DNA from: Anaerolineae bacterium
Lineage (GTDB): Bacteria > Chloroflexota > Anaerolineae > Aggregatilineales > Phototrophicaceae
DNA length: 64,000 nucleotides
Direction of reading: 5' to 3'
Assembly (NCBI GenBank): GCA_022822305.1
Contig: JAJEBY010000016.1
Location: 248,001-312,000, forward strand
The translations under genes and the position numbers were made by a program. Positions 1 through 64,000 of the stretch are shown here, piece after piece (position 1 is the first letter of the stretch; each line of letters opens with the position of its first letter). The notes beneath the pieces are model-generated. The model had not been told where the DNA came from and ran no database searches. It worked only from the letters and a program-made list of their open reading frames with translations.

Positions 1-325
1 TGGACGATTTCACATCGTTGGGCTTGGAGTTTGCGGCCTTGCCGTCGTTTTCCGGGCTCGGTGGCGCCAACTGGTTGACCAACGGGATTTCGGCAACCAG
101 CTTGCTATGAGAGCGGTCGAGCTGCTGCAGGTCAATCTCGACATGGTCCTTGTCGACCACGACATACTTGACGATGACGGCCAAGATGTCGGTTTTCATT
201 TGTTCCATTCGTTCGGGCGGCAGGTTGATGCGGTCGTGCTGCAAGACGAATCGCAGCCGGTCTTTGGCCGTCGTACTGGAGCCGCGTTTCCTGCGTCCGA
301 AGATTCGATTGAGAATGCTCGTCAT
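1..325 (-). CDS. minE: MinE, cell division topological specificity factor (3' end cut by window edge)
   Basis: MinE stimulates the MinD ATPase and restricts the MinCD inhibitor to the poles so that FtsZ assembles at midcell. The reading frame starts at the ATG at 325 and runs open to the left edge (about 108 residues visible). The N-terminus is an amphipathic stretch with basic residues (MTSILNRIFGRRKR), the MinD- and membrane-contact part of the family. It is followed by TAKDRLRFVLQHDR and a segment ending DILAVIVKYVVVDKDHVEI, matching the MinE core and its topological domain. The tail (PPSPENDGKAANSK) is polar and probably disordered, and the protein is longer than the typical 85-90 residues. 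It lies 52 bases downstream of minD in the order minC-minD-minE. Confidence 0.88.
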   Translation of the reverse strand, partial: MTSILNRIFGRRKRGSSTTAKDRLRFVLQHDRINLPPERMEQMKTDILAVIVKYVVVDKDHVEIDLQQLDRSHSKLVAEIPLVNQLAPPSPENDGKAANSKPNDVKSS

Positions 326-377
326 GAGTTGTTCCTTTGTTGATAACTGCTCACGCGGACGTCGCTTACGTCGCGCT

Positions 378-1175
378 TCAGCGGCCGTCGAGAAATCGCA
401 GTAGCCGTTTGAAGAAGCCGGGATTATCTTCCAGGTCCAAAAAGGGCACATCTTCGCCGACGATGCGCCTGGCGACGTTGCTGAACGCCATCCCCGCCCG
501 CGAGTTTTCGTTCTGCGAAACCGGAACGCCTTTGTTTGATGCGGAGAGCACGAACTCGTCTTCGGGGATGATGCCGATAATCTCAAGCGAGAGAATATCG
601 AAGACATCGTCCGCCGATAGCATTTCGCCTTTCTCGACCATCGCCGGCTTGATGCGATTGATGACAAGACGTCCCGGGCCTTTCTCCGCCGCTTCAATCA
701 GTCCAATGATTCGATCGGCATCGCGCACGGCCGATACCTCGGGGTTCGTGACAATGAGCACATCGTCCGCCGGTTCCAGCGCATTGCGGAATCCGCGCTC
801 GATGCCCGCTGGCGAATCGATAAGCACAAAGTCGAATTCTTCGCGTAATTCGTCGGTGAGCTTGACCATCTGTTCCGGACTGACGGCCATTTTGTCCCGG
901 GTCTGCGCGGCCGGAATCAAGTAAAGCTGGTCGAATTTCTTGTGTTTGATCATCGCTTGCCGCAGCTTCGCCCGCCCCTCGACGATATCCACGAGGTCGT
1001 AGACGATGCGGTTTTCCAGGCCCATTATCACATCGAGGTTGCGCAGCCCGATATCGGCATCGATCACGACCACGCTTTTGCCCAGGCTCGCCAGGGATAT
1101 GCCGAGATTGGCGGTGGCGGTCGTTTTGCCGACGCCGCCTTTGCCCGAGGTAATGGTTACAACTCTGCCCCCCAT
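378..1175 (-). CDS. minD: MinD, septum-site determining ATPase
   Basis: MinD is a membrane-associated ParA/MinD-type ATPase that recruits MinC and is driven off the membrane by MinE. The 265-residue product opens with the deviant Walker A motif SGKGGVGKTT (residues about 10-19). It has the switch sequence IDADIGLRNLDVIMGLENR and the Walker B-like segment FDFVLIDSPAGIE, all canonical for MinD. The C-terminus GFFKRLLRFLDGR is the basic amphipathic membrane-targeting helix, so the protein is complete. The ATG at 1175 places the P-loop correctly. It sits 18 bases after minC and is surely co-transcribed with it. Confidence 0.97.
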   Translation of the reverse strand: MGGRVVTITSGKGGVGKTTATANLGISLASLGKSVVVIDADIGLRNLDVIMGLENRIVYDLVDIVEGRAKLRQAMIKHKKFDQLYLIPAAQTRDKMAVSPEQMVKLTDELREEFDFVLIDSPAGIERGFRNALEPADDVLIVTNPEVSAVRDADRIIGLIEAAEKGPGRLVINRIKPAMVEKGEMLSADDVFDILSLEIIGIIPEDEFVLSASNKGVPVSQNENSRAGMAFSNVARRIVGEDVPFLDLEDNPGFFKRLLRFLDGR

Positions 1176-1193
1176 GCCCTGTCCTTTCTAGGG

Positions 1194-1886
1194 TTAGATT
1201 CTGGCTTCCACTATAATCTGCTTGTCACGTATCAATGCCACTTCGGGATTGATTTTGCGTCGCTTCCCGGGCGGAGACGTGACAATATAACCGGCAATGC
1301 GCAGTTGGCTGGGGTTCATGTCCAGCGCACATACGATGGCCGATTCGTCGCCGTTGGCCCCCGCATGAACCGTGCCTCGCAGCTTTCCCCAGACGATGAT
1401 ATCGCCGCCGGCGATGACCTTGGCCCCGGGGTTGACATCGCCGACCACCACCACGTGCCCGTCGCTGTGGATCGTGCGTCCCGAGCGCAAGGTGCGGCGG
1501 AACAGCACGCCTGTCGTGCCCGTTTCTTCGGGATCGACCGGCAGGGTCTCGTGGGATTCCTGCGCCGCGTTTCGAGACTCAGCCTCTGGAGATTCCGTCA
1601 CCAGATCCAGCGCCCGCGCGGATTCAATTGTCGTATCGCTCTCGCTCAATACCAATGACAAGCTCAGACCGCGCCGTTCCAGCAAGGCCTTCAAGGAGCT
1701 GAGCTCGTACTTCGGTACCGGACGCGCGCCCAGTTCCACAGTGATGCTGGCGCCGGCGAAGAATTCCGCGCGGTCATCTATCCGAGCCGCCAGGTGATCG
1801 GTAACGGATTGCCACTTCTCAGTTGAACTCAGACTGATCAGCAAACCGTCCTTGACACCTTTGATCGCGATCAACTCATCCTGCAT
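1194..1886 (-). CDS. minC: MinC, septum-site determining protein (FtsZ inhibitor)
   Basis: MinC blocks FtsZ polymerisation away from midcell when bound to MinD. The C-terminal half is the beta-helical MinC_C domain: GRTIHSDGHVVVVGDVNPGA, then VIAGGDIIVWGKLRGTVHAG, then a final IAGYI strand. These are the family's MinD-binding and dimerisation repeats. The N-terminal half (about residues 1-100) resembles the MinC_N FtsZ-binding domain, and the two are joined by an acidic, probably flexible linker. I chose the ATG at 1886 (MQDELIAIKG, 230 residues) because upstream in-frame sequence is arginine-rich and unlike the family. An ATG four codons earlier is possible. First gene of minCDE. Confidence 0.93.
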   Translation of the reverse strand: MQDELIAIKGVKDGLLISLSSTEKWQSVTDHLAARIDDRAEFFAGASITVELGARPVPKYELSSLKALLERRGLSLSLVLSESDTTIESARALDLVTESPEAESRNAAQESHETLPVDPEETGTTGVLFRRTLRSGRTIHSDGHVVVVGDVNPGAKVIAGGDIIVWGKLRGTVHAGANGDESAIVCALDMNPSQLRIAGYIVTSPPGKRRKINPEVALIRDKQIIVEARI

Positions 1887-2087
1887 GGTTTTGCACATCC
1901 GTCTTCGACAACCCTCGCGCTGTCCAATCAGCGGACGAGGCATAGTCGACCGAGCAAGCGCCAATAATCAGACACAAGGAAACCATCTGCTGGCGCAAAC
2001 CGGACATCGAGTGTATGGGTTTCAGGGTTGAGCCTGTGTAAAACAGTTGCTGGCGCGGCGCCCCAATGCATGCGGGCTTCATAAACA

Positions 2088-2122
2088 ACTATACACGTTT
2101 TTTCGATACGCGCGACCGTATC
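2088..2122 (-). promoter_or_regulatory. Candidate min promoter with overlapping palindrome
   Basis: On the minus strand a TATAGT hexamer (2093-2088) lies about 200 bases before minC. A perfect 6-bp inverted repeat, GATACG-N6-CGTATC (2105-2122), covers the place where the -35 element would be, and no good -35 hexamer is visible there. The arrangement suggests a regulated promoter or an operator, but the palindrome could equally be an RNA hairpin just after the upstream gene's stop. Confidence 0.3.
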
Positions 2123-2130
2123 AACGGTCT

Positions 2131-3261
2131 TTACGATTGTATGATATTCCAAAGCAAAACGACAGGTACAGCAAAATAGACTGCCGAGACAACGTGCGTC
2201 CATCGCGGAGTCTCGCTGCCCATCGTCTTGTTGAACCACTGGCCGAATGCGTTGACAGCATAGGTCATCCACAACACCTGGATCATGACCAGCGGCAGCA
2301 GCAGTATGTCGCGATGGACGCCACTATAAACCAGGCCAAAGCACGTATATGCCGCATACGCCGTGATCAATACCGTGCCCAGGGGCGGATACCAGCGCGA
2401 CAGACGCGCCAAGCCGATAACACCCAAGGCGATGCCGAGAACGCTAAATTGCGCGATGAGCAATTGACCAAGTTCAATCCAGCTCAGCGCATGGCGCCAG
2501 GCCCACAAGTTGACCAAATCAGATTGGGGCAATACATAAGTCCGCAGCAGCAGCCCGGTTCCAAGCGCAATTGCCGCTGACGTCAGCAGCCAGTACCACT
2601 TCGGCAGACGGGCGTACGACAGCAACAGGCTCAGCACAATCGCCGGCGAATACAGTACCACAAGCGGATCGTTAAGCGCGCCGACCACCAAAAGGAACAG
2701 CAGCCCAAGCGTATGATATGGTTTGGGTTGGCGGGGCGGTTTGGTACCGGGCCGGGGATTGCTCAACATGATTAGATCCACCAGCAAGTACATCATCCAG
2801 GCGGTAACCAGTCCGGTGAGCCGCAAACTTTGCGCCGTCCCCAATTGGCTCCAGAAAACAGCCAAAAACACCACGACGCCGAGCCCAATGCCCAGGTAAT
2901 CGCGCTTTAGCAAGAGCGTCGACGCTACCATGGCGGCGATTGCCAAGCCTGCCGCCACCACGATCGTAGCCGGATCGGTGACGCCTCCGCCAGTCTGTGA
3001 CCAGAATATCGGAGAAAACGCCAGCGTCAGTCCACCACACAAAGAAGCGATGAAACCCATGCGCCGCATGCTGGCAGTCACGCCGAGAATCGCGAGCGCC
3101 AGCCCGGTCGCGCGGGACAACGGCGTTTCTCCCACGATGAGCAGGATCAGCCAAGCGACAGCCGCGGCGATAACGGCCGGGCCCCAAAAGCGAATACGTT
3201 GCCGTTGGGATGCGCGAAGTCGGTTGACGCTACGCTTCGCTGCCGATGTTAGTGCCGCCAC
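2131..3261 (-). CDS. Polytopic membrane protein of unknown function in the mre-min cluster
   Basis: I cannot assign a function. The 376-residue product has a basic N-terminus (KRSVNRLRASQRQRIRFW) and then roughly ten hydrophobic segments to its end. It lacks the conserved motifs of RodA/FtsW, although this is where rodA often sits. The stretch LAFSPIFWSQ followed by a polar loop and, near the end, HRDILLLPLVMIQ recall GT-C/DUF2723-type membrane glycosyltransferases. That is only a resemblance. The only plausible start is GTG at 3261, which overlaps the end of mrdA by 32 bases, implying translational coupling and a job in the same wall-growth process. Confidence 0.8.
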   Translation of the reverse strand: MAALTSAAKRSVNRLRASQRQRIRFWGPAVIAAAVAWLILLIVGETPLSRATGLALAILGVTASMRRMGFIASLCGGLTLAFSPIFWSQTGGGVTDPATIVVAAGLAIAAMVASTLLLKRDYLGIGLGVVVFLAVFWSQLGTAQSLRLTGLVTAWMMYLLVDLIMLSNPRPGTKPPRQPKPYHTLGLLFLLVVGALNDPLVVLYSPAIVLSLLLSYARLPKWYWLLTSAAIALGTGLLLRTYVLPQSDLVNLWAWRHALSWIELGQLLIAQFSVLGIALGVIGLARLSRWYPPLGTVLITAYAAYTCFGLVYSGVHRDILLLPLVMIQVLWMTYAVNAFGQWFNKTMGSETPRWTHVVSAVYFAVPVVLLWNIIQS

Positions 3262-5548
3262 TGAAATTCCTTAGCGTGATGCCCGAGCGCTGATTCTTGA
3301 GCCGGTAATATTCTTCCATCGTCCTGCGCACGATCGGTAAGGCAACCTGCGAGCCTTCGCCGCCATTGTATACGAATGCAATGATGATGATCTCCGGGTC
3401 GTCGTAGGGCGCGTATCCAGTGTACCACGCATGGGCGGGCCATTGACCCGGCACACAGAGGTTGAGCGAGTTGGCGATGTTGTCGCAGTACTCTGCGGTA
3501 CCGGTCTTGCCCGCTACTTCCACAAATGGCAATACTGCGCCGTTCGCTGTGCCTCCCTCCGCGATCACCGCCTGACGCATGCCTTCCCGAACCAAATCCA
3601 GACTCTCGTGTGACAAGAAGGCGGGCACGTACGTTCGAGCGGCAGTCGGAAACCGAACTTCCTGGCAAACTGAGGCATTGAAGCTGTAATTCAAAGGAAT
3701 ATGTATGCGATACGTTCGCAAGTCTTCGACATCCAGGTCCGGATTGATATCGACGGTGTTGCGATACCCGACCGGATCACAGCGATCCGGATCGTACCAT
3801 TCGGAATTCTCTTCGCAGGTGCAGGCCAAGCTGGACGGTCCCTTCATCAGCATATCTTCGAGCAGCAGCAAGGTAAGCTCGTCGCCCGCGTTCAGCAACT
3901 CAAGATTCAAATGGCGCAGCACATGCGGCTCGAAAGATTCGATGACCCGTCGTTCCTCGTCCAGAAAGTCGCGAATGATTGTCGGCTGATACAGCACGCC
4001 CCCGTTGATTGTTGACGCCACCGCCGAAATCAGCTGCAAGGGTGTGGTGTTGACATAACCTTGGCCGAAGGCCGCATTGTAAGTATCGCCGGTTGACCAG
4101 CTCTCGCCTTCGTTGCGCCGCTTCCAGTCGCGATCGGGCATCCGCACCGGATTTTCGAATGGCAGCTCGATGCCTAATTCGCTGCCGATGCCGAATGCCG
4201 TTCCATAGCGGAACAGGTCTTCAATGCCCAGTCCGCCGGGCCGTATCGTCAAAGCTGACAGGTTGGGATTGCCGCCGCCGATTTGATAAAAATAGACATC
4301 ACAACTCCAGGCGATGCTCTGCACCAGGTTGACGCGTCCATGCCCGGTGCGCAGCCAACACACGAAACGCTGTGATTGGGCCGGGTCGTTGGGCGCGTAA
4401 CGGTTTTCGAGGAACAACTGTCCTTCGTCCAAGAGCAAGGTATTCGGGTCGATGACGTTTTCTTCAACCACGGCGGCAGCGGTGATGACTTTCCAGACAG
4501 ATCCCGGCGGATAAATGCCTTTGATGGTGTTGTTGACCAAAGGACGCAGCGGATCGGCGACCAGGTCAAGGTAGTATTCGCCATCTATCGCGCGCGCGAA
4601 TCGAGAATTGTCGTAGCTGGGATAACTGACCAGCGCCAAGACTTCGCCGTTGCGCGGATCCATGGCGATGACCACGCCCTGCTCCGATACGACGCGATTG
4701 GCATTGGCGTTCAGTTCGTTCAACTGTTCGATGATGGCCTGCTGGGCAAACGTCTGAAGTTCGGTATCGATCGTCAGGCGGACATTCTGACCAGGCACGG
4801 GATCAACCTGATCGATTACATTTATCACTTCGCCTGCCACATCGACTTCGCGCAAGACTAAGCCACGCTGTCCGGCCAGGCGCGTCTCCAGATAGCGCTC
4901 GACGCCCTCGTACCCGATCCGATCAAATGCGGGATTATAGCCTTGCGCCCGCAATTCCAACGCCTCTTCTTGCGGGATCGGCCCCATGTAGCCGATGACA
5001 TGCGTGGTTAGGGCGCCGGTCGGATATTCACGCACCGCAACCGTATCGACATCGACGCCGGGCATATATATCCGTTCTTCCAGAATCTGCATCGCCACCC
5101 GCTGTGGCACATCGAAGGCGACGATGACCGGACGGAAAGGCGCGATGCCCTCACTCTCAATCACCAACTCCTCAATGCTGCGGACGAACTGTCCGGCTTG
5201 CTCGGCAATTTCTCGCGTCGGCGGCACGTCAACCAAAGCCGAAAGCCGGTTGTATACGGCGAGTTCCTCGTCTTCGTCGCCCGGCAGCTCCGCCGGAATG
5301 ATAGTGACATTGAACGCAGGCACGTTAAACGCGAGACGCCGGTCATTGCGATCGAAAATGGCGCCGCGCCTCGATGCGATCGGCAGCTGACTGAAACGAT
5401 TCTCGTCGGCAAATTCCTCGAATTCGTTATGACGCAAGACCTGCAATTCGTACATGCGCAGTACGAAAATCAAAAACACAGCCAGGATCACCGCCTGGAA
5501 AAAGGTCAGTCGCCAGGATTGGAACGGGATCAGTCGGTCGCTTTTCAT
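3230..5548 (-). CDS. mrdA: Penicillin-binding protein 2 (peptidoglycan D,D-transpeptidase)
   Basis: Class B PBP of the elongasome, cross-linking peptidoglycan during side-wall growth with MreBCD. The 772-residue protein has a single N-terminal membrane anchor (residues about 12-32), and then the PBP dimerisation domain beginning with the RRGAIFDRN motif. The transpeptidase domain carries the active-site serine in PGSVWKVITAAA, an SxD motif (SWSCDVYFYQ, normal for PBP2 rather than the SxN of FtsI) and KTGTA (VAGKTGTAEYC). Two cysteine-rich insertions (SLACTCEENSEW, DPDRCDPVGY) near residue 600 are unusual and might form disulfides. The ATG at 5548 is two bases after mreD's stop; longer in-frame extensions run through mreD and are not real. 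Confidence 0.95.
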   Translation of the reverse strand: MKSDRLIPFQSWRLTFFQAVILAVFLIFVLRMYELQVLRHNEFEEFADENRFSQLPIASRRGAIFDRNDRRLAFNVPAFNVTIIPAELPGDEDEELAVYNRLSALVDVPPTREIAEQAGQFVRSIEELVIESEGIAPFRPVIVAFDVPQRVAMQILEERIYMPGVDVDTVAVREYPTGALTTHVIGYMGPIPQEEALELRAQGYNPAFDRIGYEGVERYLETRLAGQRGLVLREVDVAGEVINVIDQVDPVPGQNVRLTIDTELQTFAQQAIIEQLNELNANANRVVSEQGVVIAMDPRNGEVLALVSYPSYDNSRFARAIDGEYYLDLVADPLRPLVNNTIKGIYPPGSVWKVITAAAVVEENVIDPNTLLLDEGQLFLENRYAPNDPAQSQRFVCWLRTGHGRVNLVQSIAWSCDVYFYQIGGGNPNLSALTIRPGGLGIEDLFRYGTAFGIGSELGIELPFENPVRMPDRDWKRRNEGESWSTGDTYNAAFGQGYVNTTPLQLISAVASTINGGVLYQPTIIRDFLDEERRVIESFEPHVLRHLNLELLNAGDELTLLLLEDMLMKGPSSLACTCEENSEWYDPDRCDPVGYRNTVDINPDLDVEDLRTYRIHIPLNYSFNASVCQEVRFPTAARTYVPAFLSHESLDLVREGMRQAVIAEGGTANGAVLPFVEVAGKTGTAEYCDNIANSLNLCVPGQWPAHAWYTGYAPYDDPEIIIIAFVYNGGEGSQVALPIVRRTMEEYYRLKNQRSGITLRNFSGGTNIGSEA

Positions 5549-5550
5549 CG

Positions 5551-6132
5551 CTAATGCCTGGCGCCGGCAGCTCTGGTCAAGCTGCCCGCAAATTCCGATC
5601 CCCCGGCCCATACGCGGCGCTGAACCACGCGTATCAGGCCGTAGATCGGAATACACACCACAAGATTGTAGAAAAGCGTCGGCAACAGAACCATGCGCAA
5701 TTGCGCGAGAAAGTCGTATTGGTTGCCGAGCAGCAGCAGCGCAGCGAAAGTAAATGCGTATAGAAATACTGTGGCCAACAATGTCATCGCCAGAATGGTG
5801 AAAACGCGCACGCGATAGACTTGCCGCGCGACGCCGTTTGCGAAATAGGCGATGATGAGAAGCCCGGCGGAGGAGGCGCCGAGCGGCAAAATCGAAAACA
5901 GATCGATCAATATGCCGCCGACGAATGCCCAAACGAATGCGCTGGAGAGCTCTGCGCGCACAGACCATGCCAATACCACCAGCATGACCAAATTGATCTG
6001 TCCGCGCGTATTGCCAAAGGCGGGCGTGATGTTGCCGGCCAGGCTGACCGCCAACGCCAGAAGCTGGGGCAATATGGTGGTCGAGAGCGCCGCGGCCACA
6101 CCCAGGATCAATATGCTGAGATAGCGCCCCAT
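5551..6132 (-). CDS. mreD: MreD, rod-shape determining membrane protein
   Basis: Integral membrane subunit of the elongasome linking MreC and MreB to wall synthesis. The 193-residue product is mostly hydrophobic, with five or six predicted spans. It contains the family-like segment FVWAFVGGILIDLFSILPLG, resembling the conserved G-x-hydrophobic-D motif of MreD. The ATG at 6132 begins one base after the mreC stop codon (6134-6136). An earlier ATG at 6171 would add a polar head inside mreC and is less likely. Assignment rests on topology, the short motif and position between mreC and mrdA. Confidence 0.9.
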   Translation of the reverse strand: MGRYLSILILGVAAALSTTILPQLLALAVSLAGNITPAFGNTRGQINLVMLVVLAWSVRAELSSAFVWAFVGGILIDLFSILPLGASSAGLLIIAYFANGVARQVYRVRVFTILAMTLLATVFLYAFTFAALLLLGNQYDFLAQLRMVLLPTLFYNLVVCIPIYGLIRVVQRRVWAGGSEFAGSLTRAAGARH

Positions 6133-6133
6133 G

Positions 6134-6985
6134 TCAGCTGCCTTCTTGACTGTCGAAAACTGAGAGATCAATCGGCTGAAAACTCGAGACTACCAGAACT
6201 TGCTCCAGCGTATCGAAATCGATGAGACTGCGGACCTCGGCCTCCTGAAACAATTCAAATTCGAACTGACGCACGCTGGTCACCTGGCCAACGACGATGT
6301 CGGGCGGGAAGTTGCCGCCAAGGCCGGATGTGATGACCAGGTCGCCTTGCAGGATTTCTTCGTCGAGCACGATAAAGGTCATGCGCAGGGCCCCTGAAGC
6401 CTGACCGATAATGCTGCCTTCCGCGCGCGTCGTCTGCAGGCGGGAGCTGACGGAGCTGTTTTCGTCAATGATGAGTTGGACTTGCGAGGCATTTGCGCTG
6501 ACACGGATAATCCGACCGACCAATCCCAGGTCTGTCGTGACCGGCATGCCGACCGACACGCCATCGCGCGTACCTCGATTGATCGTCACGCTGCGCGCAA
6601 TGCCCGTTTGATCGATGGAGATCACATCGGCCGTCAAAAAGTCTTGTTCATCCAATGCGCTTGTATAAGACAAGAGATTTGCCAGTCGATCATAATCGCT
6701 GGCTGCCTCGCGCAGTTGCAGCAGCTCAATTTGCCGGCGCGCCAACTGCTCCTCGAGCTCGGCTATCCGCTCCCGCAGACGTCCGAAATTGTTTAGCTCA
6801 TCGATTGTGCGATTGATCGTAATCGATAATCGATTGAGCGCGCCGTTCACGCCGTAGAGCGGCGTGGCGACCGCGCTTTCCACTGGAGCGAGAATGCCCG
6901 CGATCCCCAGCAACACCAAAAGGCCGCAAATGACAAGCATCGACAGCAGCATAGCGAAACGGCCGGGACGTCCGTTGAGCCTCAC
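6134..6985 (-). CDS. mreC: MreC, rod-shape determining protein
   Basis: Periplasmic scaffold of the elongasome, anchored by one N-terminal helix (about residues 10-35). A coiled coil follows (NNFGRLRERIAELEEQLARR, about residues 60-95) and then the MreC beta-barrel core with characteristic elements such as INRGTRDGVSVGMPV, GLVGRI and ITSGLGGNFPPDIVVGQV. I place the start at GTG 6985 because it has a GAGGG Shine-Dalgarno seven bases upstream; a TTG at 7003 is the longer alternative. About 283 residues, normal for the family. Co-transcribed with mreB (60-base gap) and mreD. Confidence 0.94.
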   Translation of the reverse strand: MRLNGRPGRFAMLLSMLVICGLLVLLGIAGILAPVESAVATPLYGVNGALNRLSITINRTIDELNNFGRLRERIAELEEQLARRQIELLQLREAASDYDRLANLLSYTSALDEQDFLTADVISIDQTGIARSVTINRGTRDGVSVGMPVTTDLGLVGRIIRVSANASQVQLIIDENSSVSSRLQTTRAEGSIIGQASGALRMTFIVLDEEILQGDLVITSGLGGNFPPDIVVGQVTSVRQFEFELFQEAEVRSLIDFDTLEQVLVVSSFQPIDLSVFDSQEGS

Positions 6986-7045
6986 AACTGTGCCCTCGCG
7001 CAATTCTCGACGGATTCAGTTTATCACAGAATTTTGGAGTATTGG

Positions 7046-8107
7046 TCAGTGACGGGTACTGCCGCGTTCCGGTCCAGTCAGCAGTCGCCGCAGGTTGGTA
7101 TAGTCTTCCAGGACGTGGCCGGCGCCACGCGCGACACAGGTCATGGCGTCATCGGCGAGCCAGGACCGAATATTCACTTCTTCTCGCAGCCGCTCGCCCA
7201 ATCCTCGCAGCTGACCGCCGCCGCCCGCGATAGTGATGCCGCTTTCCATCAGATCGGCGACCAGCTCGGGAGGCGTGTCGTCGAGCGCGTCTTTAACGGT
7301 GTCGATGATGATGTTGACCGAACCGCTAATGGCTTCACGGATTTCGATCGAGCTGACTTCGACGGAATCGGGCAATCCTGTGGTGAGATTGCGGCCCTTC
7401 ACGATATAGGTGCGTTCCTGGGGCAGGGGATAGGCGCTGCCGATATCGATTTTCACTTTCTCTGCGGTTGGTTCGCCGATCAAGAGATTATGCTTGTTGC
7501 GCAAGTGCCGGACGATATCCTCATCCATTTCATCGCCAGCGACTCGGATAGAGCGGCTGATCACGATGCCCCCGAGCGAGAACAGCGCGACTTCCGTGGT
7601 CCCGCCGCCGATATCCACCACCATGCAGCCGCGCGTTTCCAAAACCGGCAGGTTGGCGCCGATGGCTGCTGCGACGGGTTCTTCTATCAAATGCGCTTCG
7701 CGCGCGCCGGCATCCAGCGTCGCCTCAATGACGGCTCGCTTTTCTACTTCTGTCACGCCACTTGGGATGCCGACAACCACTCGCGGCCGCGGCACCGGCA
7801 CCCAGCTCTGTTCGTGCGCCTTGCGAATTAGATAATCCAGCATGCGCGCTGTGATTTCATATTCGCTGATCACGCCGTCGCGCAGCGGCCGAATTATCAG
7901 AATATCTTTTGGATTCTTGCTCCACATCTCTTTGGCGCGGGCCCCGACCTCGATCGGCACGCGGGTCTTGCGGTCGATGGCGACGAACGAGGGCTCGTTA
8001 ATCACGATGCCCTTTCCCCGCACATACACCAGCGTATATGCCGTGCCCAAGTCGATGCCGATGTCGAGTGAAAACAACCCGAACAAGAAATCAAGAGGGC
8101 TTAACAC
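7046..8107 (-). CDS. mreB: MreB, actin-like rod-shape protein
   Basis: Bacterial actin that forms membrane-bound filaments guiding peptidoglycan synthesis. The product of about 353 residues shows the actin-fold phosphate-1 motif DIGIDLGTAYTLVYVRGKG, phosphate-2 motif MVVDIGGGTTEVALFSLGG, and the adenosine motif TIAGGGGQLRGLGERL. In the first motif the usual Asn of GTANT is Tyr (GTAYT), a small oddity. The N-terminus is hydrophobic (SPLDFLFGLFS), consistent with direct membrane binding. The start is either GTG 8107, six bases from a GAGGAG ribosome-binding site, or the adjacent TTG 8110. First gene of the cluster, with its own extended -10 promoter. Confidence 0.97.
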   Translation of the reverse strand: MLSPLDFLFGLFSLDIGIDLGTAYTLVYVRGKGIVINEPSFVAIDRKTRVPIEVGARAKEMWSKNPKDILIIRPLRDGVISEYEITARMLDYLIRKAHEQSWVPVPRPRVVVGIPSGVTEVEKRAVIEATLDAGAREAHLIEEPVAAAIGANLPVLETRGCMVVDIGGGTTEVALFSLGGIVISRSIRVAGDEMDEDIVRHLRNKHNLLIGEPTAEKVKIDIGSAYPLPQERTYIVKGRNLTTGLPDSVEVSSIEIREAISGSVNIIIDTVKDALDDTPPELVADLMESGITIAGGGGQLRGLGERLREEVNIRSWLADDAMTCVARGAGHVLEDYTNLRRLLTGPERGSTRH

Positions 8108-8140
8108 CAATGTCTCCTCGACGCCGTACCGACGCGCCGC

Positions 8141-8149
8141 ATTATAGCA
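8141..8149 (-). promoter_or_regulatory. Extended -10 promoter of the mre-min cluster
   Basis: The minus strand reads TGCTATAAT (8149-8141), a perfect TGn-TATAAT extended -10 element ending 34 bases before the mreB start. No good -35 hexamer is visible at 17-18 bases (TTCGCC at best), as expected for extended -10 promoters. It is the only convincing promoter in the 8111-8408 intergenic stretch. Confidence 0.65.
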
Positions 8150-8180
8150 CAGCCGCTAGTCAGCGGCGAAATGGCCCGCC

Positions 8181-8218
8181 TCGCAAATGCTGCCATTGGG
8201 AAGGCCCCGGATTTGCGA
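8181..8218. repeat. Perfect 8-bp inverted repeat upstream of mreB
   Basis: TCGCAAAT (8181-8188) and ATTTGCGA (8211-8218) form a perfect inverted repeat with 22 bases between the arms and 30 bp between arm centres, about three helical turns. It lies just upstream of the mreB promoter, in a region without genes between mreB and tilS. It could be a regulator site or a weak hairpin. Nothing else is recognisable in this gap. Confidence 0.5.
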
Positions 8219-8408
8219 GAGACTGACCCCTCAAGAGGAATTGAATTGAGAAACTGCAAAGCTCAAAAAACACTTGTCCAGTTTCGCTTAATTCTAGTTC
8301 ATTTTGCATGGAACACAGCCTAATTTGCCTTGTCTTTCGCAAGCCGCGAAACTTCGGCTATCATACGTGTAACGTTCGTCCGTAGTTTCCGGTTTGATCC
8401 GTTGCATT

Positions 8409-9812
8409 ATGTTCCGAGAAAAGGTTCTGGCTAACATCCGCCAGCATAACTTGCTGAAGTCGGGTCAACGGGTTGTCGTCGCAGTCTCCGGCGGGATCGA
8501 CTCCATTGCGCTGGCCAACATCTTTTGTGAGTTGCGGCAGCAGCTTGATATCCATATTCATATCGCATCCCTGAATCACGGCATTCGCGGCGAAGAAGCC
8601 AAGGACGACTTGAGCTTTGTGGCTCGCATCGCCCGAGGCTGGCGGCTGCCATACACAGTGGGCCATATTGATGTGCCGCAAATGGCCGAACAAGCGCATA
8701 TTGGATTGGAAGAAGCCGGGCGACTGGCGCGTTACCGATTTCTGGCGCGCGTGGCCAAGGCGACTAACGCCGATTGCGTCGCTGCAGGGCATCACGCGCT
8801 GGATCAAGCAGAGACCATCCTGATGCGCATTATGCGGGGCAGTGGCTTGGCTGGATTGCGAGGCATGCAGTTTTCGGCGCCGATGCCCGGCCACCCGGAT
8901 GTGAAGCTGATCCGTCCCTTGCTCAACATCTCTCGCGCCGACCTTGAACAATATCTCGCCGAACAGGGTTTGCCTTTCCGCCACGATCAAAGCAACGACG
9001 ATATCGCCATTCTGCGAAATTTCATTCGTCATCAACTGCTCTTGCCGTCATTGGATCGCCAGCCGAATCTGTTGGCGTCATTTGCGCGATTGGCCGAATC
9101 TGCCTCAATTGACGACGCTTATCTGGCGACGCGTTTTGAACGCCACGTGCTGCCACAAGTCACAGTGAGGGACGATTCCTGGCGCATTGACAAGGCCTGC
9201 TTTGACAGCCTGCATACCGCGATGAAACGTCGATTTTTGCGCGCTGCCTTCGAGCGCCTCGCGGGGGGCGCAGCCGTATTGGATCATGACCGCACGCTAG
9301 AAGCCATCGCATTTTGCCAGGAACGCGGCGTCGGCAGCCGGCGTGACCTCGGCGCGGGCATTCAATTGCGGATCGGTTATACAACCGTGAGCCTCGAGCG
9401 AGCAGGCGCGGAGGCGGCGGACGAAGGCTATAGCTTGATCCCGCGCGACACCAAAACCAGACTGACCGCGCCGACGTGTTTGAGCGTCGGTGATAACCAT
9501 ATCGAGCTTCGGATGGGCCGGCATTTGTCGCGCGATGGCGTCACATTTGCGCTGCCGGCCGATGTCAAGTTGTTGCTGAGGACGCGGCGCGCCGGCGATC
9601 GCTTTCGTCCCAAGGGCATGAACGGACAATCGCGCAAGCTCAAAGACTGGATGATTGACCGCAAGGTTCCGCGCGAGCTGCGCGAGCGGATGCCGCTGCT
9701 ATGCGCCGACGGCGATATCGTTGCGATCTGCTGCCGCGCTGCCTGGCGCCTGGCGGATCTTTCAAACATTGACCGGGGCGGAGACGATGTCGTCACCGTG
9801 ATTCTACGCTGA
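8409..9812 (+). CDS. tilS: TilS, tRNA(Ile)-lysidine synthetase
   Basis: ATP-dependent ligase that converts C34 of the CAU-anticodon tRNA(Ile) to lysidine, letting it read AUA. The N-terminal PP-loop motif VAVSGGIDSIAL (about residues 25-36) is the N-type ATP pyrophosphatase signature. GIRGEEAKDD, AAGHHALDQAETILMR and the LIRPLL segment match TilS, and the C-terminal domain ends with the family-like LRTRRAGDRFRPKGMNGQSRKLKDW. The 467-residue product starts at ATG 8409; the earlier TTG at 8394 is less likely. No strong Shine-Dalgarno is visible. It diverges from mreB and is followed by an independent promoter. Confidence 0.96.
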   Translation: MFREKVLANIRQHNLLKSGQRVVVAVSGGIDSIALANIFCELRQQLDIHIHIASLNHGIRGEEAKDDLSFVARIARGWRLPYTVGHIDVPQMAEQAHIGLEEAGRLARYRFLARVAKATNADCVAAGHHALDQAETILMRIMRGSGLAGLRGMQFSAPMPGHPDVKLIRPLLNISRADLEQYLAEQGLPFRHDQSNDDIAILRNFIRHQLLLPSLDRQPNLLASFARLAESASIDDAYLATRFERHVLPQVTVRDDSWRIDKACFDSLHTAMKRRFLRAAFERLAGGAAVLDHDRTLEAIAFCQERGVGSRRDLGAGIQLRIGYTTVSLERAGAEAADEGYSLIPRDTKTRLTAPTCLSVGDNHIELRMGRHLSRDGVTFALPADVKLLLRTRRAGDRFRPKGMNGQSRKLKDWMIDRKVPRELRERMPLLCADGDIVAICCRAAWRLADLSNIDRGGDDVVTVILR

Positions 9813-9850
9813 TTCTCTGGCTGCAAGTCTGCAGCTCGATGCTGCCTGGA

Positions 9851-9880
9851 TTGTCGCGAAAGCTCGGGCTAGGCTATAAT
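9851..9880 (+). promoter_or_regulatory. Sigma-70-type promoter of the response regulator gene
   Basis: TTGTCG (9851-9856), an 18-base spacer and a perfect TATAAT (9875-9880). Transcription would start around 9887, leaving only a very short leader before the ATGs at 9894 and 9915. Confidence 0.6.
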
Positions 9881-9914
9881 TGATTCAGTGGCAATGTTGG
9901 ATCGGGAAGCCACG

Positions 9915-10769
9915 ATGGCTGAGAGTCGCCTGATGCAAGTTCTTCTGGTCGACCACGATGGCGTAAGTCGTTATACCTTGAGCAAGGCGCTTGAGCGGGT
10001 AGGGTATATCGTCGCTGAGGCGTCTTTTGCCGATCAGGCGCTCGATATGCTGAGCCGTCAACACTATGACTTGATCCTGACGGAAATCTATCTCCCGGAA
10101 ATCGATGGAATTGAACTCTTGCGGCGCGTCAAAGCGCTGGCGCCCGATGCCGTGGTCATATTGATCACAGGCGATCCCAGCGTCGAGACGGCGGTCCAAG
10201 CGTTTCGCGGCGGCGCGCAAGATTATCTGGTCAAACCTTGTTCCAGCGATGACATACGAATAGCCGTCGATCGGGGAATCGCGCGCGCAAGAATGCTCAT
10301 GCGGCGGCGGCGCATGATCGACGCGATTGAACGCAACGTATTCGAATTGGCGCGCGAGGCGGCGGAATCAGCCGCAACTTCAGACGGCAAAGATCATGAG
10401 CCGATGCCGCAGCGCGCTCGCGATCAGGTGACATCCGCGGCCAACGCTTTGGTCGTGGGTCCGCTCTCGCTCGTCCCCGGCCGCTTCCAGGTCGCTGCCG
10501 GCGCGCAGTCAATCAGCCTGACGCCTACCGAATTTGATCTGCTCGCGTATCTGGCCGCGCATCGGAATCGCGTGGTTTCCTGCCAGGAATTGGTCAGCGA
10601 AGTGCGCGGCTACGGCGCCGATGAGACTGAAGCTCGCGAGGTCATGCGCCCCCATGTGAGCAACCTTCGCCGGAAACTGCGGCAGCTGGGCCAATACGGC
10701 AAGTTGGTAGTCAACGTGCGCGGCATCGGCTATCGACTTGGCGAGCTGGATGCGGAAAACCAAGACTAG
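9915..10769 (+). CDS. Atypical OmpR-family response regulator (receiver + winged helix)
   Basis: DNA-binding regulator of about 284 residues. Residues about 5-120 form a CheY-like receiver (QVLLVDHDG, LITGD, YLVKPC), and residues about 190-280 a winged-helix OmpR/PhoB DNA-binding domain (LTPTEFDLLAYLAAHRNRVV, RPHVSNLRRKLRQL, VRGIGYRLG). The phospho-acceptor Asp is replaced by Glu: the strand reads LILTEIYLPEIDG where the family has D before I-x-LP. The acidic pair is D-H instead of D-D. The conserved Thr and Lys are kept. This suggests a regulator that is constitutively on or controlled without phosphorylation. No kinase gene is adjacent. The start is uncertain (GTG 9888, ATG 9894 or ATG 9915); I prefer 9915, which has a weak GGGAAG upstream. 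Confidence 0.9.
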   Translation: MAESRLMQVLLVDHDGVSRYTLSKALERVGYIVAEASFADQALDMLSRQHYDLILTEIYLPEIDGIELLRRVKALAPDAVVILITGDPSVETAVQAFRGGAQDYLVKPCSSDDIRIAVDRGIARARMLMRRRRMIDAIERNVFELAREAAESAATSDGKDHEPMPQRARDQVTSAANALVVGPLSLVPGRFQVAAGAQSISLTPTEFDLLAYLAAHRNRVVSCQELVSEVRGYGADETEAREVMRPHVSNLRRKLRQLGQYGKLVVNVRGIGYRLGELDAENQD

Positions 10770-10839
10770 CTCGCGACTGCGTCCCCAATCTTGTGTCTGA
10801 GACAAATCCATTTTGCAGTGTGATCAACCAGAGGCACTC

Positions 10840-12969
10840 ATGTCGCGCCGGGCGTTAATACTTTGCCTGTCCGCGCTTGCGCTGGCATTCACGCTCTTGA
10901 TCGCGCGAGCGCAAGATTGTGACGAGACTGGACAAGTTTCGCGGCAGACCTATCTGAGTAATGTCGCGGGCGCGCAACGCTTCTACTCCGTCTATCTGCC
11001 CCCTTGTTACTCGAGCTCAAGCGACGCTTATCCGCTTGTGCTCCTGTTGCACGGTTCCAATGCCGATGACAGCCAGTGGCTGCGGCTGGGCTTGATAGAC
11101 GCTTTTGAAGAAAAATACCTGCTGGGCCAAGCGCCGGCCATGATCATCGTCATGCCCTTCGGCGATGCGATCGCCAACCTCAATCGATTTGCGGCTGACA
11201 GCTACGATACGATTTTGCTCGAATTGATTGACCTGATCGATCAACGCTATCGCACCGATGGCAGACGCGCGATCGGCGGCATCTCGCGCGGCGGCTTTTG
11301 GGCGTATCAGCTGGGGCTCCGCTTTCCGGATACCTTCGCCGCCATTGGAGGGCACAGCCCGTTTTTCGATGCAGAACATGCCGCGCCCGCCCATAATCCC
11401 CTGGACCTGGCAACTGCGCTGCCGCCAGAAACGGGGCTGCGGCTCTGGCTGGATCGCGGATCGCGCGATTTCGCGGCCGACGGCATCGACCGCATGCATC
11501 TAATTTTGCAGCGCGCGGGCATCGTCCACGAATTCCAGGTTTACGCTGGCGGCGGTCATGACGAGGCATCCTGGCGCCTGAATGTGGCAGACTACCTGGA
11601 TTTCTACATTGCCGCTTTTGCGGCGCCGCTCCCGGCAAGAGCGCAGCATCTTGAGCCAGCGTCCGCGATAGAATTGTGGTTGCCGGCGGGCAGCTTCGCC
11701 GCTCTGCGCGCATCCATCACGAGCGCGGCGCTCGAGTCAATCCTCGCAGGCGAGCTCAACCGGCAGCTGGTGCTGAGCGATAGCGCTGCGGCGCGCTTGC
11801 GCCATTCGGGATTCGAGATTCATGCCGCGACGCGAACAGCGTCCAACGACCAACTGGAAAAGCTGCTCTGGCGCGACAAATCCAGCTTCACGCTCTTGCC
11901 CTTCGCTGATCTGACGCTTGCCTTGCGCCCGCTTCTGTTGGATGGACGCGCCGTTGTCGCGCGGCTCAATGACTATCCTCTCGCATGGGAAAGCGACGAG
12001 GCCAACTTTTCTGCCGATCGCTTGACCCGCATCACCCTGTCAGGCACGACGGCTCTGGCCCGCGGGACCTTGCCCGCGTTGGAGTCGATGGGCATTGATG
12101 CCGCTGCCAGCGGCATTCAAACTTATGTGACCGGGTCAGATTTCTTCCACATGACTAACGAAGCCAGCGTCGCGCCGAGCTGCCCATTTTTCACCGACGC
12201 CGTCATCGGCGGCGCCAACAGTTTGTGCATGAACGCTGATCACCTCGCCGTCTTCGAATCACTTGATGTCGATGTCATTGACTTGACCGGCAATCACATT
12301 AACGACTTTGGTTACGCCGCCTTTGCCGGTATGCTGGATTACTTTGAACGCCGCGGGGTATCAGTGGTCGGCGCCGGACGCGACCTCGAAGCCGCGCGTC
12401 AGCCGCTGTTGCTGGAGCACAACGGCAACCGTATCGCCTGGCTCGCCTGCAACGCCGCCGGTCCCTATTATGCGCTGGTCAATGAAGATGAGTCACTGCT
12501 CGGCGGAATCCGTCCCGGCGCTGCCTTTTGTGATCCCACTTGGCTCCAAGATGCCTTGCCCGTGCTGGCGGCGCAGGTCGACTTGGTGATGATGACGATC
12601 CAATACCAGGAATACGAAACATACCTGCCGACGCCGCAACAGCGGAGCGATTATCGTCGGCTGGCCGAATGGGGCGCGGATATCGTGATCGGCACGGCCG
12701 AGCACAAACCCATGACCTACGAATTCTTTTCGACCCGGCGCGGCGAAACTGCCTTCATTCATTATGGTTTGGGCAATCTGTTCTTTGATCAACCTTATTG
12801 GGGCAATCAGCGCTTCTTCTTGGATACGCTGTACATATACGATGGTGAGTTGCTGACGGTGGAAATCTTCCCCGGCATCATCGATAATCTGGCGCGGCCT
12901 CGCAGGCTCGACGGCGATGACGCCTACAACTTTCTGCATTTCATGATGATTCAACAGAACGGATTCTAG
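10840..12969 (+). CDS. Secreted two-domain protein: esterase fused to CapA-like metallophosphatase
   Basis: A signal peptide (residues 1-24, ending ALAFTLLIARAQ) exports this 709-residue protein. Residues about 35-265 are an alpha/beta-hydrolase of the esterase D/feruloyl-esterase type. It has LVLLLHGS, the nucleophile elbow GGISRGG (Ser near 149), a later Asp (LWLDRGS) and the His in YAGGGHDEASW, so the triad looks intact. Residues about 410-690 match the PGA_cap/CapA family: TGSDFFHMTNEAS, LDVDVIDLTGNHINDFG, VVGAGRDLEAARQP and IHYGLGNLFFDQ. CapA proteins are tied to poly-gamma-glutamate or other envelope polymers. The fusion suggests an extracytoplasmic enzyme acting on an acylated or ester-linked surface polymer, which is inference. 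Start ATG 10840 has a GAGG upstream. It is followed at once by a secreted GH3 enzyme. Confidence 0.88.
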   Translation: MSRRALILCLSALALAFTLLIARAQDCDETGQVSRQTYLSNVAGAQRFYSVYLPPCYSSSSDAYPLVLLLHGSNADDSQWLRLGLIDAFEEKYLLGQAPAMIIVMPFGDAIANLNRFAADSYDTILLELIDLIDQRYRTDGRRAIGGISRGGFWAYQLGLRFPDTFAAIGGHSPFFDAEHAAPAHNPLDLATALPPETGLRLWLDRGSRDFAADGIDRMHLILQRAGIVHEFQVYAGGGHDEASWRLNVADYLDFYIAAFAAPLPARAQHLEPASAIELWLPAGSFAALRASITSAALESILAGELNRQLVLSDSAAARLRHSGFEIHAATRTASNDQLEKLLWRDKSSFTLLPFADLTLALRPLLLDGRAVVARLNDYPLAWESDEANFSADRLTRITLSGTTALARGTLPALESMGIDAAASGIQTYVTGSDFFHMTNEASVAPSCPFFTDAVIGGANSLCMNADHLAVFESLDVDVIDLTGNHINDFGYAAFAGMLDYFERRGVSVVGAGRDLEAARQPLLLEHNGNRIAWLACNAAGPYYALVNEDESLLGGIRPGAAFCDPTWLQDALPVLAAQVDLVMMTIQYQEYETYLPTPQQRSDYRRLAEWGADIVIGTAEHKPMTYEFFSTRRGETAFIHYGLGNLFFDQPYWGNQRFFLDTLYIYDGELLTVEIFPGIIDNLARPRRLDGDDAYNFLHFMMIQQNGF

Positions 12970-13025
12970 TTATCAGATTAGCTCGTTTCATTGCCATTCA
13001 CTTTGGTCTCTGCCTTGCGCTGCTG

Positions 13026-14612
13026 ATGCCGATTTCGCGCGTCGGCGCGCAGGTATCGGCCGTCGAACGAGATCTGACCGCCATGACTTTGCAGCAGAAA
13101 GTAGCGCAGATGTTCATGGTCAGTTTCTTCGGCACGCAGTTGACCGAAGCGGAGATCAGCTTCTTGCGCGATGTGCAGCCGGGAGCGGTCGCGCTCTTCG
13201 GACGCAACGCCGCATCGCCCAGGCAAGTCGCCGAATTGACCAATTCGATTCAAGCGCACGCGGTCGCGTCAGGTGGCTTGCCGCTCTTGATCGCCGTCGA
13301 TCAGGAAGGCGGCTTGATTCAGCATTTACAGCGCGGTTTCACGCGCTTCCCCGCGCCCATGCTCTGGACCGCGACCCGCGACCCTGAACTGGCTTACGCT
13401 GTTGGCGCGGCTATGGCGGGCGAAATGCGCGCGGTCGGCGTGAACATGAATCTGGCGCCCGTGGCCGACCTGCAGACCTACTTGCGCAATCCCATCATCA
13501 GAAGACGAGCCTTCGGCAATTTGCCGGAAATGGTGGCGCCGATTCTTACGGGCTTCATACACGGCTTGCAAGACAATGGCGTCATGGCGACGGTCAAACA
13601 TTTTCCAGGACACGGCGAAACCTCAACGGATTCGCACCTGCAGCTGCCGATTGTCGAGCACAGTCGTGAGCGGCTTGAAGCCCTCGAATTGCAGCCTTTC
13701 ATCGCGGCATTCGCTGCCGGCGTCGAAGCGACCATGGTCGCGCATATCTGGTATTCCGGGCTGGATTCGGCGCCGGGGCCGGCCTCATTGTCGCCTCGAA
13801 TTGTCGATGGCTTGCTGCGCGGCGAGCTGGGCTATGACGGCATCATCATGACGGATGCGCTCGATATGGACGCGGTAGACACGGCATACACGCCCAGTGA
13901 AGCCGCTATCCGCGCGATAATAGCGGGCAATGACCTGATCGCGATTGGCGCGCATGTCGGCGTCGACCGCATTCGCGCCACCATCGACGAGGTGGTGGCG
14001 GCGGTGAAATCCGGTCGCATCGCGCAAAGCAGCATTGACGCATCGGTGGCCCGCATCGTCGCTGCCAAAGACAGATATGGCATCTCGGACTGGCAGCCCC
14101 TGGACACGCGCGCGGTCGAATCCAGCCTGCCGCTGGACCGCAACGAAGCGCTGGTCGCGCGCCTCTTCCAAGCCGGGGTCACGGCGATTGATCCCGACGA
14201 ATTGCTTCCGGTTGATGAGAATGCGCTCATCATTTATCCAGGGACTCGCTCGCGCATCCGCAGACAATGTGACAGCGCCGCCATGGACATTGATTTCCTG
14301 GCCGTCTCGGAATCGCCCAGCCATGAACAAATTGCGCTCGCGCGGCGCTCGGCTGCCGCGGCGGATGAAATCGTGCTGTTTTCGGTCAATCAAGCGCACG
14401 ACTCCCAACAGCGAGCGCTGGTCAAGGCTTTGCCGGCGGACAAGACCGTACTGGTCGCCTTGTGGGATCCAACCGATATATTCTTGCTGCCGCCCGTCTC
14501 CGCTTACATTTTAGGCTACAGCCCTATGTTGGTGGCGACAGAAATAATCTGCGACATTATATTGGGCGAACAAAGAGCGACGGGCCGCATGCCATTCGCG
14601 TTTGCGAACTAG
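13026..14612 (+). CDS. Secreted glycoside hydrolase family 3 (beta-N-acetylhexosaminidase-like)
   Basis: GH3 enzyme most like NagZ/beta-N-acetylhexosaminidases that trim N-acetylglucosamine from glycans or muropeptides. The TIM barrel shows IAVDQEGG, the NagZ loop KHFPGHGETSTDSH with its general-acid His, and the nucleophile Asp in IIMTDALDMDAV (about residue 278). A C-terminal region of about 150 residues resembles the second GH3 domain. The first ATG is at 13026, but the frame stays open upstream to 12921 and encodes a textbook signal peptide there (IRLARFIAIHFGLCLALL). No ATG, GTG or TTG precedes it, so translation may begin at ATC 12972 or an ATT, two bases after the upstream stop. Export is therefore likely but the start is unresolved. 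Confidence 0.9.
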   Translation: MPISRVGAQVSAVERDLTAMTLQQKVAQMFMVSFFGTQLTEAEISFLRDVQPGAVALFGRNAASPRQVAELTNSIQAHAVASGGLPLLIAVDQEGGLIQHLQRGFTRFPAPMLWTATRDPELAYAVGAAMAGEMRAVGVNMNLAPVADLQTYLRNPIIRRRAFGNLPEMVAPILTGFIHGLQDNGVMATVKHFPGHGETSTDSHLQLPIVEHSRERLEALELQPFIAAFAAGVEATMVAHIWYSGLDSAPGPASLSPRIVDGLLRGELGYDGIIMTDALDMDAVDTAYTPSEAAIRAIIAGNDLIAIGAHVGVDRIRATIDEVVAAVKSGRIAQSSIDASVARIVAAKDRYGISDWQPLDTRAVESSLPLDRNEALVARLFQAGVTAIDPDELLPVDENALIIYPGTRSRIRRQCDSAAMDIDFLAVSESPSHEQIALARRSAAAADEIVLFSVNQAHDSQQRALVKALPADKTVLVALWDPTDIFLLPPVSAYILGYSPMLVATEIICDIILGEQRATGRMPFAFAN

Positions 14613-14633
14613 TCGATGACGCAACCCTTACGC

Positions 14634-14639
14634 TATAAT
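14634..14639 (+). promoter_or_regulatory. TATAAT -10 element upstream of the Clp-like gene
   Basis: A perfect TATAAT (14634-14639) lies 69 bases before the Clp-like start in a 95-base gap after the GH3 gene. No convincing -35 hexamer is visible, so this is a partial match only. Confidence 0.4.
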
Positions 14640-14707
14640 GAAATACGCTTTTGTCCGACTGTCGAATATGTATGCGCGCAAGCAGTAGTGCGGGATAAAG
14701 ACTAGGA

Positions 14708-16957
14708 ATGTCCACTCTCAACCCGGATCTGATTTCCAAGGATATGGACGCGGTCTTGAACGACGCGGTCCCGTTGTTGGATGAATATCGCAAATCGTCA
14801 ATCATGCCGGAAATGGTGTTGCTGGCGCTTTTGAAGCGGGAAAACACCGCCGCCTGGCGCATGCTGAAGGAGTTTGAAAACGCGCGTGGCGTGGATCTGG
14901 AACGGCTCGAACGCCAGATCACGCTGGCGATTCAATCGCGCCGCGATCCTGATGGCAGTCTCGATTTCGTCGCTATCGGCAATCGCAAGGTATCGCTAAG
15001 CCGACAGTCAATCGTTCTGCTGGACGATGGTCTGACCGTCGCCAATTCGATGAACGAGCAGAAGATCGATACCGATCACGCCTTGGCCGTGCTGGCGGAA
15101 ACATCGGTCAGTACCGGCGGCATCTTGCGCCAGTTCGGCATCACGCCCAAGTCGATCCAGGATACCTACAGCGATGCCAGCAAGATCATCCCCAGTCGCG
15201 ATGACGGCACCACAGTTGATCATGTCAAGCGCGCCAAGCGCGGCCTGCTGCGCGCCGTGCATTTCCGCGAGGACTTGCTGCGCAGCGTCATAAACGTGCT
15301 TACGCAGTCGGTCAACCGGCATATCATCCTCGTCGGTCCCGATGGCGTGGGCAAGCGCACCCTCGCTTATAGTCTCGCGCTGCTGATGGCGGAAAACAAA
15401 GGACCGGCCGGCTTGTCAAATCTGGTGCAGATCAGCGAAACGGCATTGCTTGACGGAGACCAGGAAGCCTTTCGCTCCGGCATGAGCGCGGCGCGGCGCG
15501 GCATCTTGTTCCTGCCGCTGATTCACCGCTTTTTCGGCGGGCCCATCAAAGCCGATTTCAACAAAGCTACCTCGCTGGTGCAAAAGGCTTTCCTGAGTGA
15601 CGATCCGGTCATTATCTGCACCACCAACGTCGCCGAGTTTGAAGCCCGTATTCAGGGTGTCAGCGCTATCATGGAGAACAGCCAGGTCATCCGCGTTGAC
15701 GAACCTTCGCTGGATGAGACGGTGCAAATCCTGGAAACCATCGCGCCTCATATTGAATCGGACTACGAGATCGCGGTCGATCACGATGCGCTGAAGATGG
15801 CGGCGCGCATGGCGCAACGCTATCTGACCATCAATCCTCTGCCGCTCAGCGCCGAACAACTGCTGCATCGCACGGCGGCCATGGTCAATATGGGCAAGCA
15901 GGCGCATTTGGCTTTCCGGCCGGAGAACAATGACGCCCAACTCGATATCGAAGATGTGACGCTGGTCACCAGCCAAATGACCGGCATCCCGGTTGCCAAG
16001 CTGGGCGCCGACGAACGCCTGCGTTACGCCAATATGGTGGAACATCTGCGCCAGCGCCTGATCGGCCAGGAAGAAGCCGTGCAGTTGGTCAGCCGCGCCA
16101 TCAAGACCGCCCGCGTCGGCTTGAAAGATCCGCGGCGTCCCATTGGCGTCTTCCTGTTCCTGGGTCCCACCGGCATCGGCAAGACGGAAATGGCGCGCGT
16201 ATTGGCCGATTTCATGTTCGGCAGCGAAGAAAATCTCTTCCCGCTGGATATGAGCGAATACAAAGATGAAAGCAGCATCAACCGTCTGATCGGCTCGGCA
16301 GTCGGCTATGTCGGCAGCGACGAAGGCGGCCAGCTCACCGAGCGCATCCGCACACAGCCCTACACGATAGTGCTGCTGGATGAAATCGAGAAGTCGCACC
16401 CGCGCATCATGGATGTGCTGTTACAGGTGATGGAAGAAGGCCGCTTGACTGACGGGCGCGGCAATATCGCCCGCTTCTCGGAAGCCGTGGTGATCATGAC
16501 CAGCAATATCGGCTCCGAACATCTCATGGTGCGCCAGATCACCGACGACCTGCGCGAGAGAATCATGGATCAGGTGCTGGATTTCCTGCGGCCCGAATTT
16601 GTCAATCGCCTGGACGAAGTGATTCTGTTCAACGCGCTGAGCGACGACGATTTTGTGCTGATCCTCGACTTGCTCATCGAGAAGGAAAACAAACTGGCGC
16701 GCGAACGCGGCTTGACCTTGACCTTTACCCAAGGCGCCAAAAAATGGATCCTCGATCAAAACGACGAACCCGAATACGGCGCGCGACCCTTGCGGCGAAT
16801 TCTGCGGCGAAACCTGCGCGAGCCACTGGCGGACTTCTTGCTGCGCTCCAATCCGCCCGAAGGTACCGAAGTGCGCATCAGCTCCAGCCGTAAACGCGGT
16901 GGCGGTTTGAAATTCACCGCCTACGTCGATGGCAAAGAGTTGATGCTCGAGCTGTGA
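14708..16957 (+). CDS. ClpC/ClpB-like AAA+ ATPase with degenerate first ATPase domain
   Basis: Hsp100-type unfoldase of 749 residues with two AAA+ modules and no ClpB-type middle coiled coil. Residues 1-150 correspond to a Clp N-domain. The second ATPase domain is canonical: GPTGIGKTEMAR (near 485), pore loop GYVGSDEGGQLTE, Walker B IVLLDEIEKSHP, sensor TSNIGS and the arginine-finger segment RPEFVNRLDEV. The first keeps a P-loop (GPDGVGKRT, near 211) but its Walker B reads ILFLPLIHRF (near 265-274), lacking the Asp-Glu pair. The usual arginine-finger ERRF and sensor-2 LPDKAIDL are also gone. Only the second ring is expected to hydrolyse ATP. Whether it works with ClpP is unknown. Downstream phosphohexomutase starts 44 bases later. 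Confidence 0.9.
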   Translation: MSTLNPDLISKDMDAVLNDAVPLLDEYRKSSIMPEMVLLALLKRENTAAWRMLKEFENARGVDLERLERQITLAIQSRRDPDGSLDFVAIGNRKVSLSRQSIVLLDDGLTVANSMNEQKIDTDHALAVLAETSVSTGGILRQFGITPKSIQDTYSDASKIIPSRDDGTTVDHVKRAKRGLLRAVHFREDLLRSVINVLTQSVNRHIILVGPDGVGKRTLAYSLALLMAENKGPAGLSNLVQISETALLDGDQEAFRSGMSAARRGILFLPLIHRFFGGPIKADFNKATSLVQKAFLSDDPVIICTTNVAEFEARIQGVSAIMENSQVIRVDEPSLDETVQILETIAPHIESDYEIAVDHDALKMAARMAQRYLTINPLPLSAEQLLHRTAAMVNMGKQAHLAFRPENNDAQLDIEDVTLVTSQMTGIPVAKLGADERLRYANMVEHLRQRLIGQEEAVQLVSRAIKTARVGLKDPRRPIGVFLFLGPTGIGKTEMARVLADFMFGSEENLFPLDMSEYKDESSINRLIGSAVGYVGSDEGGQLTERIRTQPYTIVLLDEIEKSHPRIMDVLLQVMEEGRLTDGRGNIARFSEAVVIMTSNIGSEHLMVRQITDDLRERIMDQVLDFLRPEFVNRLDEVILFNALSDDDFVLILDLLIEKENKLARERGLTLTFTQGAKKWILDQNDEPEYGARPLRRILRRNLREPLADFLLRSNPPEGTEVRISSSRKRGGGLKFTAYVDGKELMLEL

Positions 16958-17001
16958 TACTGCAACATCCGCGGCTGACCGCAAACATTCGAGAGGGGAC
17001 A

Positions 17002-18420
17002 ATGGTACATATCGATCGTTCGATTTTCAGAAAATACGACATCCGCGGCACCGCCACCGGCATCTTGCCGCAATTGACGCCAGCAGTCGCCTTTCTTGTC
17101 GGCAAAGCCTTGGGTACCTATCTGCCGCGTCAGTTTGGCACGCGACGCATATTTGTGGGTTCGGACAATCGGCTGTCGTCCGGCCCCCTAAAGGCCGCGG
17201 CGATTGAAGGCTTGGCATCAACCGGTTTGCCCGTCACCGATATCGGCGAGGTCTTGACGCCAACGGTGTACTTCGCCTCGGCATCCTATGGAGATTCCGG
17301 CGCGGGCGTGATGATCACGGGCAGCCACCTGGATACGCGCTACAACGGCATCAAGATGGCCTTCGGCAAGCTGGCGCTTGCCGGCGAACAGATCCAGGAC
17401 CTGCTGAGCATCATTGATGAAGCCGCGTTTGCAGCCGGCGAGACCGATGTTTCCGAAGACCCAACCATGATCAACAAACACATGATCGCCATTCAGAGCA
17501 AAGTGCATATGGCCAAGCCCATGCACGTCGTTCTCGACGCTGGCAACGGCTTGTCCGGCGCTTATCTGCCGCCCGTGCTCCGCGCGCTCGGTCTGGAGGT
17601 GGAATGCCTCTATTGCGAGCCCGATGGCAACTTCCCCAATCACCTGCCCAATCCCGAAGATCCGGAAATGACACGCGACCTCGAAGCCAAAGTTGTTGAG
17701 CTTGGCGCTGATCTGGGTTTGGCCTTTGATGGCGATAGCGACCGCTGCGGTTTCATCGACAATCGCGGGCATCACATTGCCGCCGACCGCTTGCTGGCGC
17801 TCCTGGCGCGCGATCTGCTCAGCCGACATCCCAACACGCCGGTCGTCTTTGACGTCAAAGCCTCGCAGGCGCTCCCGGACGAGATCAAGCGTTATGGCGG
17901 CAAGCCGGTCATGTGGAAATCCGGTCATAGCCTGATGAAGCAGAAGATGAATGAGATCGGCTCGTTGCTCGGCGGCGAAGTCAGCGGACACCTCTTCATC
18001 GGCGAAGATTATTACGGTTTCGACGACGCGCCGCTGGTCGCGCTGAAAACCCTGGAGATCATCAGCAAATCGAACAAGACCATCGCCGAAATCTTCGATG
18101 AGATACCTAAACTTGTCGCCACGCCGGAAATCGTCTTGTCCACACCGGACGATCTGAAGTTCAATATGATCGACGAAATGACAGCCAGCCTGCAAAACGA
18201 CTACGAAGTGGTGACCGTCGACGGCGCGCGCGTGATTTTCGACAGCGGCTGGGGGCTGGTCCGCGCCAGCAATACTCAACCCGCAGTGACGCTGCGCTTC
18301 GAGGCTTATACCCGCGAACAAATCGCGTCCTACATGGGAGTCTTCAAGCAGCTTCTGAACAAATATCCAAAGATCGACCAAAGCAACTTTGACGCGCAGA
18401 TCGCGGCCTTTAGCGACTGA
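17002..18420 (+). CDS. Phosphomannomutase/phosphoglucomutase-type phosphohexomutase
   Basis: Alpha-D-phosphohexomutase interconverting sugar 1- and 6-phosphates, feeding nucleotide-sugar and glycan synthesis. The 472-residue product has the substrate-phosphate loop RASNTQPAVTLRFEA near the C-terminus, the metal loop FDGDSDRCGF (about 247) and the sugar loop GEVSGHLF (about 325). It also has the active-site phosphoserine loop in altered form: TGSHLDTRYNGIK where the family has TASHNP-x-x-x-NG-x-K. The Ser and His are kept, while Asn-Pro is Leu-Asp. The N-terminus IFRKYDIRG is typical. ATG 17002 has a GAGGGG ribosome-binding site. Specificity between mannose and glucose cannot be read from sequence. 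Confidence 0.93.
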   Translation: MVHIDRSIFRKYDIRGTATGILPQLTPAVAFLVGKALGTYLPRQFGTRRIFVGSDNRLSSGPLKAAAIEGLASTGLPVTDIGEVLTPTVYFASASYGDSGAGVMITGSHLDTRYNGIKMAFGKLALAGEQIQDLLSIIDEAAFAAGETDVSEDPTMINKHMIAIQSKVHMAKPMHVVLDAGNGLSGAYLPPVLRALGLEVECLYCEPDGNFPNHLPNPEDPEMTRDLEAKVVELGADLGLAFDGDSDRCGFIDNRGHHIAADRLLALLARDLLSRHPNTPVVFDVKASQALPDEIKRYGGKPVMWKSGHSLMKQKMNEIGSLLGGEVSGHLFIGEDYYGFDDAPLVALKTLEIISKSNKTIAEIFDEIPKLVATPEIVLSTPDDLKFNMIDEMTASLQNDYEVVTVDGARVIFDSGWGLVRASNTQPAVTLRFEAYTREQIASYMGVFKQLLNKYPKIDQSNFDAQIAAFSD

Positions 18421-18466
18421 AGTTCGCGCGCGCTAGCTATTGCGCTGCGCGGCTCGCGCTCATGCC

Positions 18467-19171
18467 ATGGCCGATCACTTCCGGCATATCTACCGTCATC
18501 AGGCTGATCGCTACGACCGGCTGGTGGCGCGGGAAGATTATCAGGGCAATCTATTCGCCGCGCTCAATGACATTCGACCGCTGGACGGACTGAACGTAGT
18601 GGAGTTCGGCGCCGGGACCGGCCGCTTGACGCGCCTGCTCTCGGTGATGGTTGATCGGGTCTACGCCTTCGATATCGAGCAATCCATGCTTTCGCGAGCG
18701 CGAGAGTCTCTGTCGACGACAGGTATGCGCAATTGGTCGCTGGCGCGAGGCGACAACCATCGCATGCCGGTCAAGTCTGGCGCGGCCGATCTGGTCATTG
18801 AGGGCTGGAGCTTCGGGCACGTCACCGAGTGGTTCAGTGACAACTGGCGCCATCACATTGATGCGATGTTGGCTGAAATGCAGCGCATCGCCAGGCGCGG
18901 CGGCGTCGCCATCCTCATTGAGACCATGGGCACGGGCGCGCGACAGCCGATGCCGCCCGCGGAAGCGCTAGCGCAACTCTACGAGTACTGGCAGATTCAG
19001 CACGGTTTCAATTACCGCTGGATTCGCACGGATTTCCATTTCGCCTCGTCGACGGAAGCCGCCGAATTGATGCCCTTCTTCTTCGGAGAAGCGCTGGCCC
19101 GGCGCGCCTTGCAAGGGGGCAAGGTCATCGTGCCGGAGTGCACCGGCATCTGGTGGAAGCGCTTTGGCTAG
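18467..19171 (+). CDS. Class I SAM-dependent methyltransferase, unknown substrate
   Basis: About 234 residues with the Rossmann-fold methyltransferase motif I VVEFGAGTGRLTRLL (near residue 45), an acidic motif II in VYAFDIEQSMLSRA, and a motif III-like segment in ADLVIEGWSFGHV. This is the Methyltransf_11/25 type. The C-terminal third (FNYRWIRTDFHFASSTEAAEL and an aromatic end) presumably binds the substrate, which I cannot name. An ATG start at 18467 is preferred over a TTG at 18440. It stands alone after the phosphohexomutase and converges on a small membrane-protein gene. Confidence 0.88.
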   Translation: MADHFRHIYRHQADRYDRLVAREDYQGNLFAALNDIRPLDGLNVVEFGAGTGRLTRLLSVMVDRVYAFDIEQSMLSRARESLSTTGMRNWSLARGDNHRMPVKSGAADLVIEGWSFGHVTEWFSDNWRHHIDAMLAEMQRIARRGGVAILIETMGTGARQPMPPAEALAQLYEYWQIQHGFNYRWIRTDFHFASSTEAAELMPFFFGEALARRALQGGKVIVPECTGIWWKRFG

Positions 19172-19179
19172 CCTCGGCT

Positions 19180-19491
19180 CTAAAACGGAGGCGGCGGCGA
19201 GATGCCCTGCGCCAGATAATTGAAAAGACTTAAGGCGGAGAAAATTACGATCCCCAGCGCCGCCAGCAGCGCGCCATATATGATCTGCCGCCTGTCCCAT
19301 TGGCGCGTCCGTTGCAGCGGCCGATTGGACTGGCTGCGCCGCAGATGTCTTTGCCAGCTGCGATCGCGATCGAAAATTAGTATCAATCCCCAGGCGATGA
19401 GAGGGAAACCAAAAAACGCCCCGAAACACATGGCGGGAATCATGAGTCTTTTGCCGTTGTCGCGCGTTTGCCGACGCGACTCATACGACAA
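19180..19491 (-). CDS. Small two-span membrane protein, unknown function
   Basis: A product of about 103 residues. An N-terminal hydrophobic segment (MIPAMCFGAFFGFPLIAWGL) is followed by a basic, arginine-rich loop (RSWQRHLRRSQSNRPLQRTR). A second span (IIYGALLAALGIVIFSALSL) leads to a short proline-rich end (ISPPPPF). No family recognised. The start is uncertain: TTG 19491 gives the full form, while ATG 19443 removes 16 charged residues. It converges with the methyltransferase gene, 8 bases away, with no obvious terminator between. Confidence 0.55.
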   Translation of the reverse strand: MSYESRRQTRDNGKRLMIPAMCFGAFFGFPLIAWGLILIFDRDRSWQRHLRRSQSNRPLQRTRQWDRRQIIYGALLAALGIVIFSALSLFNYLAQGISPPPPF

Positions 19492-19575
19492 ATCCGCGGC
19501 TCATGCGTAGACAATTTTGCAGGAGCAGACAGCAGCGCTTGCCGCATGCGCCGGCTATCGCCATGGACGGCAGTT

Positions 19576-19603
19576 TTGCGCGAGGGGCAATTTGGGCTAT
19601 TAT
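19576..19603 (+). promoter_or_regulatory. Candidate sigma-70 promoter of the 19692-21889 gene pair
   Basis: TTGCGC (19576-19581), a 16-base spacer and TATTAT (19598-19603), about 90 bases before the next plus-strand start. This is the best promoter-like sequence in the gap 19492-19691. Confidence 0.4.
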
Positions 19604-19691
19604 GATGCGATGAGCGCATGCTGTGATCGCTCTCCAGCGGCATCAATCACACAAACCTTCGTAAGAATGGCAATGGACCACAGGACCACGT

Positions 19692-20366
19692 ATGCAAAGC
19701 CTTAACGCGCCCGATCGGGCTCCCATTATTGAATTCGCGGTTGACAGAGAACACTCCGGCATGCGAACTATCGGCTGCGTAACCTTCCTCGTCGGCGCTG
19801 TCGTCAGCTATCTGATCTTGAATACCATTGTACCCAACGGCGGTCTGATTGTCGTTGGCGCCGCGCTGGCCATCGGGGTGAGTCTGACTTACCTGGCGGA
19901 TTTTCTCAGCAAGCGATACTGGCCCAGCAATCGCTATGTGCAGTTTCTTGATGACCTCATCACCCTGGTCAAAGGCGACCTCGTGCAAGGCGAGATTGAC
20001 GCGGGACGCAATGTCAATCTGCTGATGTGGCATTTCCAAGCCAAGCGGCACCCCCGCGTGCCCAAAGGATGGTATGTCGTCGCCAACGCGCTGGAACAAG
20101 ACGACAACTACATCATCACCTATACCATCGCCTCGCCAACCGATTTTGACTCGATGCCGCTATCCCGTCTGTCCACACAGTTCCAACGCAAACGCGACAA
20201 GAAAGACGACAGTCGCGATTTGCGCAAGGCCGGCAGTGTGCGCCGTATCGAAAAGGCGGAATTCCATCGCGCCGATTTGGGCGCCGAAATGTCGGTGGAA
20301 GATTACCACGCCTATCTCGATTATCTCGCGGATACCTATACGTCGTGGATGCCTAAAGACAAATGA
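19692..20366 (+). CDS. Membrane-anchored protein of unknown function
   Basis: I do not recognise a family. The 224-residue product has two adjacent hydrophobic spans (GCVTFLVGAVVSYLILNTIV and GGLIVVGAALAIGVSLTYLA, residues about 28-70). A cytoplasmic-looking soluble part follows, containing a charged linker (FQRKRDKKDDSRDLRKAGSVRR) and a C-terminal helix rich in Tyr and Asp (MSVEDYHAYLDYLADTY). The stop codon overlaps the next gene's start (ATGA at 20363-20366), so the two are translationally coupled. A membrane adaptor serving the secreted partner protein is a possibility only. Confidence 0.8.
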   Translation: MQSLNAPDRAPIIEFAVDREHSGMRTIGCVTFLVGAVVSYLILNTIVPNGGLIVVGAALAIGVSLTYLADFLSKRYWPSNRYVQFLDDLITLVKGDLVQGEIDAGRNVNLLMWHFQAKRHPRVPKGWYVVANALEQDDNYIITYTIASPTDFDSMPLSRLSTQFQRKRDKKDDSRDLRKAGSVRRIEKAEFHRADLGAEMSVEDYHAYLDYLADTYTSWMPKDK

Positions 20367-21889
20367 CGATTCATCGCGGATGGGTTTCCGTCTGCATCAT
20401 ATTTCTGGTTTCAGCGTTATCGCTTCGCGCGCAGGAGCGCTCCATCCATTTGCGCGATCGGGTCGAAGCGACGCTGTCCGCCGGCCAATCCCATCAATAT
20501 CAGCTTGCCGTTCCCGAGCAGACCTTGCTGTCGCTCCGCGTCAAGTCGCTTGAGGGATCGCTGGATCCGGTGCTGCAGGTCTTCAACAGTGACGGCGCAG
20601 AAGTCATCGCTGATGACGATGTCGCCTATCCCGATCAATTGGATGCCCTTGTTCAGGCGATAGTGATGCCGCGTTCGGATATCTATACGCTGCGCGTCAG
20701 CGGTTTCGCCGATTCCAGCGGCGCCTACAGTATCGAGGTCTTGCCGGGATTCGACACGCTGAGATTACGGCAAGACGCGCCCTCGCCCGATGACTGGGAA
20801 GTGCTGTATGGCGTGGCCGATTTGGCGCGGATCGCGGAAGGCCAGTTGCAGATCAACATGGAAGGACTGGATCTGTCGGCGACCGTGCTCAGCAAGCGAT
20901 TCCCAACGGAGTCGGACTATTATTTTGAAGTTCATTTCACGCGGATTTCGTCGACAGCGCCCGATGGACAAATCGGCCTCGTTTTTCGATACCAACGACC
21001 GGAACTCAATACGCGTCTCTTGCTCAGCCAGCGGGGATTCTGGCGCGTGGAACGAATCGATGAGGGCGAGATTGTCGTCGTGCGCGATTGGAACACACAT
21101 CCCGCCATTAGCGCCGGCCAAACCGACCTTCGCCTGGGTATCCTGGCCAGCGGTCAGCACTTTGATGTTGTCTACAACGGACAAGTCGTTGGCTCCTTTG
21201 ACGATCCACTTACACAAGCGACCGGCGGCGTCGGCATCGCCATGCACACGTCCGATGTCTTCGGCAGCCGCTTGTCCTTCGCCGTGACCGACGCCCTGAT
21301 GACCGTGCCAACGCGTTCGGCGGACGGTCTCGTCGTTCCCGAGCAGCTGATCGCGAAAGGGCGGCTGGCGCTGGCTAACGCGCTGTCTCGTCTGCAGTTG
21401 ATTCCGGCCGACTGGCAATTCAGATTGTCCTTGGAAGCAAGCACAGTCCGACACTCGTCGGTCGGGGTCACGCCGTTCTTGCTTGGCGGCGGCGTCAGCT
21501 TCGGCGAGTTCGCGCTTGGCGCCAAACTCAACGCGCAACTTTCTGACGCCGCCAATGGCGGTTGCGGGCTTATCTTCAGCGTCGCTGATGATATGCGCTA
21601 CAGCCTTGCCTATCTGACCGCCGATGGCGATTACGGGGTATCACGCCGCGACGGCGACGGTTTTGCGCCGGGCATCTATGGCAAGCGCGACAACGTCGAT
21701 CTGGACGGGCGCGAGCTGCTGCTGATCGCGCATGGCGAAAATCTTCATTATTTTCTCGATGGCGAACATGCCGGCAGCATGCCATATCAAGCATCGGCCG
21801 GGCGCGTGGGCATCGCCGCCGTCAATTTCCAGCCGGTGCTCACCGACTGCCTGTTTGAGGATCTCTGGGTTCTCAGCCTGGATGAGTGA
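20363..21889 (+). CDS. Secreted PPC-like and concanavalin-like domain protein
   Basis: An exported 508-residue protein. Residues 1-23 are a signal peptide ending SALSLRAQ. Residues about 27-125 look like a bacterial pre-peptidase C-terminal (PPC) beta-sandwich (LSAGQSHQYQLAVPEQTLLS, DPVLQVFNSDGAEV, YTLRVSGFADSSGAYSIEV). The rest holds two concanavalin/LamG-like beta-jelly-roll repeats. Each has a strand such as GQIGLVFRY or GCGLIFSV and a closing pattern, GGVGIAMHTS in one and GRVGIAAVNFQ in the other, which supports an internal duplication. No catalytic residues are apparent, so binding or scaffolding outside the cell is more likely than hydrolysis. Starts inside the stop of the upstream membrane protein gene. 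Confidence 0.82.
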   Translation: MTIHRGWVSVCIIFLVSALSLRAQERSIHLRDRVEATLSAGQSHQYQLAVPEQTLLSLRVKSLEGSLDPVLQVFNSDGAEVIADDDVAYPDQLDALVQAIVMPRSDIYTLRVSGFADSSGAYSIEVLPGFDTLRLRQDAPSPDDWEVLYGVADLARIAEGQLQINMEGLDLSATVLSKRFPTESDYYFEVHFTRISSTAPDGQIGLVFRYQRPELNTRLLLSQRGFWRVERIDEGEIVVVRDWNTHPAISAGQTDLRLGILASGQHFDVVYNGQVVGSFDDPLTQATGGVGIAMHTSDVFGSRLSFAVTDALMTVPTRSADGLVVPEQLIAKGRLALANALSRLQLIPADWQFRLSLEASTVRHSSVGVTPFLLGGGVSFGEFALGAKLNAQLSDAANGGCGLIFSVADDMRYSLAYLTADGDYGVSRRDGDGFAPGIYGKRDNVDLDGRELLLIAHGENLHYFLDGEHAGSMPYQASAGRVGIAAVNFQPVLTDCLFEDLWVLSLDE

Positions 21890-21914
21890 ATCTCGCGCTA
21901 GCGCCTACATCAGA

Positions 21915-21940
21915 AAAGCCCCGCCGAACAGCGAGGCTTT
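21915..21940. terminator. Hairpin terminator between convergent genes
   Basis: A 10-bp stem with one mismatch (21915-21924 pairing with 21931-21940) and a 6-base loop sits in the 80-base gap between two converging genes. On the minus strand the stem is followed by TTTT, on the plus strand by TTTGCGTT. It probably serves the minus-strand glycosidase best and may act in both directions. Confidence 0.65.
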
Positions 21941-21969
21941 GCGTTGCGGAATCCAATTCAGCGAGCAGT

Positions 21970-23433
21970 CTAGCCGCCGCCCATCACTTGCCCCAGCGCA
22001 CCGCAGGCCGGGCAGCTGCCGTCAGGCCGGATGATGGCGTACCCGCCTTGAGGATCGGCGCCCCAGAGGTCAAAGTTGACGTTCCATATGATCATCATTG
22101 AGACGCGCGAGTCTTGAGCTGACAGCGCGGCCGCCTGCGCCAGCCACTCGGCTTGCTGAGCCACGGTCACATTGTTCGCCCACGAGAAGCTCGCCGGTAT
22201 TGGCGTGCCGAATCCCTCTCCGCTCAAGTATCCCAGTTCCGTCCAGCAAATGCTCTTGCCGGGGAAAAACTGGGCGCCCCGCTCCAGCATAGACCCGAAA
22301 TACCGCGTCGGGTAAGCGTCCCTTGGATCTCCCGTGTTCTGATTCGGGCTTAGGATGCCTTCGTTGTAATGCAGTCCGAGGCAATCCATATACTGCCCCG
22401 CGCCGGCTTGCGCCATCTGGCGCATGAAATTGTCGTCGTTGACCACAGCGCCCGGGAACGCGCCCTCGGCGCCGGTTGGCGCGGGAGCGGCGCTGATGAC
22501 CAGGGTCGCGCCATTGGCGGCTTTGATGGCATTATAGGCGCGAGCCAACATCTCCGTGTAGCGGGCGCCGCTGATATGCCCGGTCGGCCATTCATGATCG
22601 AGATTCGGTTCGTTCCAGACTTCAATGGCATCCGCGCCCGCACGCGCAAGCTCGCCCAGGAATGCGGCGTATTCATTGATGTAAGCGTCGAATTGATCCG
22701 GGACCAGGCGATTCTTGTCGCCCGCGACACTCAATAGCTGCTTGAAGCCCCGATTGTGGGCATCGGCGATCCAGGCTCTCGCGGTGTCTATGCCGCCGCT
22801 GGCGCCGTGCCTGAACTGCGATTTCACCCAGGTCATCCCGGCTGATTGCATGTGGCTCACGGTATTCGCGTCGAGACGAATCACCTGACCGCCCAGCCCG
22901 AAACCTGCAACATTGCCGGCGCCAACTACGGGAGCGGGCGCCTCCGGCTGAGCCTCGGTCGCTTCGGGCGCAGCTGCCTCTGCCGCGCTGGTCGGTCCGC
23001 CGTATGCCGGCGGCACGATCACCTCATCGCACAAGATGGCGTCAACCAGGTTATAGCTGACCCGCGCCTGAAATTCCCGGCCCGAGGCGTCCAGGATCGA
23101 AAAAGTGTAACCGAACAGCAGGTTGCCGCGCTTCTGCATGACCGGCACAGCATCCGTACAGTTGTCGATGCCGTAAGAACCGTAGAGAAAAAAACTTTCC
23201 GCTGTGCTCCAGTTGTCTTCATAAAAGCGCCAGCGCACTACCGTCAGTGGCCTGCCCAGTTCTTCTTCCATCAGATCCCGCGCGACCAGCAATGCCTGCT
23301 GCAAGGGGCTGCTCGATTCCGAGCGATCGTCAGTCTGCGCCCGCGCGCCCAGCAACGAAGCCGGCAATATCACCAACAGCAAAAATACCGCCAGTCGCTG
23401 CGCCATTCGATTCGTGACAAGTTGGTTTTGCAT
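21970..23433 (-). CDS. Secreted clan GH-A glycoside hydrolase
   Basis: Exported (signal peptide in residues about 1-33, ending LPASLLGARAQ), 487 residues. A unique N-terminal domain of about 120 residues is followed by an Ala/Glu/Pro-rich linker (TSAAEAAAPEATEAQPEAPA). The catalytic TIM barrel then has the two clan-A glutamates: acid/base in IEVWNEPN (near 272) and nucleophile in CWTELGYLS (near 398). The barrel resembles GH39/GH5-type enzymes; family and substrate cannot be fixed by eye. The final residues contain a C-x-x-C pair (SCPACGAL). ATG 23433 has an AGAGG ribosome-binding site. Monocistronic by context, with the shared terminator after it. Confidence 0.88.
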   Translation of the reverse strand: MQNQLVTNRMAQRLAVFLLLVILPASLLGARAQTDDRSESSSPLQQALLVARDLMEEELGRPLTVVRWRFYEDNWSTAESFFLYGSYGIDNCTDAVPVMQKRGNLLFGYTFSILDASGREFQARVSYNLVDAILCDEVIVPPAYGGPTSAAEAAAPEATEAQPEAPAPVVGAGNVAGFGLGGQVIRLDANTVSHMQSAGMTWVKSQFRHGASGGIDTARAWIADAHNRGFKQLLSVAGDKNRLVPDQFDAYINEYAAFLGELARAGADAIEVWNEPNLDHEWPTGHISGARYTEMLARAYNAIKAANGATLVISAAPAPTGAEGAFPGAVVNDDNFMRQMAQAGAGQYMDCLGLHYNEGILSPNQNTGDPRDAYPTRYFGSMLERGAQFFPGKSICWTELGYLSGEGFGTPIPASFSWANNVTVAQQAEWLAQAAALSAQDSRVSMMIIWNVNFDLWGADPQGGYAIIRPDGSCPACGALGQVMGGG

Positions 23434-23580
23434 CTTTGCCTCTTCAAACATTCAGTTGAATTCAAACGCTATTAGCATATCGAAAAGACGCAATATTACT
23501 ATACTGCGGTTGCCAGCGTCGGTCTGGCGGCGGGTGAATCGGTGGTTTGGCGAGGCATCGGTCGAATCAGCGCCGCTGGC

Positions 23581-25185
23581 TTAGGCTCGAGACTCGCTTT
23601 GTCGCGGACTCGCGCGCGGGATGGTGAAATAGAAAGTCGAGCCCTTGCCCAATTGACTCTTCACCGATGTTTGGCCGCCGTGGGCTTCGACGATTGCCTT
23701 GACCAGATACAGGCCAAGTCCGGTGCCTTTGGCATGCCGGGTCAACCTGTCGTCAACGCGATAGAAGCGCTCAAAGACTTTGTCCAGCTCATCTTGAGCG
23801 ATGCCGTGTCCCTCGTCACGCACAAATATCGTCACGTTGTTCACGTTGTAACGTCCGCCGATGGTGATCGTCTGGTCCGCGCCCGAGTATTTGATGGCGT
23901 TGGTCAGCAGATTGTCGATCACCTGCCGCAGTCGCTCTTCGTCACCCTGGATAACCGGAAAATCGGGCGGGAAGCTGAGCACAAATTGATGCGCGCTCTG
24001 CCCCTGAAGTCGGGCAACTGATCGCGCCGCCAGCGCAGCCAGGTCCGTTTCAGTGACCTTGAGTCGAACTTCTTGCGAAGCCTGAATCTTGCTCGCTGTC
24101 AGCAAGTCCTCCACCAAATGCGTCAGGCGGTCGGCTTCGTCTTCGATGATCGCCAGTTTCTCGCGCACGACGCTGTCGTCCCATTCGGCGTCATCGCGGC
24201 GCAAGGTGCTGGCGTAACCTTTGATAATCGCGATCGGCGTGCGCAGTTCGTGGTGCACGGTCGCAATGAAAACGGATTGCATTTCCTGGGCTTTGCGGAA
24301 GTTGGTGATGTCGCGAACGTTGGCGATGATGCTCGCCAGTCGGCCGTCTTCCGCCCGCAGGGGAGCGTAGGTGATGCCCAGGCTGACAGTCACGCCATCG
24401 CGCCGCCGCAGGTCGCCCTCGACGTATAAGGATTCGAAGCGACCGTTGTCCGATTCCGGCCGCGCCCAGCCCGTGGCCAGCGTGCTCTCCAAATCCAGAT
24501 TGTCCAGGCGCTGCCACCGAATCACCTCGGCTTTGGGTTTGTTGATGATCTCGTCCTTGCGCCAACCAGCCATACGCTCAAAGGCGAGATTCGCTTGCCG
24601 AAAGGTCAAATCCGGATTGAGAATGAAGACGCCGTCGCCGCTGTTGCTGAGGATCGCCTCGAGCCGTTGATGCTCTTGATTGAGCCGGCCATAGAGCTGC
24701 GCGTTGTGTACCGCGATGGCGGCTTGATCGGCGAAACTCTGCAAGGTACTCACATCTTCGGGCGTGATTTCCGTGTGATACGAGCGAAAGACGATCAACA
24801 GGCCCAGCGGTCTGCGAGCGAAGACCAGCGGCATCGCGACGGATTGCGCCAGACGGCTATCAATGGTCTCCGCCATTTCGCGCAGCTTGGCGTTGAGATA
24901 CTCGCGGCTGAATCCGCCTTCATCTTCGGGATTCATCAGCTCCTGCAGTTTCTCGTTCAGTTCGGGCACGAGGGCTTCGTTGATGCCGGTATAGGCGCGC
25001 AGGTCGAAGCGGTTCTCGTGTTCGTCGCGCAGCGCGATGATGCCTATCCGCCCCGCCAGCATCACCACCGAGGCGTGCAATACGCGGCGCAAAACCTCGC
25101 CCAGATCCAGCTGCGCGGTGATGGCGCGGGTGATCTCCAGCAAGAAGTCTCGCTGCTGCGTTCGCAGATCGGGTCGCATCAACAT
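23581..25185 (-). CDS. Cytosolic GAF-PAS sensor histidine kinase
   Basis: 534-residue kinase with no membrane span, so it should sense an internal signal. Domains in order: GAF (residues about 15-165, ending ADQAAIAVHNAQLY), PAS/PAC (about 175-295, ILSNSGDGVFILNPDLTFRQ), HisKA with the H-box ATVHHELRTPIAIIKGYAST (His near 309) and HATPase_c (about 410-525; N-box VIDNLLTNAIKYS, G1 VRDEGHGIAQ, F-box VFERFYRVDDR, G2 GTGLGLYLVKAI). All catalytic boxes are intact. No response regulator gene is next to it, so the partner is unknown; the distant atypical regulator at 9915 lacks the Asp it would need. Confidence 0.94.
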   Translation of the reverse strand: MLMRPDLRTQQRDFLLEITRAITAQLDLGEVLRRVLHASVVMLAGRIGIIALRDEHENRFDLRAYTGINEALVPELNEKLQELMNPEDEGGFSREYLNAKLREMAETIDSRLAQSVAMPLVFARRPLGLLIVFRSYHTEITPEDVSTLQSFADQAAIAVHNAQLYGRLNQEHQRLEAILSNSGDGVFILNPDLTFRQANLAFERMAGWRKDEIINKPKAEVIRWQRLDNLDLESTLATGWARPESDNGRFESLYVEGDLRRRDGVTVSLGITYAPLRAEDGRLASIIANVRDITNFRKAQEMQSVFIATVHHELRTPIAIIKGYASTLRRDDAEWDDSVVREKLAIIEDEADRLTHLVEDLLTASKIQASQEVRLKVTETDLAALAARSVARLQGQSAHQFVLSFPPDFPVIQGDEERLRQVIDNLLTNAIKYSGADQTITIGGRYNVNNVTIFVRDEGHGIAQDELDKVFERFYRVDDRLTRHAKGTGLGLYLVKAIVEAHGGQTSVKSQLGKGSTFYFTIPRASPRQSESRA

Positions 25186-25252
25186 GATTTGATTGTATCA
25201 CGCGCCGGGTTCGAGGACATGGCGCCGGGGCCGGCCTGCATCGCCGCCGGAC

Positions 25253-26230
25253 TTAAAACAACTTGTCCAGCGCGCTGATATCCATGTTGCCGCCGTCGGT
25301 CGCCGCCAATGCCGCCGCGCCCACCAGCGCCACATCGCCGCCGAGGGCCGCGCTCTCTATGCGCAATCCGTCCAGGTACGACTCGTCGAGCACGTGTTGC
25401 TTGACGGTTGCTCGCATTGGATCGAACAGCAGGGCGCCGGTCTTGGTCACGCCTCCGCCCAGCACGACGATCTCCGGATTGAACAGGTGCAGCGCGGCGA
25501 CGATGGCCAGCCCGATGATTCTCCCGGCGTACGCCAGCAATTCGATTGCCAAAGCATCGCCGGCGGCTGCGGCCGCTCCAACGACCTGGGCATCGACGTG
25601 AGCCAGTTCGCCGCCCACCAGCTCCGTTATCGTCGTTTGCCTGCCGGCGGCGATAGCCTGACGCGCCCGGCGGGCGATGGCCGGTCCCGCTGCTTCCAGC
25701 TCCACCGATGATACGCATTCATCGCCGACGAGAATCGGCATATGTCCGAGCTCGGCCGCCAGCCCCCCGCGCCCGGTCAAGAGCCGGCCGTCACAGATGA
25801 CGCCGGAGCCGATTCCGGTGCTAATGGTGATGTAAACGACGTGGCGATGGCCCTGCGCGGCGCCTTTGCTGGCTTCCGCCAGAGCCGCGACATTGGCGTC
25901 ATTGCCGACGAAAACGGGCAAGCCGAATTCGGCGCTGATGATGTCGGCCAGCGGAACATCATGCCAGCCGGGCAGGTTTGGCGGCGCGATAATCACGCCC
26001 GTCTTCGGGTTCAACGGTCCCGGCGACGAGATGCCGATGCCGGCTGCGTCGCGGCGGTCGCTCGGCATGACTTTGTCAATGTATGTCATAAGTCGTTCAA
26101 GTGTCGGCGCCAAGCCGTCGTTGGCGCGCGTCAAGGTATTCTCGCGCTGCAACAAGTTTAAGTTGTGGTCAAATCGCCCCGTCCGAATCTGTGTGCCGCC
26201 CAAGTCTGCGGCGATATACGTTGTGGCCAT
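25253..26230 (-). CDS. ROK-family sugar kinase (glucokinase-like)
   Basis: Sugar kinase of the ROK (repressor, ORF, kinase) family, probably phosphorylating glucose or a related hexose. The 325-residue product has the ATP phosphate motif AADLGGTQIRTG, the substrate segment GNDANVAALAEA, ISTGIGSGVI and ELGHMPI. It has no N-terminal helix-turn-helix, so it is a kinase rather than a repressor. The zinc motif that normally follows (C-G-C-x-x-x-G-C-x-E) is replaced by the shorter ECVSSVELEAAG, with a single Cys. This is unusual and may mean a zinc-free fold or changed specificity. Divergent from mutS across a 128-base gap. Confidence 0.9.
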   Translation of the reverse strand: MATTYIAADLGGTQIRTGRFDHNLNLLQRENTLTRANDGLAPTLERLMTYIDKVMPSDRRDAAGIGISSPGPLNPKTGVIIAPPNLPGWHDVPLADIISAEFGLPVFVGNDANVAALAEASKGAAQGHRHVVYITISTGIGSGVICDGRLLTGRGGLAAELGHMPILVGDECVSSVELEAAGPAIARRARQAIAAGRQTTITELVGGELAHVDAQVVGAAAAAGDALAIELLAYAGRIIGLAIVAALHLFNPEIVVLGGGVTKTGALLFDPMRATVKQHVLDESYLDGLRIESAALGGDVALVGAAALAATDGGNMDISALDKLF

Positions 26231-26358
26231 CCTTGCGATTCCTCCAGCCCAGACCCTGCATAGTCTCGGACCGCTTGAAGCCCGTCATTGACCTTGCTAG
26301 AATAACATGGTTCCCCGCGAGAATTAAGCGCGATACAAAGGGCGACAGGTAAGCGGCC

Positions 26359-28962
26359 ATGGCGCGTGTCACACCGATGCGGCGGCAGTATCTCGAAATC
26401 AAGAGCCAATATCCCGATTGCATCTTGATGTTCCGCATGGGCGATTTCTACGAAATGTTCGATGAAGACGCTGAAGTTGCCGCGCGCGAACTCGATATTG
26501 CCTTGACCGCCCGCGCGCACAGCAAAGGCGGCGCCAAGATTCCCATGGCGGGCGTGCCCTATCACGCCGTCGACGGCTATATCGCCAAACTCATCGAAAA
26601 GGGCTTTCACGTCGCGGTCTGTGATCAGATCACCGAACCAACCGGCCGCGGCATCGTCGAGCGCGAAGTGACGCGGGTGATGACGCCGGGCACCGTCCTC
26701 GAACCGGCGCTGCTGGACGACGGCAAACCCAATTATCTGATGGCAATACTGCCCGTCGGCGATGTGGAAAGCGGACACTGGACACAAGCGGGCATCGCCT
26801 ACGTCGATATCTCAACAGGTGAGTTCTGCGCCACGCAGCTCGATGGCGACACCGTCGGATTGGCGGTCTTTGAAGAACTGGCGCGCATTGATCCGCGCGA
26901 AGTCATCGTGCCCGAGAGTTGGCGCGAGCGCGGCGTAACCTTGCCCGACGGCATCCATCTCAGCGCGGTGCAAGACTGGACATTCGAATACGCTGGCGCC
27001 GAGCAATTGCTCTGCGATCATTTCCGGGTGAAGACCCTGGATGGTTTCGGCTTGAAAGGGCAGAACATTGCCATAGCGGCGGCCGGCGGCGCTCTGCAGT
27101 ATTTGCGCGCCACCCAGCGATCGTCGCTCGATCAACTGGCCAGCCTTCGATGCTATTCCACCGCCTCTTTCATGGTGCTGGACCAATTCACGCGTCGAAA
27201 TCTGGAATTGGTCCAATCCATCCGCCAACGCAAGAGCAAGGGTAGTCTGCTGGATATCCTCGATCGCACAGTCACGAGTATGGGCGCCCGCATGCTTCGC
27301 TCCTGGCTCAATCAGCCCTTGCTGGATGTCAACCGGCTGAATGCGCGCCTGGATGCGGTCGAAGCGCTGGCGAGCAGCGACTCGCTGCGGGAAGACATTG
27401 CTTCCGAGCTGAAACAGGTCGCTGATATCGAGCGACTGACCAACCGCATCGTGATCGACAAAGCGGGCGCGCGCGAACTGCTGGCCTTGCAAGACGCGCT
27501 GGCGGTCGTTCCGCGATTGCGCGAATTGATCGCGGATAGCGTCAGCCTCGCCGCCATCGCCGAGCGTCTCGATCCCTGCCCGGTTGTGAACAACCTGATT
27601 GGCGCTTCCATCGCCGAAGACGCGCCCACGGCATTTGGCGCCATAGGCACGATTCGCGCCGGTTATTCGCAACAGCTCGACAATATCCTTGATGCCACCC
27701 AGGAAGCGCGTGACTGGATCGCCAATCTTGAATCGCACGAGCGTCGCCGCACCGGCATCGCCAGCATCAAAGTCAGTTTCAACAAAGTCTTCGGCTATTA
27801 CATTGAAGTCACCAAGGCGCATAGCGACAAAGTGCCGGACGACTATGTGCGCAAGCAGACCCTGGTAAACGCCGAGCGCTACATCACGCCGGAACTCAAG
27901 CAATACGAAACGCAGGTGCTGAACGCCGAAGAAGAGATCCTCGCCACCGAACGCGAGCTTTTCGCCGATATCTGTCGGCAAATCGCGCGCCAACGCGAAA
28001 CCATGCTCAAGACCGCCCGCGCCATCGCCTACCTGGATGCCTTTCTCTCACTGGCTTCTGTGGCCATGCGCGAAGGGTACGTCCGTCCGCAACTGAGCGA
28101 AGACGACCAACTGGAAATCGATGCGGGGCGTCATCCAGTAGTTGAGAAACTGCTGGAGACCTCGAGCCGCTATGTGCCCAACGACAGCCATTTTGATCTG
28201 GCCGGACGCATCCACATCATCACCGGACCCAATATGTCCGGCAAATCTACTTACATTCGACAGGTGGCGCTGATCACGCTGATGGCGCAGATTGGCAGTT
28301 TCGTGCCGGCGGACGCGGCGCGTATTGGCATCGTCGATCGCATCTTCGCTCGCATCGGCGCTCAAGACGAAATCCATGCCGGACAAAGCACATTCATGGT
28401 CGAAATGGTGGAGACAGCGCGCCTGCTCTCCGGCAGCACCAGGCGCAGCTTGCTGATCCTGGATGAAATCGGCCGCGGCACCTCTACCTATGACGGGCTG
28501 GCCATCGCGCGCTCCGTGATCGAATACATTCACAACAATCCGCGCCTCAACTGTCGCACGCTTTTCGCCACCCACTATCATGAATTGACCGAGTTGCCCA
28601 ATATCCTGCCGCGCACGATTAACTACAATGTCGTTGTCGCCGAGCAAGGCGACGAAATTGTCTTTCTGCACAAACTCCTGCCCGGCGGCGCCGATCAAAG
28701 CTACGGCGTTCACGTGGCGCAGCTGGCCGGCATCCCGCGCTCAGTGGTGGATCGCGCTCGAGAATTGCTGGTGCAGTTGGAACAAGATAGTGGCGACTTT
28801 TCATTGAAGCTGCCGAAATCCACCACGCAGCAATTGAGTTTCTTCGACGCGCCGGAACACCCGGTCATCGCTGCCCTGCGGTCGCTGGAGATCGACAGCC
28901 TGAGTCCCTTGGAAGCGCTGACCCAACTCTATGAACTTAAGCGGATGGCGACAGACGACTAG
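26359..28962 (+). CDS. mutS: MutS, DNA mismatch recognition ATPase
   Basis: Mismatch-repair protein that binds mispairs and signals to MutL. The 867-residue product is full length. It has the mismatch-binding FYEMF motif (GDFYEMFDEDAE) near residue 30, connector, lever and clamp domains (KVFGYYIEVTKAH in the middle), and the C-terminal ABC ATPase with Walker A GPNMSGKSTYIRQ, signature region STFMVEMVET, Walker B LLILDEIGRGTSTYDGLA and the ATHYHEL histidine. The dimerisation tail is present. ATG 26359 is consistent with the family N-terminus. The sulfotransferase gene begins at the base after the stop codon, so the two are read together. Confidence 0.98.
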   Translation: MARVTPMRRQYLEIKSQYPDCILMFRMGDFYEMFDEDAEVAARELDIALTARAHSKGGAKIPMAGVPYHAVDGYIAKLIEKGFHVAVCDQITEPTGRGIVEREVTRVMTPGTVLEPALLDDGKPNYLMAILPVGDVESGHWTQAGIAYVDISTGEFCATQLDGDTVGLAVFEELARIDPREVIVPESWRERGVTLPDGIHLSAVQDWTFEYAGAEQLLCDHFRVKTLDGFGLKGQNIAIAAAGGALQYLRATQRSSLDQLASLRCYSTASFMVLDQFTRRNLELVQSIRQRKSKGSLLDILDRTVTSMGARMLRSWLNQPLLDVNRLNARLDAVEALASSDSLREDIASELKQVADIERLTNRIVIDKAGARELLALQDALAVVPRLRELIADSVSLAAIAERLDPCPVVNNLIGASIAEDAPTAFGAIGTIRAGYSQQLDNILDATQEARDWIANLESHERRRTGIASIKVSFNKVFGYYIEVTKAHSDKVPDDYVRKQTLVNAERYITPELKQYETQVLNAEEEILATERELFADICRQIARQRETMLKTARAIAYLDAFLSLASVAMREGYVRPQLSEDDQLEIDAGRHPVVEKLLETSSRYVPNDSHFDLAGRIHIITGPNMSGKSTYIRQVALITLMAQIGSFVPADAARIGIVDRIFARIGAQDEIHAGQSTFMVEMVETARLLSGSTRRSLLILDEIGRGTSTYDGLAIARSVIEYIHNNPRLNCRTLFATHYHELTELPNILPRTINYNVVVAEQGDEIVFLHKLLPGGADQSYGVHVAQLAGIPRSVVDRARELLVQLEQDSGDFSLKLPKSTTQQLSFFDAPEHPVIAALRSLEIDSLSPLEALTQLYELKRMATDD

Positions 28963-29754
28963 ATGATCGATTCCAAGACCATTGTGATAGCCACCCATCG
29001 CCGCTCCGGCACCCACTGGACGATTGACGCCTTGCGCAACAACAGCCCGGACGTCTGCGAGCAATTCCTGACGCTGGAACGCATCTCCCCTCAGCACGAC
29101 TCCCCGCTGCCGCTAGCCGAGTTCCGCAGACAATTAGACGCATTGGAAAATCGCGTGCTGATCAAAGCGCACGATTTGCCGTCGGCGGGATCCTTCGACG
29201 GTGAATCCGAGCGCGACTTTGCTCGGCAACTCATGCGTCAATCGCCGGTAATCTATGTGCACCGCGACGGCCGCGATGTGATGGTTTCGCTCTACCACTA
29301 TTTGCGCTCCTTCAGCGAGACCGCGCGCAGCCAGACCTTTGCGGAATTCTTGCGCTCCGAATCGACCCTGGACGGAGAGACGACCTGCATGAGCCGCCCC
29401 GCCTATTGGGCGCATCATGCCCGCGCCTGGCTTCGCCAGCCAAACCTGCTGCCCGTTTCGTATTCGGCGCTAGAATCGGACTACGATTCGGTATTGCGCG
29501 CAATGGCTGATTTTCTTGGCGTCAGGCTGCGTCGCTCCCCGCGCTCGATCACACTGCCGGGCGCGCAAGCCTCACCGACTTTATTCGACAAAGCGCGCTG
29601 GAAACTGGGCCTGCGGCGCGAGCGGCTCTCGTCAGCGGTGCAGCCGCGACGCGGCAGCAGCGGCGACTGGCGCAACCACTTCGACGAGAACGACTTGGCA
29701 TTCTTCATGTCCGAGGCGGGTGACATGATGCGGGAACTCGCCTACAAGAATTAG
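28963..29754 (+). CDS. PAPS-dependent sulfotransferase (cytosolic SULT-like)
   Basis: 263-residue sulfotransferase transferring sulfate from PAPS to a hydroxyl or amine acceptor. The 5'-phosphosulfate loop appears as RRSGTHWT near residue 14 (family PKSGTTW, so the catalytic Lys is Arg here). The 3'-phosphate motif is YVHRDGRDVMVSLYHY near 98. The C-terminal nucleotide loop RRGSSGDWRNHF near 228 matches the RKGxxGDWKNHF element of eukaryotic-type SULTs. A conserved histidine is plausible at KAHDLP. The acceptor is unknown. The ATG at 28963 follows the mutS stop with no spacing, an odd partnership suggesting later insertion of the gene behind mutS. Confidence 0.88.
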   Translation: MIDSKTIVIATHRRSGTHWTIDALRNNSPDVCEQFLTLERISPQHDSPLPLAEFRRQLDALENRVLIKAHDLPSAGSFDGESERDFARQLMRQSPVIYVHRDGRDVMVSLYHYLRSFSETARSQTFAEFLRSESTLDGETTCMSRPAYWAHHARAWLRQPNLLPVSYSALESDYDSVLRAMADFLGVRLRRSPRSITLPGAQASPTLFDKARWKLGLRRERLSSAVQPRRGSSGDWRNHFDENDLAFFMSEAGDMMRELAYKN

Positions 29755-29908
29755 CTATGTAGTTCATTCCATGGCGGAGATTTGTCTCGACTTGAATTCA
29801 ACAGGACAAGCGCGCCGAATCTCGCTTCAGCAAAGCGCTATTGCGATCGAGCTTCCGTCCGCAGTGGACGCTTCCAGCTCCAGGGCCAGGGACACGAGAT
29901 TTGTACTA

Positions 29909-30952
29909 TCAATCGCCGCCCGGGACATGCGCCGCCTCCGGCCGAGCCGGGGGAATCGCGGCCTCTTCTTCCTCAAGCAGCCCCTCGGACAGCAATACGC
30001 GCTTGAACGAGACGATCGCGACTTCGATCATGTCCAGGCCGGGTTCGTTGGTGGTCAAATGCTGTAAGGCCAAATTAGGCCGGATCATGAAGCGAATCCA
30101 GGCCTTGTCGAGATTGGCGGCCGTGTACTTCAAAAACTCGTAGGCGACGCCGGCGATGACGGGAATGAACAGCACGCGCGACAGAATCAGCAGCGCAAAT
30201 GGCGGCCGCCCGATCAACGAAAACAAAAACACGCTGACGAAGACAACGGTGAGCAGAAATGCCGTGCCGCAGCGCGGATGCTCGATGGGGTGTTGACTGA
30301 CTATCTCGGGCAGCAAGTCGTCGCCGGCTTCATAGGCATTAATAGTCTTGTGCTCAGCGCCATGATAAGCGAAGATGCGCCTGCCGTCAGTCGTGCGACC
30401 GACAAACCAAATGTACACCACCAGAATAGTCAGCTGCACCACGCCTTCAATCAGATTGATGACCAAGGCGTCAAACCCGATTGGCAGGGCTTGGTAGGCC
30501 AGGAAGTTCCCGCCGCCGTTTTCGAGGACAACTTCGTTTCCATCTTCATCCAGCACTATCTCTTCAGCAGTTGTACTCAAGCCCAGTGCGCTGCCGATGC
30601 CGGTCGCGGCCGTCGTCGGCAGCAGGAAGAATATCCCGATGCCGATAATCAGCGAGATTCCAATGGTCAACCAACCGATGGGTCCGTGAAAGCTGATGTC
30701 GTCTTCGTCGTCGAGCGCCACGTCAGCCGACCACATCAGCGCGCGAATGCCCAGCCCCATCGCATCCCAAAGCCCGATCAGTCCGCGGAGGAAGGGCGTG
30801 CGAGCGATGCGGCCGCGATACAGCCTGGCGCTCAACGGCTGCTCGTGGATCACAATCTGGCCCTGGGGATTGCGAACGGCCACCGCCATCGAGTGCGCGC
30901 CGCGCATCATCACGCCTTCGATCACGGCTTGCCCGCCGTATGAGAATTTCAT
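29909..30952 (-). CDS. yqhQ: YqhQ-like DUF1385 membrane protein
   Basis: DUF1385 family protein of unknown biochemical role, known as YqhQ in Bacillus. The 347-residue product begins with the family signature YGGQAVIEGVMMRG and keeps AEHKTINAYEAGDDL and HPRCGTAFLL. It has four or five membrane segments and ends with a basic/acidic tail. Two extra hydrophobic spans around an acidic loop (VLDEDGNEVVLENGG) lie in the middle. ATG 30952 puts the signature at the very N-terminus as in relatives; a TTG at 31012 would add 20 residues. A strong promoter lies about 150 bases upstream. Confidence 0.9.
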   Translation of the reverse strand: MKFSYGGQAVIEGVMMRGAHSMAVAVRNPQGQIVIHEQPLSARLYRGRIARTPFLRGLIGLWDAMGLGIRALMWSADVALDDEDDISFHGPIGWLTIGISLIIGIGIFFLLPTTAATGIGSALGLSTTAEEIVLDEDGNEVVLENGGGNFLAYQALPIGFDALVINLIEGVVQLTILVVYIWFVGRTTDGRRIFAYHGAEHKTINAYEAGDDLLPEIVSQHPIEHPRCGTAFLLTVVFVSVFLFSLIGRPPFALLILSRVLFIPVIAGVAYEFLKYTAANLDKAWIRFMIRPNLALQHLTTNEPGLDMIEVAIVSFKRVLLSEGLLEEEEAAIPPARPEAAHVPGGD

Positions 30953-31098
30953 TTCTTCCGGAGCGCGTTTTCCTTTGTTGTCCAATGCGTTTCCTCGAGT
31001 CTTACGCTGCAATGCAATTGAGGACTTGATTCAGCGCCTTCCCTGTGAACGATTGCTATGGAAGGCTGCCGGACGCCATCCGGTCTGGGCAATGCCAC

Positions 31099-31127
31099 AA
31101 TATACGCCGCTTGCTGATTGTGGTCAA
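31099..31127 (-). promoter_or_regulatory. Strong sigma-70 promoter of yqhQ
   Basis: Minus strand: TTGACC (31127-31122), exactly 17 bases, then TATATT (31104-31099). This is one of the best promoter matches in the window. It gives a leader of about 140 bases before yqhQ and makes yqhQ independent of recJ, which ends at 31184. Confidence 0.7.
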
Positions 31128-31183
31128 GCTGAAACCGCGCGCTTGCTCTGCGCTTGTATGCGCCATGCATGCGCAACTGAGCA

Positions 31184-32893
31184 TTAGATTCGCTCGGCCG
31201 GTCGGATATCCAACAAGCGCATTTGCAGCGTACGGCGGCCGTTCCATTCGTTCAATTCAGCGTGAAAGGCCGCGTCAATGTTGCGAGGCATTCGCCGCGC
31301 CCAATCGCCCATTCCGAAACCAATGGCGTCAATGGGACGTCCCGCAGAATCACGCAGCTTTAGCTTGAGATGCTTGCCGTCTTGCCCGACGCCGCGACAC
31401 GAAGCGACTTGCAGTTCGCGGCTCATGAAGCTGACCGGCGGATTGCGGTGACCAGTGGGTTCGAGCGCTTCAAGACCACGCACCAGATCTTCGGTCACCT
31501 CCGCCAAGCTGATTTCCAGATCCAGTTCGAGATTTGGACGCAGTTGCCGATGCGCAAGCGCTTGCCTTGCCCTCGCCTCCAGCGATTCTCGGAGCAAGTC
31601 GATATTGCTGTTGTCCACGGTAAAACCCGCCGCCATCGCATGGCCGCCGTGACGGATCAACAAATCTGCGCATTCATCCAGCGCCGCAGTGATATCAAAT
31701 TCCGGGATGCTGCGGCAAGACGCTCGGCTCACGTCGTCGCCGAACTCCAGGATTACCGAGGGCCGGTAATATCGCTCAGACAAGCGTCCGGCGACCAGAC
31801 CCACAATGCCCGGATGAAAATCACGATCGCCCGCGAAAATCAGCATCGGCTCATCGTCGCCATCAAACCGCTCTGATATGACGTCCTGCGCCTGGCTGGT
31901 CAATTCCTGTCGGAACGAATTAAGGCGCTGCAAAACCTCTGCAATTGGGGTGGCCTCAGCCTCGCTCGGGGCCATGAGCAGATCGAATGCCGTCATGGCC
32001 GATCCCAAACGACCTGCGGCATTGATGCGCGGTCCCAAGACGAAGCCGATATCCGCAGCGCCGATGCTGCCCGCCCGCAACCCCGCCACCTTAGCCAGCG
32101 CCGCGATGCCCGGCCGGCGCATCTCATTGATGGTCACCAGTCCGTGAACCAAGAGCCGGCGGTTGAGCGGATCGTTCAAGGGCACGATGTCGGCAACCGT
32201 GCCCAACGCCACCAGGTCGAGCAGATCGGATACGCGCAAATCTCGGGGATAACTGTCGCGGTCATTCTGCCAGCGCTCGAGCAGCAGCGCTTTCGCCAAC
32301 ATGAAGGCGACTCCTACGCCGGCCAGGTTTTTGTTGTCATCGGGGGCATCGCGCTTGGGATTGATCACGGCCAGCGCCGCCGGCAGCTCCGGCCCGAGCG
32401 AATGGTGGTCGGTGACAATGATATCGAGCCCCGCGCGCCGTCCCGCTTCAACTTCCGCCACGGCGCGAATGCCACAGTCGACGGTGATAACCAAACTGAC
32501 GCCTTTCGCCGCCAGCTTCTGCAGCGCTGTAGCGTTCAGTCCATAACCTTCGTCTACGCGGTCCGGGATATAGGGTACGACGTGAGCGCCCAATTCCTTG
32601 AGCACCTGCGTCAGCAGCGCCGTCGCGCAAACGCCATCGGCATCGAAATCGCCGTAAACCGCGATCGATTCTCCGCTACCTATTGCTGCCGTGACGCGAT
32701 CGAGGGCGATTTCTATATCAGTCAGCGCAAACGGATTGTCAATGTTCCCGGTCGAATCCAAGAATCGCGAGGCGCTTTCACGATCTTCAAATCCGCGATT
32801 ATGCAGCGCCTGCGCAAGGATCGGACTGAACTCGTCAAAGTGACGCAGCCATTCGTCAGGCGCCGGGCGCGCCACAACCCACTTCTTTTGCAT
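31184..32893 (-). CDS. recJ: RecJ, single-stranded-DNA-specific 5'-3' exonuclease
   Basis: Exonuclease acting in RecFOR recombination, mismatch repair and base excision repair. The 569-residue protein contains the DHH phosphoesterase motifs: YGDFDADGVCATALL (motif I), VDCGIRAVAEV (II), VTDHHSLGPELP (III, with DHH) and a later LGPRINAAGRLGSA. Its DHHA1 segment includes RHGGHAMAAGFTV, and the RecJ OB-fold follows at the C-terminus. Length is normal. ATG 32893 is used; TTG 32905 is possible. Divergent from fmt with its own promoter in the 77-base gap. Confidence 0.97.
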   Translation of the reverse strand: MQKKWVVARPAPDEWLRHFDEFSPILAQALHNRGFEDRESASRFLDSTGNIDNPFALTDIEIALDRVTAAIGSGESIAVYGDFDADGVCATALLTQVLKELGAHVVPYIPDRVDEGYGLNATALQKLAAKGVSLVITVDCGIRAVAEVEAGRRAGLDIIVTDHHSLGPELPAALAVINPKRDAPDDNKNLAGVGVAFMLAKALLLERWQNDRDSYPRDLRVSDLLDLVALGTVADIVPLNDPLNRRLLVHGLVTINEMRRPGIAALAKVAGLRAGSIGAADIGFVLGPRINAAGRLGSAMTAFDLLMAPSEAEATPIAEVLQRLNSFRQELTSQAQDVISERFDGDDEPMLIFAGDRDFHPGIVGLVAGRLSERYYRPSVILEFGDDVSRASCRSIPEFDITAALDECADLLIRHGGHAMAAGFTVDNSNIDLLRESLEARARQALAHRQLRPNLELDLEISLAEVTEDLVRGLEALEPTGHRNPPVSFMSRELQVASCRGVGQDGKHLKLKLRDSAGRPIDAIGFGMGDWARRMPRNIDAAFHAELNEWNGRRTLQMRLLDIRPAERI

Positions 32894-32933
32894 TGTAGAC
32901 CGCAAGTGGAATCTCTCCTAAAATACCAAATCG

Positions 32934-32962
32934 ATACTACCATTTAGACTCGCGAGGAACAA
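32934..32962 (-). promoter_or_regulatory. Candidate recJ promoter
   Basis: Minus strand: TTGTTC (32962-32957), 17-base spacer ending TGG, then TAGTAT (32939-32934). The TGn before the -10 strengthens an otherwise moderate match. It lies in the divergent recJ-fmt gap, 41 bases from the recJ start. Confidence 0.45.
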
Positions 32963-32970
32963 GCCAACCG

Positions 32971-33894
32971 ATGGCGCGAATCGTATTCATGGGCACTCCG
33001 GATTTCGCCTTGCCCAGCTTGCGTGTGCTGCTGGAATCGCAGGATGTTGTGGCGGTGGTCACCCAGCCGGATCGCCCGGCCGGCCGCAAGCGACAGTTGC
33101 GCGCGTCGCCGGTCAAACAATTCGCGCTTAACGCGGACTTGCCGGTGTTGCAGCCAGCTCGGATCCGTGACGCCGATGCGACTGCGGCGCTGCAAGGCCT
33201 CGACGCCGATGTCTTTGTCGTCGCGGCTTACGGGCAGATCCTGCCCCGCAGCGTCCTTGATATCCCGCGCGTCGCCTGCCTCAACGTCCATGCCTCGCTT
33301 CTGCCCCGATGGCGCGGCGCCGCTCCCATTCAAGCGGCCATCCTGGCTGGCGATCAAGAAACGGGAGCGACCATAATGGTGATGGATGAGGGCTTGGATA
33401 CGGGCCCCCTGGTGGCGCAGCGACCGATAACGATTGACGCGGCGGAAACCGGGCAGAGCCTGCACGACAGGCTGGCCGTGCTTGGCGCCGAATTGCTGGC
33501 GGCGTGTTTGCCCAGCGTCCTCGACGGTTCAATTGCGCCCGCTGCCCAAGACGCATCGCGAGCGACTTACGCGCCGTCAATCAAGAAAGACCAAGGCGCT
33601 CTGGATTGGACGCGGCCGGCCGCCGAGATCGAACGAAAAGTTCGCGCATTCACGCCCTGGCCTGGGACCTTCACGCGCTGGAATGATATGACGCTCAAAA
33701 TCCACGGCGGCTACGATGACGCCGGAGTCGCGCCATTTGGCACGGTTGTCGAACGGGGCGGCAGCGTAGCGATCGGTACCGGCCGCGGGCTGTATTTTCC
33801 AACTGAATTGCAGCTTGCTGGCAAAAGGCGTCAGTCGATTGCCGTTTTTCTGAACGGTCACGGCGACTTCATCGGCAGCATCCTGCGCAGCTAG
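32971..33894 (+). CDS. fmt: Fmt, methionyl-tRNA formyltransferase
   Basis: Transfers a formyl group from 10-formyl-THF to initiator Met-tRNA. The 307-residue product opens with MARIVFMGTPDFALPSL, the family N-terminus. It carries the catalytic loop NVHASLLPRWRGAAPI (with conserved Asn and His) and MDEGLDTGP, and the C-terminal OB domain begins around ATYAPSIKKDQGALDW. All expected motifs are present and length is normal. It lies divergent from recJ and upstream of the MATE gene with a 105-base gap. Confidence 0.97.
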   Translation: MARIVFMGTPDFALPSLRVLLESQDVVAVVTQPDRPAGRKRQLRASPVKQFALNADLPVLQPARIRDADATAALQGLDADVFVVAAYGQILPRSVLDIPRVACLNVHASLLPRWRGAAPIQAAILAGDQETGATIMVMDEGLDTGPLVAQRPITIDAAETGQSLHDRLAVLGAELLAACLPSVLDGSIAPAAQDASRATYAPSIKKDQGALDWTRPAAEIERKVRAFTPWPGTFTRWNDMTLKIHGGYDDAGVAPFGTVVERGGSVAIGTGRGLYFPTELQLAGKRRQSIAVFLNGHGDFIGSILRS

Positions 33895-33999
33895 ATCGCG
33901 CGAGATGATTGGACCGCGCAGTTGCCGCGCCCGGCTACTGTCCGGCGGCGCAGATGAAACCAGCAGACCATCAACCGATTGGAGCGTCGTGCAGACGAG

Positions 34000-35346
34000 A
34001 TGAAATCAAGCGCATTTGCTGCCCAAAACAATCGTTTCCTGCGCCAACCGCATCGCACGGTTCTTTTCCTCTCGATGCCCATTCTGCTGTCTCTGATTGC
34101 CGAGCCGGTCACGGGGCTAATCGATACCGGATTTGTAGCCCAACTGGGCACGGAACCGCTGGCGGCGCTGGCTGTCGGCATCGGCGTACTGTCGTCTATC
34201 TTCTGGATATTCGGATTCCTGGGCATCGCCACACAGACCGAAGTCGCGCAAGCATTTGGCCGCGGCGATCGCGAGGGCGCCATCAAGGCGGTGAGCCTGG
34301 CGCTGATGCTCGGCCTGCTCCTGAGTCTGCTATTGAGCGGCGCATTGATCCCCGGCGCAACGGCCGTCGCCAGCTTGCTCGGCGGCCAGGACGAAATTCT
34401 CGTCCTCGCGACCAACTACATCCAGTTGCGTCTGATCGGCGCGCCCGCTGTCATCGTGACGATCGTCGGCTTTGGCGCGCTGCGCGGCATCCAGGACATG
34501 AAAACGCCGCTGTGGATCGCGCTGCTTATCAATATCACCAATATTGCGCTCGACGTGATTCTGATTTTCGGCTGGTCATTCATACCGGCGATGGGGGTAG
34601 GCGGCGCGGCGCTGGCGAGCTCCATCAGCCAATGGCTGGGCGCATCCTGGATGATCGTCGAGCTGCGCCGCCGCCTGGGCTTGGCCCGCGCAATCAATCT
34701 ACGCGACGGCTTGCGCTTTCTTCGCGTCGGCCGCGATCTCTTCATTCGAACCGGATCGCTCACGCTCTTCATGCTGGTCGCGACCCGCGTGGCCTCTCAG
34801 ATGGGACCGGAAGCCGGCGCGGCGCATCAGATCATCCGGCAAGTCTGGTTCTTCACCGCCCTGGTGCTGGAAGCCTTCGCCACGACCGCGCAAAGTTTGA
34901 TCGGCTATTTCTTCGGATCCGATCAGCGTCGAGAAGCCAAGCGCGTGGCGTTCACGACTACCGCCTGGAGTCTGGGGACCGGCATAGGCCTGATGACCGT
35001 GATGCTGTTGTCAACTCCGGTTGTGTCGAACATGCTGGTGCCAGCCGATACAATGGCTGTCTTCACTGGCGCCTGGTTAGTGGCGTCACTTTCCCAACCG
35101 CTGAATGCGCTTGCCTTCATCACCGACGGCATTCATTGGGGCGCCAGCGATTATGCCTTTTTGCGCAATGCCATGCTGATGGCGACAATCTGCGGCCTGA
35201 TCGGTCTGCAATTGGTCGCCGAGGGAGCAGCTGACTTTACCGCCGTCTGGATCGTGACCGTGATTTGGATCGGGATGCGCGCGCTTTGGGGCATGCTTCG
35301 CGTCTTCCCCGGTTTCGGCAACAGTCCCTTTCGCTTTCAAGCGTGA
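34000..35346 (+). CDS. MATE family efflux transporter (DinF-like)
   Basis: Multidrug/toxin extrusion antiporter of about 448 residues with twelve predicted spans in two homologous bundles. The N-terminal half contains PILLSLIAEPVTGLIDTGFV, the substrate/ion helix with Asp typical of the DinF subgroup, and FLGIATQTEVAQAFGRGD. The middle has GFGALRGIQDMKTPLW and the second half IDGIHWGASDYAFL-like conserved polar positions. Substrate unknown. ATG 34000 is chosen; a TTG at 33979 adds seven residues. A long overlapping open frame on the same strand is a shadow. Confidence 0.93.
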   Translation: MKSSAFAAQNNRFLRQPHRTVLFLSMPILLSLIAEPVTGLIDTGFVAQLGTEPLAALAVGIGVLSSIFWIFGFLGIATQTEVAQAFGRGDREGAIKAVSLALMLGLLLSLLLSGALIPGATAVASLLGGQDEILVLATNYIQLRLIGAPAVIVTIVGFGALRGIQDMKTPLWIALLINITNIALDVILIFGWSFIPAMGVGGAALASSISQWLGASWMIVELRRRLGLARAINLRDGLRFLRVGRDLFIRTGSLTLFMLVATRVASQMGPEAGAAHQIIRQVWFFTALVLEAFATTAQSLIGYFFGSDQRREAKRVAFTTTAWSLGTGIGLMTVMLLSTPVVSNMLVPADTMAVFTGAWLVASLSQPLNALAFITDGIHWGASDYAFLRNAMLMATICGLIGLQLVAEGAADFTAVWIVTVIWIGMRALWGMLRVFPGFGNSPFRFQA

Positions 35347-35505
35347 CGCGCAAGAGCTGCCCGCAACAGATTCGCTCGATTCGCGTAATGATAAGCAGAG
35401 GCGGAAGTCCGTCGAAGCATACGCGCCCTGACCTCAATTGCGAATCTCGAAAGCGCGCGGACGCGACCCGGAACCGCTCGGCTGATTCGAGGAGTTGACG
35501 ATTCA

Positions 35506-35751
35506 ATGAACATCGATCTGAAAAAACCGCTGTATCGTTCGCGCACAAAGCGCAGCATCGCCGGCGTCTGCGGTGGTCTCGCCGATTATCTCGGCGTGAA
35601 TGAAACTCTGGTGCGCATCGCCTGGTTAATGTTGTCCGGAGCGGGCGGTCCAGGTCTGATCCTCTACATCATTATGGCGCTGGTCGTGCCGGAAGAACCG
35701 GAATTCGTCCAGACTTCTGCCGAAAAAGTCAAAAACGAGCCGTCAACCTAG
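35506..35751 (+). CDS. PspC-domain membrane protein
   Basis: 81-residue PspC-type protein. The N-terminal KKPLYRSRTKRSIAGVCGGL followed by ADYLGVNETLVRIAW is the PspC signature. A hydrophobic span (LMLSGAGGPGLILYIIMALVV) ends in the usual VPEEP. Relatives bind PspA or sit in envelope-stress circuits; here no pspA is nearby, so the role is open. It has a GAGGAG ribosome-binding site before ATG 35506 and stands in a 440-base interval between the MATE gene and mdh. The rest of that interval shows nothing I can name. Confidence 0.93.
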   Translation: MNIDLKKPLYRSRTKRSIAGVCGGLADYLGVNETLVRIAWLMLSGAGGPGLILYIIMALVVPEEPEFVQTSAEKVKNEPST

Positions 35752-35785
35752 CGCCGCTCGACGTGGATCGCGGTCGACAGATCGA

Positions 35786-36772
35786 CTAAAGCAGATCGCG
35801 AATGGCCTCGCGTTCGGCCAGCAATTCGTCTTCAGTCGCGAGAATCTTGCCGCGCGCGTAATCGCTCAACCGCAGCCCGGCGACAATCTCCACCTTGCCC
35901 CGTCCATCGCCCCGCAAGGGAAACGAATACATCAGACCATCCCTTATGCCATAAGGATTGCCGTCGCTGGCGATGGCCGCGCTGAACCAATCGTCGGCGG
36001 CCGTCGGCGTAAACAAGCTGCGCACTGTATCCAGGGCGGCATTGGCGGCGCTGGCGGCGGAGCTCTTGCCGCGCGCCTCAATGATGGCGGCGCCGCGTTC
36101 CTGCACGGTGGTCAAGAATTCATTCTCCAGCCAGTGGCGATCGTCAATGACCGACTCGACAGTTTCGCCGCCGATTGTGGCATTTTCGAAGTCGGGAAAC
36201 ATGGTTGAGCTATGGTTGCCCCAAATCGCCAGTTTCTTGATATCCGCCACTGCTGCGCCGGCTTTCTGCGCCAATTGTGATTTGGCGCGGTTTTCATCCA
36301 GCCGCGTCATCGCGAACCAGCGATCAGCAGGAATATCGGGCGCGTTGGCTTTGGCGACCAGGCAGTTGGAGTTGCAGGGATTGGCCACGACAACTATCCG
36401 AATATCGTCCGCCGCGTGATCGGTCAGCGCGCGACCTTGTGTGACAAAGATCGGTCCGTTGGCGGCGATCAGATCGGCGCGCGCCATGCCGGGGCCGCGC
36501 GGTTTGCCGCCGACGAGTAACGCCCAGTTCGCATCGGCGAAGGCGACATTGGGATCATCCGAAATGACGATATCGCGTAGAAGCGGCTGCGCGCTGTCTT
36601 CAAGCTCCATCACTACGCCCTGCAGCGCGCTCATCGCTTGCGGTATTTCCAGAATCTGCAAGATAACCGGTTGATCGTCGCCGAACACTTCGCCGTTGCC
36701 GATACGAAAAAGCAAACTGTAGGCAATTTGACCGGCGCCACCGGTGACTGCCACACGAATTGGTCGCTTCAT
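35786..36772 (-). CDS. mdh: Malate dehydrogenase
   Basis: NAD-dependent oxidation of malate to oxaloacetate in the TCA cycle. The 328-residue enzyme is of the cytosolic-type MDH group: N-terminal [19 protein letters not shown] (dinucleotide loop), substrate arginines in [23 protein letters not shown], the MTRLDENRA loop, and the catalytic His in [12 protein letters not shown]. All catalytic residues are present and the C-terminal helix is complete. ATG 36772 follows a strong AGAGAGGA ribosome-binding site. It converges with the PspC gene and lies 84 bases after the histidine phosphatase gene. Confidence 0.97.
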
Positions 36773-36856
36773 TTTGGAAGTCCTCTCTTGTTTCTCTCTC
36801 CAGAAAACACAGCGCGATTGTACTCAGATTCCGGCCAAGCTTAGGCGTCGATGCCT

Positions 36857-37459
36857 TCACGATTCTAGGTGCGGCCTTTGCGCGTAGCCGCTGATCGCCC
36901 AGATCGAATCGCGCCGCTGCAGCGTCGTGATGGATGCGTTCGTTATCGGCTCGTCCGGCGGATGCGCGAACATATGGCGCAGGAACAGCGCAATCGCGGA
37001 TCCATGCGTGACCAATGCCACGGTCGATTGCGCGCCGCAGGCCGTGACCTCCTCCCATGCTTCACGCATTCGCAGCTGTACATCCAGGCGCGATTCTCCT
37101 TCCGGAACCTTGTAGGCGAGATAGCTCGCATCCCAATCCGCGACGGCGACAGGATAACGAAGCTTGGCTTCTTCAAATGTGAGTCCCTCGAATATGCCGA
37201 ATTCAATCTCGCGCAGCCGCCCATCTTCTTCCAGCGGCTTCTTCAGATACGAATTGATGATCGTCGCCGTCTCCAGCGAGCGCATGAGCGGGCTCGCGCG
37301 GAGGGCGTCAATACGGCATCCCAGCAAGCATCGTCCCAGCGCATGCGCCTGCCGGCGTCCCAAATCGTTGAGCGGAACGGGCAAGTTACCCTGCAGCCGC
37401 CCTTCGCTATTGAAGTCGGTCTCGCCGTGTCGAATGAGCAGGACTGTCTGAACGCCCAT
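36857..37459 (-). CDS. Histidine phosphatase family protein (phosphoglycerate mutase-like)
   Basis: 200-residue branch-1 histidine phosphatase. The phosphohistidine motif is LLIRHGETDFN at residues 7-17, followed by GRLQGNLPVPLNDLGRRQA, the second arginine in ASPLMRSLETATI, the acid LREIEFGIFEGLT and the second His in LVTHGSAIALFL. This pattern matches phosphatases such as GpmB/CobC-like enzymes; the substrate cannot be told. It has an AGGAAGG ribosome-binding site. Divergent from the small membrane-protein gene at 37547. Confidence 0.93.
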   Translation of the reverse strand: MGVQTVLLIRHGETDFNSEGRLQGNLPVPLNDLGRRQAHALGRCLLGCRIDALRASPLMRSLETATIINSYLKKPLEEDGRLREIEFGIFEGLTFEEAKLRYPVAVADWDASYLAYKVPEGESRLDVQLRMREAWEEVTACGAQSTVALVTHGSAIALFLRHMFAHPPDEPITNASITTLQRRDSIWAISGYAQRPHLES

Positions 37460-37474
37460 GCCTTCCTCTCAGGC

Positions 37475-37503
37475 TTGACGTTTGGACGAGCAAAAGGCAC
37501 AAT
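37475..37503 (+). promoter_or_regulatory. Candidate promoter for the 37547-39276 operon
   Basis: TTGACG (37475-37480), 17-base spacer and CACAAT (37498-37503), placed in the divergent gap before a small membrane-protein gene that leads to era. Confidence 0.4.
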
Positions 37504-37546
37504 TTACGCCAGCGCTCAAGTCTATCAGATAGAAAGCGATATTCGA

Positions 37547-37828
37547 GTGACAGATCAACACCACAGCGAGACAGATCAACCCGGCAAGTTGACCTTGTAC
37601 GGCCTGGCGATGGTCGGCGGATTGGGCATGACGCTGATGATGACGGCGGCGATGATCGGCGTCGTCTTTGGCGGCGATCTCGACGCCGAATCGACCCATT
37701 CGCTTGGCTTGCTGCTGGTCTGCGGCGTCATGCTCCTGGCTGCCGCGATCGCGTTCTGGCTGGGCTGGGTGCGCCCCTTCCAACAGTTTGACGATATCAA
37801 TGTGCCGGCGGAACCCGAGCATCATTGA
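37547..37828 (+). CDS. Small two-span membrane protein upstream of era
   Basis: A 93-residue product starting at GTG 37547 with a polar head (TDQHHSETDQPGKL). Two hydrophobic segments follow (LYGLAMVGGLGMTLMMTAAM and GLLLVCGVMLLAAAIAFWLG) and an acidic tail (FDDINVPAEPEHH). No family recognised. The open frame extends upstream across the antisense of the phosphatase gene, but only this part has protein-like composition and is free of the opposite gene. It lies 13 bases before the next gene, so it is probably the first gene of a small operon with era. Confidence 0.6.
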   Translation: MTDQHHSETDQPGKLTLYGLAMVGGLGMTLMMTAAMIGVVFGGDLDAESTHSLGLLLVCGVMLLAAAIAFWLGWVRPFQQFDDINVPAEPEHH

Positions 37829-37841
37829 GTTCTCGCCGCGC

Positions 37842-38345
37842 ATGCGCAAATCAACAATCCCACAGCGTCAACCCGTCAATGACATCGTTACCGGATATAT
37901 CACGCGGATCGGTGACAGGTGCCTGCTTTCGTCCAAGAAACTGGCGCAAGGCGAGCAGCTCCTGGCTGGCGAAGTCATCTTGCGCTACGGGATTCCGTTT
38001 CACGGCGTAGCTCATCTGTCGATTGTGCCCGACCTGGTTGTGCTCGATTATGGCGAGATGCTGACCGGCGAAATCGCCTGGGATTTCTTGATGAAGCGCA
38101 GCCATCTATATCCGCGTTCTGATGTGCTGGGATATCGCAATGACGGCGCGGACGAGATGGTCGTGATGAAACACCTGGATTTTGACAGTCGCTACGCTGT
38201 TTTCGCCTATCAAGATGTCAACGCTGATCGGCCGATCTGCCGCTTGGATGCCTTTGTTGGCGTCGGCAGCGAGGCGCTGCCCGCGCGACTGCTCGAGCAC
38301 TTGCCGCGTTACGACAGTCTGACGTCCTGGCTGAACCATGTCTGA
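37842..38345 (+). CDS. Conserved-looking soluble protein coupled to era, unknown function
   Basis: 167 residues, no family recognised. The sequence looks like a compact alpha/beta protein (YITRIGDRCLLSSKKL, LSIVPDLVVLDYGEMLTGEI, VFAYQDVNADRPICRLDAF) with no membrane span. The C-terminus (LEHLPRYDSLTSWLNHV) overlaps the first eight bases of era, so the two are translationally coupled. Start ATG 37842 follows the upstream stop by 13 bases. The linkage suggests a role near ribosome maturation or envelope growth, but that is guesswork. Confidence 0.75.
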   Translation: MRKSTIPQRQPVNDIVTGYITRIGDRCLLSSKKLAQGEQLLAGEVILRYGIPFHGVAHLSIVPDLVVLDYGEMLTGEIAWDFLMKRSHLYPRSDVLGYRNDGADEMVVMKHLDFDSRYAVFAYQDVNADRPICRLDAFVGVGSEALPARLLEHLPRYDSLTSWLNHV

Positions 38346-39276
38346 ACTCGATTCGATCTTCAGCGATGACTGGGGAGACGACCATCGTTCGGGAATGGTC
38401 GCCGTCGTCGGCCGCCCCAATGTGGGCAAGTCCACGCTCATCAACGCCATTCTCGGCCAGAAGATCGCCATCGTCACATCCAAGCCACAGACGACTCGGC
38501 AACGTCAGCTGGGCATTTATACGACGGCGGACGCGCAAGTCATCTTCGTCGATACGCCCGGCATTCACGATCCGCAATCGCGACTGGGTGATTTCATGGT
38601 GCGTGACGCCCGCCGGGCGCTGCGCGATGCCGATGTCATCCTCTGGATCGTCGACATCAGCCGCTCGCCCAATGATGAAGATCGGCATATCGCGGACTTG
38701 TTGGAGCGGATTGTTCCCGAGTCCCAAAAGCTCTTGGTTCTCAACAAGATCGATCGCGTCAACGAAGGATTCGACCGCAGCTCCCACCGCGCGCTGAGCC
38801 CGACTGAAACGGCCATCGAAACCAGCGCCATAACCGGATACGGTGTGCAAGCGCTGCTGGACGCATTGCTGCCGCTCTTGCCATTAGGCCCGCGCTACTA
38901 TCCGGAACAGCAAGCCAGCGCCTCCAACATGCGTTTTCTGGCGGCCGAAATCATACGCGAGAAAATCATTGAATTGACCAGCGAAGAATTGCCCTACGCG
39001 GTCGCGGTCGAGATCACGCGATTCCGGGAGCGGAACGGCATGTCCGCCATCGACGCCGTCATCTATGTGGAGCGCAACTCGCAAAAAGGCATGATCATCG
39101 GCAAGGGCGGGAGGATGATCAAGCAGATCGGCACGCAAGCCCGCATCAGCCTCGAGGCGCAACTGGATACTCCCGTGCGCCTGGATACGCGCGTCAAGGT
39201 GCTGAAGAACTGGCGCAGCAACGATGAGTTCATGCGCCGCGTCGGTTATGCGCTCTCGGGTCGCAAACGCAAATAG
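38338..39276 (+). CDS. era: Era, GTPase for 30S ribosome assembly
   Basis: Essential GTPase that binds the 3' end of 16S rRNA. G motifs are intact: G1 GRPNVGKSTL, switch region SKPQTTRQRQLG, G3 VDTPGIHD, G4 LNKIDRV and G5 ETSAITGYG. The C-terminal KH domain contains VEITRFRERNGMSAIDAVIY and the GKGGRMIKQIGTQAR loop. 312 residues, normal. An N-terminal acidic extension of about 18 residues (SELDSIFSDDWGDDHR) precedes G1. Converges with ribF, leaving five bases between stops and no terminator. Confidence 0.97.
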   Translation: MSELDSIFSDDWGDDHRSGMVAVVGRPNVGKSTLINAILGQKIAIVTSKPQTTRQRQLGIYTTADAQVIFVDTPGIHDPQSRLGDFMVRDARRALRDADVILWIVDISRSPNDEDRHIADLLERIVPESQKLLVLNKIDRVNEGFDRSSHRALSPTETAIETSAITGYGVQALLDALLPLLPLGPRYYPEQQASASNMRFLAAEIIREKIIELTSEELPYAVAVEITRFRERNGMSAIDAVIYVERNSQKGMIIGKGGRMIKQIGTQARISLEAQLDTPVRLDTRVKVLKNWRSNDEFMRRVGYALSGRKRK

Positions 39277-39281
39277 TCGGA

Positions 39282-40238
39282 TTACTTCCCCTGCAGCAAC
39301 TGTCGCGTCGCGGCAATATCGCGCTTGATTTGGCCGACCAAGTCATCAAGCCCGTCGAACTTTCGCTCCGGTCGCAAGCGCTCTTCAAACATCACCTCGA
39401 GGCGCTCGCCGTAAATGTCACGGTCAAAATCGAGCAGGTGCGCTTCAAGCGAAAGCTGAGCGTCATCAAATGTGGGCCGGGTGCCGATGTTTATCGCTGC
39501 CATGAAACGCGCGCCGCCCAATAGCGCCCAGCCCGCGTAGACCCCATTTGCCGGCACAACCTGCTCATCCCAAAGCTCTAGATTAGCCGTCGGTACGCCA
39601 ATTGTACGCCCGCGCTGCTGCCCGTGTATGACCGGACCAGACAGTGCATAGGCTCGTCCCAATTGACCCTTGGCCGCCCGAATATCTCCACATGTGAGCA
39701 ATTCGCGAATCCGTGAACTGCTGAAGGCAGCCCCGCCACTTCCGTCGACAATCGGTTCGACGCGCGTAACGCCAAAGCCCGCGGCCTTGCCCAGTTCCCG
39801 CAAATGATCGACCGTGCCTTCGCGCTGATAACCCAGGGCGAAATCGGAACCCACCCATAAATCTACGAGGTCCAGCCGCGCGACCAGCCGCTCGACAAAA
39901 TCGCGCGCCGTCAGTCGCCGTGTTTCTTCGTCAAACGAAAGCGTGATAACCAAATCGACGCCAAGCGCCAGCAAGAGATCGGCGCGTTGCTCGGGCGTGG
40001 TCAGATAGTAGCGCGTCGGTCTTTTGTGCAATGTCTTGTCCGGATGCGGATGAAAGGTGAGCACAACCGCCCGTCGTCCGCCGGCGCGAGCGCGCTCGAC
40101 CAGGCGTTCAACCAAGGCGCGGTGGCCGCGATGGACGCCATCAAAGACGCCGATGGTGAGCGCTGTTTCTTTATCGGGGCTCGCGTCGCGCAGGCGCCGC
40201 AGATGTCGATTCATGTGCTTTGCTTCGAAACGTCTCAT
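39282..40238 (-). CDS. ribF: RibF, bifunctional riboflavin kinase/FAD synthetase
   Basis: Makes FMN and then FAD from riboflavin. The N-terminal nucleotidyltransferase domain shows TIGVFDGVHRGHRALV and a SSSRIRELL segment. The C-terminal riboflavin kinase domain has the GRTIGVPTANLE motif (PTAN binds Mg-ATP) and YAGWALLGGARFMAAINIGT. 318 residues, full length. ATG 40238 is used; ATG 40214 is possible. It is the last gene of the nusA-infB operon, 81 bases after truB. Confidence 0.96.
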   Translation of the reverse strand: MRRFEAKHMNRHLRRLRDASPDKETALTIGVFDGVHRGHRALVERLVERARAGGRRAVVLTFHPHPDKTLHKRPTRYYLTTPEQRADLLLALGVDLVITLSFDEETRRLTARDFVERLVARLDLVDLWVGSDFALGYQREGTVDHLRELGKAAGFGVTRVEPIVDGSGGAAFSSSRIRELLTCGDIRAAKGQLGRAYALSGPVIHGQQRGRTIGVPTANLELWDEQVVPANGVYAGWALLGGARFMAAINIGTRPTFDDAQLSLEAHLLDFDRDIYGERLEVMFEERLRPERKFDGLDDLVGQIKRDIAATRQLLQGK

Positions 40239-40319
40239 GTTTCCAGGCCGGGCACTTGGATATTGGGCGAGGGCGCCGTTCCGTCTGCCGCGGATGAATC
40301 GACGGCAATTGTATCAGGC

Positions 40320-41204
40320 TCAGTCGCAAAAGACTTTACGCGGTTTCCAGAGTTCGGCATCTTGTACCAGAACGGCGACCAGACGCTTACGGTGATCGAA
40401 GGCGAATATTGGCACAGTTTTGGCATCCAATTGGCGGGGAATGGCGCGCCCGTGGCCGATCATGGCAATCTCTGACTCGCTTAAACTCACACAGCATTGA
40501 TCCGCCAGGGCAGCATGCGGCGGCACAATTTCATCCAGCCAGGTCTCGTCTTCAAGCACGCGTTCCAAACTGATGCTGTCGTCATGCGTGAAGCTGCCGC
40601 TGGCGGTCCGGCAAAGCGCGGATAGATAAGCGCCCACGCCCAAGGACTGCCCCAGGTCATGCGCCAGGCTGCGAATATACGTGCCAGCGCCGCAGCGAAT
40701 CTCCAGCCCCAGGTTTGGATTGTCCCAATCCAGAATGTCGATGGCGTCAATGCGAACGGGTCGCGGAGCGCGCTCAATCGCTTGGTTCTGCCGCGCCAAT
40801 TCGTAGAGCTTGCGACCGCCAACTTTGACGGCGCTGTACATCGGCGGGATTTGCTGCAGCTCACCGATGAATTCGCTCAAATGAGCCTTCACGTCAGACA
40901 GCTGAATATGCTCGGCGTCGCATCGGCGCAAGATGTCGCCCTCAGCATCGTAGGTGGAGGTGGATACGCCCAGGGTCACTCGCGCCCGGTAGGTTTTCGC
41001 GCCCGGCATGATGTATTCGCTCAATCGCGTGGCTTTGCCGAGGCACAGCACCAGGACGCCTGTCGCCAGCGGATCGAGCGTGCCGGCATGACCAACTTTC
41101 TTTTGGCCGGTCAGCGCGCGATAGCGACGGCGCACTTTCGCGACCACATCGTGGCTGGTCATATTCAGCGGCTTGTCCAGATTGAGGAAGCCCGAATACT
41201 GCAT
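40320..41204 (-). CDS. truB: TruB, tRNA pseudouridine-55 synthase
   Basis: Isomerises U55 of tRNAs. The 294-residue product starts SGFLNLDKPLNMTSHDVV and carries the catalytic motif GHAGTLDPLATGVLVL (Asp nucleophile). It also has KTYRARVTLGVSTSTYDAEGD, the MYSAVKVGGRKLYELAR substrate loop, RCGAGTYIRSLAHDLG and a C-terminal PUA-like segment. ATG 41204 begins one base after the nrnA stop and matches the family N-terminus. ATG 41228 would overlap nrnA by 23 bases. Confidence 0.96.
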   Translation of the reverse strand: MQYSGFLNLDKPLNMTSHDVVAKVRRRYRALTGQKKVGHAGTLDPLATGVLVLCLGKATRLSEYIMPGAKTYRARVTLGVSTSTYDAEGDILRRCDAEHIQLSDVKAHLSEFIGELQQIPPMYSAVKVGGRKLYELARQNQAIERAPRPVRIDAIDILDWDNPNLGLEIRCGAGTYIRSLAHDLGQSLGVGAYLSALCRTASGSFTHDDSISLERVLEDETWLDEIVPPHAALADQCCVSLSESEIAMIGHGRAIPRQLDAKTVPIFAFDHRKRLVAVLVQDAELWKPRKVFCD

Positions 41205-41205
41205 C

Positions 41206-42201
41206 TCAGTCAAGCGCTGCGGGTCCATTCTCCACGACCTGCCGAGCCAGAGGCAAAACGCGATCGCGAACCTCAAGCAGCGACCCCGCAACGGTGCAGC
41301 CGGAGGCTTGCTTGTGCCCGCCGCCGCCGAGTTGGTAGGCCAGGCTCGCCACATCGTAGCCTGGCTCGGAGCGAAAACCGACCTCGATTTGGTTGGCGCG
41401 CGTCTCTTTGAACACCACCGACACCTTGGCTTGATCGACATTGACCAGATGGTTGACGAGGCCGCCGTCGCTCATGGCGTCTACGCCGGAACGGGCGTAA
41501 TCTTTCTGCGTGATGTTTGCGCTGATGAGGCCCGCGTCTAAAGTTACCGACGGCAAGACCAGCTTCCAAAGTTCAATGTCTTGATAGGGACGCCGGTTGA
41601 GAGTCCTGGCCATGATTTCTGGCAGCGGCGCGCCGAGTTTCATCAGGGCCTGGGCGATCTCCAGCGTGCGGGCATTTGTCGCATGAATGCGAAATCCTTG
41701 CGTATCGGTGACGAGCCCGGTCAAGAGCGCGTAGGCTGCGTCGTACTCAAGGTCAATGTCCATGAACGAGAGCAAATCGAAAGCGACCTCAGTCGCGGAC
41801 ACAGCGCCCGGCACGATGACCTGGATATCGCCATAGTGTGTGTTGGTGGCGTGGTGATCCAGATTGATGACTGTCTTGCAATGATCGAGCCCATAAGCGC
41901 CAGCGATGCCAATACGCTCGATATCGCTGGAATCGACAGCGATCAATAGATCAAACTCGCCTTGGGTAATCTGGGATGCAATTGATGCGGATTGTGGCAG
42001 GAATGCGAGGTCGGGAGGGACGCCGCCGTCGATGGCCCCGGAGACGTTTTTGCCCAGCTCGCGAAGGCTTGCGCCCAAGCCAAGCAGCGTGCCGACCGCG
42101 TCCCCGTCGGGAAAGATATGCGAAACGATCAGGATAGTATCGGCGGAACGAATGGCCGCCGCCGCTTGTCGAAACTGTGGTTCAGCTGTCGCGTCGGGCA
42201 T
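41206..42201 (-). CDS. nrnA: NrnA-like bifunctional oligoribonuclease/pAp phosphatase (DHH family)
   Basis: DHH/DHHA1 phosphoesterase that degrades nanoRNA and dephosphorylates 3'-phosphoadenosine 5'-phosphate. It shows SHIFPDGDAVGTLLGLG (motif I), IAVDSSDIERIG (II), INLDHHATNTHYGD (III), a fourth motif in LLTGLVTDTQGF and the DHHA1 loop LGGGGHKQASGC. 331 residues from ATG 42201, which has GAAG upstream and overlaps the end of rbfA by 20 bases. pAp is also the by-product of PAPS-dependent sulfotransferases such as the one at 28963, a loose functional link. Confidence 0.94.
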   Translation of the reverse strand: MPDATAEPQFRQAAAAIRSADTILIVSHIFPDGDAVGTLLGLGASLRELGKNVSGAIDGGVPPDLAFLPQSASIASQITQGEFDLLIAVDSSDIERIGIAGAYGLDHCKTVINLDHHATNTHYGDIQVIVPGAVSATEVAFDLLSFMDIDLEYDAAYALLTGLVTDTQGFRIHATNARTLEIAQALMKLGAPLPEIMARTLNRRPYQDIELWKLVLPSVTLDAGLISANITQKDYARSGVDAMSDGGLVNHLVNVDQAKVSVVFKETRANQIEVGFRSEPGYDVASLAYQLGGGGHKQASGCTVAGSLLEVRDRVLPLARQVVENGPAALD

Positions 42202-42556
42202 CGTCTTCGGCTTCAACCGGTATCTCCAGTTTGGAAATGATCTGGTTAATGCGTTCAGCCTGGTCCAGCGTGTAATCCCAAAAGAAAAACAATTCAGGCG
42301 TCGTGCGCAAACGGATGCGCTTGGCCAGTTGGCGCCGCAAGAATCCTTTGGCGCGCTGCAATCCTCGCATCACATCTTGTTCGCGGCTTTCATCCCCCAG
42401 CGCGCTGACGTAGATCTTGGCAACGACTAACTCCGGATCAAGCTCTACTTCAGTTACGGTTACGCCGCGCAGCCGCGGATCCGCGACCTCGCGCAGCAGC
42501 AGCGCGCTCAGAATCTGGTGGATTCGGTCGCTCATTCGTCCTTGCTTGATCGCCAT
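42182..42556 (-). CDS. rbfA: RbfA, ribosome-binding factor A
   Basis: Small KH-like protein assisting 16S rRNA 5'-end maturation and cold adaptation of the 30S subunit. The 124-residue product shows RMSDRIHQILSALLLREVAD, DPRLRGVTVTEVELDPEL, AKIYVSALG, and KGFLRRQLAKRIRLRTTPEL, all typical, then an acidic tail. ATG 42556 begins 14 bases after the infB stop. It overlaps nrnA at its 3' end. Confidence 0.95.
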   Translation of the reverse strand: MAIKQGRMSDRIHQILSALLLREVADPRLRGVTVTEVELDPELVVAKIYVSALGDESREQDVMRGLQRAKGFLRRQLAKRIRLRTTPELFFFWDYTLDQAERINQIISKLEIPVEAEDDARRDS

Positions 42557-42570
42557 GATTCGATACCAGT

Positions 42571-44382
42571 CTAGTTGACGCGCACGCGGACAAAAAACTC
42601 GATGAGGTCGCCTTCCCGAAAGTCGCTGACGCCGGCAAGGCCGATGCCGCATTCGAATCCGGAACGGACTTCCCGAACGTCATCTTGAAATCGCTTGAGC
42701 GAACTCACATCGACTTCGTCAACCGTGACTTTGTCCCCTCGCTTGACCCGCGCTTTGGCATTGCGCCGCGCTTCCCCTTCCTTGATCATGCAGCCGGCAA
42801 TGACCCCGCCGCGCGGAATCCGGAAGGTCTGTCGCACCTCGGCGACGCCGATCACCTGATTGCCGTACTTGGGATCGAGCATGCCGTGCAAAGCCAGTTC
42901 AATGTCCTCAAACAGCTTGTAAATGATATTGTATTTACGTATTTCCACGCCTTGCACATCGGCGGATGATTGCGCGGCGTTATCAACGCTGACATTGAAC
43001 CCGAGGACGACGGCGCTTGAGGCGCTGGCCAGCATCACATCGGATTCTGTGATACGTCCAACTTCCTGACGCAGCACCCGCACTTCGATACCTTCTTCAT
43101 TGCGCGCCGAGATATTCTTCAATCCGTCCGTGATGGGTTGGATGGAACCTTGTACATCAGTTTTGAGGACCACAGCCAGTTCTTTTGTCGCGCCGGCCTG
43201 GACCTGCTTAATGAAGTCTTCCAGCGTCAGCGATACCGGCGCGTGACCGCCGAAGTGACGCGCCCGTTCTTCCACTTTTCGCGCATCCGCCACGTTGCGC
43301 GCCAGCTTGTCGCTATCCACGACTTCGAACAGGACACCGGGCGCCGGCGGTGAATCCAAACCGAGGACGGCGACCGGCGTGGATGGCAGCGCAACCGTCA
43401 CTGGATTGCCCGCCGAATCGAACATGGCTTTGATCCTGCCGTAGGACGTACCGGCGACGATGGCGTCGCCCCGTTTCATGGTGCCGTTCATGACCAGCAA
43501 TGTGGTCATGGTCCCGCGGTTTCTGTCTACTTCGGATTCAATCACCGTGCCCCGCAAGGCGCCTTTAGGATTGGCGACAATGTGGTTCTCGTCGGCGACG
43601 AGAATCAGCGCTTCCAGCAGGTCGTCAATGCCATCCCCGGAAAGCGAATTGACCGGAATCATCATGGTCGTGCCGTCCCAATCGTCCGGAATCAGCTCGA
43701 GTTCCGCCAGCTGCTGTTTGACCAGGTCTGGATTGGCGTTGTTTCTGTCCACTTTTGTAATGGCTACGACCAAGGGCACATTGGCGGCCTGGGCGTGATC
43801 GAGCGCTTCGCGGGTGGTAGGCATGACGCCATCGTCCGCCGCGACTACCAGAATCGCGATATCCGCGCCTTGGGCGCCGCGCGCGCGCATGGCTGTGAAG
43901 GCTTCGTGACCCGGCGTATCGAGGAAGGTCAAGGTTTGGCCATCGTGTTGCGCTTGATAGGCGCCGATATGCTGCGTGATGCCGCCGGCTTCGCCTTCGG
44001 CTACCGCAGTCTTGCGGATGGTATCGAGCAGCGTGGTCTTTCCGTGATCGACATGTCCCAGGATGGTGATGATGGGCGGTCGCGCGACCAGAGAAGCGGC
44101 GGCCTCGCCCTCATACATGACGCTGCGTTGTTCTTCGCGCTGCTCCGCGCGTTTTTCTTCTTCTTCAGCGGCGGCCACAGCCGTGGCGGAATGCGCGGTG
44201 AATCCCATCTCTTCAACGACGATGGCCGCCGTATCAAAATCTATCTGCTGGCTGATGGACGCCATGATGCCGTTGGAGATCAGACGCTTCATGACGTCAA
44301 TTGGACTGGAATCAGTCAATTCCGCCAATTCACGTACCGTCAGATAGTCTGGTACGAGGACTTCTTTTGGTGCTTCTGCCAT
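42571..44382 (-). CDS. infB: Translation initiation factor IF-2 (short form)
   Basis: GTPase that positions fMet-tRNA on the 30S subunit. At 603 residues it is a short IF-2: one N-terminal domain ([20 protein letters not shown]) and a brief charged linker precede the GTPase. G motifs are [29 protein letters not shown] and [10 protein letters not shown]. The downstream domains are complete, including the C2 fMet-binding end ([39 protein letters not shown]). ATG 44382 has a perfect AAGGAGG ribosome-binding site. Confidence 0.97.
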
Positions 44383-44454
44383 TCCTGCCTCCTTCAGTCG
44401 GGGGGCTGTGACCGAGGCAGGATTTGCGGTCCTGCCGTGGTTAGCTGCGCTGGA

Positions 44455-44715
44455 TCATGACGGTTTCATTTGCCGCAAGAGATTGCGGTCATGATCATTC
44501 AAACTCCTGCGCAACGCGTTATCCAGTGTCGAGCGCGCTGCCGCCAATTCCCAGCATTTTTGCTTTCGACACAAATAGGCGCCGCGCCCATTCATCTTGC
44601 CCGTCTCATCAATCCGCAAGCTGTCGGCGGCGAAAACCAGCCTGACGAGATTACGCTTGTCGGTCTTCTCCCGACATACCACACAGCTGCGTTGCGGACG
44701 ATGCTTGCTCGCCAT
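44455..44715 (-). CDS. ylxR: YlxR (DUF448) RNA-binding protein
   Basis: 86-residue YlxR-family protein, usual between nusA and infB and reported to bind RNA or modulate RNase P in some bacteria. It shows RPQRSCVVCREKTDKRNLVRLV with the C-x-x-C pair, the GRGAYLCRKQKCWELA motif with two more cysteines, and a basic C-terminal helix. ATG 44715 is 24 bases after nusA. Position and motifs agree fully. Confidence 0.95.
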   Translation of the reverse strand: MASKHRPQRSCVVCREKTDKRNLVRLVFAADSLRIDETGKMNGRGAYLCRKQKCWELAAARSTLDNALRRSLNDHDRNLLRQMKPS

Positions 44716-44739
44716 TTACCGCTCTCCACAGATTGGGCG

Positions 44740-46746
44740 CTAGTAGTCGTAGTCTTCCCAGGTCTCTTCGTCCCAGGAACCGCGGCGACCCTTGCGCCGA
44801 CGCTTGGCGATAACTTCTCCGCTTTTCTCATCCAATACGAGCTGCCGCCTGCGCTGGCGATCCTTGCGCCGCTGCTCCTTGCCTTTGCTGCGATCCAATT
44901 CGAAGCCGGATTCGTCTTCGTCTTCGACGAATTCTGCCGTGCGCGCGGGCGCTTCTCCCGCTGCCGGCGTTTCTCGCACTTGCTCGGGAATCGGCATGGC
45001 TCCGGCGACGCCGCCTTCAACCATAACTTGCCCGGCGGCCACCAACTCTTCGCTGACGATTGGCTGCCCAAAGGCATCCAACAAGACTTCTTCTTCCTCG
45101 GCTTCGTCCGGAACCGCGTCGTCGGCTGCTTCAGCCACAACGTCCTCAGCAACAGCCTCGACTTCGGCGCCGGCTTCGGCGGCTGGCTCCTCTTCCAGGA
45201 CCTCGTCGCCTTCCTCGATGGATCTCGCTTCTTTCAGCAAGGCTTCGATATCCGCGGCCATCACGGTATCCAGCGCCGACTGCACGTCCGCCATTGGTTC
45301 GCCTTCAAGCGCTGACAGCTTTCGCGCGACTACCTCTTCCTCTACCAGGCAGGCGAGCATCACCTCACCGACATTCTCGTAGGGTTCCAGTATGTCGAGG
45401 GATTCTTGGGATATCGCCAAGACATCAAGCGGCAATTCGAACAGCTCGGGGCTCAGCGTGGACCGCACGGCTTCTCGTTCGCGCAGGTAAATCTCGCGCG
45501 CTTCGTTGCGTTGTACTTGCAGCAATTGTTCGACGATTTCGGCGAGCCGGCCCAGCGACTTGTATTCTTCCGGCATCACCGTCAATTCCATGCGCTTCTT
45601 TTCCATGATGCGCAGGGCCTCGGCGACGAGATCGGCATGTTTTTCCGTCAGCACTTCCAAGGGCGGCACGTCGAGATTTTCCAGCGCGCCTTGAACGGTC
45701 TCGGTCATACTCTTGATATCGATGCGCCAGCCGGTCAGCTTGGCCGCCAGCCGCGCGTTCTGGCCTTCGCGGCCAATGGCCAGCGACAATTGATCATCCG
45801 GCACGATGACAACCGCCGTCTTGCCATCGATGGGGTCATCGTCCAGGTAGACGCCGGTAACGCGCGCCGGACTCAAGGCCTTGGAGATAAAGGCCACGGC
45901 ATCGCTGTTCCACTCGATGACGTCAATCTTTTCGTTGTGGAGTTCTTTGACGATGTTTTGAATGCGGATGCCGCGCATGCCCACGCAGGCGCCGACCGGG
46001 TCTATGCCGTCTTGCAGCGCGGCCACGGCGACTTTGGAACGATGCCCGGCCTCGCGTGCGATATTCTTGATCTCCACCTGCCCGTTATAGATTTCCGGCA
46101 CTTCATATTCCAGGAGACGCCGCAGCATATTGCGATGACCGCGGCTGACCAGAATCTGCGGCCCGCGATTGCTCTTCTTGACTTCCATCACGTAAACGCG
46201 GATTTTTTCGTGCGTGCGATAGCGTTCGCCCGGGATCTGTTGTTGGCGGATCATATCGGCTTCCGCGCGTCCCAGGCTCAGCGTCACTTGCCTGGAGTTT
46301 ACGCTTTGCACTGTGCCGGTAACAAGATCGCCCTCGCGGTTGATGAATTCGTCATATAGGGCATTGCGCTCAGCTTCGCGTATTTTTTGCAGGATGACCT
46401 GTTTGGCTGTTTGCGCCGCGATACGACCGAAACTCTTGGTGGTATGTTCAACTTGCACCATCACTACATCGTGAAGATCGGCTTCCGGATCAAAGAAGCG
46501 CGCAACCTCTAAGGTCACTTCGGTGGCGTCGGTGAATACTTCGTCCACGACCTCTTTTTCAACAAAGACTTTGGCTCGGCCAGTATCCGGATCGATTTGC
46601 GCTTCGATGGCTTGCGCATTGCTGGCGCCGGTGTCCTTTCGATAGGCGGAAACCAGAGCGCTTTCCAAGGCTTCCAGAACAACGTCTTCGGGCAAGGCGC
46701 GCATCTGCGCGATCTCGTGGAAGGCTATTTGCAGTTCATTCGACAT
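44740..46746 (-). CDS. nusA: NusA, transcription termination/antitermination factor with long charged tail
   Basis: RNA-polymerase-associated factor controlling pausing, termination and antitermination. The core is standard: N-terminal RNAP-binding domain (residues 1-125), S1 domain (GDLVTGTVQSVNSRQVTLSL, about 135-200), and KH1/KH2 (about 230-345: GACVGMRGIRIQNIVKEL, LAIGREGQNARLAAKLTGW). The protein is 668 residues, against about 350-500 for most relatives. A helical extension is followed by a very acidic region (DEVLEEEPAAEAGAEVEA) and a strongly basic stretch (KGKEQRRKDRQRRRQLV, AKRRRKGRRG) ending in acidic and aromatic residues. GGAGTGA ribosome-binding site. First gene of the operon; rimP, its usual upstream partner, is absent. 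Confidence 0.96.
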   Translation of the reverse strand: MSNELQIAFHEIAQMRALPEDVVLEALESALVSAYRKDTGASNAQAIEAQIDPDTGRAKVFVEKEVVDEVFTDATEVTLEVARFFDPEADLHDVVMVQVEHTTKSFGRIAAQTAKQVILQKIREAERNALYDEFINREGDLVTGTVQSVNSRQVTLSLGRAEADMIRQQQIPGERYRTHEKIRVYVMEVKKSNRGPQILVSRGHRNMLRRLLEYEVPEIYNGQVEIKNIAREAGHRSKVAVAALQDGIDPVGACVGMRGIRIQNIVKELHNEKIDVIEWNSDAVAFISKALSPARVTGVYLDDDPIDGKTAVVIVPDDQLSLAIGREGQNARLAAKLTGWRIDIKSMTETVQGALENLDVPPLEVLTEKHADLVAEALRIMEKKRMELTVMPEEYKSLGRLAEIVEQLLQVQRNEAREIYLREREAVRSTLSPELFELPLDVLAISQESLDILEPYENVGEVMLACLVEEEVVARKLSALEGEPMADVQSALDTVMAADIEALLKEARSIEEGDEVLEEEPAAEAGAEVEAVAEDVVAEAADDAVPDEAEEEEVLLDAFGQPIVSEELVAAGQVMVEGGVAGAMPIPEQVRETPAAGEAPARTAEFVEDEDESGFELDRSKGKEQRRKDRQRRRQLVLDEKSGEVIAKRRRKGRRGSWDEETWEDYDY

Positions 46747-46871
46747 AATCTGTCACTCCGAAAGTCGAACTTTTCCGTTCTTGGTTCGAGCTTCTTCTCA
46801 GCCGCAGCGGAGGCAAATGGCTCTGGCCCCGTTTGGCCTTGGGCAATAATCACGAATCGCAATATAAAACG

Positions 46872-46894
46872 AAAAGTGGGGGCTGCCCACTTTT
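46872..46894 (-). terminator. Hairpin with terminator features in the nusA leader
   Basis: A perfect 9-bp stem (46872-46880 with 46886-46894) and 5-base loop, flanked on the minus strand by A-runs before and TTTTCGTTTT after it. It lies downstream of the nusA promoter and upstream of the nusA start. Every nusA transcript from that promoter must therefore pass it, as must readthrough from the operon ending at 46996. It may be that operon's terminator, a nusA leader attenuator, or both. On the plus strand it would also have a T6 tail, but no plus-strand gene needs it. Confidence 0.6.
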
Positions 46895-46919
46895 TTCGCG
46901 AAAACTACCATGCGCAATC

Positions 46920-46948
46920 ATTGTATCATCACGCCACAATGGCGTCAA
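46920..46948 (-). promoter_or_regulatory. Strong promoter of the nusA-infB operon
   Basis: Minus strand: TTGACG (46948-46943), exactly 17 bases, TACAAT (46925-46920), preceded by TGA giving an extended -10. Transcription would begin near 46913, about 167 bases before nusA, with the hairpin at 46894-46872 in the first 45 bases of the leader. Confidence 0.72.
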
Positions 46949-46995
46949 GATAGACGCAGACGTATCCGAATGAAGCGGCGCTGAAGCTCGGTTTA

Positions 46996-49900
46996 TCAGC
47001 CTGCAGGAATCGCGCGGGAAGGAAAGGGCGGAAACTTGAAGACTTTGCCGGCAACTGAGTCGCTGATGTAAACGAATCCGTCGCGGTCAACGGCGATTCC
47101 GGCGATTGCCTGGAATTGGCCATTGGCGCTGATTGTCCCGTCTTGGCCGAAGGCGCCAACACAATCTCCACTAGGGTGATACACCAACACACGATTGCTA
47201 TCCGGGTCGGTGACATAAAGCAAGTTGCGTTCTTCGTCAATGGCAAGGTAGGGTCGATTGAAGGTGGAATCGTACCAGCCGCGCACGCGGAAGTCCTGCA
47301 CGTGGTTGCCCGCCGTATCGAATACGGACACGCGTCGATTCCAGGTATCGGCCACAAACAGCCGTCCATCGGAATGCAGCGCGAGACCGCTCGGTTCGTC
47401 TAGTTCGCCCGGCCCGCTGCCGCCGCCGCCGATGTCAAATCGATACACCGCTTCGCCATCTTGAATCTGATAGGTCCGGATCCGCTTGTTGCCGGTGTCG
47501 GAGACAAAAATCATGCCGTCGCCGCTGACGGCAACATCGCGCGGACCCCAGAATCCGTCCAGCGGGTCTCGCGGCGCGTCGAAGCCGAATTCGCCCGGGC
47601 TGCCCCATTGCGTCAGCAAGTTGCCGGCAGCGTCTATGTGACGGATCTGATAGTTCCAGGTGTCAACGACCAGCATGTCGCCGTTGGCGAGCGCAGTCAC
47701 GCTGTTGGGTCGAACAAAGTTGAGCAGCCCGTCCCCGCCGATAGTCTGGATTTCCTGACCGTCGTCCGTGAAGACGCGAATTTGATGTCTGCTTTCGTCA
47801 GCGACATAAATCAATCCGTTGGCGGCGCTGACGCCAATAGGCTGCGCCAGGGACTGGTCTGCCGTTGAAAACTCAACCAGCGGGGATAGTTGCTGCCAGT
47901 TGGAGGCGCAGAGATTGATCTCGACCGGCATTTCGCTGGCGACTGCGCCCTCGCCCAAACCATGCTCCCAGATCTGAGCGGCGAAATCTTTGCGCACGTA
48001 AACATGCATTCGATCGGAAACGGGCCAGTTGGTCAGCGAGAAGTCGCGATTGGTCGCCTCGCCGTAGCGATCGTAATCGCGCGACCACCAGATATCGAAC
48101 ATGCCGCGGCGAATGTCGGCGGCGTTGTAATTGTCGGGCGAGAAATCGAGGGCGTTCAAAATGCGCTCCGGCGTCAGATTGAAGTATTCTTGCATCGGCC
48201 ACCACATCCGCGTGTAGTCGCGGCGGAAATATCGATCTTCCAGGATTGGTTCAACGTCGCCGCGGTGACCGGAACCCACGACGACGAAAATGGCGTCGTC
48301 GAGATTTTGAACGGTCGGATTGGCGCCGACAAATGACGCGGCCGTAAAGTCACGGAAGTACCAACTGTAGGGCCATGATACTTCATCGTCATAAGCGAAC
48401 TTCAGGTCCTTGCCATCGGTAAGGCGCAGGCTCATCTCGTTGATGTCGTCCAATACCCATTTGACCGCCGGCGCCGCATGGGCATAGACCAGGAATTCAG
48501 TCGCCAAATCGTAATTGACGAAGGACGCCAGCCATGCCGCGCGCAAGGTGAGCATACTGAGCAAGCTGAAAACGGCGACGGCGACCAGGCGCCGCAGGTG
48601 AATCCAGCCCACTTGCCGAGCGATGCGCGCGAGCAAATAACCCAGGACCAACGCCATCAGCAACGATGCCAGCCATTCGTAGGTGCGTTCGAGCTGCGCC
48701 TGGCTGAGTCCGACGAAAGGCGGATCGCCGGTCAGGTAGGCGCCGATCACGTGAGCGAGGCTGATGAGGAAAACCGGCATGATCAGCAGCGCCAGCCAGC
48801 CGCGCGAAAGAAAGCGCGCTTTATCGATTCTTGAGAATATGCCGCCGAAATACCAAGCCGTCAGCAGGATCATCGGCGTGGTCAGATGTGTGCCCAGCCA
48901 GGGCATTTTCTCGCCGGCCAGCGAATAGCCCACCAGGTTGAGGACTGCCCACCACGCCAGCAGCAGCAGGAATGGCAGCCGTCGCAGATAGCCGTCGTCT
49001 TGTTCGCCGGCGACGGCGTCAATTTGCCGCGTCCGGTAGCTTGTGGATATTGCCGCGTCTGCGCTTTGCACCGTGATAGAAGCGCTGCTGGAATCGTCTC
49101 CTGGCCGGAGCAATATCTCCGTTGCAGCGTTGCCGGTATCTTCAATTCCGTCGGATTCCGAAAGTGCCGCGTCTTCGCGACTGTCGCTTGATTCCTCCGG
49201 CGTCTGTTCGCCTTCGGCTTCCAGCTGATCAAGGCGACGGCGCCGCATTTTCCAGAATCCTGTGACTCCGGCGAACATGGCGGCGACGCTGCCGATGATG
49301 GGCAGATACTCGTATATCGGCAGAATGATCAGCAAATAATAGTATTGTGGCTGGCTGCCTCGGCGCACGCCTTGCTGTTCCAGCCAATAGCCCAAACTGT
49401 AGACCATTCCCGAGGCCAAGCCCGCGATATTGGTGAAAACCGTCGTGAAGAAGAATGCGAACAAGACATGGAAGATTCCGGAAGCAATCAGCCAGCGTCT
49501 CCAATTCCAGGTCAGGCCGACAACCAGCATCAGAGCGAATAGCGGGACAAATGCGGAGACGCCCAATAGAAAGCGGCCGATTTCTTCGTGACCGCCCAGG
49601 CCGGGCAAACCGGCGATTAGATTGTATAGACCGTTCGGCAGCGATTGGGCGAGCGCGCTGATTTCGGCGCTGCCGCCGCCCATCAAGCGCGGGAAGACTG
49701 CCGTCGTCCAAGGCAAGATCAGCGTGCCCATCAGCACAATGAAGTCGAACTCTGGAAATTGATTGAGAAAGCCCCAGATACCGGGACGCTGTTTGCCGTC
49801 TACGGCAAAAGTGTCGGCTCTCGCGGCACGGCGCGCGTCTCTGATTAACAGGGGCGCGCCGATGATCAGCAGCAGCCATAGCGGCAGGACAGGCAGCCAG

Positions 49901-50988
49901 TTGATATTCTGGCCGGGTGGCGCGGATGCCGTCGCCGCGTCTGCGTCCTCCGGCGCCAGCGGCTGCGCGGTTTCTGTCACGCTGGGCACATGCGACAGTT
50001 CTTCGAGGAACAGCAGACCCGCGGCGACGAGCAATGCGATCAGAAAGATCAAGAGTATCTCACGCCTCGGCAATCGGTTCAAGCGGTCTCGGAACACGTA
50101 GAGCGCTGCGCTCGCTGGAATGCAGAGCCCCGCCAGCAGCGTGAGCAGCGTCCAGGACAAGAAACTTGAACGATGCAAATCGCTCAAGTCGCTCCAGGGC
50201 GTGCCGTGTCCCGGAACAATTTCGGCCGGCACGATGTCGACGATGATGTACATGCCCAGGGTCATGACGCCGCCGAGCAGGATGCCAAGCATCAGCGTGT
50301 ACAGCAGTGGCTTGCCGCGCCAGTCGTAGCGATGCTGGGCCAGACGAATCAGGAAATAGATGCAGAGAAAACTGCCGAAAATGGCGATGTAAATGAAGGC
50401 CGTTTCTTTCGATCCGAGGTTGAGAATCAGCGCCGCGGCGAAGACATACAGCCAAAAGCCCCGCCGCCGATATTTGGGCGGGCCGTTGAGATACATCAGG
50501 ATGCAATGCGCCATGATCATGCCGAAAAGGATGGAGGGCGTGTCGTGGCGAATGTAGCGATTGTAATAGAGCAGCAGCGGCGAACTCAATATCATCAGCG
50601 AGGCCAGCAACGCGCCCCATTTGCCCAGCCAGCGGCGCCAGAGCAGGGGGAACATCACCATCAGCACACCCAAGACAGTGGTGTACAAGCGGCCGGAGAA
50701 ATCGCCGTCGCCGAAGAGGAAAAACGAAAGCGCTGTCGCATGGAAGAGCACAGGCCCGTGCATCAGGGGCGTGTGAGTGAAATTGCCCTCGTTGTACAAA
50801 TTGTAGGAAAAGCGCGTGTGCAGGCTTTCGTCGTGGCTCATCACGCGCTGATCGAGCATATAGAAGCGCGTGAAGAGGGCGAGCAGCAAGATCGCCACAT
50901 AGGCGGCGAATTCCCAATTGATTTTGATGCGATGGGTTATGATGCGGTTGAGCGCGTTTTCTTCGATTTGATTGGGCGTGGTCAACAT
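46996..50988 (-). CDS. Agl23-like GT-C membrane protein fused to an NHL beta-propeller
   Basis: A 1330-residue protein of the 'flippase activity-associated Agl23' (TIGR03663) type. The N-terminal 900 residues are polytopic, starting with a GT-C-like first loop (LDQRVMSHDESLHTRFSYNL) and PLMHGPVLFHATALSFFLFG. A charged cytosolic linker rich in Glu/Ser divides the spans around residues 620-680. From about residue 1045 to the end lie six NHL-type repeats (IGVSAANGLIYVADESRHQI, DMLVVDTWNYQIR, IFVSDTGNKRIR, RLFVADTWNRRVSVF, LLYVTDPDSNRVLVY, FVYISDSVAGKVFKF), predicting a six-bladed propeller outside the membrane. The family is linked to glycoprotein or surface-glycan assembly in archaea and Chloroflexota; its reaction is not established. 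ATG 50988. Last gene of the glycan cluster. Confidence 0.88.
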   Translation of the reverse strand: MLTTPNQIEENALNRIITHRIKINWEFAAYVAILLLALFTRFYMLDQRVMSHDESLHTRFSYNLYNEGNFTHTPLMHGPVLFHATALSFFLFGDGDFSGRLYTTVLGVLMVMFPLLWRRWLGKWGALLASLMILSSPLLLYYNRYIRHDTPSILFGMIMAHCILMYLNGPPKYRRRGFWLYVFAAALILNLGSKETAFIYIAIFGSFLCIYFLIRLAQHRYDWRGKPLLYTLMLGILLGGVMTLGMYIIVDIVPAEIVPGHGTPWSDLSDLHRSSFLSWTLLTLLAGLCIPASAALYVFRDRLNRLPRREILLIFLIALLVAAGLLFLEELSHVPSVTETAQPLAPEDADAATASAPPGQNINWLPVLPLWLLLIIGAPLLIRDARRAARADTFAVDGKQRPGIWGFLNQFPEFDFIVLMGTLILPWTTAVFPRLMGGGSAEISALAQSLPNGLYNLIAGLPGLGGHEEIGRFLLGVSAFVPLFALMLVVGLTWNWRRWLIASGIFHVLFAFFFTTVFTNIAGLASGMVYSLGYWLEQQGVRRGSQPQYYYLLIILPIYEYLPIIGSVAAMFAGVTGFWKMRRRRLDQLEAEGEQTPEESSDSREDAALSESDGIEDTGNAATEILLRPGDDSSSASITVQSADAAISTSYRTRQIDAVAGEQDDGYLRRLPFLLLLAWWAVLNLVGYSLAGEKMPWLGTHLTTPMILLTAWYFGGIFSRIDKARFLSRGWLALLIMPVFLISLAHVIGAYLTGDPPFVGLSQAQLERTYEWLASLLMALVLGYLLARIARQVGWIHLRRLVAVAVFSLLSMLTLRAAWLASFVNYDLATEFLVYAHAAPAVKWVLDDINEMSLRLTDGKDLKFAYDDEVSWPYSWYFRDFTAASFVGANPTVQNLDDAIFVVVGSGHRGDVEPILEDRYFRRDYTRMWWPMQEYFNLTPERILNALDFSPDNYNAADIRRGMFDIWWSRDYDRYGEATNRDFSLTNWPVSDRMHVYVRKDFAAQIWEHGLGEGAVASEMPVEINLCASNWQQLSPLVEFSTADQSLAQPIGVSAANGLIYVADESRHQIRVFTDDGQEIQTIGGDGLLNFVRPNSVTALANGDMLVVDTWNYQIRHIDAAGNLLTQWGSPGEFGFDAPRDPLDGFWGPRDVAVSGDGMIFVSDTGNKRIRTYQIQDGEAVYRFDIGGGGSGPGELDEPSGLALHSDGRLFVADTWNRRVSVFDTAGNHVQDFRVRGWYDSTFNRPYLAIDEERNLLYVTDPDSNRVLVYHPSGDCVGAFGQDGTISANGQFQAIAGIAVDRDGFVYISDSVAGKVFKFPPFPSRAIPAG

Positions 50989-51030
50989 ATGCAAGAAGGC
51001 CTAGCGCAACGGCGAATTGTACCAAATATA

Positions 51031-51561
51031 CTAATGAATCAGGTTTGGCACAGGCGTATTCTTGAGCAAGGGTCCTCCTCGTTCTACCCTGGATTGGGTG
51101 TGTAGAGGCGCGACTCTCTCAGTTAGAGCCAAGGCTTCAGGCGTCATGGCCAACCTAACCAGGGGCGGACGCTGGGGCAGGTCGACAGCGTATAGGGAAC
51201 TGTGCAGTCCGACGGTCAACGATAGCAGCAGCGTCGCCAATGCGATCAAAATGAGACCATAGCCTAAATTCGGGGATGCTGGCATTTTGTGATTGTGACC
51301 GATGGCGGGTCCTGACGCCGGCGCCAACTCGGTTTGCAGCGACAACCAGATGCTGTTCAGCCGTTGATCGTCCGGTCGTCCCAGGGCGGGCAGGTTGCGT
51401 CGAAGCTCATCGGTGATGGAGCGTTGTCGCAGGAATTCATCGTAGCAGTACTGGCATTCGTCGATGAAACGCGCGACGCGCCGGCGCGTGACATCGGGCA
51501 AATCGCCGCTGAGGTATCGCGCCATGTGGACTTTTGCGTATCGGTGTTTGAACTTAAACAT
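51031..51561 (-). CDS. Membrane-anchored anti-sigma factor with degenerate zinc motif
   Basis: 176 residues beginning with a short zf-HC2-like domain (HMARYLSGDLPDVTRRRVAR followed by FIDECQYCYDEF). One transmembrane helix (GLILIALATLLLSLTVGL, about residues 98-118) leads to an extracytoplasmic tail of about 55 residues. Its place 33 bases after an ECF sigma gene marks it as that factor's inhibitor. The zinc anti-sigma motif is incomplete: the His of H-x3-C-x2-C is Phe32, while His12, Cys36 and Cys39 remain. Signal sensing may be by the outer tail, through proteolysis or ligand binding. Confidence 0.8.
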   Translation of the reverse strand: MFKFKHRYAKVHMARYLSGDLPDVTRRRVARFIDECQYCYDEFLRQRSITDELRRNLPALGRPDDQRLNSIWLSLQTELAPASGPAIGHNHKMPASPNLGYGLILIALATLLLSLTVGLHSSLYAVDLPQRPPLVRLAMTPEALALTERVAPLHTQSRVERGGPLLKNTPVPNLIH

Positions 51562-51594
51562 CGGCCAGAACCAACCTCATGAAACCGCGGCCCT

Positions 51595-52197
51595 CTACAC
51601 CTTCAGCAATTCTTCCAGCAATCCTTGTCCTTCGGATTGCAGCGATCGCCGCATGCGCTGGTGACCGAGTCGGACGCGACTCTCGGCGGTCTTTTGCGGG
51701 CAGCCCATCACTTCGGCAATTTCGCGATAGGTCAAACCCTGTCCATAACGCAGTACAATTGCCTCACGCAGCCGCGGGGATAATTCTGCCAGCGCTTGTT
51801 GTATCGATTCGGCGGCGTCTCGGCGAATGGCCGCGGTTTCCGGCGCTTCGGCATCCGGCGCCCGCAGCTCGAAACCCAGCCATTGCGATATGTCCACGGT
51901 CAAGAAGCGCTTGCGCCGATAGGTATTTCGGCAGCGGCTGACGGCAATGGTGTAGAGCCAGGTCTTGAGCGAGGCCTTGCCCGAATCGTAACGATGCAAA
52001 TTCTTGAAGGCATAAAGAAATGATTCTTGCAGAATATCTTCGGCATCTTGCTCGTTCATGAGGAGGCTGAAGCAGAGTCGATAAAGGCTCGCGGCGAAGC
52101 GGTCATAGAGTTCCGCGTAACCGGCCTGGTCGCCGGCGAGCGCTCGCCCGATGATTGCGTCTACCTCGGCTCTGCTGGTGGCTTGACTTAGGGTCAT
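51595..52197 (-). CDS. ECF-type sigma-70 factor
   Basis: 200-residue alternative sigma factor of the extracytoplasmic-function group. Region 2 spans LYDRFAASLYRLCFSLLMNE through DAEDILQESFLYAFKNLHRYD and the -10 recognition segment LKTWLYTIAVSRCRNTYRR. Region 4 includes LSPRLREAIVLRYGQGLTYREIAEVMGCP and the recognition helix KTAESRVRLGHQRMRRSL. Regions 1 and 3 are absent, as in ECFs. ATG 52197 is used; ATG 52227 is also in frame. It precedes the anti-sigma gene and lies inside the run of glycan membrane genes, suggesting it regulates them. Confidence 0.95.
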   Translation of the reverse strand: MTLSQATSRAEVDAIIGRALAGDQAGYAELYDRFAASLYRLCFSLLMNEQDAEDILQESFLYAFKNLHRYDSGKASLKTWLYTIAVSRCRNTYRRKRFLTVDISQWLGFELRAPDAEAPETAAIRRDAAESIQQALAELSPRLREAIVLRYGQGLTYREIAEVMGCPQKTAESRVRLGHQRMRRSLQSEGQGLLEELLKV

Positions 52198-52265
52198 GAC
52201 TGTAAACCTATTGGGGTTGGCAGGCATTGCAGGTTCTACACACCCGGGCGCGAACATCCTCAGAT

Positions 52266-54266
52266 TCAATTGCGAAGCGCGACGGCGCTTCCATCATAGA
52301 TATCTTGACGCAGCCACAATATTACCGCCTCTTCAATTGCTATGTTAGCGCGCAAGCCACGATGCGACCACCACGCGGGCAGCTGCCAGGGAGTCAACTC
52401 CAACAGCGAAATGTATCGCCGCAACACGAATCGCTGCCCAACATAGCTGCCGCCAAGATCGGGCGGGCTGCCGTCCGTGTCCGCCATGATGACGATCGGA
52501 TCGCCCTCGGCAACTGCCGTATCCCGGACAAATCGCGCGTTGGGAAAATCGCGCGCCAGCCACGCCAGCAAGCCATCTTCACGCAGCGCGCTCTCGTGGT
52601 CTTCGACAATGGTCAGATCCAGCAACGGGAATCCACGGCTCTCGCGATCGGCGATCTCGAACAAGGTTTGACGCAGCAACTGCGCGTCTTCGGTTATGGC
52701 GGGTCGCATCCACAAAGACGCCGGCCGGTTGGCGTTGGCAACGCCGGCGTTCCAGGCGCCGCCTAAACCCGAGAGCAGAAGCAGCCACATGAATCCGAGA
52801 CCGATGCCTTGCAGGCAGGCGCCGGCGCCCCAAAGGTTTGAGCAAACCAGGCAAAGCAGAGCGGCTACGATGCCGCTAGTGAGCAAGAGGCCGATACCCT
52901 GCGCCAATCGTGGATAAGATGCCACGGACATGCGTTCCAATACATCGGCGGGGCCGGCGCCGGCTGGCACGTCAAGCAGCGCCCGGGCAACGGTCAAAAA
53001 ATGCGTCGACGCGACCAAAAGCAGCAGTAACACAACCGCGGACATGGCCCATTTGACCCACCAATAGTGCGTGGTATAGATGTCGTGTCCGATTTCGTCA
53101 TCGAGGTCTTCGCCAGCCGACCAGAGCGCCGCGACCCGACGATTGATCATCAGCTGTGTGATGCCGTAGCTCGCCAATAGGGTCAAGGGGAAGACAGCCC
53201 ACATAGCGTCGGCCGCTTTCGCGCCGGGATAGAGCAGTAAACCCAGGATCGACATGCCAGCCCAGGCGGCTGCAAAGCGATCAACATAACTGACCGCGCC
53301 ATGTCGCCAGAGCAGCCATGAGCCGCCAAGCGCAAAGACGATCAGCAGCGGCTCGTAGGTCAGCAAGGCGATGAAGCCGATCCGCAAACCTTCCGGCGCC
53401 ACCGGCGCTGTCCAGCTGGCGACGAAGGCATCTATCAGCGCGCCAACGGTGCGCAAGCCGCCGGGATTCAACATACCTGCGGTTGCAATCAGCGCGAGTA
53501 CAGCAAACGGCACGAAGGCCACTTTCGCGACGGGGAAGGCATTCAGGCGCTTCAGCGACATCTGCAGAATATCGTCACCGGACAAATCAAGCCGTTGCGG
53601 GGCGCTCAAAGCCGTGCGCCATACGGCCAGCCAGCCGGCGGCTAACAGGATCACAAAGAGCGGAATGCCGGACGGACTGGACAACAGCAGCATCAGGGTG
53701 ACGAAGGCGCTCGCCCACATCGCATCGGATACGCTGTGTGAATACCAGAATCGGCGAATCATCCAAATGGACAAGACGGTGAAGAGCATCATCCAGATGG
53801 CGCCATCGGCCAGGCGCGCGGTCAGAATCGGCAGCGTCAGCGCGGACAGCAGAGCCGACCAGACGAAGGTGCGGGTTATGCCCAGGGTATCGCGGAACAA
53901 CAAGGGCGTGAGGCAGAGCGCGACGCCGGCAAGCGCCGAGGCGATGCGCGCGGAAAACTCGCTGGCGCCAAGCGTAGAAAATGTCGCGAGCTGACTGAGA
54001 TAGGTCAGCGGACTTGGCGCGACCGCATAGCTGCCGGGCGCGTCGTTGTTGACGGTATGCCAGGCATGCAGCGACTGCCGCGCCTCGTCATCGCTCAGCG
54101 GCGCCTGATCCAGAGCGGCAACGCGCAGCACAAGCGCCAAAACTGCCAAGCCGATATAGGCCAACCACTCGGCGGATATCGTCTGCGCGTGGCCGGCGGC
54201 GCCAATCCTGGCTGCGCTCTCGCCGGATTCCACAGTCGTGGCGGCGCCAATGCCAGCTGCCATCAT
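52266..54266 (-). CDS. GT-C fold membrane glycosyltransferase-like protein
   Basis: About 666 residues, polytopic. The first outer loop carries a DDE motif (LDQAPLSDDEARQSLHAW) directly after the first span, the position of the catalytic acid in GT-C/PMT/ArnT enzymes. It is followed by LTYLSQLATFSTLGASEFSARI, the usual next helix. About ten further spans follow, with a soluble loop containing a predicted catalytic-site-like YTTHYWWVKW, and an outer C-terminal domain of about 150 residues (IADRESRGFPLLDLTIVEDH and onwards). Substrate unknown; a polyprenyl-phosphate sugar donor is inferred from the fold. ATG 54266 is taken because the longer GTG form at 54356 overlaps the upstream gene. Confidence 0.82.
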   Translation of the reverse strand: MMAAGIGAATTVESGESAARIGAAGHAQTISAEWLAYIGLAVLALVLRVAALDQAPLSDDEARQSLHAWHTVNNDAPGSYAVAPSPLTYLSQLATFSTLGASEFSARIASALAGVALCLTPLLFRDTLGITRTFVWSALLSALTLPILTARLADGAIWMMLFTVLSIWMIRRFWYSHSVSDAMWASAFVTLMLLLSSPSGIPLFVILLAAGWLAVWRTALSAPQRLDLSGDDILQMSLKRLNAFPVAKVAFVPFAVLALIATAGMLNPGGLRTVGALIDAFVASWTAPVAPEGLRIGFIALLTYEPLLIVFALGGSWLLWRHGAVSYVDRFAAAWAGMSILGLLLYPGAKAADAMWAVFPLTLLASYGITQLMINRRVAALWSAGEDLDDEIGHDIYTTHYWWVKWAMSAVVLLLLLVASTHFLTVARALLDVPAGAGPADVLERMSVASYPRLAQGIGLLLTSGIVAALLCLVCSNLWGAGACLQGIGLGFMWLLLLSGLGGAWNAGVANANRPASLWMRPAITEDAQLLRQTLFEIADRESRGFPLLDLTIVEDHESALREDGLLAWLARDFPNARFVRDTAVAEGDPIVIMADTDGSPPDLGGSYVGQRFVLRRYISLLELTPWQLPAWWSHRGLRANIAIEEAVILWLRQDIYDGSAVALRN

Positions 54267-54304
54267 TTGAGCCTGACCCAAAGCGCAATTGTCATCGCAG
54301 CCGC

Positions 54305-57049
54305 CTAGGCGTCCTGTCGCCGCGTCGCGTAGATTCGCGATGCGCCGGCTTCGCACACAATCGGTAGATGATCCAGAAAGAGCTCCTCACCGACATCGCC
54401 AAATTGCGAGCGTTCTGTCGATCCGAAAAGTATGTAATCGATCCCGTATTTGTCGATGATGTCATTGACCTGGTTCATATCGACGGCGGTGTAGAGCGCG
54501 TGCATATCTTGTTCTCGCGTGCCGGCAATCTCGCCATAAGTTGGTCCGCGCCATTGCCGCTCGTGATTCGCCCAGCCCAGCACGATGGGAATGCCGGTCA
54601 AGGCGCCGACCCGGCCATAAGCTGCGTTGTAGGCATCGCGCACGGCCTCACTGACGACGGCATCTGCGCGGCCCACGCTTGTGCGAAGGCAGTCGATAAC
54701 CTCGCGGTCGCGCGGATTCGCGTAACTGCTCCATCCATCAAGCGTCAGTGGTTTCAGGATTGTTATGCCATCTCCCTGGTTTTCAACAATGCCGCTGCTG
54801 TATGCTTGAATGATAGAGGACTGACCAGCGTCGTTCAAGCGACCGTCGGAATATAGGATCGTTTCGGCTTCCACGACGACGCCCGCCGCCACGTGTCGTA
54901 CCGGATTCTCCCAGTCCGGCGGCGGGAAATAGACGTTGTTCGCTGCGTGTCTGCCGGTCTCAATAATCGCCCGATGATTGATGCCCAAGGCCGTATACAA
55001 CAAGCCCGCCAGCAGCGAAATCGCGAATGCCAGGGCGAAGATCAGCCGCAGCCCGGCGCGCGGTCGCAGAACCTCCCGATCGAACAGAATGCTGTAAACG
55101 GCGTACGAGACGGCGATGCTCCACAGCGTCCAGGCCTGATAGTAGAATTTGAAAACCGTGTTGATGCGTCCGCCGAAATTGTCGCGCAAATAGACAAATT
55201 CGGGAACCAGCGTCAAACACAATCCCATACCGATCAGAAGCAGCGCGAATCCGCCCGCCGGCGCATACGTGAGCTTTGGACTGATTTCTGCCGTCTGACC
55301 AAATGCAGTTGCGGTTGGAGGAAACAGCCGTCCGATGATTACCAAGAGGCCCAAAAGCAAAATGACCGTCGTCCAACCATACGAAACATGCCGACTCAGC
55401 ACTTGCGCGAGACCGGGGCCCAAGCCGCCGGCGACCTCCAATAGGCGCGAAACCGGCGAAAGATGGGGCGGCGCGGCGGCGCCGATCAGTGTCAGCAACA
55501 GCAGCAGCAGCGACAAACCTGCAACAATGACGCCGACCGTTTTCCCGGCCAGGCGCCAGTTCTGTCGTGCGGCCTTTCGGCCACGCCAGGATTCGACAGC
55601 GAGATATGCTGCCAGCACGATCAGCAAGGGACCGAATACGATAAAGAATCGCTGAATTGCTGTGGGATGTGCCAGGTTGGGCAGGAGTCCGCCGGCTTGC
55701 GAACGGAAGCCGAGGGCATAGGGCATATACGTCACCAGCGCCACGGCCGCGATTTTCAATCCAAACAGCGCCAGTTGGGCGATGTCCGCGACATGCAGCC
55801 GCCCGCGGTTGTTCAGCAGCAGCCTGCGCAGTCCCTCGGCGCCGATGAGTCCCAGAAAATAGATGGGACCGTCCCAGGCGTTGAGGAAGGCAATTCCACC
55901 GACGGCAAGGCCATAGAATAGGATCTCCTCGGTCTGTGGCCGCCGATGAAGCAGAACGATGTTCAGCATCATGCCTATGATCATGATCGTGAAGGGCAGG
56001 GCCAAGACGTGCGGGTGATTATCGGCCAACAGAAAACTGAAGGCGGGAAATTCGGCTATCGGCTGCGGCGATCCCAGGCTGTTATCGAGATTGTAATCGG
56101 TCAGCACGCGGCTGGCGCGCCACCACCACCAGTGATCCCAGACCGCAGTATCCGTCGCCAGGGTCACGGACTGATCCTGCGCATAGGCGCTATCGGTGAA
56201 ATTCGAGCGCTGGTTTGTGCCCCAAAAGTCGAGATAGGATTCCGGCACGGCTCGGGCTTCATAGGGGATTTCGATCAACGCCAGCTGAAAATTGCCCACC
56301 AATGTCATCAGGAGCATGGCCACCAGGCCGCTGCCAAGCGCGGTCCAGACCGGCGATCTATTGCGTGACTGGGAATTGCGGCGCTGGAAGGCGCGCGATC
56401 GCACGAGATTGCAGCCGACGCCGAATGCGACCACGCCCGTGAGCGCGAATTGAGAAGCGCTGGTCAAATTGAAGGCGATGGTACTGGTGATGCCAGTCAT
56501 CATCGACAGCATCGACGATATCACATAGCCCAGATAGTAATAACTGATGGCGAAACCGGACATCCAGGGATCCTGCGGCGGGAAGGAAGGGCTGCGCTGC
56601 ACGGCGCTCATGAACGCCAGTTCCATGGGTTTTTCCGTTTCCACAAGCCCGTTCTGATGCGCGCGGTAAATCGCCCAGCCCAGAAAAAGCGCCGCGAACA
56701 GGATCTCAGTGACCAAGGCGAAGCGCCAGTTTTCCCGCCACCAGGCTGCCAGTTCGTCACGAGAAGCGCGTCTGGCGAGGAAGATCAAGCTGCCAATGAG
56801 TACCAGCATCCAGGTCAAGATGATGTTTCCGCGAGCGTTGTCGAAGAATCCGTAACTCGCCAGCAGCCAGTAGACGGTGGCAATCAGCAGCAGCCCAACC
56901 GTGCGCGCAAGGGAATATCCTTTGTCCGGCAGACCGCCCAACAGGCGATGGCAGAGCGGGAAGACGGCGAGACCCGCCAAGGTAATCCAGAGCCACCAGG
57001 CCAATAGCAGGTGGCCTTCGCGAGCGAGCCATTCCAGCAGCAATGTCAC
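54305..57049 (-). CDS. DUF2298 (chlor_Arch_YYY) membrane protein
   Basis: A 914-residue polytopic protein of the DUF2298 family, known from Chloroflexota and archaea and without proven activity. Hallmarks: ETEKPMELAFMSAVQRS then FPPQDPWMSGFAISYYYLGY (the YYY motif); WWWWRASRVL; IAEFPAFSFLLADNHPHVLA with the D-x-H-x-H cluster; FLNAWDGPIYFLGLIG; NTVFKFYYQAWTLWSIAV. An outer C-terminal domain contains VLGWANHERQWRG and ends with DKYGIDYILFGSTER. The acidic first-loop motif suggests a GT-C-like enzyme. GTG 57049 overlaps the upstream stop by four bases (GTGA), so it is coupled to the giant fusion gene. Confidence 0.88.
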   Translation of the reverse strand: MTLLLEWLAREGHLLLAWWLWITLAGLAVFPLCHRLLGGLPDKGYSLARTVGLLLIATVYWLLASYGFFDNARGNIILTWMLVLIGSLIFLARRASRDELAAWWRENWRFALVTEILFAALFLGWAIYRAHQNGLVETEKPMELAFMSAVQRSPSFPPQDPWMSGFAISYYYLGYVISSMLSMMTGITSTIAFNLTSASQFALTGVVAFGVGCNLVRSRAFQRRNSQSRNRSPVWTALGSGLVAMLLMTLVGNFQLALIEIPYEARAVPESYLDFWGTNQRSNFTDSAYAQDQSVTLATDTAVWDHWWWWRASRVLTDYNLDNSLGSPQPIAEFPAFSFLLADNHPHVLALPFTIMIIGMMLNIVLLHRRPQTEEILFYGLAVGGIAFLNAWDGPIYFLGLIGAEGLRRLLLNNRGRLHVADIAQLALFGLKIAAVALVTYMPYALGFRSQAGGLLPNLAHPTAIQRFFIVFGPLLIVLAAYLAVESWRGRKAARQNWRLAGKTVGVIVAGLSLLLLLLTLIGAAAPPHLSPVSRLLEVAGGLGPGLAQVLSRHVSYGWTTVILLLGLLVIIGRLFPPTATAFGQTAEISPKLTYAPAGGFALLLIGMGLCLTLVPEFVYLRDNFGGRINTVFKFYYQAWTLWSIAVSYAVYSILFDREVLRPRAGLRLIFALAFAISLLAGLLYTALGINHRAIIETGRHAANNVYFPPPDWENPVRHVAAGVVVEAETILYSDGRLNDAGQSSIIQAYSSGIVENQGDGITILKPLTLDGWSSYANPRDREVIDCLRTSVGRADAVVSEAVRDAYNAAYGRVGALTGIPIVLGWANHERQWRGPTYGEIAGTREQDMHALYTAVDMNQVNDIIDKYGIDYILFGSTERSQFGDVGEELFLDHLPIVCEAGASRIYATRRQDA

Positions 57050-60000
57050 TGATAGCGCTCCAGCAAGTATGTCCGCATGGCATCTTGGTTGACTTGATAG
57101 ATCAAGCCGCCGTCAACGGCATAGGCGATTGACAGCAATCCCTGTTCCACCATGCGATCGAGCTTATCCAAGCCCGCTTCGGTTGAGTGGACTTCTTCCA
57201 AACCGCTGCGGATAACATATTTGACATCGAAGTGATTGAGGATGTCCACGGCAACATCTATTTGCGGCGTGTCGTAAAATGTCCGAACGTTCTGTTCCCG
57301 CTGCTCGACCCAGCGCGGCAAGGGATGCAAGGCGCGCTGCTGCCGCTGGTGAAAGCTCCAGCCGACAACGGAGGGCAATCCCGTCGTGATAGAGATGCGT
57401 CCGTTCCATTGATATTCGCTGGGATAACGGCGGCCTTCCATGATTACTGGGGATCCGTCGACATTCTCCTGCAGCCAGCGAATCAACTGATGATCCACGC
57501 GGAGATCAATGACTTTGAAACGGCCTTTGTCGGGCGCGCTTTCGTGATGTACGGATTGCGTCATATAATCTAGGCCGTCCAGCGTCAGCGGCAGGTCCGG
57601 CGCCATGCGATCCAGCGAACGGGCGCGCGTGGCCACAATCGGGAAGGCGCCGGCCAGCACGAACAACAGGACGCAGGGCGCAGTCCACAGTAGACGCAGG
57701 CGGCTCGGCCAGCGATCCGCGGCGCGCCAAAGCGCGCTGAAGGCGGCGCCCCCGGCCACGCTAAACAGCAGCCAGACCTGAATATAGAACTTGAATACGG
57801 TATTCTGACGCCCGATATCGCCGCCAATGACGATGATCTCCACACCAAGTGTCATCGAAAGCGCCAGGCCGATTAGCGCGAGCAGGAAGCGCATGGCCCG
57901 CGACTGATCCGGGCGGAAAAACAAGACGGCGATCCAACTGACCAAGGGCAGCACGATGAGCGCGACTTGATAATGCGCCAGCGCCAGAATGACGGATAGC
58001 GCGAGAATCGCAAGCAGAGCGCCGCCGCTGAGCGTGACCGGTCTCATGCGGCCGCGCAATGCCGTTAACGGCGTCGATCTCAGCCAGGAAACCGTCTCCC
58101 AGGTCAAAAGCGAAACCACCAAAAACAGAAACAAGCCGTGGATATCGAGGTAGGCCCAGAGGGGCGTCTTTCCGCCCGACCACAGCTGAGCGCTGTTGTA
58201 TGTTGTCGCAAACCAGATCGTATAGGGAAGCGCAAATCCAAGGCTGAGTATCAGAAACCCGCCGACCGTGCCGCACAGGTCGAGGGCGGAGGCGCGGACA
58301 AGCAAGTGGCGACAAGCAATCCACAGCAATACCAGACCGATGCCCAGCATTGATACGCTGCGAAGAATGCCAATGGCGCGTTCCGGCGACCATCCAGACT
58401 CATAATAGGCGGGACTCGCTTGCGCGAGCAGGGCGGTACAGATGGCCGCGACGATGAGCATTACAGCCAGCAGCGATCCGTAAAATCGAAAGTCAATCCC
58501 GCCGCGAAAGGTTGGCCGCCAGCGAATCCACCAGCAGTATCCCAGACCAATCACGACGAACAGGGTCATTGACGGCCAATCCCAGGTATTGGTCGCGCGC
58601 ATGACGCCGACGGTAAGCCCGGCCAACGCCAGCGCCAGAAATCGCTCCAAGGGCGTGCGCTGATCGTTGCCTGTATGCGCCAGCGCGTTAAAGACGATGG
58701 CGACTGTCAGGAGAATCAGCGGCATATTAATCATGTGTGCGTGTAGATCGCCGTAGAGAAAGGTGAAGTAGGGCATCTCGGTGATGGCGTTGCCGCGCAC
58801 GCCGGGCGTTTCCGCCAAGACGCGCGACGGCCCCCAATACCAGCGGTCGCTTCCCAGGCGCAGCGATTCTCCGGCGAGCAATCGCCCGGCGCCTCGAACG
58901 ATGCCACCGACCAACGACGCCGAGTTGTGAATCTCGTAGCGCAGATTGTCAACCAGGTTGGATTGTGCTGCTCGCTCCGTCAACTGAGCGCGCGTATCGG
59001 CATCGACATCCAAACCGTGCTGGTCTCGATAATCTTCGATTAGATAGGTGACGAGTCCCTCCGGCGTACGATATCCGCCCAGCTCGGCCACGCCTTTGCC
59101 CAATACCCTGACCGTATCCAGATTGCCCAGCACGACGCACATCAGCAGCGCCATGATGCCCGCCAGCCAGGGATTGCCCAGGCGCCGTGGCGAGCGCGCG
59201 TTGGTAGTTTTGCTGTCGGGCTCGCGTCTGTACCAGCGCGATACGATATTGAACGCGGCGGAAAAAGCGCCGGAACCGGTCAGCGAAAACAGGGTCGGAA
59301 TCATCAAGTTGTAGGCGAATGAGGGCACGATCCCGAGCAGCAGGGCGGGCGCCCCGATCAGCACATAACCGAAGTAGTAGTAGTTGATGAATCCGCCGGC
59401 GAACCAGGGATCAATCGGCGGGAAAGTTGTGCTGCGCAGCACGCCGTTCAAGTAGGCGAAGTTCATCGGTTTTTCGCCGCCTTTGAAGGGATGCCATAGA
59501 TCGGGATTGGTCAGGCGCACGGCGATCATGAATAAGAATGCCAGCAGCGCGATGAGCTCCATCCAGGCCAGTCGCCGCCAGTTTTCGCGCAGGAATGCCG
59601 ATAGCGCGTCGCGATTGCGATAGGCCATGAACCCGCTGGCAAGGACTAGCAGAAACAGGAGAAGCAACAGGCCGGCTTGAGACCAAAGCGGCGCCTTCAG
59701 GGTCGAGGCGGCCCAGGCGAACCAGGCGACCAGCAGCAGACCAATCAGCTTGCTGAAGCCGTAGCCGCCATCCGCCATCTTGGGGAAAACGACAAATGCG
59801 AGTGGAAACGCTACCAATCCCAAGGTCATCAATAGCAGATACCAGAAAACCACGCCGAGGGCTTGATTTTGATTGGCGAGACTGCCGCTGAAGAAGCGCT
59901 CGGACCAGGCGCCGCCGGATGTTTGCGTCTCGTAATCGGATGCGGGAAAGGTCAGGGCGGTGGGCGCTGGATCCGCTCGATGTGAGGTCCAATACAAGAC

Positions 60001-62892
60001 GCCGAGCAGCTGCGCGTCGTCCGCATTCGGTTGCAGGTCATGCGCTTGTTTGAGTGAAACCGAAGACAGCGCCGCCTCGACTTTGGCGCGGGAGTAATCC
60101 GCGGACTTGCGAAATATGAATACGGCCGGATGGTCATAGACGTGGAAGGCTTCGTCGGCTTCGATTTCGTTGAGCCAGGCGGGCGAAGCATAGATCGGCA
60201 GATGCTGGTCGGAAACGCGCCAGGGCCCTAACGCGAAGGGTTCGTCAAAGACGGCCGCCAGTTCATATCCGAGCTCGCCGGCGAAGAGCTTCTCGTAGTA
60301 GAGCGTGGTCAGGGGCCAGCGCGTCGGATTGCGCGTTTCCGTATCGTAGAAGCGATTGCTGGCGATAGTCAGGTAGTCGCCGATATCCAGCGACCACAAG
60401 ATATGTTCGTACTTGGTCACGCTGTCCACTGGAAAAGACATGATCTGATCGTACGAGTTCACCAGGCTCCAGAACGCCATTGAACCGCGGCAATCGTTCA
60501 TACCGACCAGACCGGACGCCGGCCGATCGGACAAGGTCATGCCCGCAGGCAGCTTACAAGTCTGCGTGCCCGTCACCCGGTTGTCCCAGTCGCCTTCCGT
60601 CAGGACAACCGAGCCCGATCCGATCACATCGCCGCTGCCCGCATCCACACTGACGTCGACTCGGTACTGAATGCCTTCTTCGACTGCGAACGGGGCGTCG
60701 AAAGGAATGTTGTAGCTGCTGCCCAGCGGATGACTGTCGCGCTGCAAATCCGCCTCCAGACGCGCTTCGGCGACGATATCCGGCTCATCCACACGAGAAA
60801 CTCGGATGGTCAAGCGTTCCGGTTGTGGATCATCCAGCGGATCGCCCAAATGCGGCGCATAGATGCTTGATATGGTTCCGCTCGCCGGGGCGACGAATGT
60901 TGCGCTTCGCGTTTGATCTTCACGATAGGCGGTTACGCCGCGCAATAAGTTTTCGTCTACGCCAAACAGCTGATAATTGGAGCCGCCGATGGCGATATTG
61001 ATCAGAGGCACTGTATCGTCCGCGCCTTCAATCTGTATAGCGAAGTCGCCTGGCACGCGCTCGAACAGATAGCGAGAAGACTGTACTAGGGTGGTTTGAT
61101 GTCGATAGACGTTGCCAAACATCGCCCCCCAGATGCAAGTGAATCCGACCGCGAATATACCCAGCACGATGGCGCGTCTGGCGCGAAACTGTGGCAAAAC
61201 GGCAGCGGCGAGCAAGACCGCGGCTATCGCCAAAGCGGTGAGCGATGTGGCGTCGCTGATGCCGTTGAGGATTTGATAAGCGCCCACCGCGCCAAATAGC
61301 AGGGCCAAGATTATCAGGAGCAGCCGGGTCAGCGGGACGTCTCTGCCGGAGATCCGAGCGTTTTGATACAGCTGCTGCAGCGCCCAGCCCGCCAATACCG
61401 CCAGCGCGCTATACAGCGGCAGGTAATAGCGCATCGTCATCGGCCAGACCTGGTTCATCCAGACGAAATAGACGCCGATCCACAGCAAGGGCAGCAAGTT
61501 TCGCAGCGCTGACTTGCGTCCCATTGCGATCTGGAACAGGGCCCAGATCCAACCGAACCAGGCCAACAGCGCCATCGGCGGCCCCATGGCCCAAAGGAAC
61601 ATGTCTTTAAGCGGATAGAAGTAGGCCGCGCGCGAGAGCCATTGCCAGTTGGGCGGGGAGTCCTGCAATCCCGAGACGCCCATGCTGCCCGCGCTCAGAT
61701 TCTCGAACCAGCGGTCGTTGGGCAAGATATCAAAGAATCCGGGGCCGATGAAAGTGTAGGGATTGAGTATTCGAAAGGCCAGGAAGGCCCCAAGCCCTGC
61801 CAGCGCCAATCCAAAGGCATGGTATGCGAGCAGCCGGCTGCGATCCCGCGCAGCCAGGCGCGAATCGAATACTGGCGCGACCTGAATCAGAGCGGCGGCG
61901 ACGATAATTCCCGCCAGCGGCGCCAGGTTGATTCGGCTGGCTACCGCCGTGCCACAGGCGATGCCGAACAAGAGATAATGGAGCAGCTTCCCGCGTTGTT
62001 GAACGGCCACGGCGAAATAGAGCGCCAATGTGACCATGCAAGCGGCGATGGCATTGGTCGTGCCGTAGTGAGCCTTTTGAATGGCCAAGGGCGCGGCGGC
62101 ATACAGGATCGCGGCGGCCAAACCGACCCAGCGGCTGTGCATCCGCCGACCCAGGGCGAAGATCAGCAGAATCGTTATCAAGTCGAAAATCATCGACAGC
62201 CCGCGCCAAACCAAATGACCGCCTTGCCAATCGAAAAAGGGAAGTCCGGCATAGACGGCGTCTTGAACCAATTGACTGCCGACATGCGCCAAGAATAGCG
62301 GGAAAGTTCCATATACATAAAAGCCGTGCCCGGCCTGATGCGGATTCAAGGGAGAACAGCGAGCATCGAAATAACCGCCGCTGCCGCCGGCATCGGGATA
62401 CAAGTGATTGCAGCGGAGCGATTGCAATTGTTGCGATTCGAGCACATCCAGGACACGGACGCCGGCGCTATTGATTGCCTCGCGATCGCTCAAGACGACG
62501 ACATCAATTTGACCCGTTTGCAGCGCAACTGCCGCTATCCGATTGTCTTCGGCTTCAACGCGCTGATGTTCCGGCGCGATCCAGCGCGCCACATCCGCGG
62601 AAAACGAATCTTGCGCTGCTCCGACCCGCAGGTCAGGATCAGACGCGATATCTCCCGCGTTGGAGAATCGGTCATCGCCCTCGCGGACAAGGAGCAGCTG
62701 CCGCGGGAAATTGGTCTCGTCGTTGGTGTATTCATTGGCGCCGCCGACCGCCGGCAGCAGCAGGGCGGTGAGGAAGCGCTCATCGGGATGCGAATACGAG
62801 AAATCGTCCCAATTCTGCCCGGTCAAGCGCAAGACGGCGGCAAAGGCCAGGATCAGCGTAAGCAGCAGCGCAGTCAAAGCTCTGGATTTCAT
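57046..62892 (-). CDS. Giant fusion: GT39/PMT-like glycosyltransferase + DUF2298
   Basis: A 1948-residue membrane protein. Residues 1-610 are a GT-C/PMT-like module with the acidic first-loop motif SHPDERF. An unusual insertion of about 120 residues in that loop contains two cysteines (SLRCNHLYPDAGG and YFDARCSPLN). It is followed by PLAIQKAHYGTTNAIAACMV and MTMRYYLPLYSALAVLAGW. Residues about 620-1030 are a soluble beta-rich outer region. Residues about 1040-1948 are a complete DUF2298 unit: GGEKPMNFAYLNGVLRSTTF, DPWFAGGFINYYYFGYV, WYWGPSRVL, ITEMPYFTFLYGDLHAHMIN, NTWDWPSMT, NTVFKFYIQVWLLFSVAGG and GWSFHQRQQR. It is a paralogue of the next gene's product. The role is probably sugar transfer onto lipid or protein at the outer face; this is inference. 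Confidence 0.9.
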   Translation of the reverse strand: MKSRALTALLLTLILAFAAVLRLTGQNWDDFSYSHPDERFLTALLLPAVGGANEYTNDETNFPRQLLLVREGDDRFSNAGDIASDPDLRVGAAQDSFSADVARWIAPEHQRVEAEDNRIAAVALQTGQIDVVVLSDREAINSAGVRVLDVLESQQLQSLRCNHLYPDAGGSGGYFDARCSPLNPHQAGHGFYVYGTFPLFLAHVGSQLVQDAVYAGLPFFDWQGGHLVWRGLSMIFDLITILLIFALGRRMHSRWVGLAAAILYAAAPLAIQKAHYGTTNAIAACMVTLALYFAVAVQQRGKLLHYLLFGIACGTAVASRINLAPLAGIIVAAALIQVAPVFDSRLAARDRSRLLAYHAFGLALAGLGAFLAFRILNPYTFIGPGFFDILPNDRWFENLSAGSMGVSGLQDSPPNWQWLSRAAYFYPLKDMFLWAMGPPMALLAWFGWIWALFQIAMGRKSALRNLLPLLWIGVYFVWMNQVWPMTMRYYLPLYSALAVLAGWALQQLYQNARISGRDVPLTRLLLIILALLFGAVGAYQILNGISDATSLTALAIAAVLLAAAVLPQFRARRAIVLGIFAVGFTCIWGAMFGNVYRHQTTLVQSSRYLFERVPGDFAIQIEGADDTVPLINIAIGGSNYQLFGVDENLLRGVTAYREDQTRSATFVAPASGTISSIYAPHLGDPLDDPQPERLTIRVSRVDEPDIVAEARLEADLQRDSHPLGSSYNIPFDAPFAVEEGIQYRVDVSVDAGSGDVIGSGSVVLTEGDWDNRVTGTQTCKLPAGMTLSDRPASGLVGMNDCRGSMAFWSLVNSYDQIMSFPVDSVTKYEHILWSLDIGDYLTIASNRFYDTETRNPTRWPLTTLYYEKLFAGELGYELAAVFDEPFALGPWRVSDQHLPIYASPAWLNEIEADEAFHVYDHPAVFIFRKSADYSRAKVEAALSSVSLKQAHDLQPNADDAQLLGVLYWTSHRADPAPTALTFPASDYETQTSGGAWSERFFSGSLANQNQALGVVFWYLLLMTLGLVAFPLAFVVFPKMADGGYGFSKLIGLLLVAWFAWAASTLKAPLWSQAGLLLLLFLLVLASGFMAYRNRDALSAFLRENWRRLAWMELIALLAFLFMIAVRLTNPDLWHPFKGGEKPMNFAYLNGVLRSTTFPPIDPWFAGGFINYYYFGYVLIGAPALLLGIVPSFAYNLMIPTLFSLTGSGAFSAAFNIVSRWYRREPDSKTTNARSPRRLGNPWLAGIMALLMCVVLGNLDTVRVLGKGVAELGGYRTPEGLVTYLIEDYRDQHGLDVDADTRAQLTERAAQSNLVDNLRYEIHNSASLVGGIVRGAGRLLAGESLRLGSDRWYWGPSRVLAETPGVRGNAITEMPYFTFLYGDLHAHMINMPLILLTVAIVFNALAHTGNDQRTPLERFLALALAGLTVGVMRATNTWDWPSMTLFVVIGLGYCWWIRWRPTFRGGIDFRFYGSLLAVMLIVAAICTALLAQASPAYYESGWSPERAIGILRSVSMLGIGLVLLWIACRHLLVRASALDLCGTVGGFLILSLGFALPYTIWFATTYNSAQLWSGGKTPLWAYLDIHGLFLFLVVSLLTWETVSWLRSTPLTALRGRMRPVTLSGGALLAILALSVILALAHYQVALIVLPLVSWIAVLFFRPDQSRAMRFLLALIGLALSMTLGVEIIVIGGDIGRQNTVFKFYIQVWLLFSVAGGAAFSALWRAADRWPSRLRLLWTAPCVLLFVLAGAFPIVATRARSLDRMAPDLPLTLDGLDYMTQSVHHESAPDKGRFKVIDLRVDHQLIRWLQENVDGSPVIMEGRRYPSEYQWNGRISITTGLPSVVGWSFHQRQQRALHPLPRWVEQREQNVRTFYDTPQIDVAVDILNHFDVKYVIRSGLEEVHSTEAGLDKLDRMVEQGLLSIAYAVDGGLIYQVNQDAMRTYLLERYQ

Positions 62893-62986
62893 TGAATTAC
62901 GCCTCGTACACTATTACTCTGCGTCGGCTGCGATTCGGCGCCGGCTTGTCTCGTCATTCGGGAGACCCGTTGCCTTTCGTGTCTGG

Positions 62987-63604
62987 TCATCCGAATTCGT
63001 TTAGGAACATGCTTACGCTCGCTTCGCCCAAAGCCGGGACGCGGTAGAGATTATACGCCGTGCCGTCGTAAGCGGTTACCGCCAATTCGCGACCGATCGG
63101 AAACCGGGTCTTGAGCGTCGGCGCAATTTCCTCGACGTCGGGATTGAAGATGAATAGCAGGTCGCGATCCGCCCGGAAACGGTAGGGTCCGATTTTGGTG
63201 ATCGCCGAACGGATGTATCCGGGCACGTCAAGCAGTCGTTTGATGAGCTCAGCCAGCAGCCAAATGGCGATCGCGAGCAAGAGAAAGGGCGCGCCAAGCG
63301 CGAGCTCGTCGCCGTCGGGAGTTGAACGGTTGCCCGCGCCGCGCAGAATAGTGTTGCCGCGCAGCCCAAGGGACACGGCAATTCCAAACAGGAGCAGCTG
63401 TATTCTGGGCAAGTTGAACAGACGCAGAGGCAGCGGCAGATTCTGTATCGCGCGGCGATCCGGGCTCGAGTCGATAACGATTGAGGATGCTCGGTCGGGA
63501 TCCGCCAAAAGTGATTTCCAGGACTTCCTGTTCCTGGCAGGTCGCTTGGCAAACAGCAGGATCAATTGCAAGAGCGTAAGGTCTTCAATCGCGCGGTGTT
63601 CCAT
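62987..63604 (-). CDS. Membrane protein with GT-C-type tail domain, unknown function
   Basis: 205 residues from ATG 63604. It has a basic soluble head (KRPARNRKSWKSLLADPDRA) and one or two hydrophobic spans (IQLLLFGIAVSLGL; APFLLLAIAIWLLAELI). The soluble C-terminal domain contains ADRDLLFIFNPD, a TRFPIGRE segment and LYRVPALGEA. The last 65 residues match the C-terminus of the protein encoded just upstream at the window edge. It may be a stand-alone accessory protein or the decayed remainder of a larger glycosyltransferase: the frame stays open some way upstream of the ATG but shows no GT-C motifs there. It precedes the giant fusion gene by 94 bases. Confidence 0.65.
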   Translation of the reverse strand: MEHRAIEDLTLLQLILLFAKRPARNRKSWKSLLADPDRASSIVIDSSPDRRAIQNLPLPLRLFNLPRIQLLLFGIAVSLGLRGNTILRGAGNRSTPDGDELALGAPFLLLAIAIWLLAELIKRLLDVPGYIRSAITKIGPYRFRADRDLLFIFNPDVEEIAPTLKTRFPIGRELAVTAYDGTAYNLYRVPALGEASVSMFLNEFG

Positions 63605-63702
63605 TGCTGTTCGGAGTCTGCCCCCTGTTGTGGCAAACGCTTCAGTCGATACATTGCTTGCGCATGCGCGCTGCGACCGACGCGCAATGCAGGCGCATCA
63701 GA

Positions 63703-64000
63703 TCAGCGCGCGCTGAAGAACTCGTCCCAACCTGCTTCTCCCAGCGCGGGCACACGATACAAAAAGAACTGATCCTCTGGATGATAAGACTGGATGAGTG
63801 TTTGTCGTCCTTCCGGGAACATTTCACGCAGCTGTCCCAAAGATGCTTGGTCGCGCGCATTGACGAAGAACAGCAAATCGCGATCGGGCGCCAGTTGCAG
63901 ATCATCTCCGCGCCGCCGGGCATCCGCCAGTTTCTGCGGCAGCCATTCGATGGGCGCGCCGTCATTCGGCCAGAGTGGGTAACCGGCCACGATTCCCAGC
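63703..64000 (-). CDS. C-terminal end of a probable GT39-like membrane protein (5' part beyond the window)
   Basis: The frame is open to the right edge, and no good start codon with a ribosome-binding site is seen; a GTG at 63990 is internal. The visible 98 residues (GYPLWPNDGAPIEWLPQKLA, APDRDLLFFVNARDQASLGQ, MFPEGRQ, FFLYRVPALGEA) look like the outer soluble tail that ends many Chloroflexota GT39/PMT-type glycosyltransferases, judged from memory of such tails. If so, the glycan cluster continues past the window. The stop at 63703 leaves 98 bases to the next gene. Confidence 0.6.
   Translation of the reverse strand, partial: LGIVAGYPLWPNDGAPIEWLPQKLADARRRGDDLQLAPDRDLLFFVNARDQASLGQLREMFPEGRQTLIQSYHPEDQFFLYRVPALGEAGWDEFFSAR

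Follow-up and report, generated by a model that had tools for sequence, protein, structure and literature searches.

A conserved hairpin in the leader of the nusA operon of Chloroflexota as a probable NusA-responsive attenuator

Introduction

Short terminator hairpins in front of nusA operons have been described in several bacterial lineages. In the survey of Naville and Gautheret (2010; PMC2965389), the passages on the rimP-leader present it as the most widespread attenuator that was found, with a stem conserved as GGGc...gCCC and with RimP or, as the best candidate, NusA proposed as the effector. For B. subtilis, the relevant section of a 2025 review (PMC12288461, citing Mondal 2016) describes NusA as autoregulated through NusA-stimulated termination in its own leader, and the same section states that a B. 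subtilis study identified no consensus for NusA-stimulated pauses. In S. agalactiae, according to the passages of PMC4448216 on the rimP-nusA operon (gbs0413-gbs0418), termination was seen by RNA-seq 31 nt after the transcription start. Suboptimal hairpins and interruptions of the U-tract are given as marks of NusA-dependent terminators in the corresponding part of PMC8060035, the criterion there being a distal interruption. The term "chloroflex" is absent from the main text of the 2010 survey, and we found no nusA leader of Chloroflexi in the open-licence literature by title, by the start of the abstract or in passages on Chloroflexi.

Anatomy of the nusA leader and its operon

The window, i.e., the whole stretch of 64,000 nt of Anaerolineae DNA analysed here, carries nusA as the first gene of an operon on the minus strand (Table 1). 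The original prediction had placed a promoter with a TG element and, close behind it and ahead of nusA, a perfect 9-bp hairpin, and we could confirm both. The -35 element TTGACG (46948-46943) and the -10 element TACAAT (46925-46920) are separated by a spacer of 17 nt and score 10/12, and the hairpin (46894-46872) follows after a gap of 25 nt, so that it ends 48 nt from the end of the -10 element and ca. 41 nt from the inferred start near 46913. It would thus lie at ca. +20 of a leader with an inferred length of ca. 167 nt. The base of the stem consists of four A-U pairs, the first four T of the U-tract double as the end of the 3' arm, and the 10 nt directly 3' of the hairpin (46871-46862) read CGTTTTATAT. 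Given this layout (TTTT-CG-TTTTATAT), the interruption of the U-tract is distal if the stem stops at CCCAC and proximal if all nine pairs form. From the hairpin it is 125 nt to nusA, the ATG of which is at 46746, while the upstream glycosyltransferase gene ends with a stop codon at 46998-46996. The protein encoded by this upstream gene (46996-50994) is large and contains both a PMT_2 glycosyltransferase domain and NHL repeats.

Table 1. Features of the nusA leader and operon in the window.
Feature	Coordinates	Strand	Basis or remark
sigma-70-type promoter of the nusA operon	46920..46948	-	TTGACG-N17-TACAAT, TG preceding the -10 element
predicted start (ca. 46913) and short pre-hairpin leader	46895..46913	-	inferred, ca. 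7 nt past the -10 element
candidate attenuator hairpin AAAAGTGGG-CAGCC-CCCACTTTT, 9 bp, perfect	46872..46894	-	sequence and conservation
interrupted U-tract TTTTCGTTTTATAT	46862..46875	-	sequence
rest of the 5' untranslated region with likely ribosome-binding site CGGAGTGA	46747..46861	-	sequence
nusA, first gene of the operon	44740..46746	-	NusA_N and KH_5 over cut-off
ylxR, infB, rbfA, DHH-family gene, truB, ribF	39282..44715	-	Pfam matches, open reading frames

The gene order nusA-ylxR-infB-rbfA-DHH-truB-ribF suggests that nusA to ribF form a single transcript. IF-2, RbfA, TruB and RibF are encoded as originally predicted, and the operon further includes ylxR and the DHH-family gene, which that account had omitted. 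We note that NusA itself (44740-46746) has a long acidic C-terminal extension with a basic tail at its end, and that in many of the more distant members of the phylum NusA aligns over only the first ca. 350 residues. Elsewhere in the genome (G000, contig C4, 60067-60912), two adjoining stretches resemble the KH region of NusA (residues ca. 209-350), each of them in an open frame for which a length of 644 aa is given.

Taken by itself, the local evidence is weak, with the hairpin only modestly above chance in the window. A scan of 2 kb gave seven terminator-like sites against 2.4 expected and two promoter-like sites against 1.0 expected. The 52-nt leader fold has a z-score of -1.79, with 13 of 200 shuffles equally good, and the z-score of -2.64 for the 194-nt fold of the whole leader is uninformative when taken alone. 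The exact hairpin motif occurs at a single site in this genome (3.67 Mb). We consider the hairpin to be real because it is conserved in relatives, as described below. A scan of the window against Rfam gave no family at the gathering threshold, and that of the leader just two chance-level matches. A riboswitch or T-box is rejected on account of this lack of an Rfam match and of the short space before the hairpin: because the hairpin begins ca. 20 nt past the inferred start, neither an aptamer nor a long antiterminator would fit in front of it.

Conservation within the order

Of 61 genomes in our sample of the order (this genome and 60 relatives), 59 have a NusA match. The original prediction had suggested comparing the nusA leaders of relatives, and in this comparison the core of the hairpin proved to be kept throughout: exact GTGGG-loop-CCCAC is present in 59 of 59 leaders, spanning the genus, the family and seven further families of the order, and each of them has five to seven T among the 8 nt past CCCAC. 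Promoters scoring at least 9/12 lie within 90 nt before the hairpin in 50 of the 59 leaders, compared to 3.6% of mononucleotide shuffles (which, here and in the phylum and cross-phylum comparisons below, preserve base composition only). The distance from the end of the -10 element to GTGGG is 21 to 45 nt over all 59 leaders and 26 to 29 nt in 40 of them; a single leader (L055) has no convincing promoter, the best site scoring 6/12.

Across an alignment of the 43 distinct rows among these 59 leaders, the five GUGGG/CCCAC pairs are invariant and the outer pairs of the stem co-vary, for example from A-U to C-G in four rows that all belong to one family (f2) and therefore possibly reflect one event. 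The covariation score was reached by none of 500 shuffles and the number of cells with a double change was matched by two of 500. Counting against the signal, 48 of 500 shuffles had at least as many pairs with a double change, and a single slid control came near the covariation score (0.124 compared to 0.130). A covariance model built from leaders of the order had a match in the same 59 of 61 genomes, by construction including its own seeds; the two genomes without a match are also those without a NusA match, and apart from antisense matches at the same sites the model gave one match elsewhere.

Some leaders carry additional structure. In family f8 (L041, L042, L044 and L046), CTAG pairs lengthen the stem and the tail is just TTGTTTAA, so that the terminator is possibly weaker or different. 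In part of the genus (L008-L019), an outer helix surrounds the hairpin and the U-tract (GTTCGC/GCGAAC; TGTCC/GGACA in L008); the outer-helix score exceeds the mean of the leader's shuffles in 27 of 34 leaders of the genus and 38 of 59 overall, and the helix is clear in the genus subset only. A hairpin masking the ribosome-binding site at the start of nusA was considered and rejected, the palindrome seen in the window being above the shuffle mean in just 20 of 34 leaders of the genus and 23 of 59 overall.

The leader across Chloroflexota and the distribution of RimP

NusA matches were found in 146 of 151 genomes sampled from the phylum, and our census covers 130 leaders of these 146 genomes, that of the window included; it omits 15 genomes in which the NusA match starts after residue 60 and one (G163) for which the region upstream of rimP alone was read, and three leaders among the 130 fall short of 300 nt. 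GTGGG-N(3-14)-CCCAC lies within 300 nt in 109 of these 130 leaders, compared to 16 of 2600 shuffles. The loop limit of 14 was picked after family f22 had been seen, and with a limit of 9 the motif is found in 102 of 130 leaders and in 2 of 1300 shuffles. Several of the other 21 leaders retain a hairpin in which both arms have changed together (ACTGGG/CCCAGT, CGCGGG/CCCGCG or ACGTGGC/GCCACGT). Promoters scoring at least 9/12 before the hairpin are found in only 33 of 101 leaders at the scale of the phylum, against 4.0% of shuffles. With strict filters, the covariance model matched before nusA in 75 of the 146 genomes and gave 10 retyped matches elsewhere, three of them at or near the same site; the retyping left aside ca. 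35 antisense rows that coincide with matched sites.

A search for RimP_N found no match in the genome of the window (94.3% complete), and as a positive control the search succeeded in 10 of 14 named genomes. In the sample of the phylum, 134 of 151 genomes gave no RimP match, and the 17 genomes with RimP_N all belong to families f19, f29, f32 and f54. As no RimP was found, the leader stands before nusA. The regions upstream of rimP have no terminator-like hairpin in 14 of 17 cases; two of them (family f29) carry GGGGCC-loop-GGCCC followed by a T-run and one more has a hairpin 355 nt upstream. It counts against the attenuator reading that in the three rimP-bearing families other than f29 the upstream regions are hairpin-less in 14 of 15 cases.

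Occurrence in other phyla

We scanned named genomes, one per species, with the pattern AGTGGGN{3,8}CCCACTYTTTTT and obtained at least 116 loci. Among the 116 matches listed, 77, from many phyla, directly precede rimP or nusA on the same strand, with the start of the gene at most 222 nt downstream; RimP is encoded at 51 of these listed sites (before NusA at 47, alone at four) and NusA only at 26. At the other 39 listed loci, five of which have less than 800 nt of downstream sequence, no rimP or nusA was identified. The first 80 loci among the matches listed had given 55 of 83 sites before rimP or nusA. The 77 listed sites before rimP or nusA come from taxa including cyanobacteria, Clostridia, delta- and alphaproteobacteria, Planctomycetota and Opitutae as well as Akkermansiaceae, Nitrospirae, Acidobacteria, Elusimicrobiota and Chloroflexi. 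Promoter-like sites are found just before the hairpin at 15 of 50 listed loci that have RimP and at 9 of 24 at which NusA comes first, compared to 7% to 8% of shuffles. The loop is most commonly closed by C...G (22 of the 77 listed rimP or nusA sites). Our scan was ascertained on GUGGG and is thus silent on the frequency of other core letters in these phyla; the E. coli leader, for one, has the form GGGC-TTTA-GGCCC.

The conservation of the GUGGG/CCCAC core extends to its exact letters, which is more than a terminator requires, and it holds in many phyla, whether rimP is present or not. One possible though doubtful explanation is that NusA, or NusA together with RNA polymerase, recognises these letters specifically on the nascent leader, which would make them an ancient and widespread cis element. 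If so, NusA would sense how much of it is present before transcription has passed the first 50 nt. That something recognises the invariant letters of the stem is a claim open to test, although no consensus for NusA-stimulated pauses emerged in the B. subtilis study mentioned above. As to use of the motif at other terminators, the genome of the window has the one exact site and the model gave one other match in 61 genomes of the order, yet at 39 of the 116 listed loci no rimP or nusA was identified.

Proposed mechanism and alternative explanations

The hairpin is best explained as a promoter-proximal attenuator of the nusA operon at which termination is strengthened by NusA, a reading that we consider probable, and it most likely corresponds to the switch already described elsewhere with which NusA restrains its own synthesis. 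RNA polymerase would start near 46913 and make ca. 20 nt before reaching the hairpin. Once the GUGGG/CCCAC hairpin and the interrupted U-tract have been transcribed, a share of complexes would release an RNA of ca. 45 to 52 nt, with NusA on the elongating polymerase promoting hairpin formation and pausing. High levels of NusA would then reduce readthrough into nusA-ylxR-infB-rbfA-DHH-truB-ribF and low levels would increase it, so that termination at ca. +45 to +52 would determine the output of the operon. Termination itself and the RNA ends at the leader are predicted from the DNA sequence. Of the NusA autoregulatory attenuator originally proposed, the leader attenuator is well supported, since the element stays with nusA while upstream genes and phyla differ, and the part of NusA is what we infer from the reports on B. 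subtilis and S. agalactiae and from the persistence of the leader in genomes in which no rimP was found. Because the leader is kept before nusA where RimP was not found, NusA is favoured over RimP as the feedback protein.

An attenuator could also respond to a sensor other than NusA (NusG, the state of ribosomes or initiation factors, or nucleotide levels) or act as a fixed basal brake, which we regard as unlikely. The passages of PMC8060035 on B. subtilis report that NusG-dependent terminators also have terminal A-U or G-U pairs and U-tract interruptions, which resembles the four A-U pairs at the base of the stem described here. However, the B. subtilis report as summarised in PMC12288461 names NusA, and the leader remains with nusA where rimP was not found.

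It is very unlikely that the hairpin is a mere terminator of the upstream glycosyltransferase gene, with the upstream promoter being minor and nusA being transcribed from a start further downstream, e.g., from TGGGCA-N17-TATATT (46889-46861). The hairpin does lie ca. 100 nt past the upstream stop codon, and this promoter-like site, which scores 9/12, overlaps it. Yet the glycosyltransferase gene is found upstream of only 31 of the 59 leaders of the order and was not found for 28, of which 22 have at least 1 kb of flanking sequence, and the hairpin is present in all of them; in 6 of these 22 relatives, the longest open reading frame reaching into the last 450 nt lies on the opposite strand (open reading frames called mechanically). 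The promoter of at least 9/12 that precedes the hairpin in 50 of the 59 leaders argues in the same direction, as do the co-variation of stem pairs as RNA and the absence of the TATAT from many leaders of the phylum, by which we also reject a second promoter inside the hairpin. The alternative in the original prediction that the hairpin simply ends transcripts of the upstream glycan cluster is thus disfavoured, since the hairpin stays while the upstream gene changes. A leader attenuator going beyond the mere end of an upstream glycan transcript is strongly supported by the conservation of the element with nusA, the variety of upstream genes and its occurrence across phyla, though the hairpin may have a double role and also stop readthrough from upstream.

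It is highly improbable that the hairpin, with no regulated termination, serves to stabilise the 5' end of the nusA mRNA or makes up the body of a small RNA, for while 5' hairpins can protect an mRNA and this one lies near the inferred 5' end, a stabiliser would need neither the T-rich tail that is kept in 59 of 59 leaders nor the invariant sequence of the stem.

Comparison with known leaders of nusA operons

The Rfam family RF01770 (rimP, 102 positions) describes a leader of the same operon and seems to model a longer, gammaproteobacterial form. It has no match in the leader of the window or in the genome that this belongs to, and none of 21 genomes tested, this one included, has a match over the gathering cut-off; two of the 21 have weak matches (E up to 1), which lie away from nusA, and 1 of 14 control genomes has a match over the cut-off. 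Because this model reported none in the 21 genomes, Rfam annotation would miss leaders of this kind.

The U-tract of the leader is interrupted, and whether this agrees with the distal interruption given for NusA-dependent terminators in the passages of PMC8060035 depends on where the stem ends. In S. agalactiae, an intrinsic terminator likewise lies close to the promoter before the nusA operon, and feedback by NusA is proposed in the respective passages of PMC4448216, but that operon encodes RimP and its terminator was shown by RNA-seq, whereas ours is known from sequence alone. NusA-stimulated intrinsic termination controls the expression of NusA itself in B. subtilis as reviewed in PMC12288461, and we suggest the same role for NusA in the present case. 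B. subtilis differs in having RimP, as our control search found, and its leader is listed with 180 nt in PMC2965389, compared to the ca. 167 nt inferred here.

In architecture, the leader matches the general rimP-leader, described in the relevant passages of PMC2965389 as a short terminator with a G-rich 5' arm, a C-rich 3' arm and a U-stretch. The GGG...CCC core and the U-stretch are present here as well (GTGGG-CAGCC-CCCAC followed by TTTTCGTTTTATAT), and the distance of 125 nt to nusA lies within the 4 to 130 nt given there between the leader and rimP-nusA-infB. The differences are that the loop is closed by c...g there and by C...C here (loop CAGCC) and that rimP is the first gene there whereas nusA comes first here and RimP was not found. 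Those leaders are described as having no visible antiterminator; the outer helix noted above is present in part of the genus studied here. The nusA-operon attenuator would extend to a phylum unnamed in the main text of the 2010 survey, and a lineage in which RimP was not detected helps to tell apart the two feedback proteins that its passages on the rimP-leader propose.

Follow-up and report, generated by a model that had tools for sequence, protein, structure and literature searches.

A predicted autoregulated ECF sigma factor within an Agl23/DUF2298 glycan-assembly cluster of the Aggregatilineales

Sigma-E of Streptomyces coelicolor is under the control of a two-component system. In the system of sigma-E and the cell-wall-glycan operon cwg, this ECF sigma factor drives glycan-synthesis and envelope genes from AAC/TC-type promoters within a large regulon, and its promoter targets were traced by conservation across genomes (PMC6767563). 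For the membrane glycosyltransferase Agl23, translocation of lipid-linked Man5GlcNAc2 by the Haloarcula hispanica enzyme has been reported in vitro (PMC11182771; Lu 2020, PMID 32706435, cited there), and the statement of the original prediction that reactions of this family are not established is thus outdated.

Here, a 64,000-nt stretch of DNA from an Anaerolineae bacterium (contig JAJEBY010000016.1, positions 248,001-312,000; hereafter the window) was analysed, in which a protein of the Agl23 family is encoded beside an ECF sigma factor. This protein, Agl23-NHL, bears the same curated family name as the H. hispanica enzyme (TIGR03663), with a score well over the cut-off, and by analogy may act in a lipid-linked-sugar step on the outer face of the membrane; it differs in its length (about 1,330 aa), its NHL propeller and its linkage to a sigma/anti-sigma pair. 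As for sigma-E, glycan-synthesis and envelope genes are the predicted targets and were traced by cross-genome conservation, whereas in the window a membrane anti-sigma factor is encoded alongside, the regulon is predicted to be very small and the putative promoter is of a TGAGGA/GTGTA type. Two proteins of the window pass the curated cut-off of the DUF2298 family (TIGR03662, Chlor_Arch_YYY) and co-occur with Agl23; one of them carries DUF2298 in fusion with a PMT_2 GT-C domain, and the model of the other, single copy has an AglB-like C-terminal domain. The overall GT-C fold modelled for Agl23 and DUF2298 is that of the STT3/AglB oligosaccharyltransferases and of ArnT/PMT, whereas the oligosaccharyltransferase family itself (STT3/PglB/AglB, PF02516) has no match in the genome and its WWDYG motif was not seen. 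Literature searches returned no paper linking an ECF factor with Agl23 or DUF2298 and none on TIGR03662, TIGR03663 or PF10060, and the ECF literature found contained no group matching the sigma factor of the window.

Gene content of the cluster

As the original prediction had described, seven minus-strand genes lie in a row at 46996-63604 of the window, separated by gaps of 94 bp (BIG1948/P205), 33 bp (sigma/anti-sigma) and 36 bp (anti-sigma/Agl23-NHL) or overlapping by 4 bp (BIG1948/DUF2298), and the first-loop motifs HDE, DDE, EKPM and HPDE are found in their proteins. The features of the locus are as follows.

46872-46894, minus strand: hairpin with a 9-bp stem and a T-rich tail, 3' of the Agl23-NHL gene and ahead of nusA
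46996-50994, minus strand: Agl23-NHL, a GT-C protein with SHDES in the first loop and, from about residue 1033 to the end, an NHL beta-propeller as its C-terminal part
51031-51561, minus strand: membrane anti-sigma factor, 176 aa, with one TM helix (about 99-120) and a short P/T-rich outer tail
51595-52197, minus strand: ECF sigma factor of 200 aa, counted from the corrected, most likely start ATG 52197; matches Sigma70_r2, r4 and r4_2
52237-52262, minus strand: putative ECF-type promoter just upstream of the sigma gene, TGAGGA (52257-52262)-N15-GTGTA (52237-52241)
52266-54356, minus strand: GTC696, a divergent Agl23-like GT-C protein with SDDEA; TIGR03663 53.3 bits, conserved position
54305-57049, minus strand: DUF2298_914, a DUF2298/TIGR03662 protein with TEKPM and YYYxGY; TIGR03662 425 bits, cut-off 300
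57046-62892, minus strand: BIG1948, a PMT_2 GT-C protein (HPDE) with a fused DUF2298/TIGR03662 domain
62987-63604, minus strand: P205, an internally deleted paralogue of UP919
63642-64000, minus strand: C-terminal part of UP919 (GT-C, 919 aa), the rest of which lies outside the window
6703-9462, 9522-10694 and 10675-11721 of stretch L010, upstream of the window: UP919, UP390 (GT4) and UP348 (LPG_synthase_TM)

What had been taken for the tail of a further GT-C protein at the edge of the window does belong to such a protein, being the C-terminus of the 919-aa UP919 gene. The cluster runs on upstream through UP919, the GT4 gene UP390 and the LPG_synthase_TM gene UP348 up to the divergent rplY, with gyrA beyond it and nusA on the opposite flank. 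P205 matches UP919 at residues 119-175 and 793-917, keeping its N-terminal TM part and C-terminal tail; since the core is missing and the gene is nearly absent from relatives (one weak match, L047), P205 is read as a recent internally deleted duplicate or relic. At the other end, the hairpin may mark the end of the operon before nusA, though matches of its kind are no commoner than in shuffled sequence (19 versus 16.7). Upstream of this 9-bp hairpin, and likewise before nusA (46861-46948), is a good sigma-70-like promoter (TTGACG-17-TACAAT with TG), and the two could together form a nusA leader attenuator.

Among the membrane proteins, Agl23-NHL scores 240.8 bits against TIGR03663 (cut-off 126.25) and 100 bits against NHL, while GTC696 falls below the TIGR03663 cut-off and is a weak Agl23 relative only. 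BIG1948 matches PMT_2 (42 bits) and TIGR03662 (469 bits, cut-off 300), and its open frames span about 1,500-2,460 aa in most members of the order. Structure models were made for the Agl23 core (residues 20-1045; pLDDT 73.6, pTM 0.79) and for DUF2298_914 (pLDDT 84.2, pTM 0.89), and both show the GT-C fold that the original prediction had expected of such cores. The Agl23 core aligns with solved GT-C enzymes including STT3 (Z 23.6) and ArnT (Z 20.7), and DUF2298_914 with STT3 (Z 15.0, rmsd 7.5 over 464 residues); because Foldseek gave modest E-values (1e-4 and 3.5e-4 at best) and poor global TM-scores, the fold assignment rests on VIA-align comparison of the Foldseek hits. A sequence search of solved structures matched Agl23 by its NHL part only and gave nothing credible for DUF2298. 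Residues 775-910 of DUF2298_914 align with the globular domain at the C-terminus of archaeal AglB (3vu0; Z 11.4, rmsd 2.5 over 116 residues). The modelled fold suggests that DUF2298_914 is a candidate oligosaccharyltransferase-like enzyme in Chloroflexota and that protein glycosylation may be the role of the cluster.

The sigma factor fits the ECF class, being short and having regions 2 and 4 only (Sigma70_r2 61 bits, r4_2 57 bits), and it is the most conserved gene of the cluster in the genus, with a mean identity of ~83%. Its longest open reading frame spans 51595-52269, but the true start is most likely ATG 52197 (MTLSQ...), because this ATG is conserved and the invariant promoter motif falls in the 68 bp that separate it from the GTC696 stop (52266-52268). 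The anti-sigma factor of the window is by itself a weak family match, and among 25 aligned orthologues 24 match the NCBI anti-sigma model NF052375 and 17 match zf-HC2. It shows traits of class I (ASD/ZAS) anti-sigma factors, namely a predicted N-terminal zinc-finger-like domain on the cytoplasmic side, a single hydrophobic segment and a gene adjoining that of an ECF sigma factor in 80/80 loci. The canonical Hx3Cx2C zinc motif is absent from the protein of the window, which has FIDECQYC instead; the motif is optional in this class, being missing from about half of the membrane members (PMC7406223). Many anti-sigma factors elsewhere in the order carry HLxxCxxC, and the canonical His is lost in the genus of the window.

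Conservation of the cluster and origin of the sigma/anti-sigma pair

Sixty relatives were searched with the DUF2298 protein. Named genomes suggest Aggregatilineales/Phototrophicales within the Anaerolineae as the order concerned. The order UP348-UP390-UP919-BIG1948-DUF2298-GTC696-sigma-anti-sigma-Agl23-NHL is kept in the genus, many members of which, judged from isolate codes, are presumably sponge MAGs, and in several other families of the Aggregatilineales; some genus members have no recognisable UP348, and UP390 is then the first gene. As this order recurs across families at 30-60% protein identity, its conservation is above chance. Such synteny bears out the original view of one GT-C assembly cluster with its own sigma/anti-sigma pair. 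Two records with other names (L123, JAHHHY010000002.1, named Pleurocapsa minor; L148, JAPUDW010000005.1, named Bacteroidetes) also carry the Aggregatilineales cluster and are probably mislabelled or contaminated MAGs.

Among the best 80 sigma loci, counted in named genomes, the sigma gene is followed by the anti-sigma gene in all 80 and then by Agl23-NHL in 79, the last locus ending at a contig end. GTC696 precedes the sigma gene in 76/80; of the other four, two are contig ends and two are real (L116, Prado087; L138, L.E.CH.6). The latter were considered as counter-examples and rejected, as sigma, anti-sigma and Agl23-NHL are still together in them although the upstream GT-C genes are gone. 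The same three genes stand alone in family f7 (G274, G048, G270, G042, G053), with no DUF2298 gene in the stretch examined around them, and Agl23-NHL is therefore the tightest partner of the pair. Evolutionary distances of sigma and Agl23-NHL correlate (r = 0.95), as is expected of any vertically inherited gene set.

In other orders of Anaerolineae, GTC696 directly adjoins Agl23-NHL with no sigma pair between them (L163, L166, L168, L169, L171, L172), and in a phylum sample of 201 genomes TIGR03663 was found in 132, a sigma orthologue (E <= 1e-40) in 2. Because other orders keep the cluster without the pair and close sigma relatives are so few, the pair is most simply explained as an insertion in the ancestor of the Aggregatilineales. 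The one sigma relative found outside the order (G188) had neither cluster nor motif adjoining and was set aside. Relatives lacking the pair had been named as evidence against a regulated machine; they do occur in other Anaerolineae orders, and the sigma-less clusters indicate not that the pair is irrelevant but that it was added later.

A conserved promoter-like motif and its predicted targets

Both boxes of the putative promoter upstream of the sigma gene are invariant in 17/17 aligned members of the genus, while the flanks vary. If one mismatch is allowed, 76 of 85 distinct loci of the order have the motif within 290 nt around the sigma start, compared with a chance level of ~2% of random stretches. 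Of 101 exact hits in the loci examined, 100 are on the coding strand close to where a cluster gene starts (sigma 83, BIG1948 14, UP348 2, GTC696 1); these counts are not independent, since many loci overlap or represent the same contig twice, and the two hits assigned to UP348 fit loosely in distance. Over whole genomes, 115 sites were found in 61 Aggregatilineales genomes against 33 for a reversed-pattern control, and 23 against 19 in 58 genomes from other orders of the class. The motif is thus enriched in the order and not outside it. A looser pattern, TRAGR-N16-GTGTA, is not enriched genome-wide in the genus (5 sites against 18 for the control in the genome of the window), so it was used only together with a conserved position across genomes.

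The exact motif has two sites in the 3.67-Mb genome, one of them in the window, where no further copy was found even at one mismatch. This only recognisable putative sigma promoter of the window sits between GTC696 and the sigma gene, from where only sigma, anti-sigma and Agl23-NHL would come under its control. No recognisable site lies ahead of the five upstream membrane genes of this genome, including UP348, UP919 and BIG1948, and the single transcript, with the whole cluster switched at once, that the original prediction had proposed is not supported for this genome in that form.

The coverage of the cluster by the motif varies among lineages. In other families, 12 loci have the motif ahead of BIG1948 and several have it ahead of UP348, and family f3 (G269, G276) has three sites, at the UP348, BIG1948 and sigma operons. 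In the genus of the window the BIG1948 site is unrecognisable except in G033 (one mismatch), and in some lineages where UP390 is the first gene a looser site precedes it. A common motif upstream of UP348 was sought in the genus and none aligned, the conserved block there being a divergent tRNA-Gly gene. In family f7 (L236, L237, L238) the motif lies between sigma and anti-sigma, and in G274 also upstream of sigma; the anti-sigma/Agl23-NHL part of this family may have a sigma-dependent start of its own.

The second exact site of the genome lies upstream of its only undecaprenyl diphosphate synthase gene (UppS). TRAGR-N16-GTGTA is present upstream of the UppS gene in 13/13 genus genomes examined, at a near-constant distance, and the strict motif precedes it in two genomes of another genus as well. 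A third, looser site is found ahead of a GDP-fucose-synthase-like gene (258 bits against a curated cut-off of 500), at a distance of 62 nt; in 25 of 30 genus genomes this gene has the motif, with no more than one mismatch, 56-65 nt upstream. The BIG1948, UP348, UppS and GDP-fucose-synthase-like targets played no part in defining the motif, and the promoter motif common to the last two lends independent support to the earlier idea that lipid-linked sugars are the substrates of the cluster.

Two further observations concern the extent of the regulon. In family f4 (L234, L235) the motif precedes a second LPG_synthase_TM operon, which also holds amine-oxidase-like and nitroreductase-like genes, and a UDP-glucose dehydrogenase gene, so that the regulon of this family may be larger. 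Near position 1500, L286 (G000) and L299 (G017) share a 33-bp element with TRAGR-N16-GTGTA ends, 88% conserved between these two genus members in poorly conserved surroundings, ~190 nt upstream of a gene that is CarD-like by eye and has no library match; this site was left out as a target because its spacer is conserved too.

Proposed regulation and alternative explanations

We consider it probable, with good confidence, that the inserted pair forms an autoregulated ECF regulon coupling a lipid carrier, a sugar donor and an Agl23-type transferase. According to this model, the pair entered an older Agl23/DUF2298 glycan-assembly cluster between two of its GT-C genes in the ancestor of the Aggregatilineales. 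From gene order and motif distribution, we infer that the sigma factor would recognise TRAGGA-N15-GTGTA and transcribe its own operon (sigma, anti-sigma and Agl23-NHL), which would amount to positive autoregulation, together with the UppS and GDP-fucose-synthase-like genes in the genus of the window and the BIG1948 and UP348 operons in other families. The anti-sigma factor would hold it inactive until an envelope or glycan-assembly signal releases it, whereupon UppS, the GDP-fucose-like donor and Agl23-NHL would rise together, and outer-face transferases would build a surface glycan or glycoprotein. Set against this model are the anti-sigma factor, which has no known sensor domain and in the genus no canonical Hx3Cx2C, and some UppS and epimerase sites, which stray from the strict consensus. 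A further step, in which Agl23-NHL is itself the sensor, its outer-face NHL propeller binding the anti-sigma factor through the latter's short outer tail and sigma being freed when lipid-linked glycan or acceptor is limiting, is attractive because that tail is short and the pair is always seen with Agl23-NHL, but we regard it as rather unlikely. If true, the enzyme would report its own workload and set the supply of lipid carrier and sugar donor.

The motif might instead be the site of another regulator or sigma factor that controls sigma, UppS and the cluster genes, the embedded sigma factor having other targets. Candidates are plentiful, with 32 candidate ECF-like genes at first look in the genome of the window and 7 to 60 in the other class members listed, but the two asymmetric boxes keep a constant 15-nt spacer, share the strand of the gene and stand at a distance usual for promoters, and enrichment of the motif is confined to the order with this sigma factor, ahead of whose gene it lies in nearly every locus, even where the rest of the cluster is elsewhere, which makes such a regulator quite improbable. 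It is highly improbable that the pair is a passenger linked to the glycan genes by history and exerting no control over them: the cluster does exist in other orders without it, and gene order could persist within an order through vertical inheritance alone, yet the pair remains beside Agl23-NHL after rearrangements (L116, L138, family f7) and its motif is also found at the unlinked uppS and sugar-nucleotide genes.

A different question is what the cluster makes, and here we give a substantial, if less than even, chance to a secreted or capsular polysaccharide produced under the same regulation in place of glycoproteins. The lack of an STT3 family match in the genome and the LPG_synthase_TM and GT4 genes of the cluster favour this product, whereas the AglB-like C-terminal domain of the DUF2298 model (Z 11.4, rmsd 2.5) and the top fold matches, which are protein glycosyltransferases, point to a protein acceptor, with the proviso that fold alone leaves the acceptor unfixed.

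In summary, Agl23 and DUF2298 are curated families without an established bacterial function, and a promoter motif shared with lipid-carrier and sugar-donor genes ties them to lipid-linked glycan assembly independently of their own sequences. The predicted autoregulated regulon would be small, exact and testable in a lineage for which hardly any genetics exists, and it may provide an example of a sigma/anti-sigma pair that entered an existing cluster and then extended its control outward.
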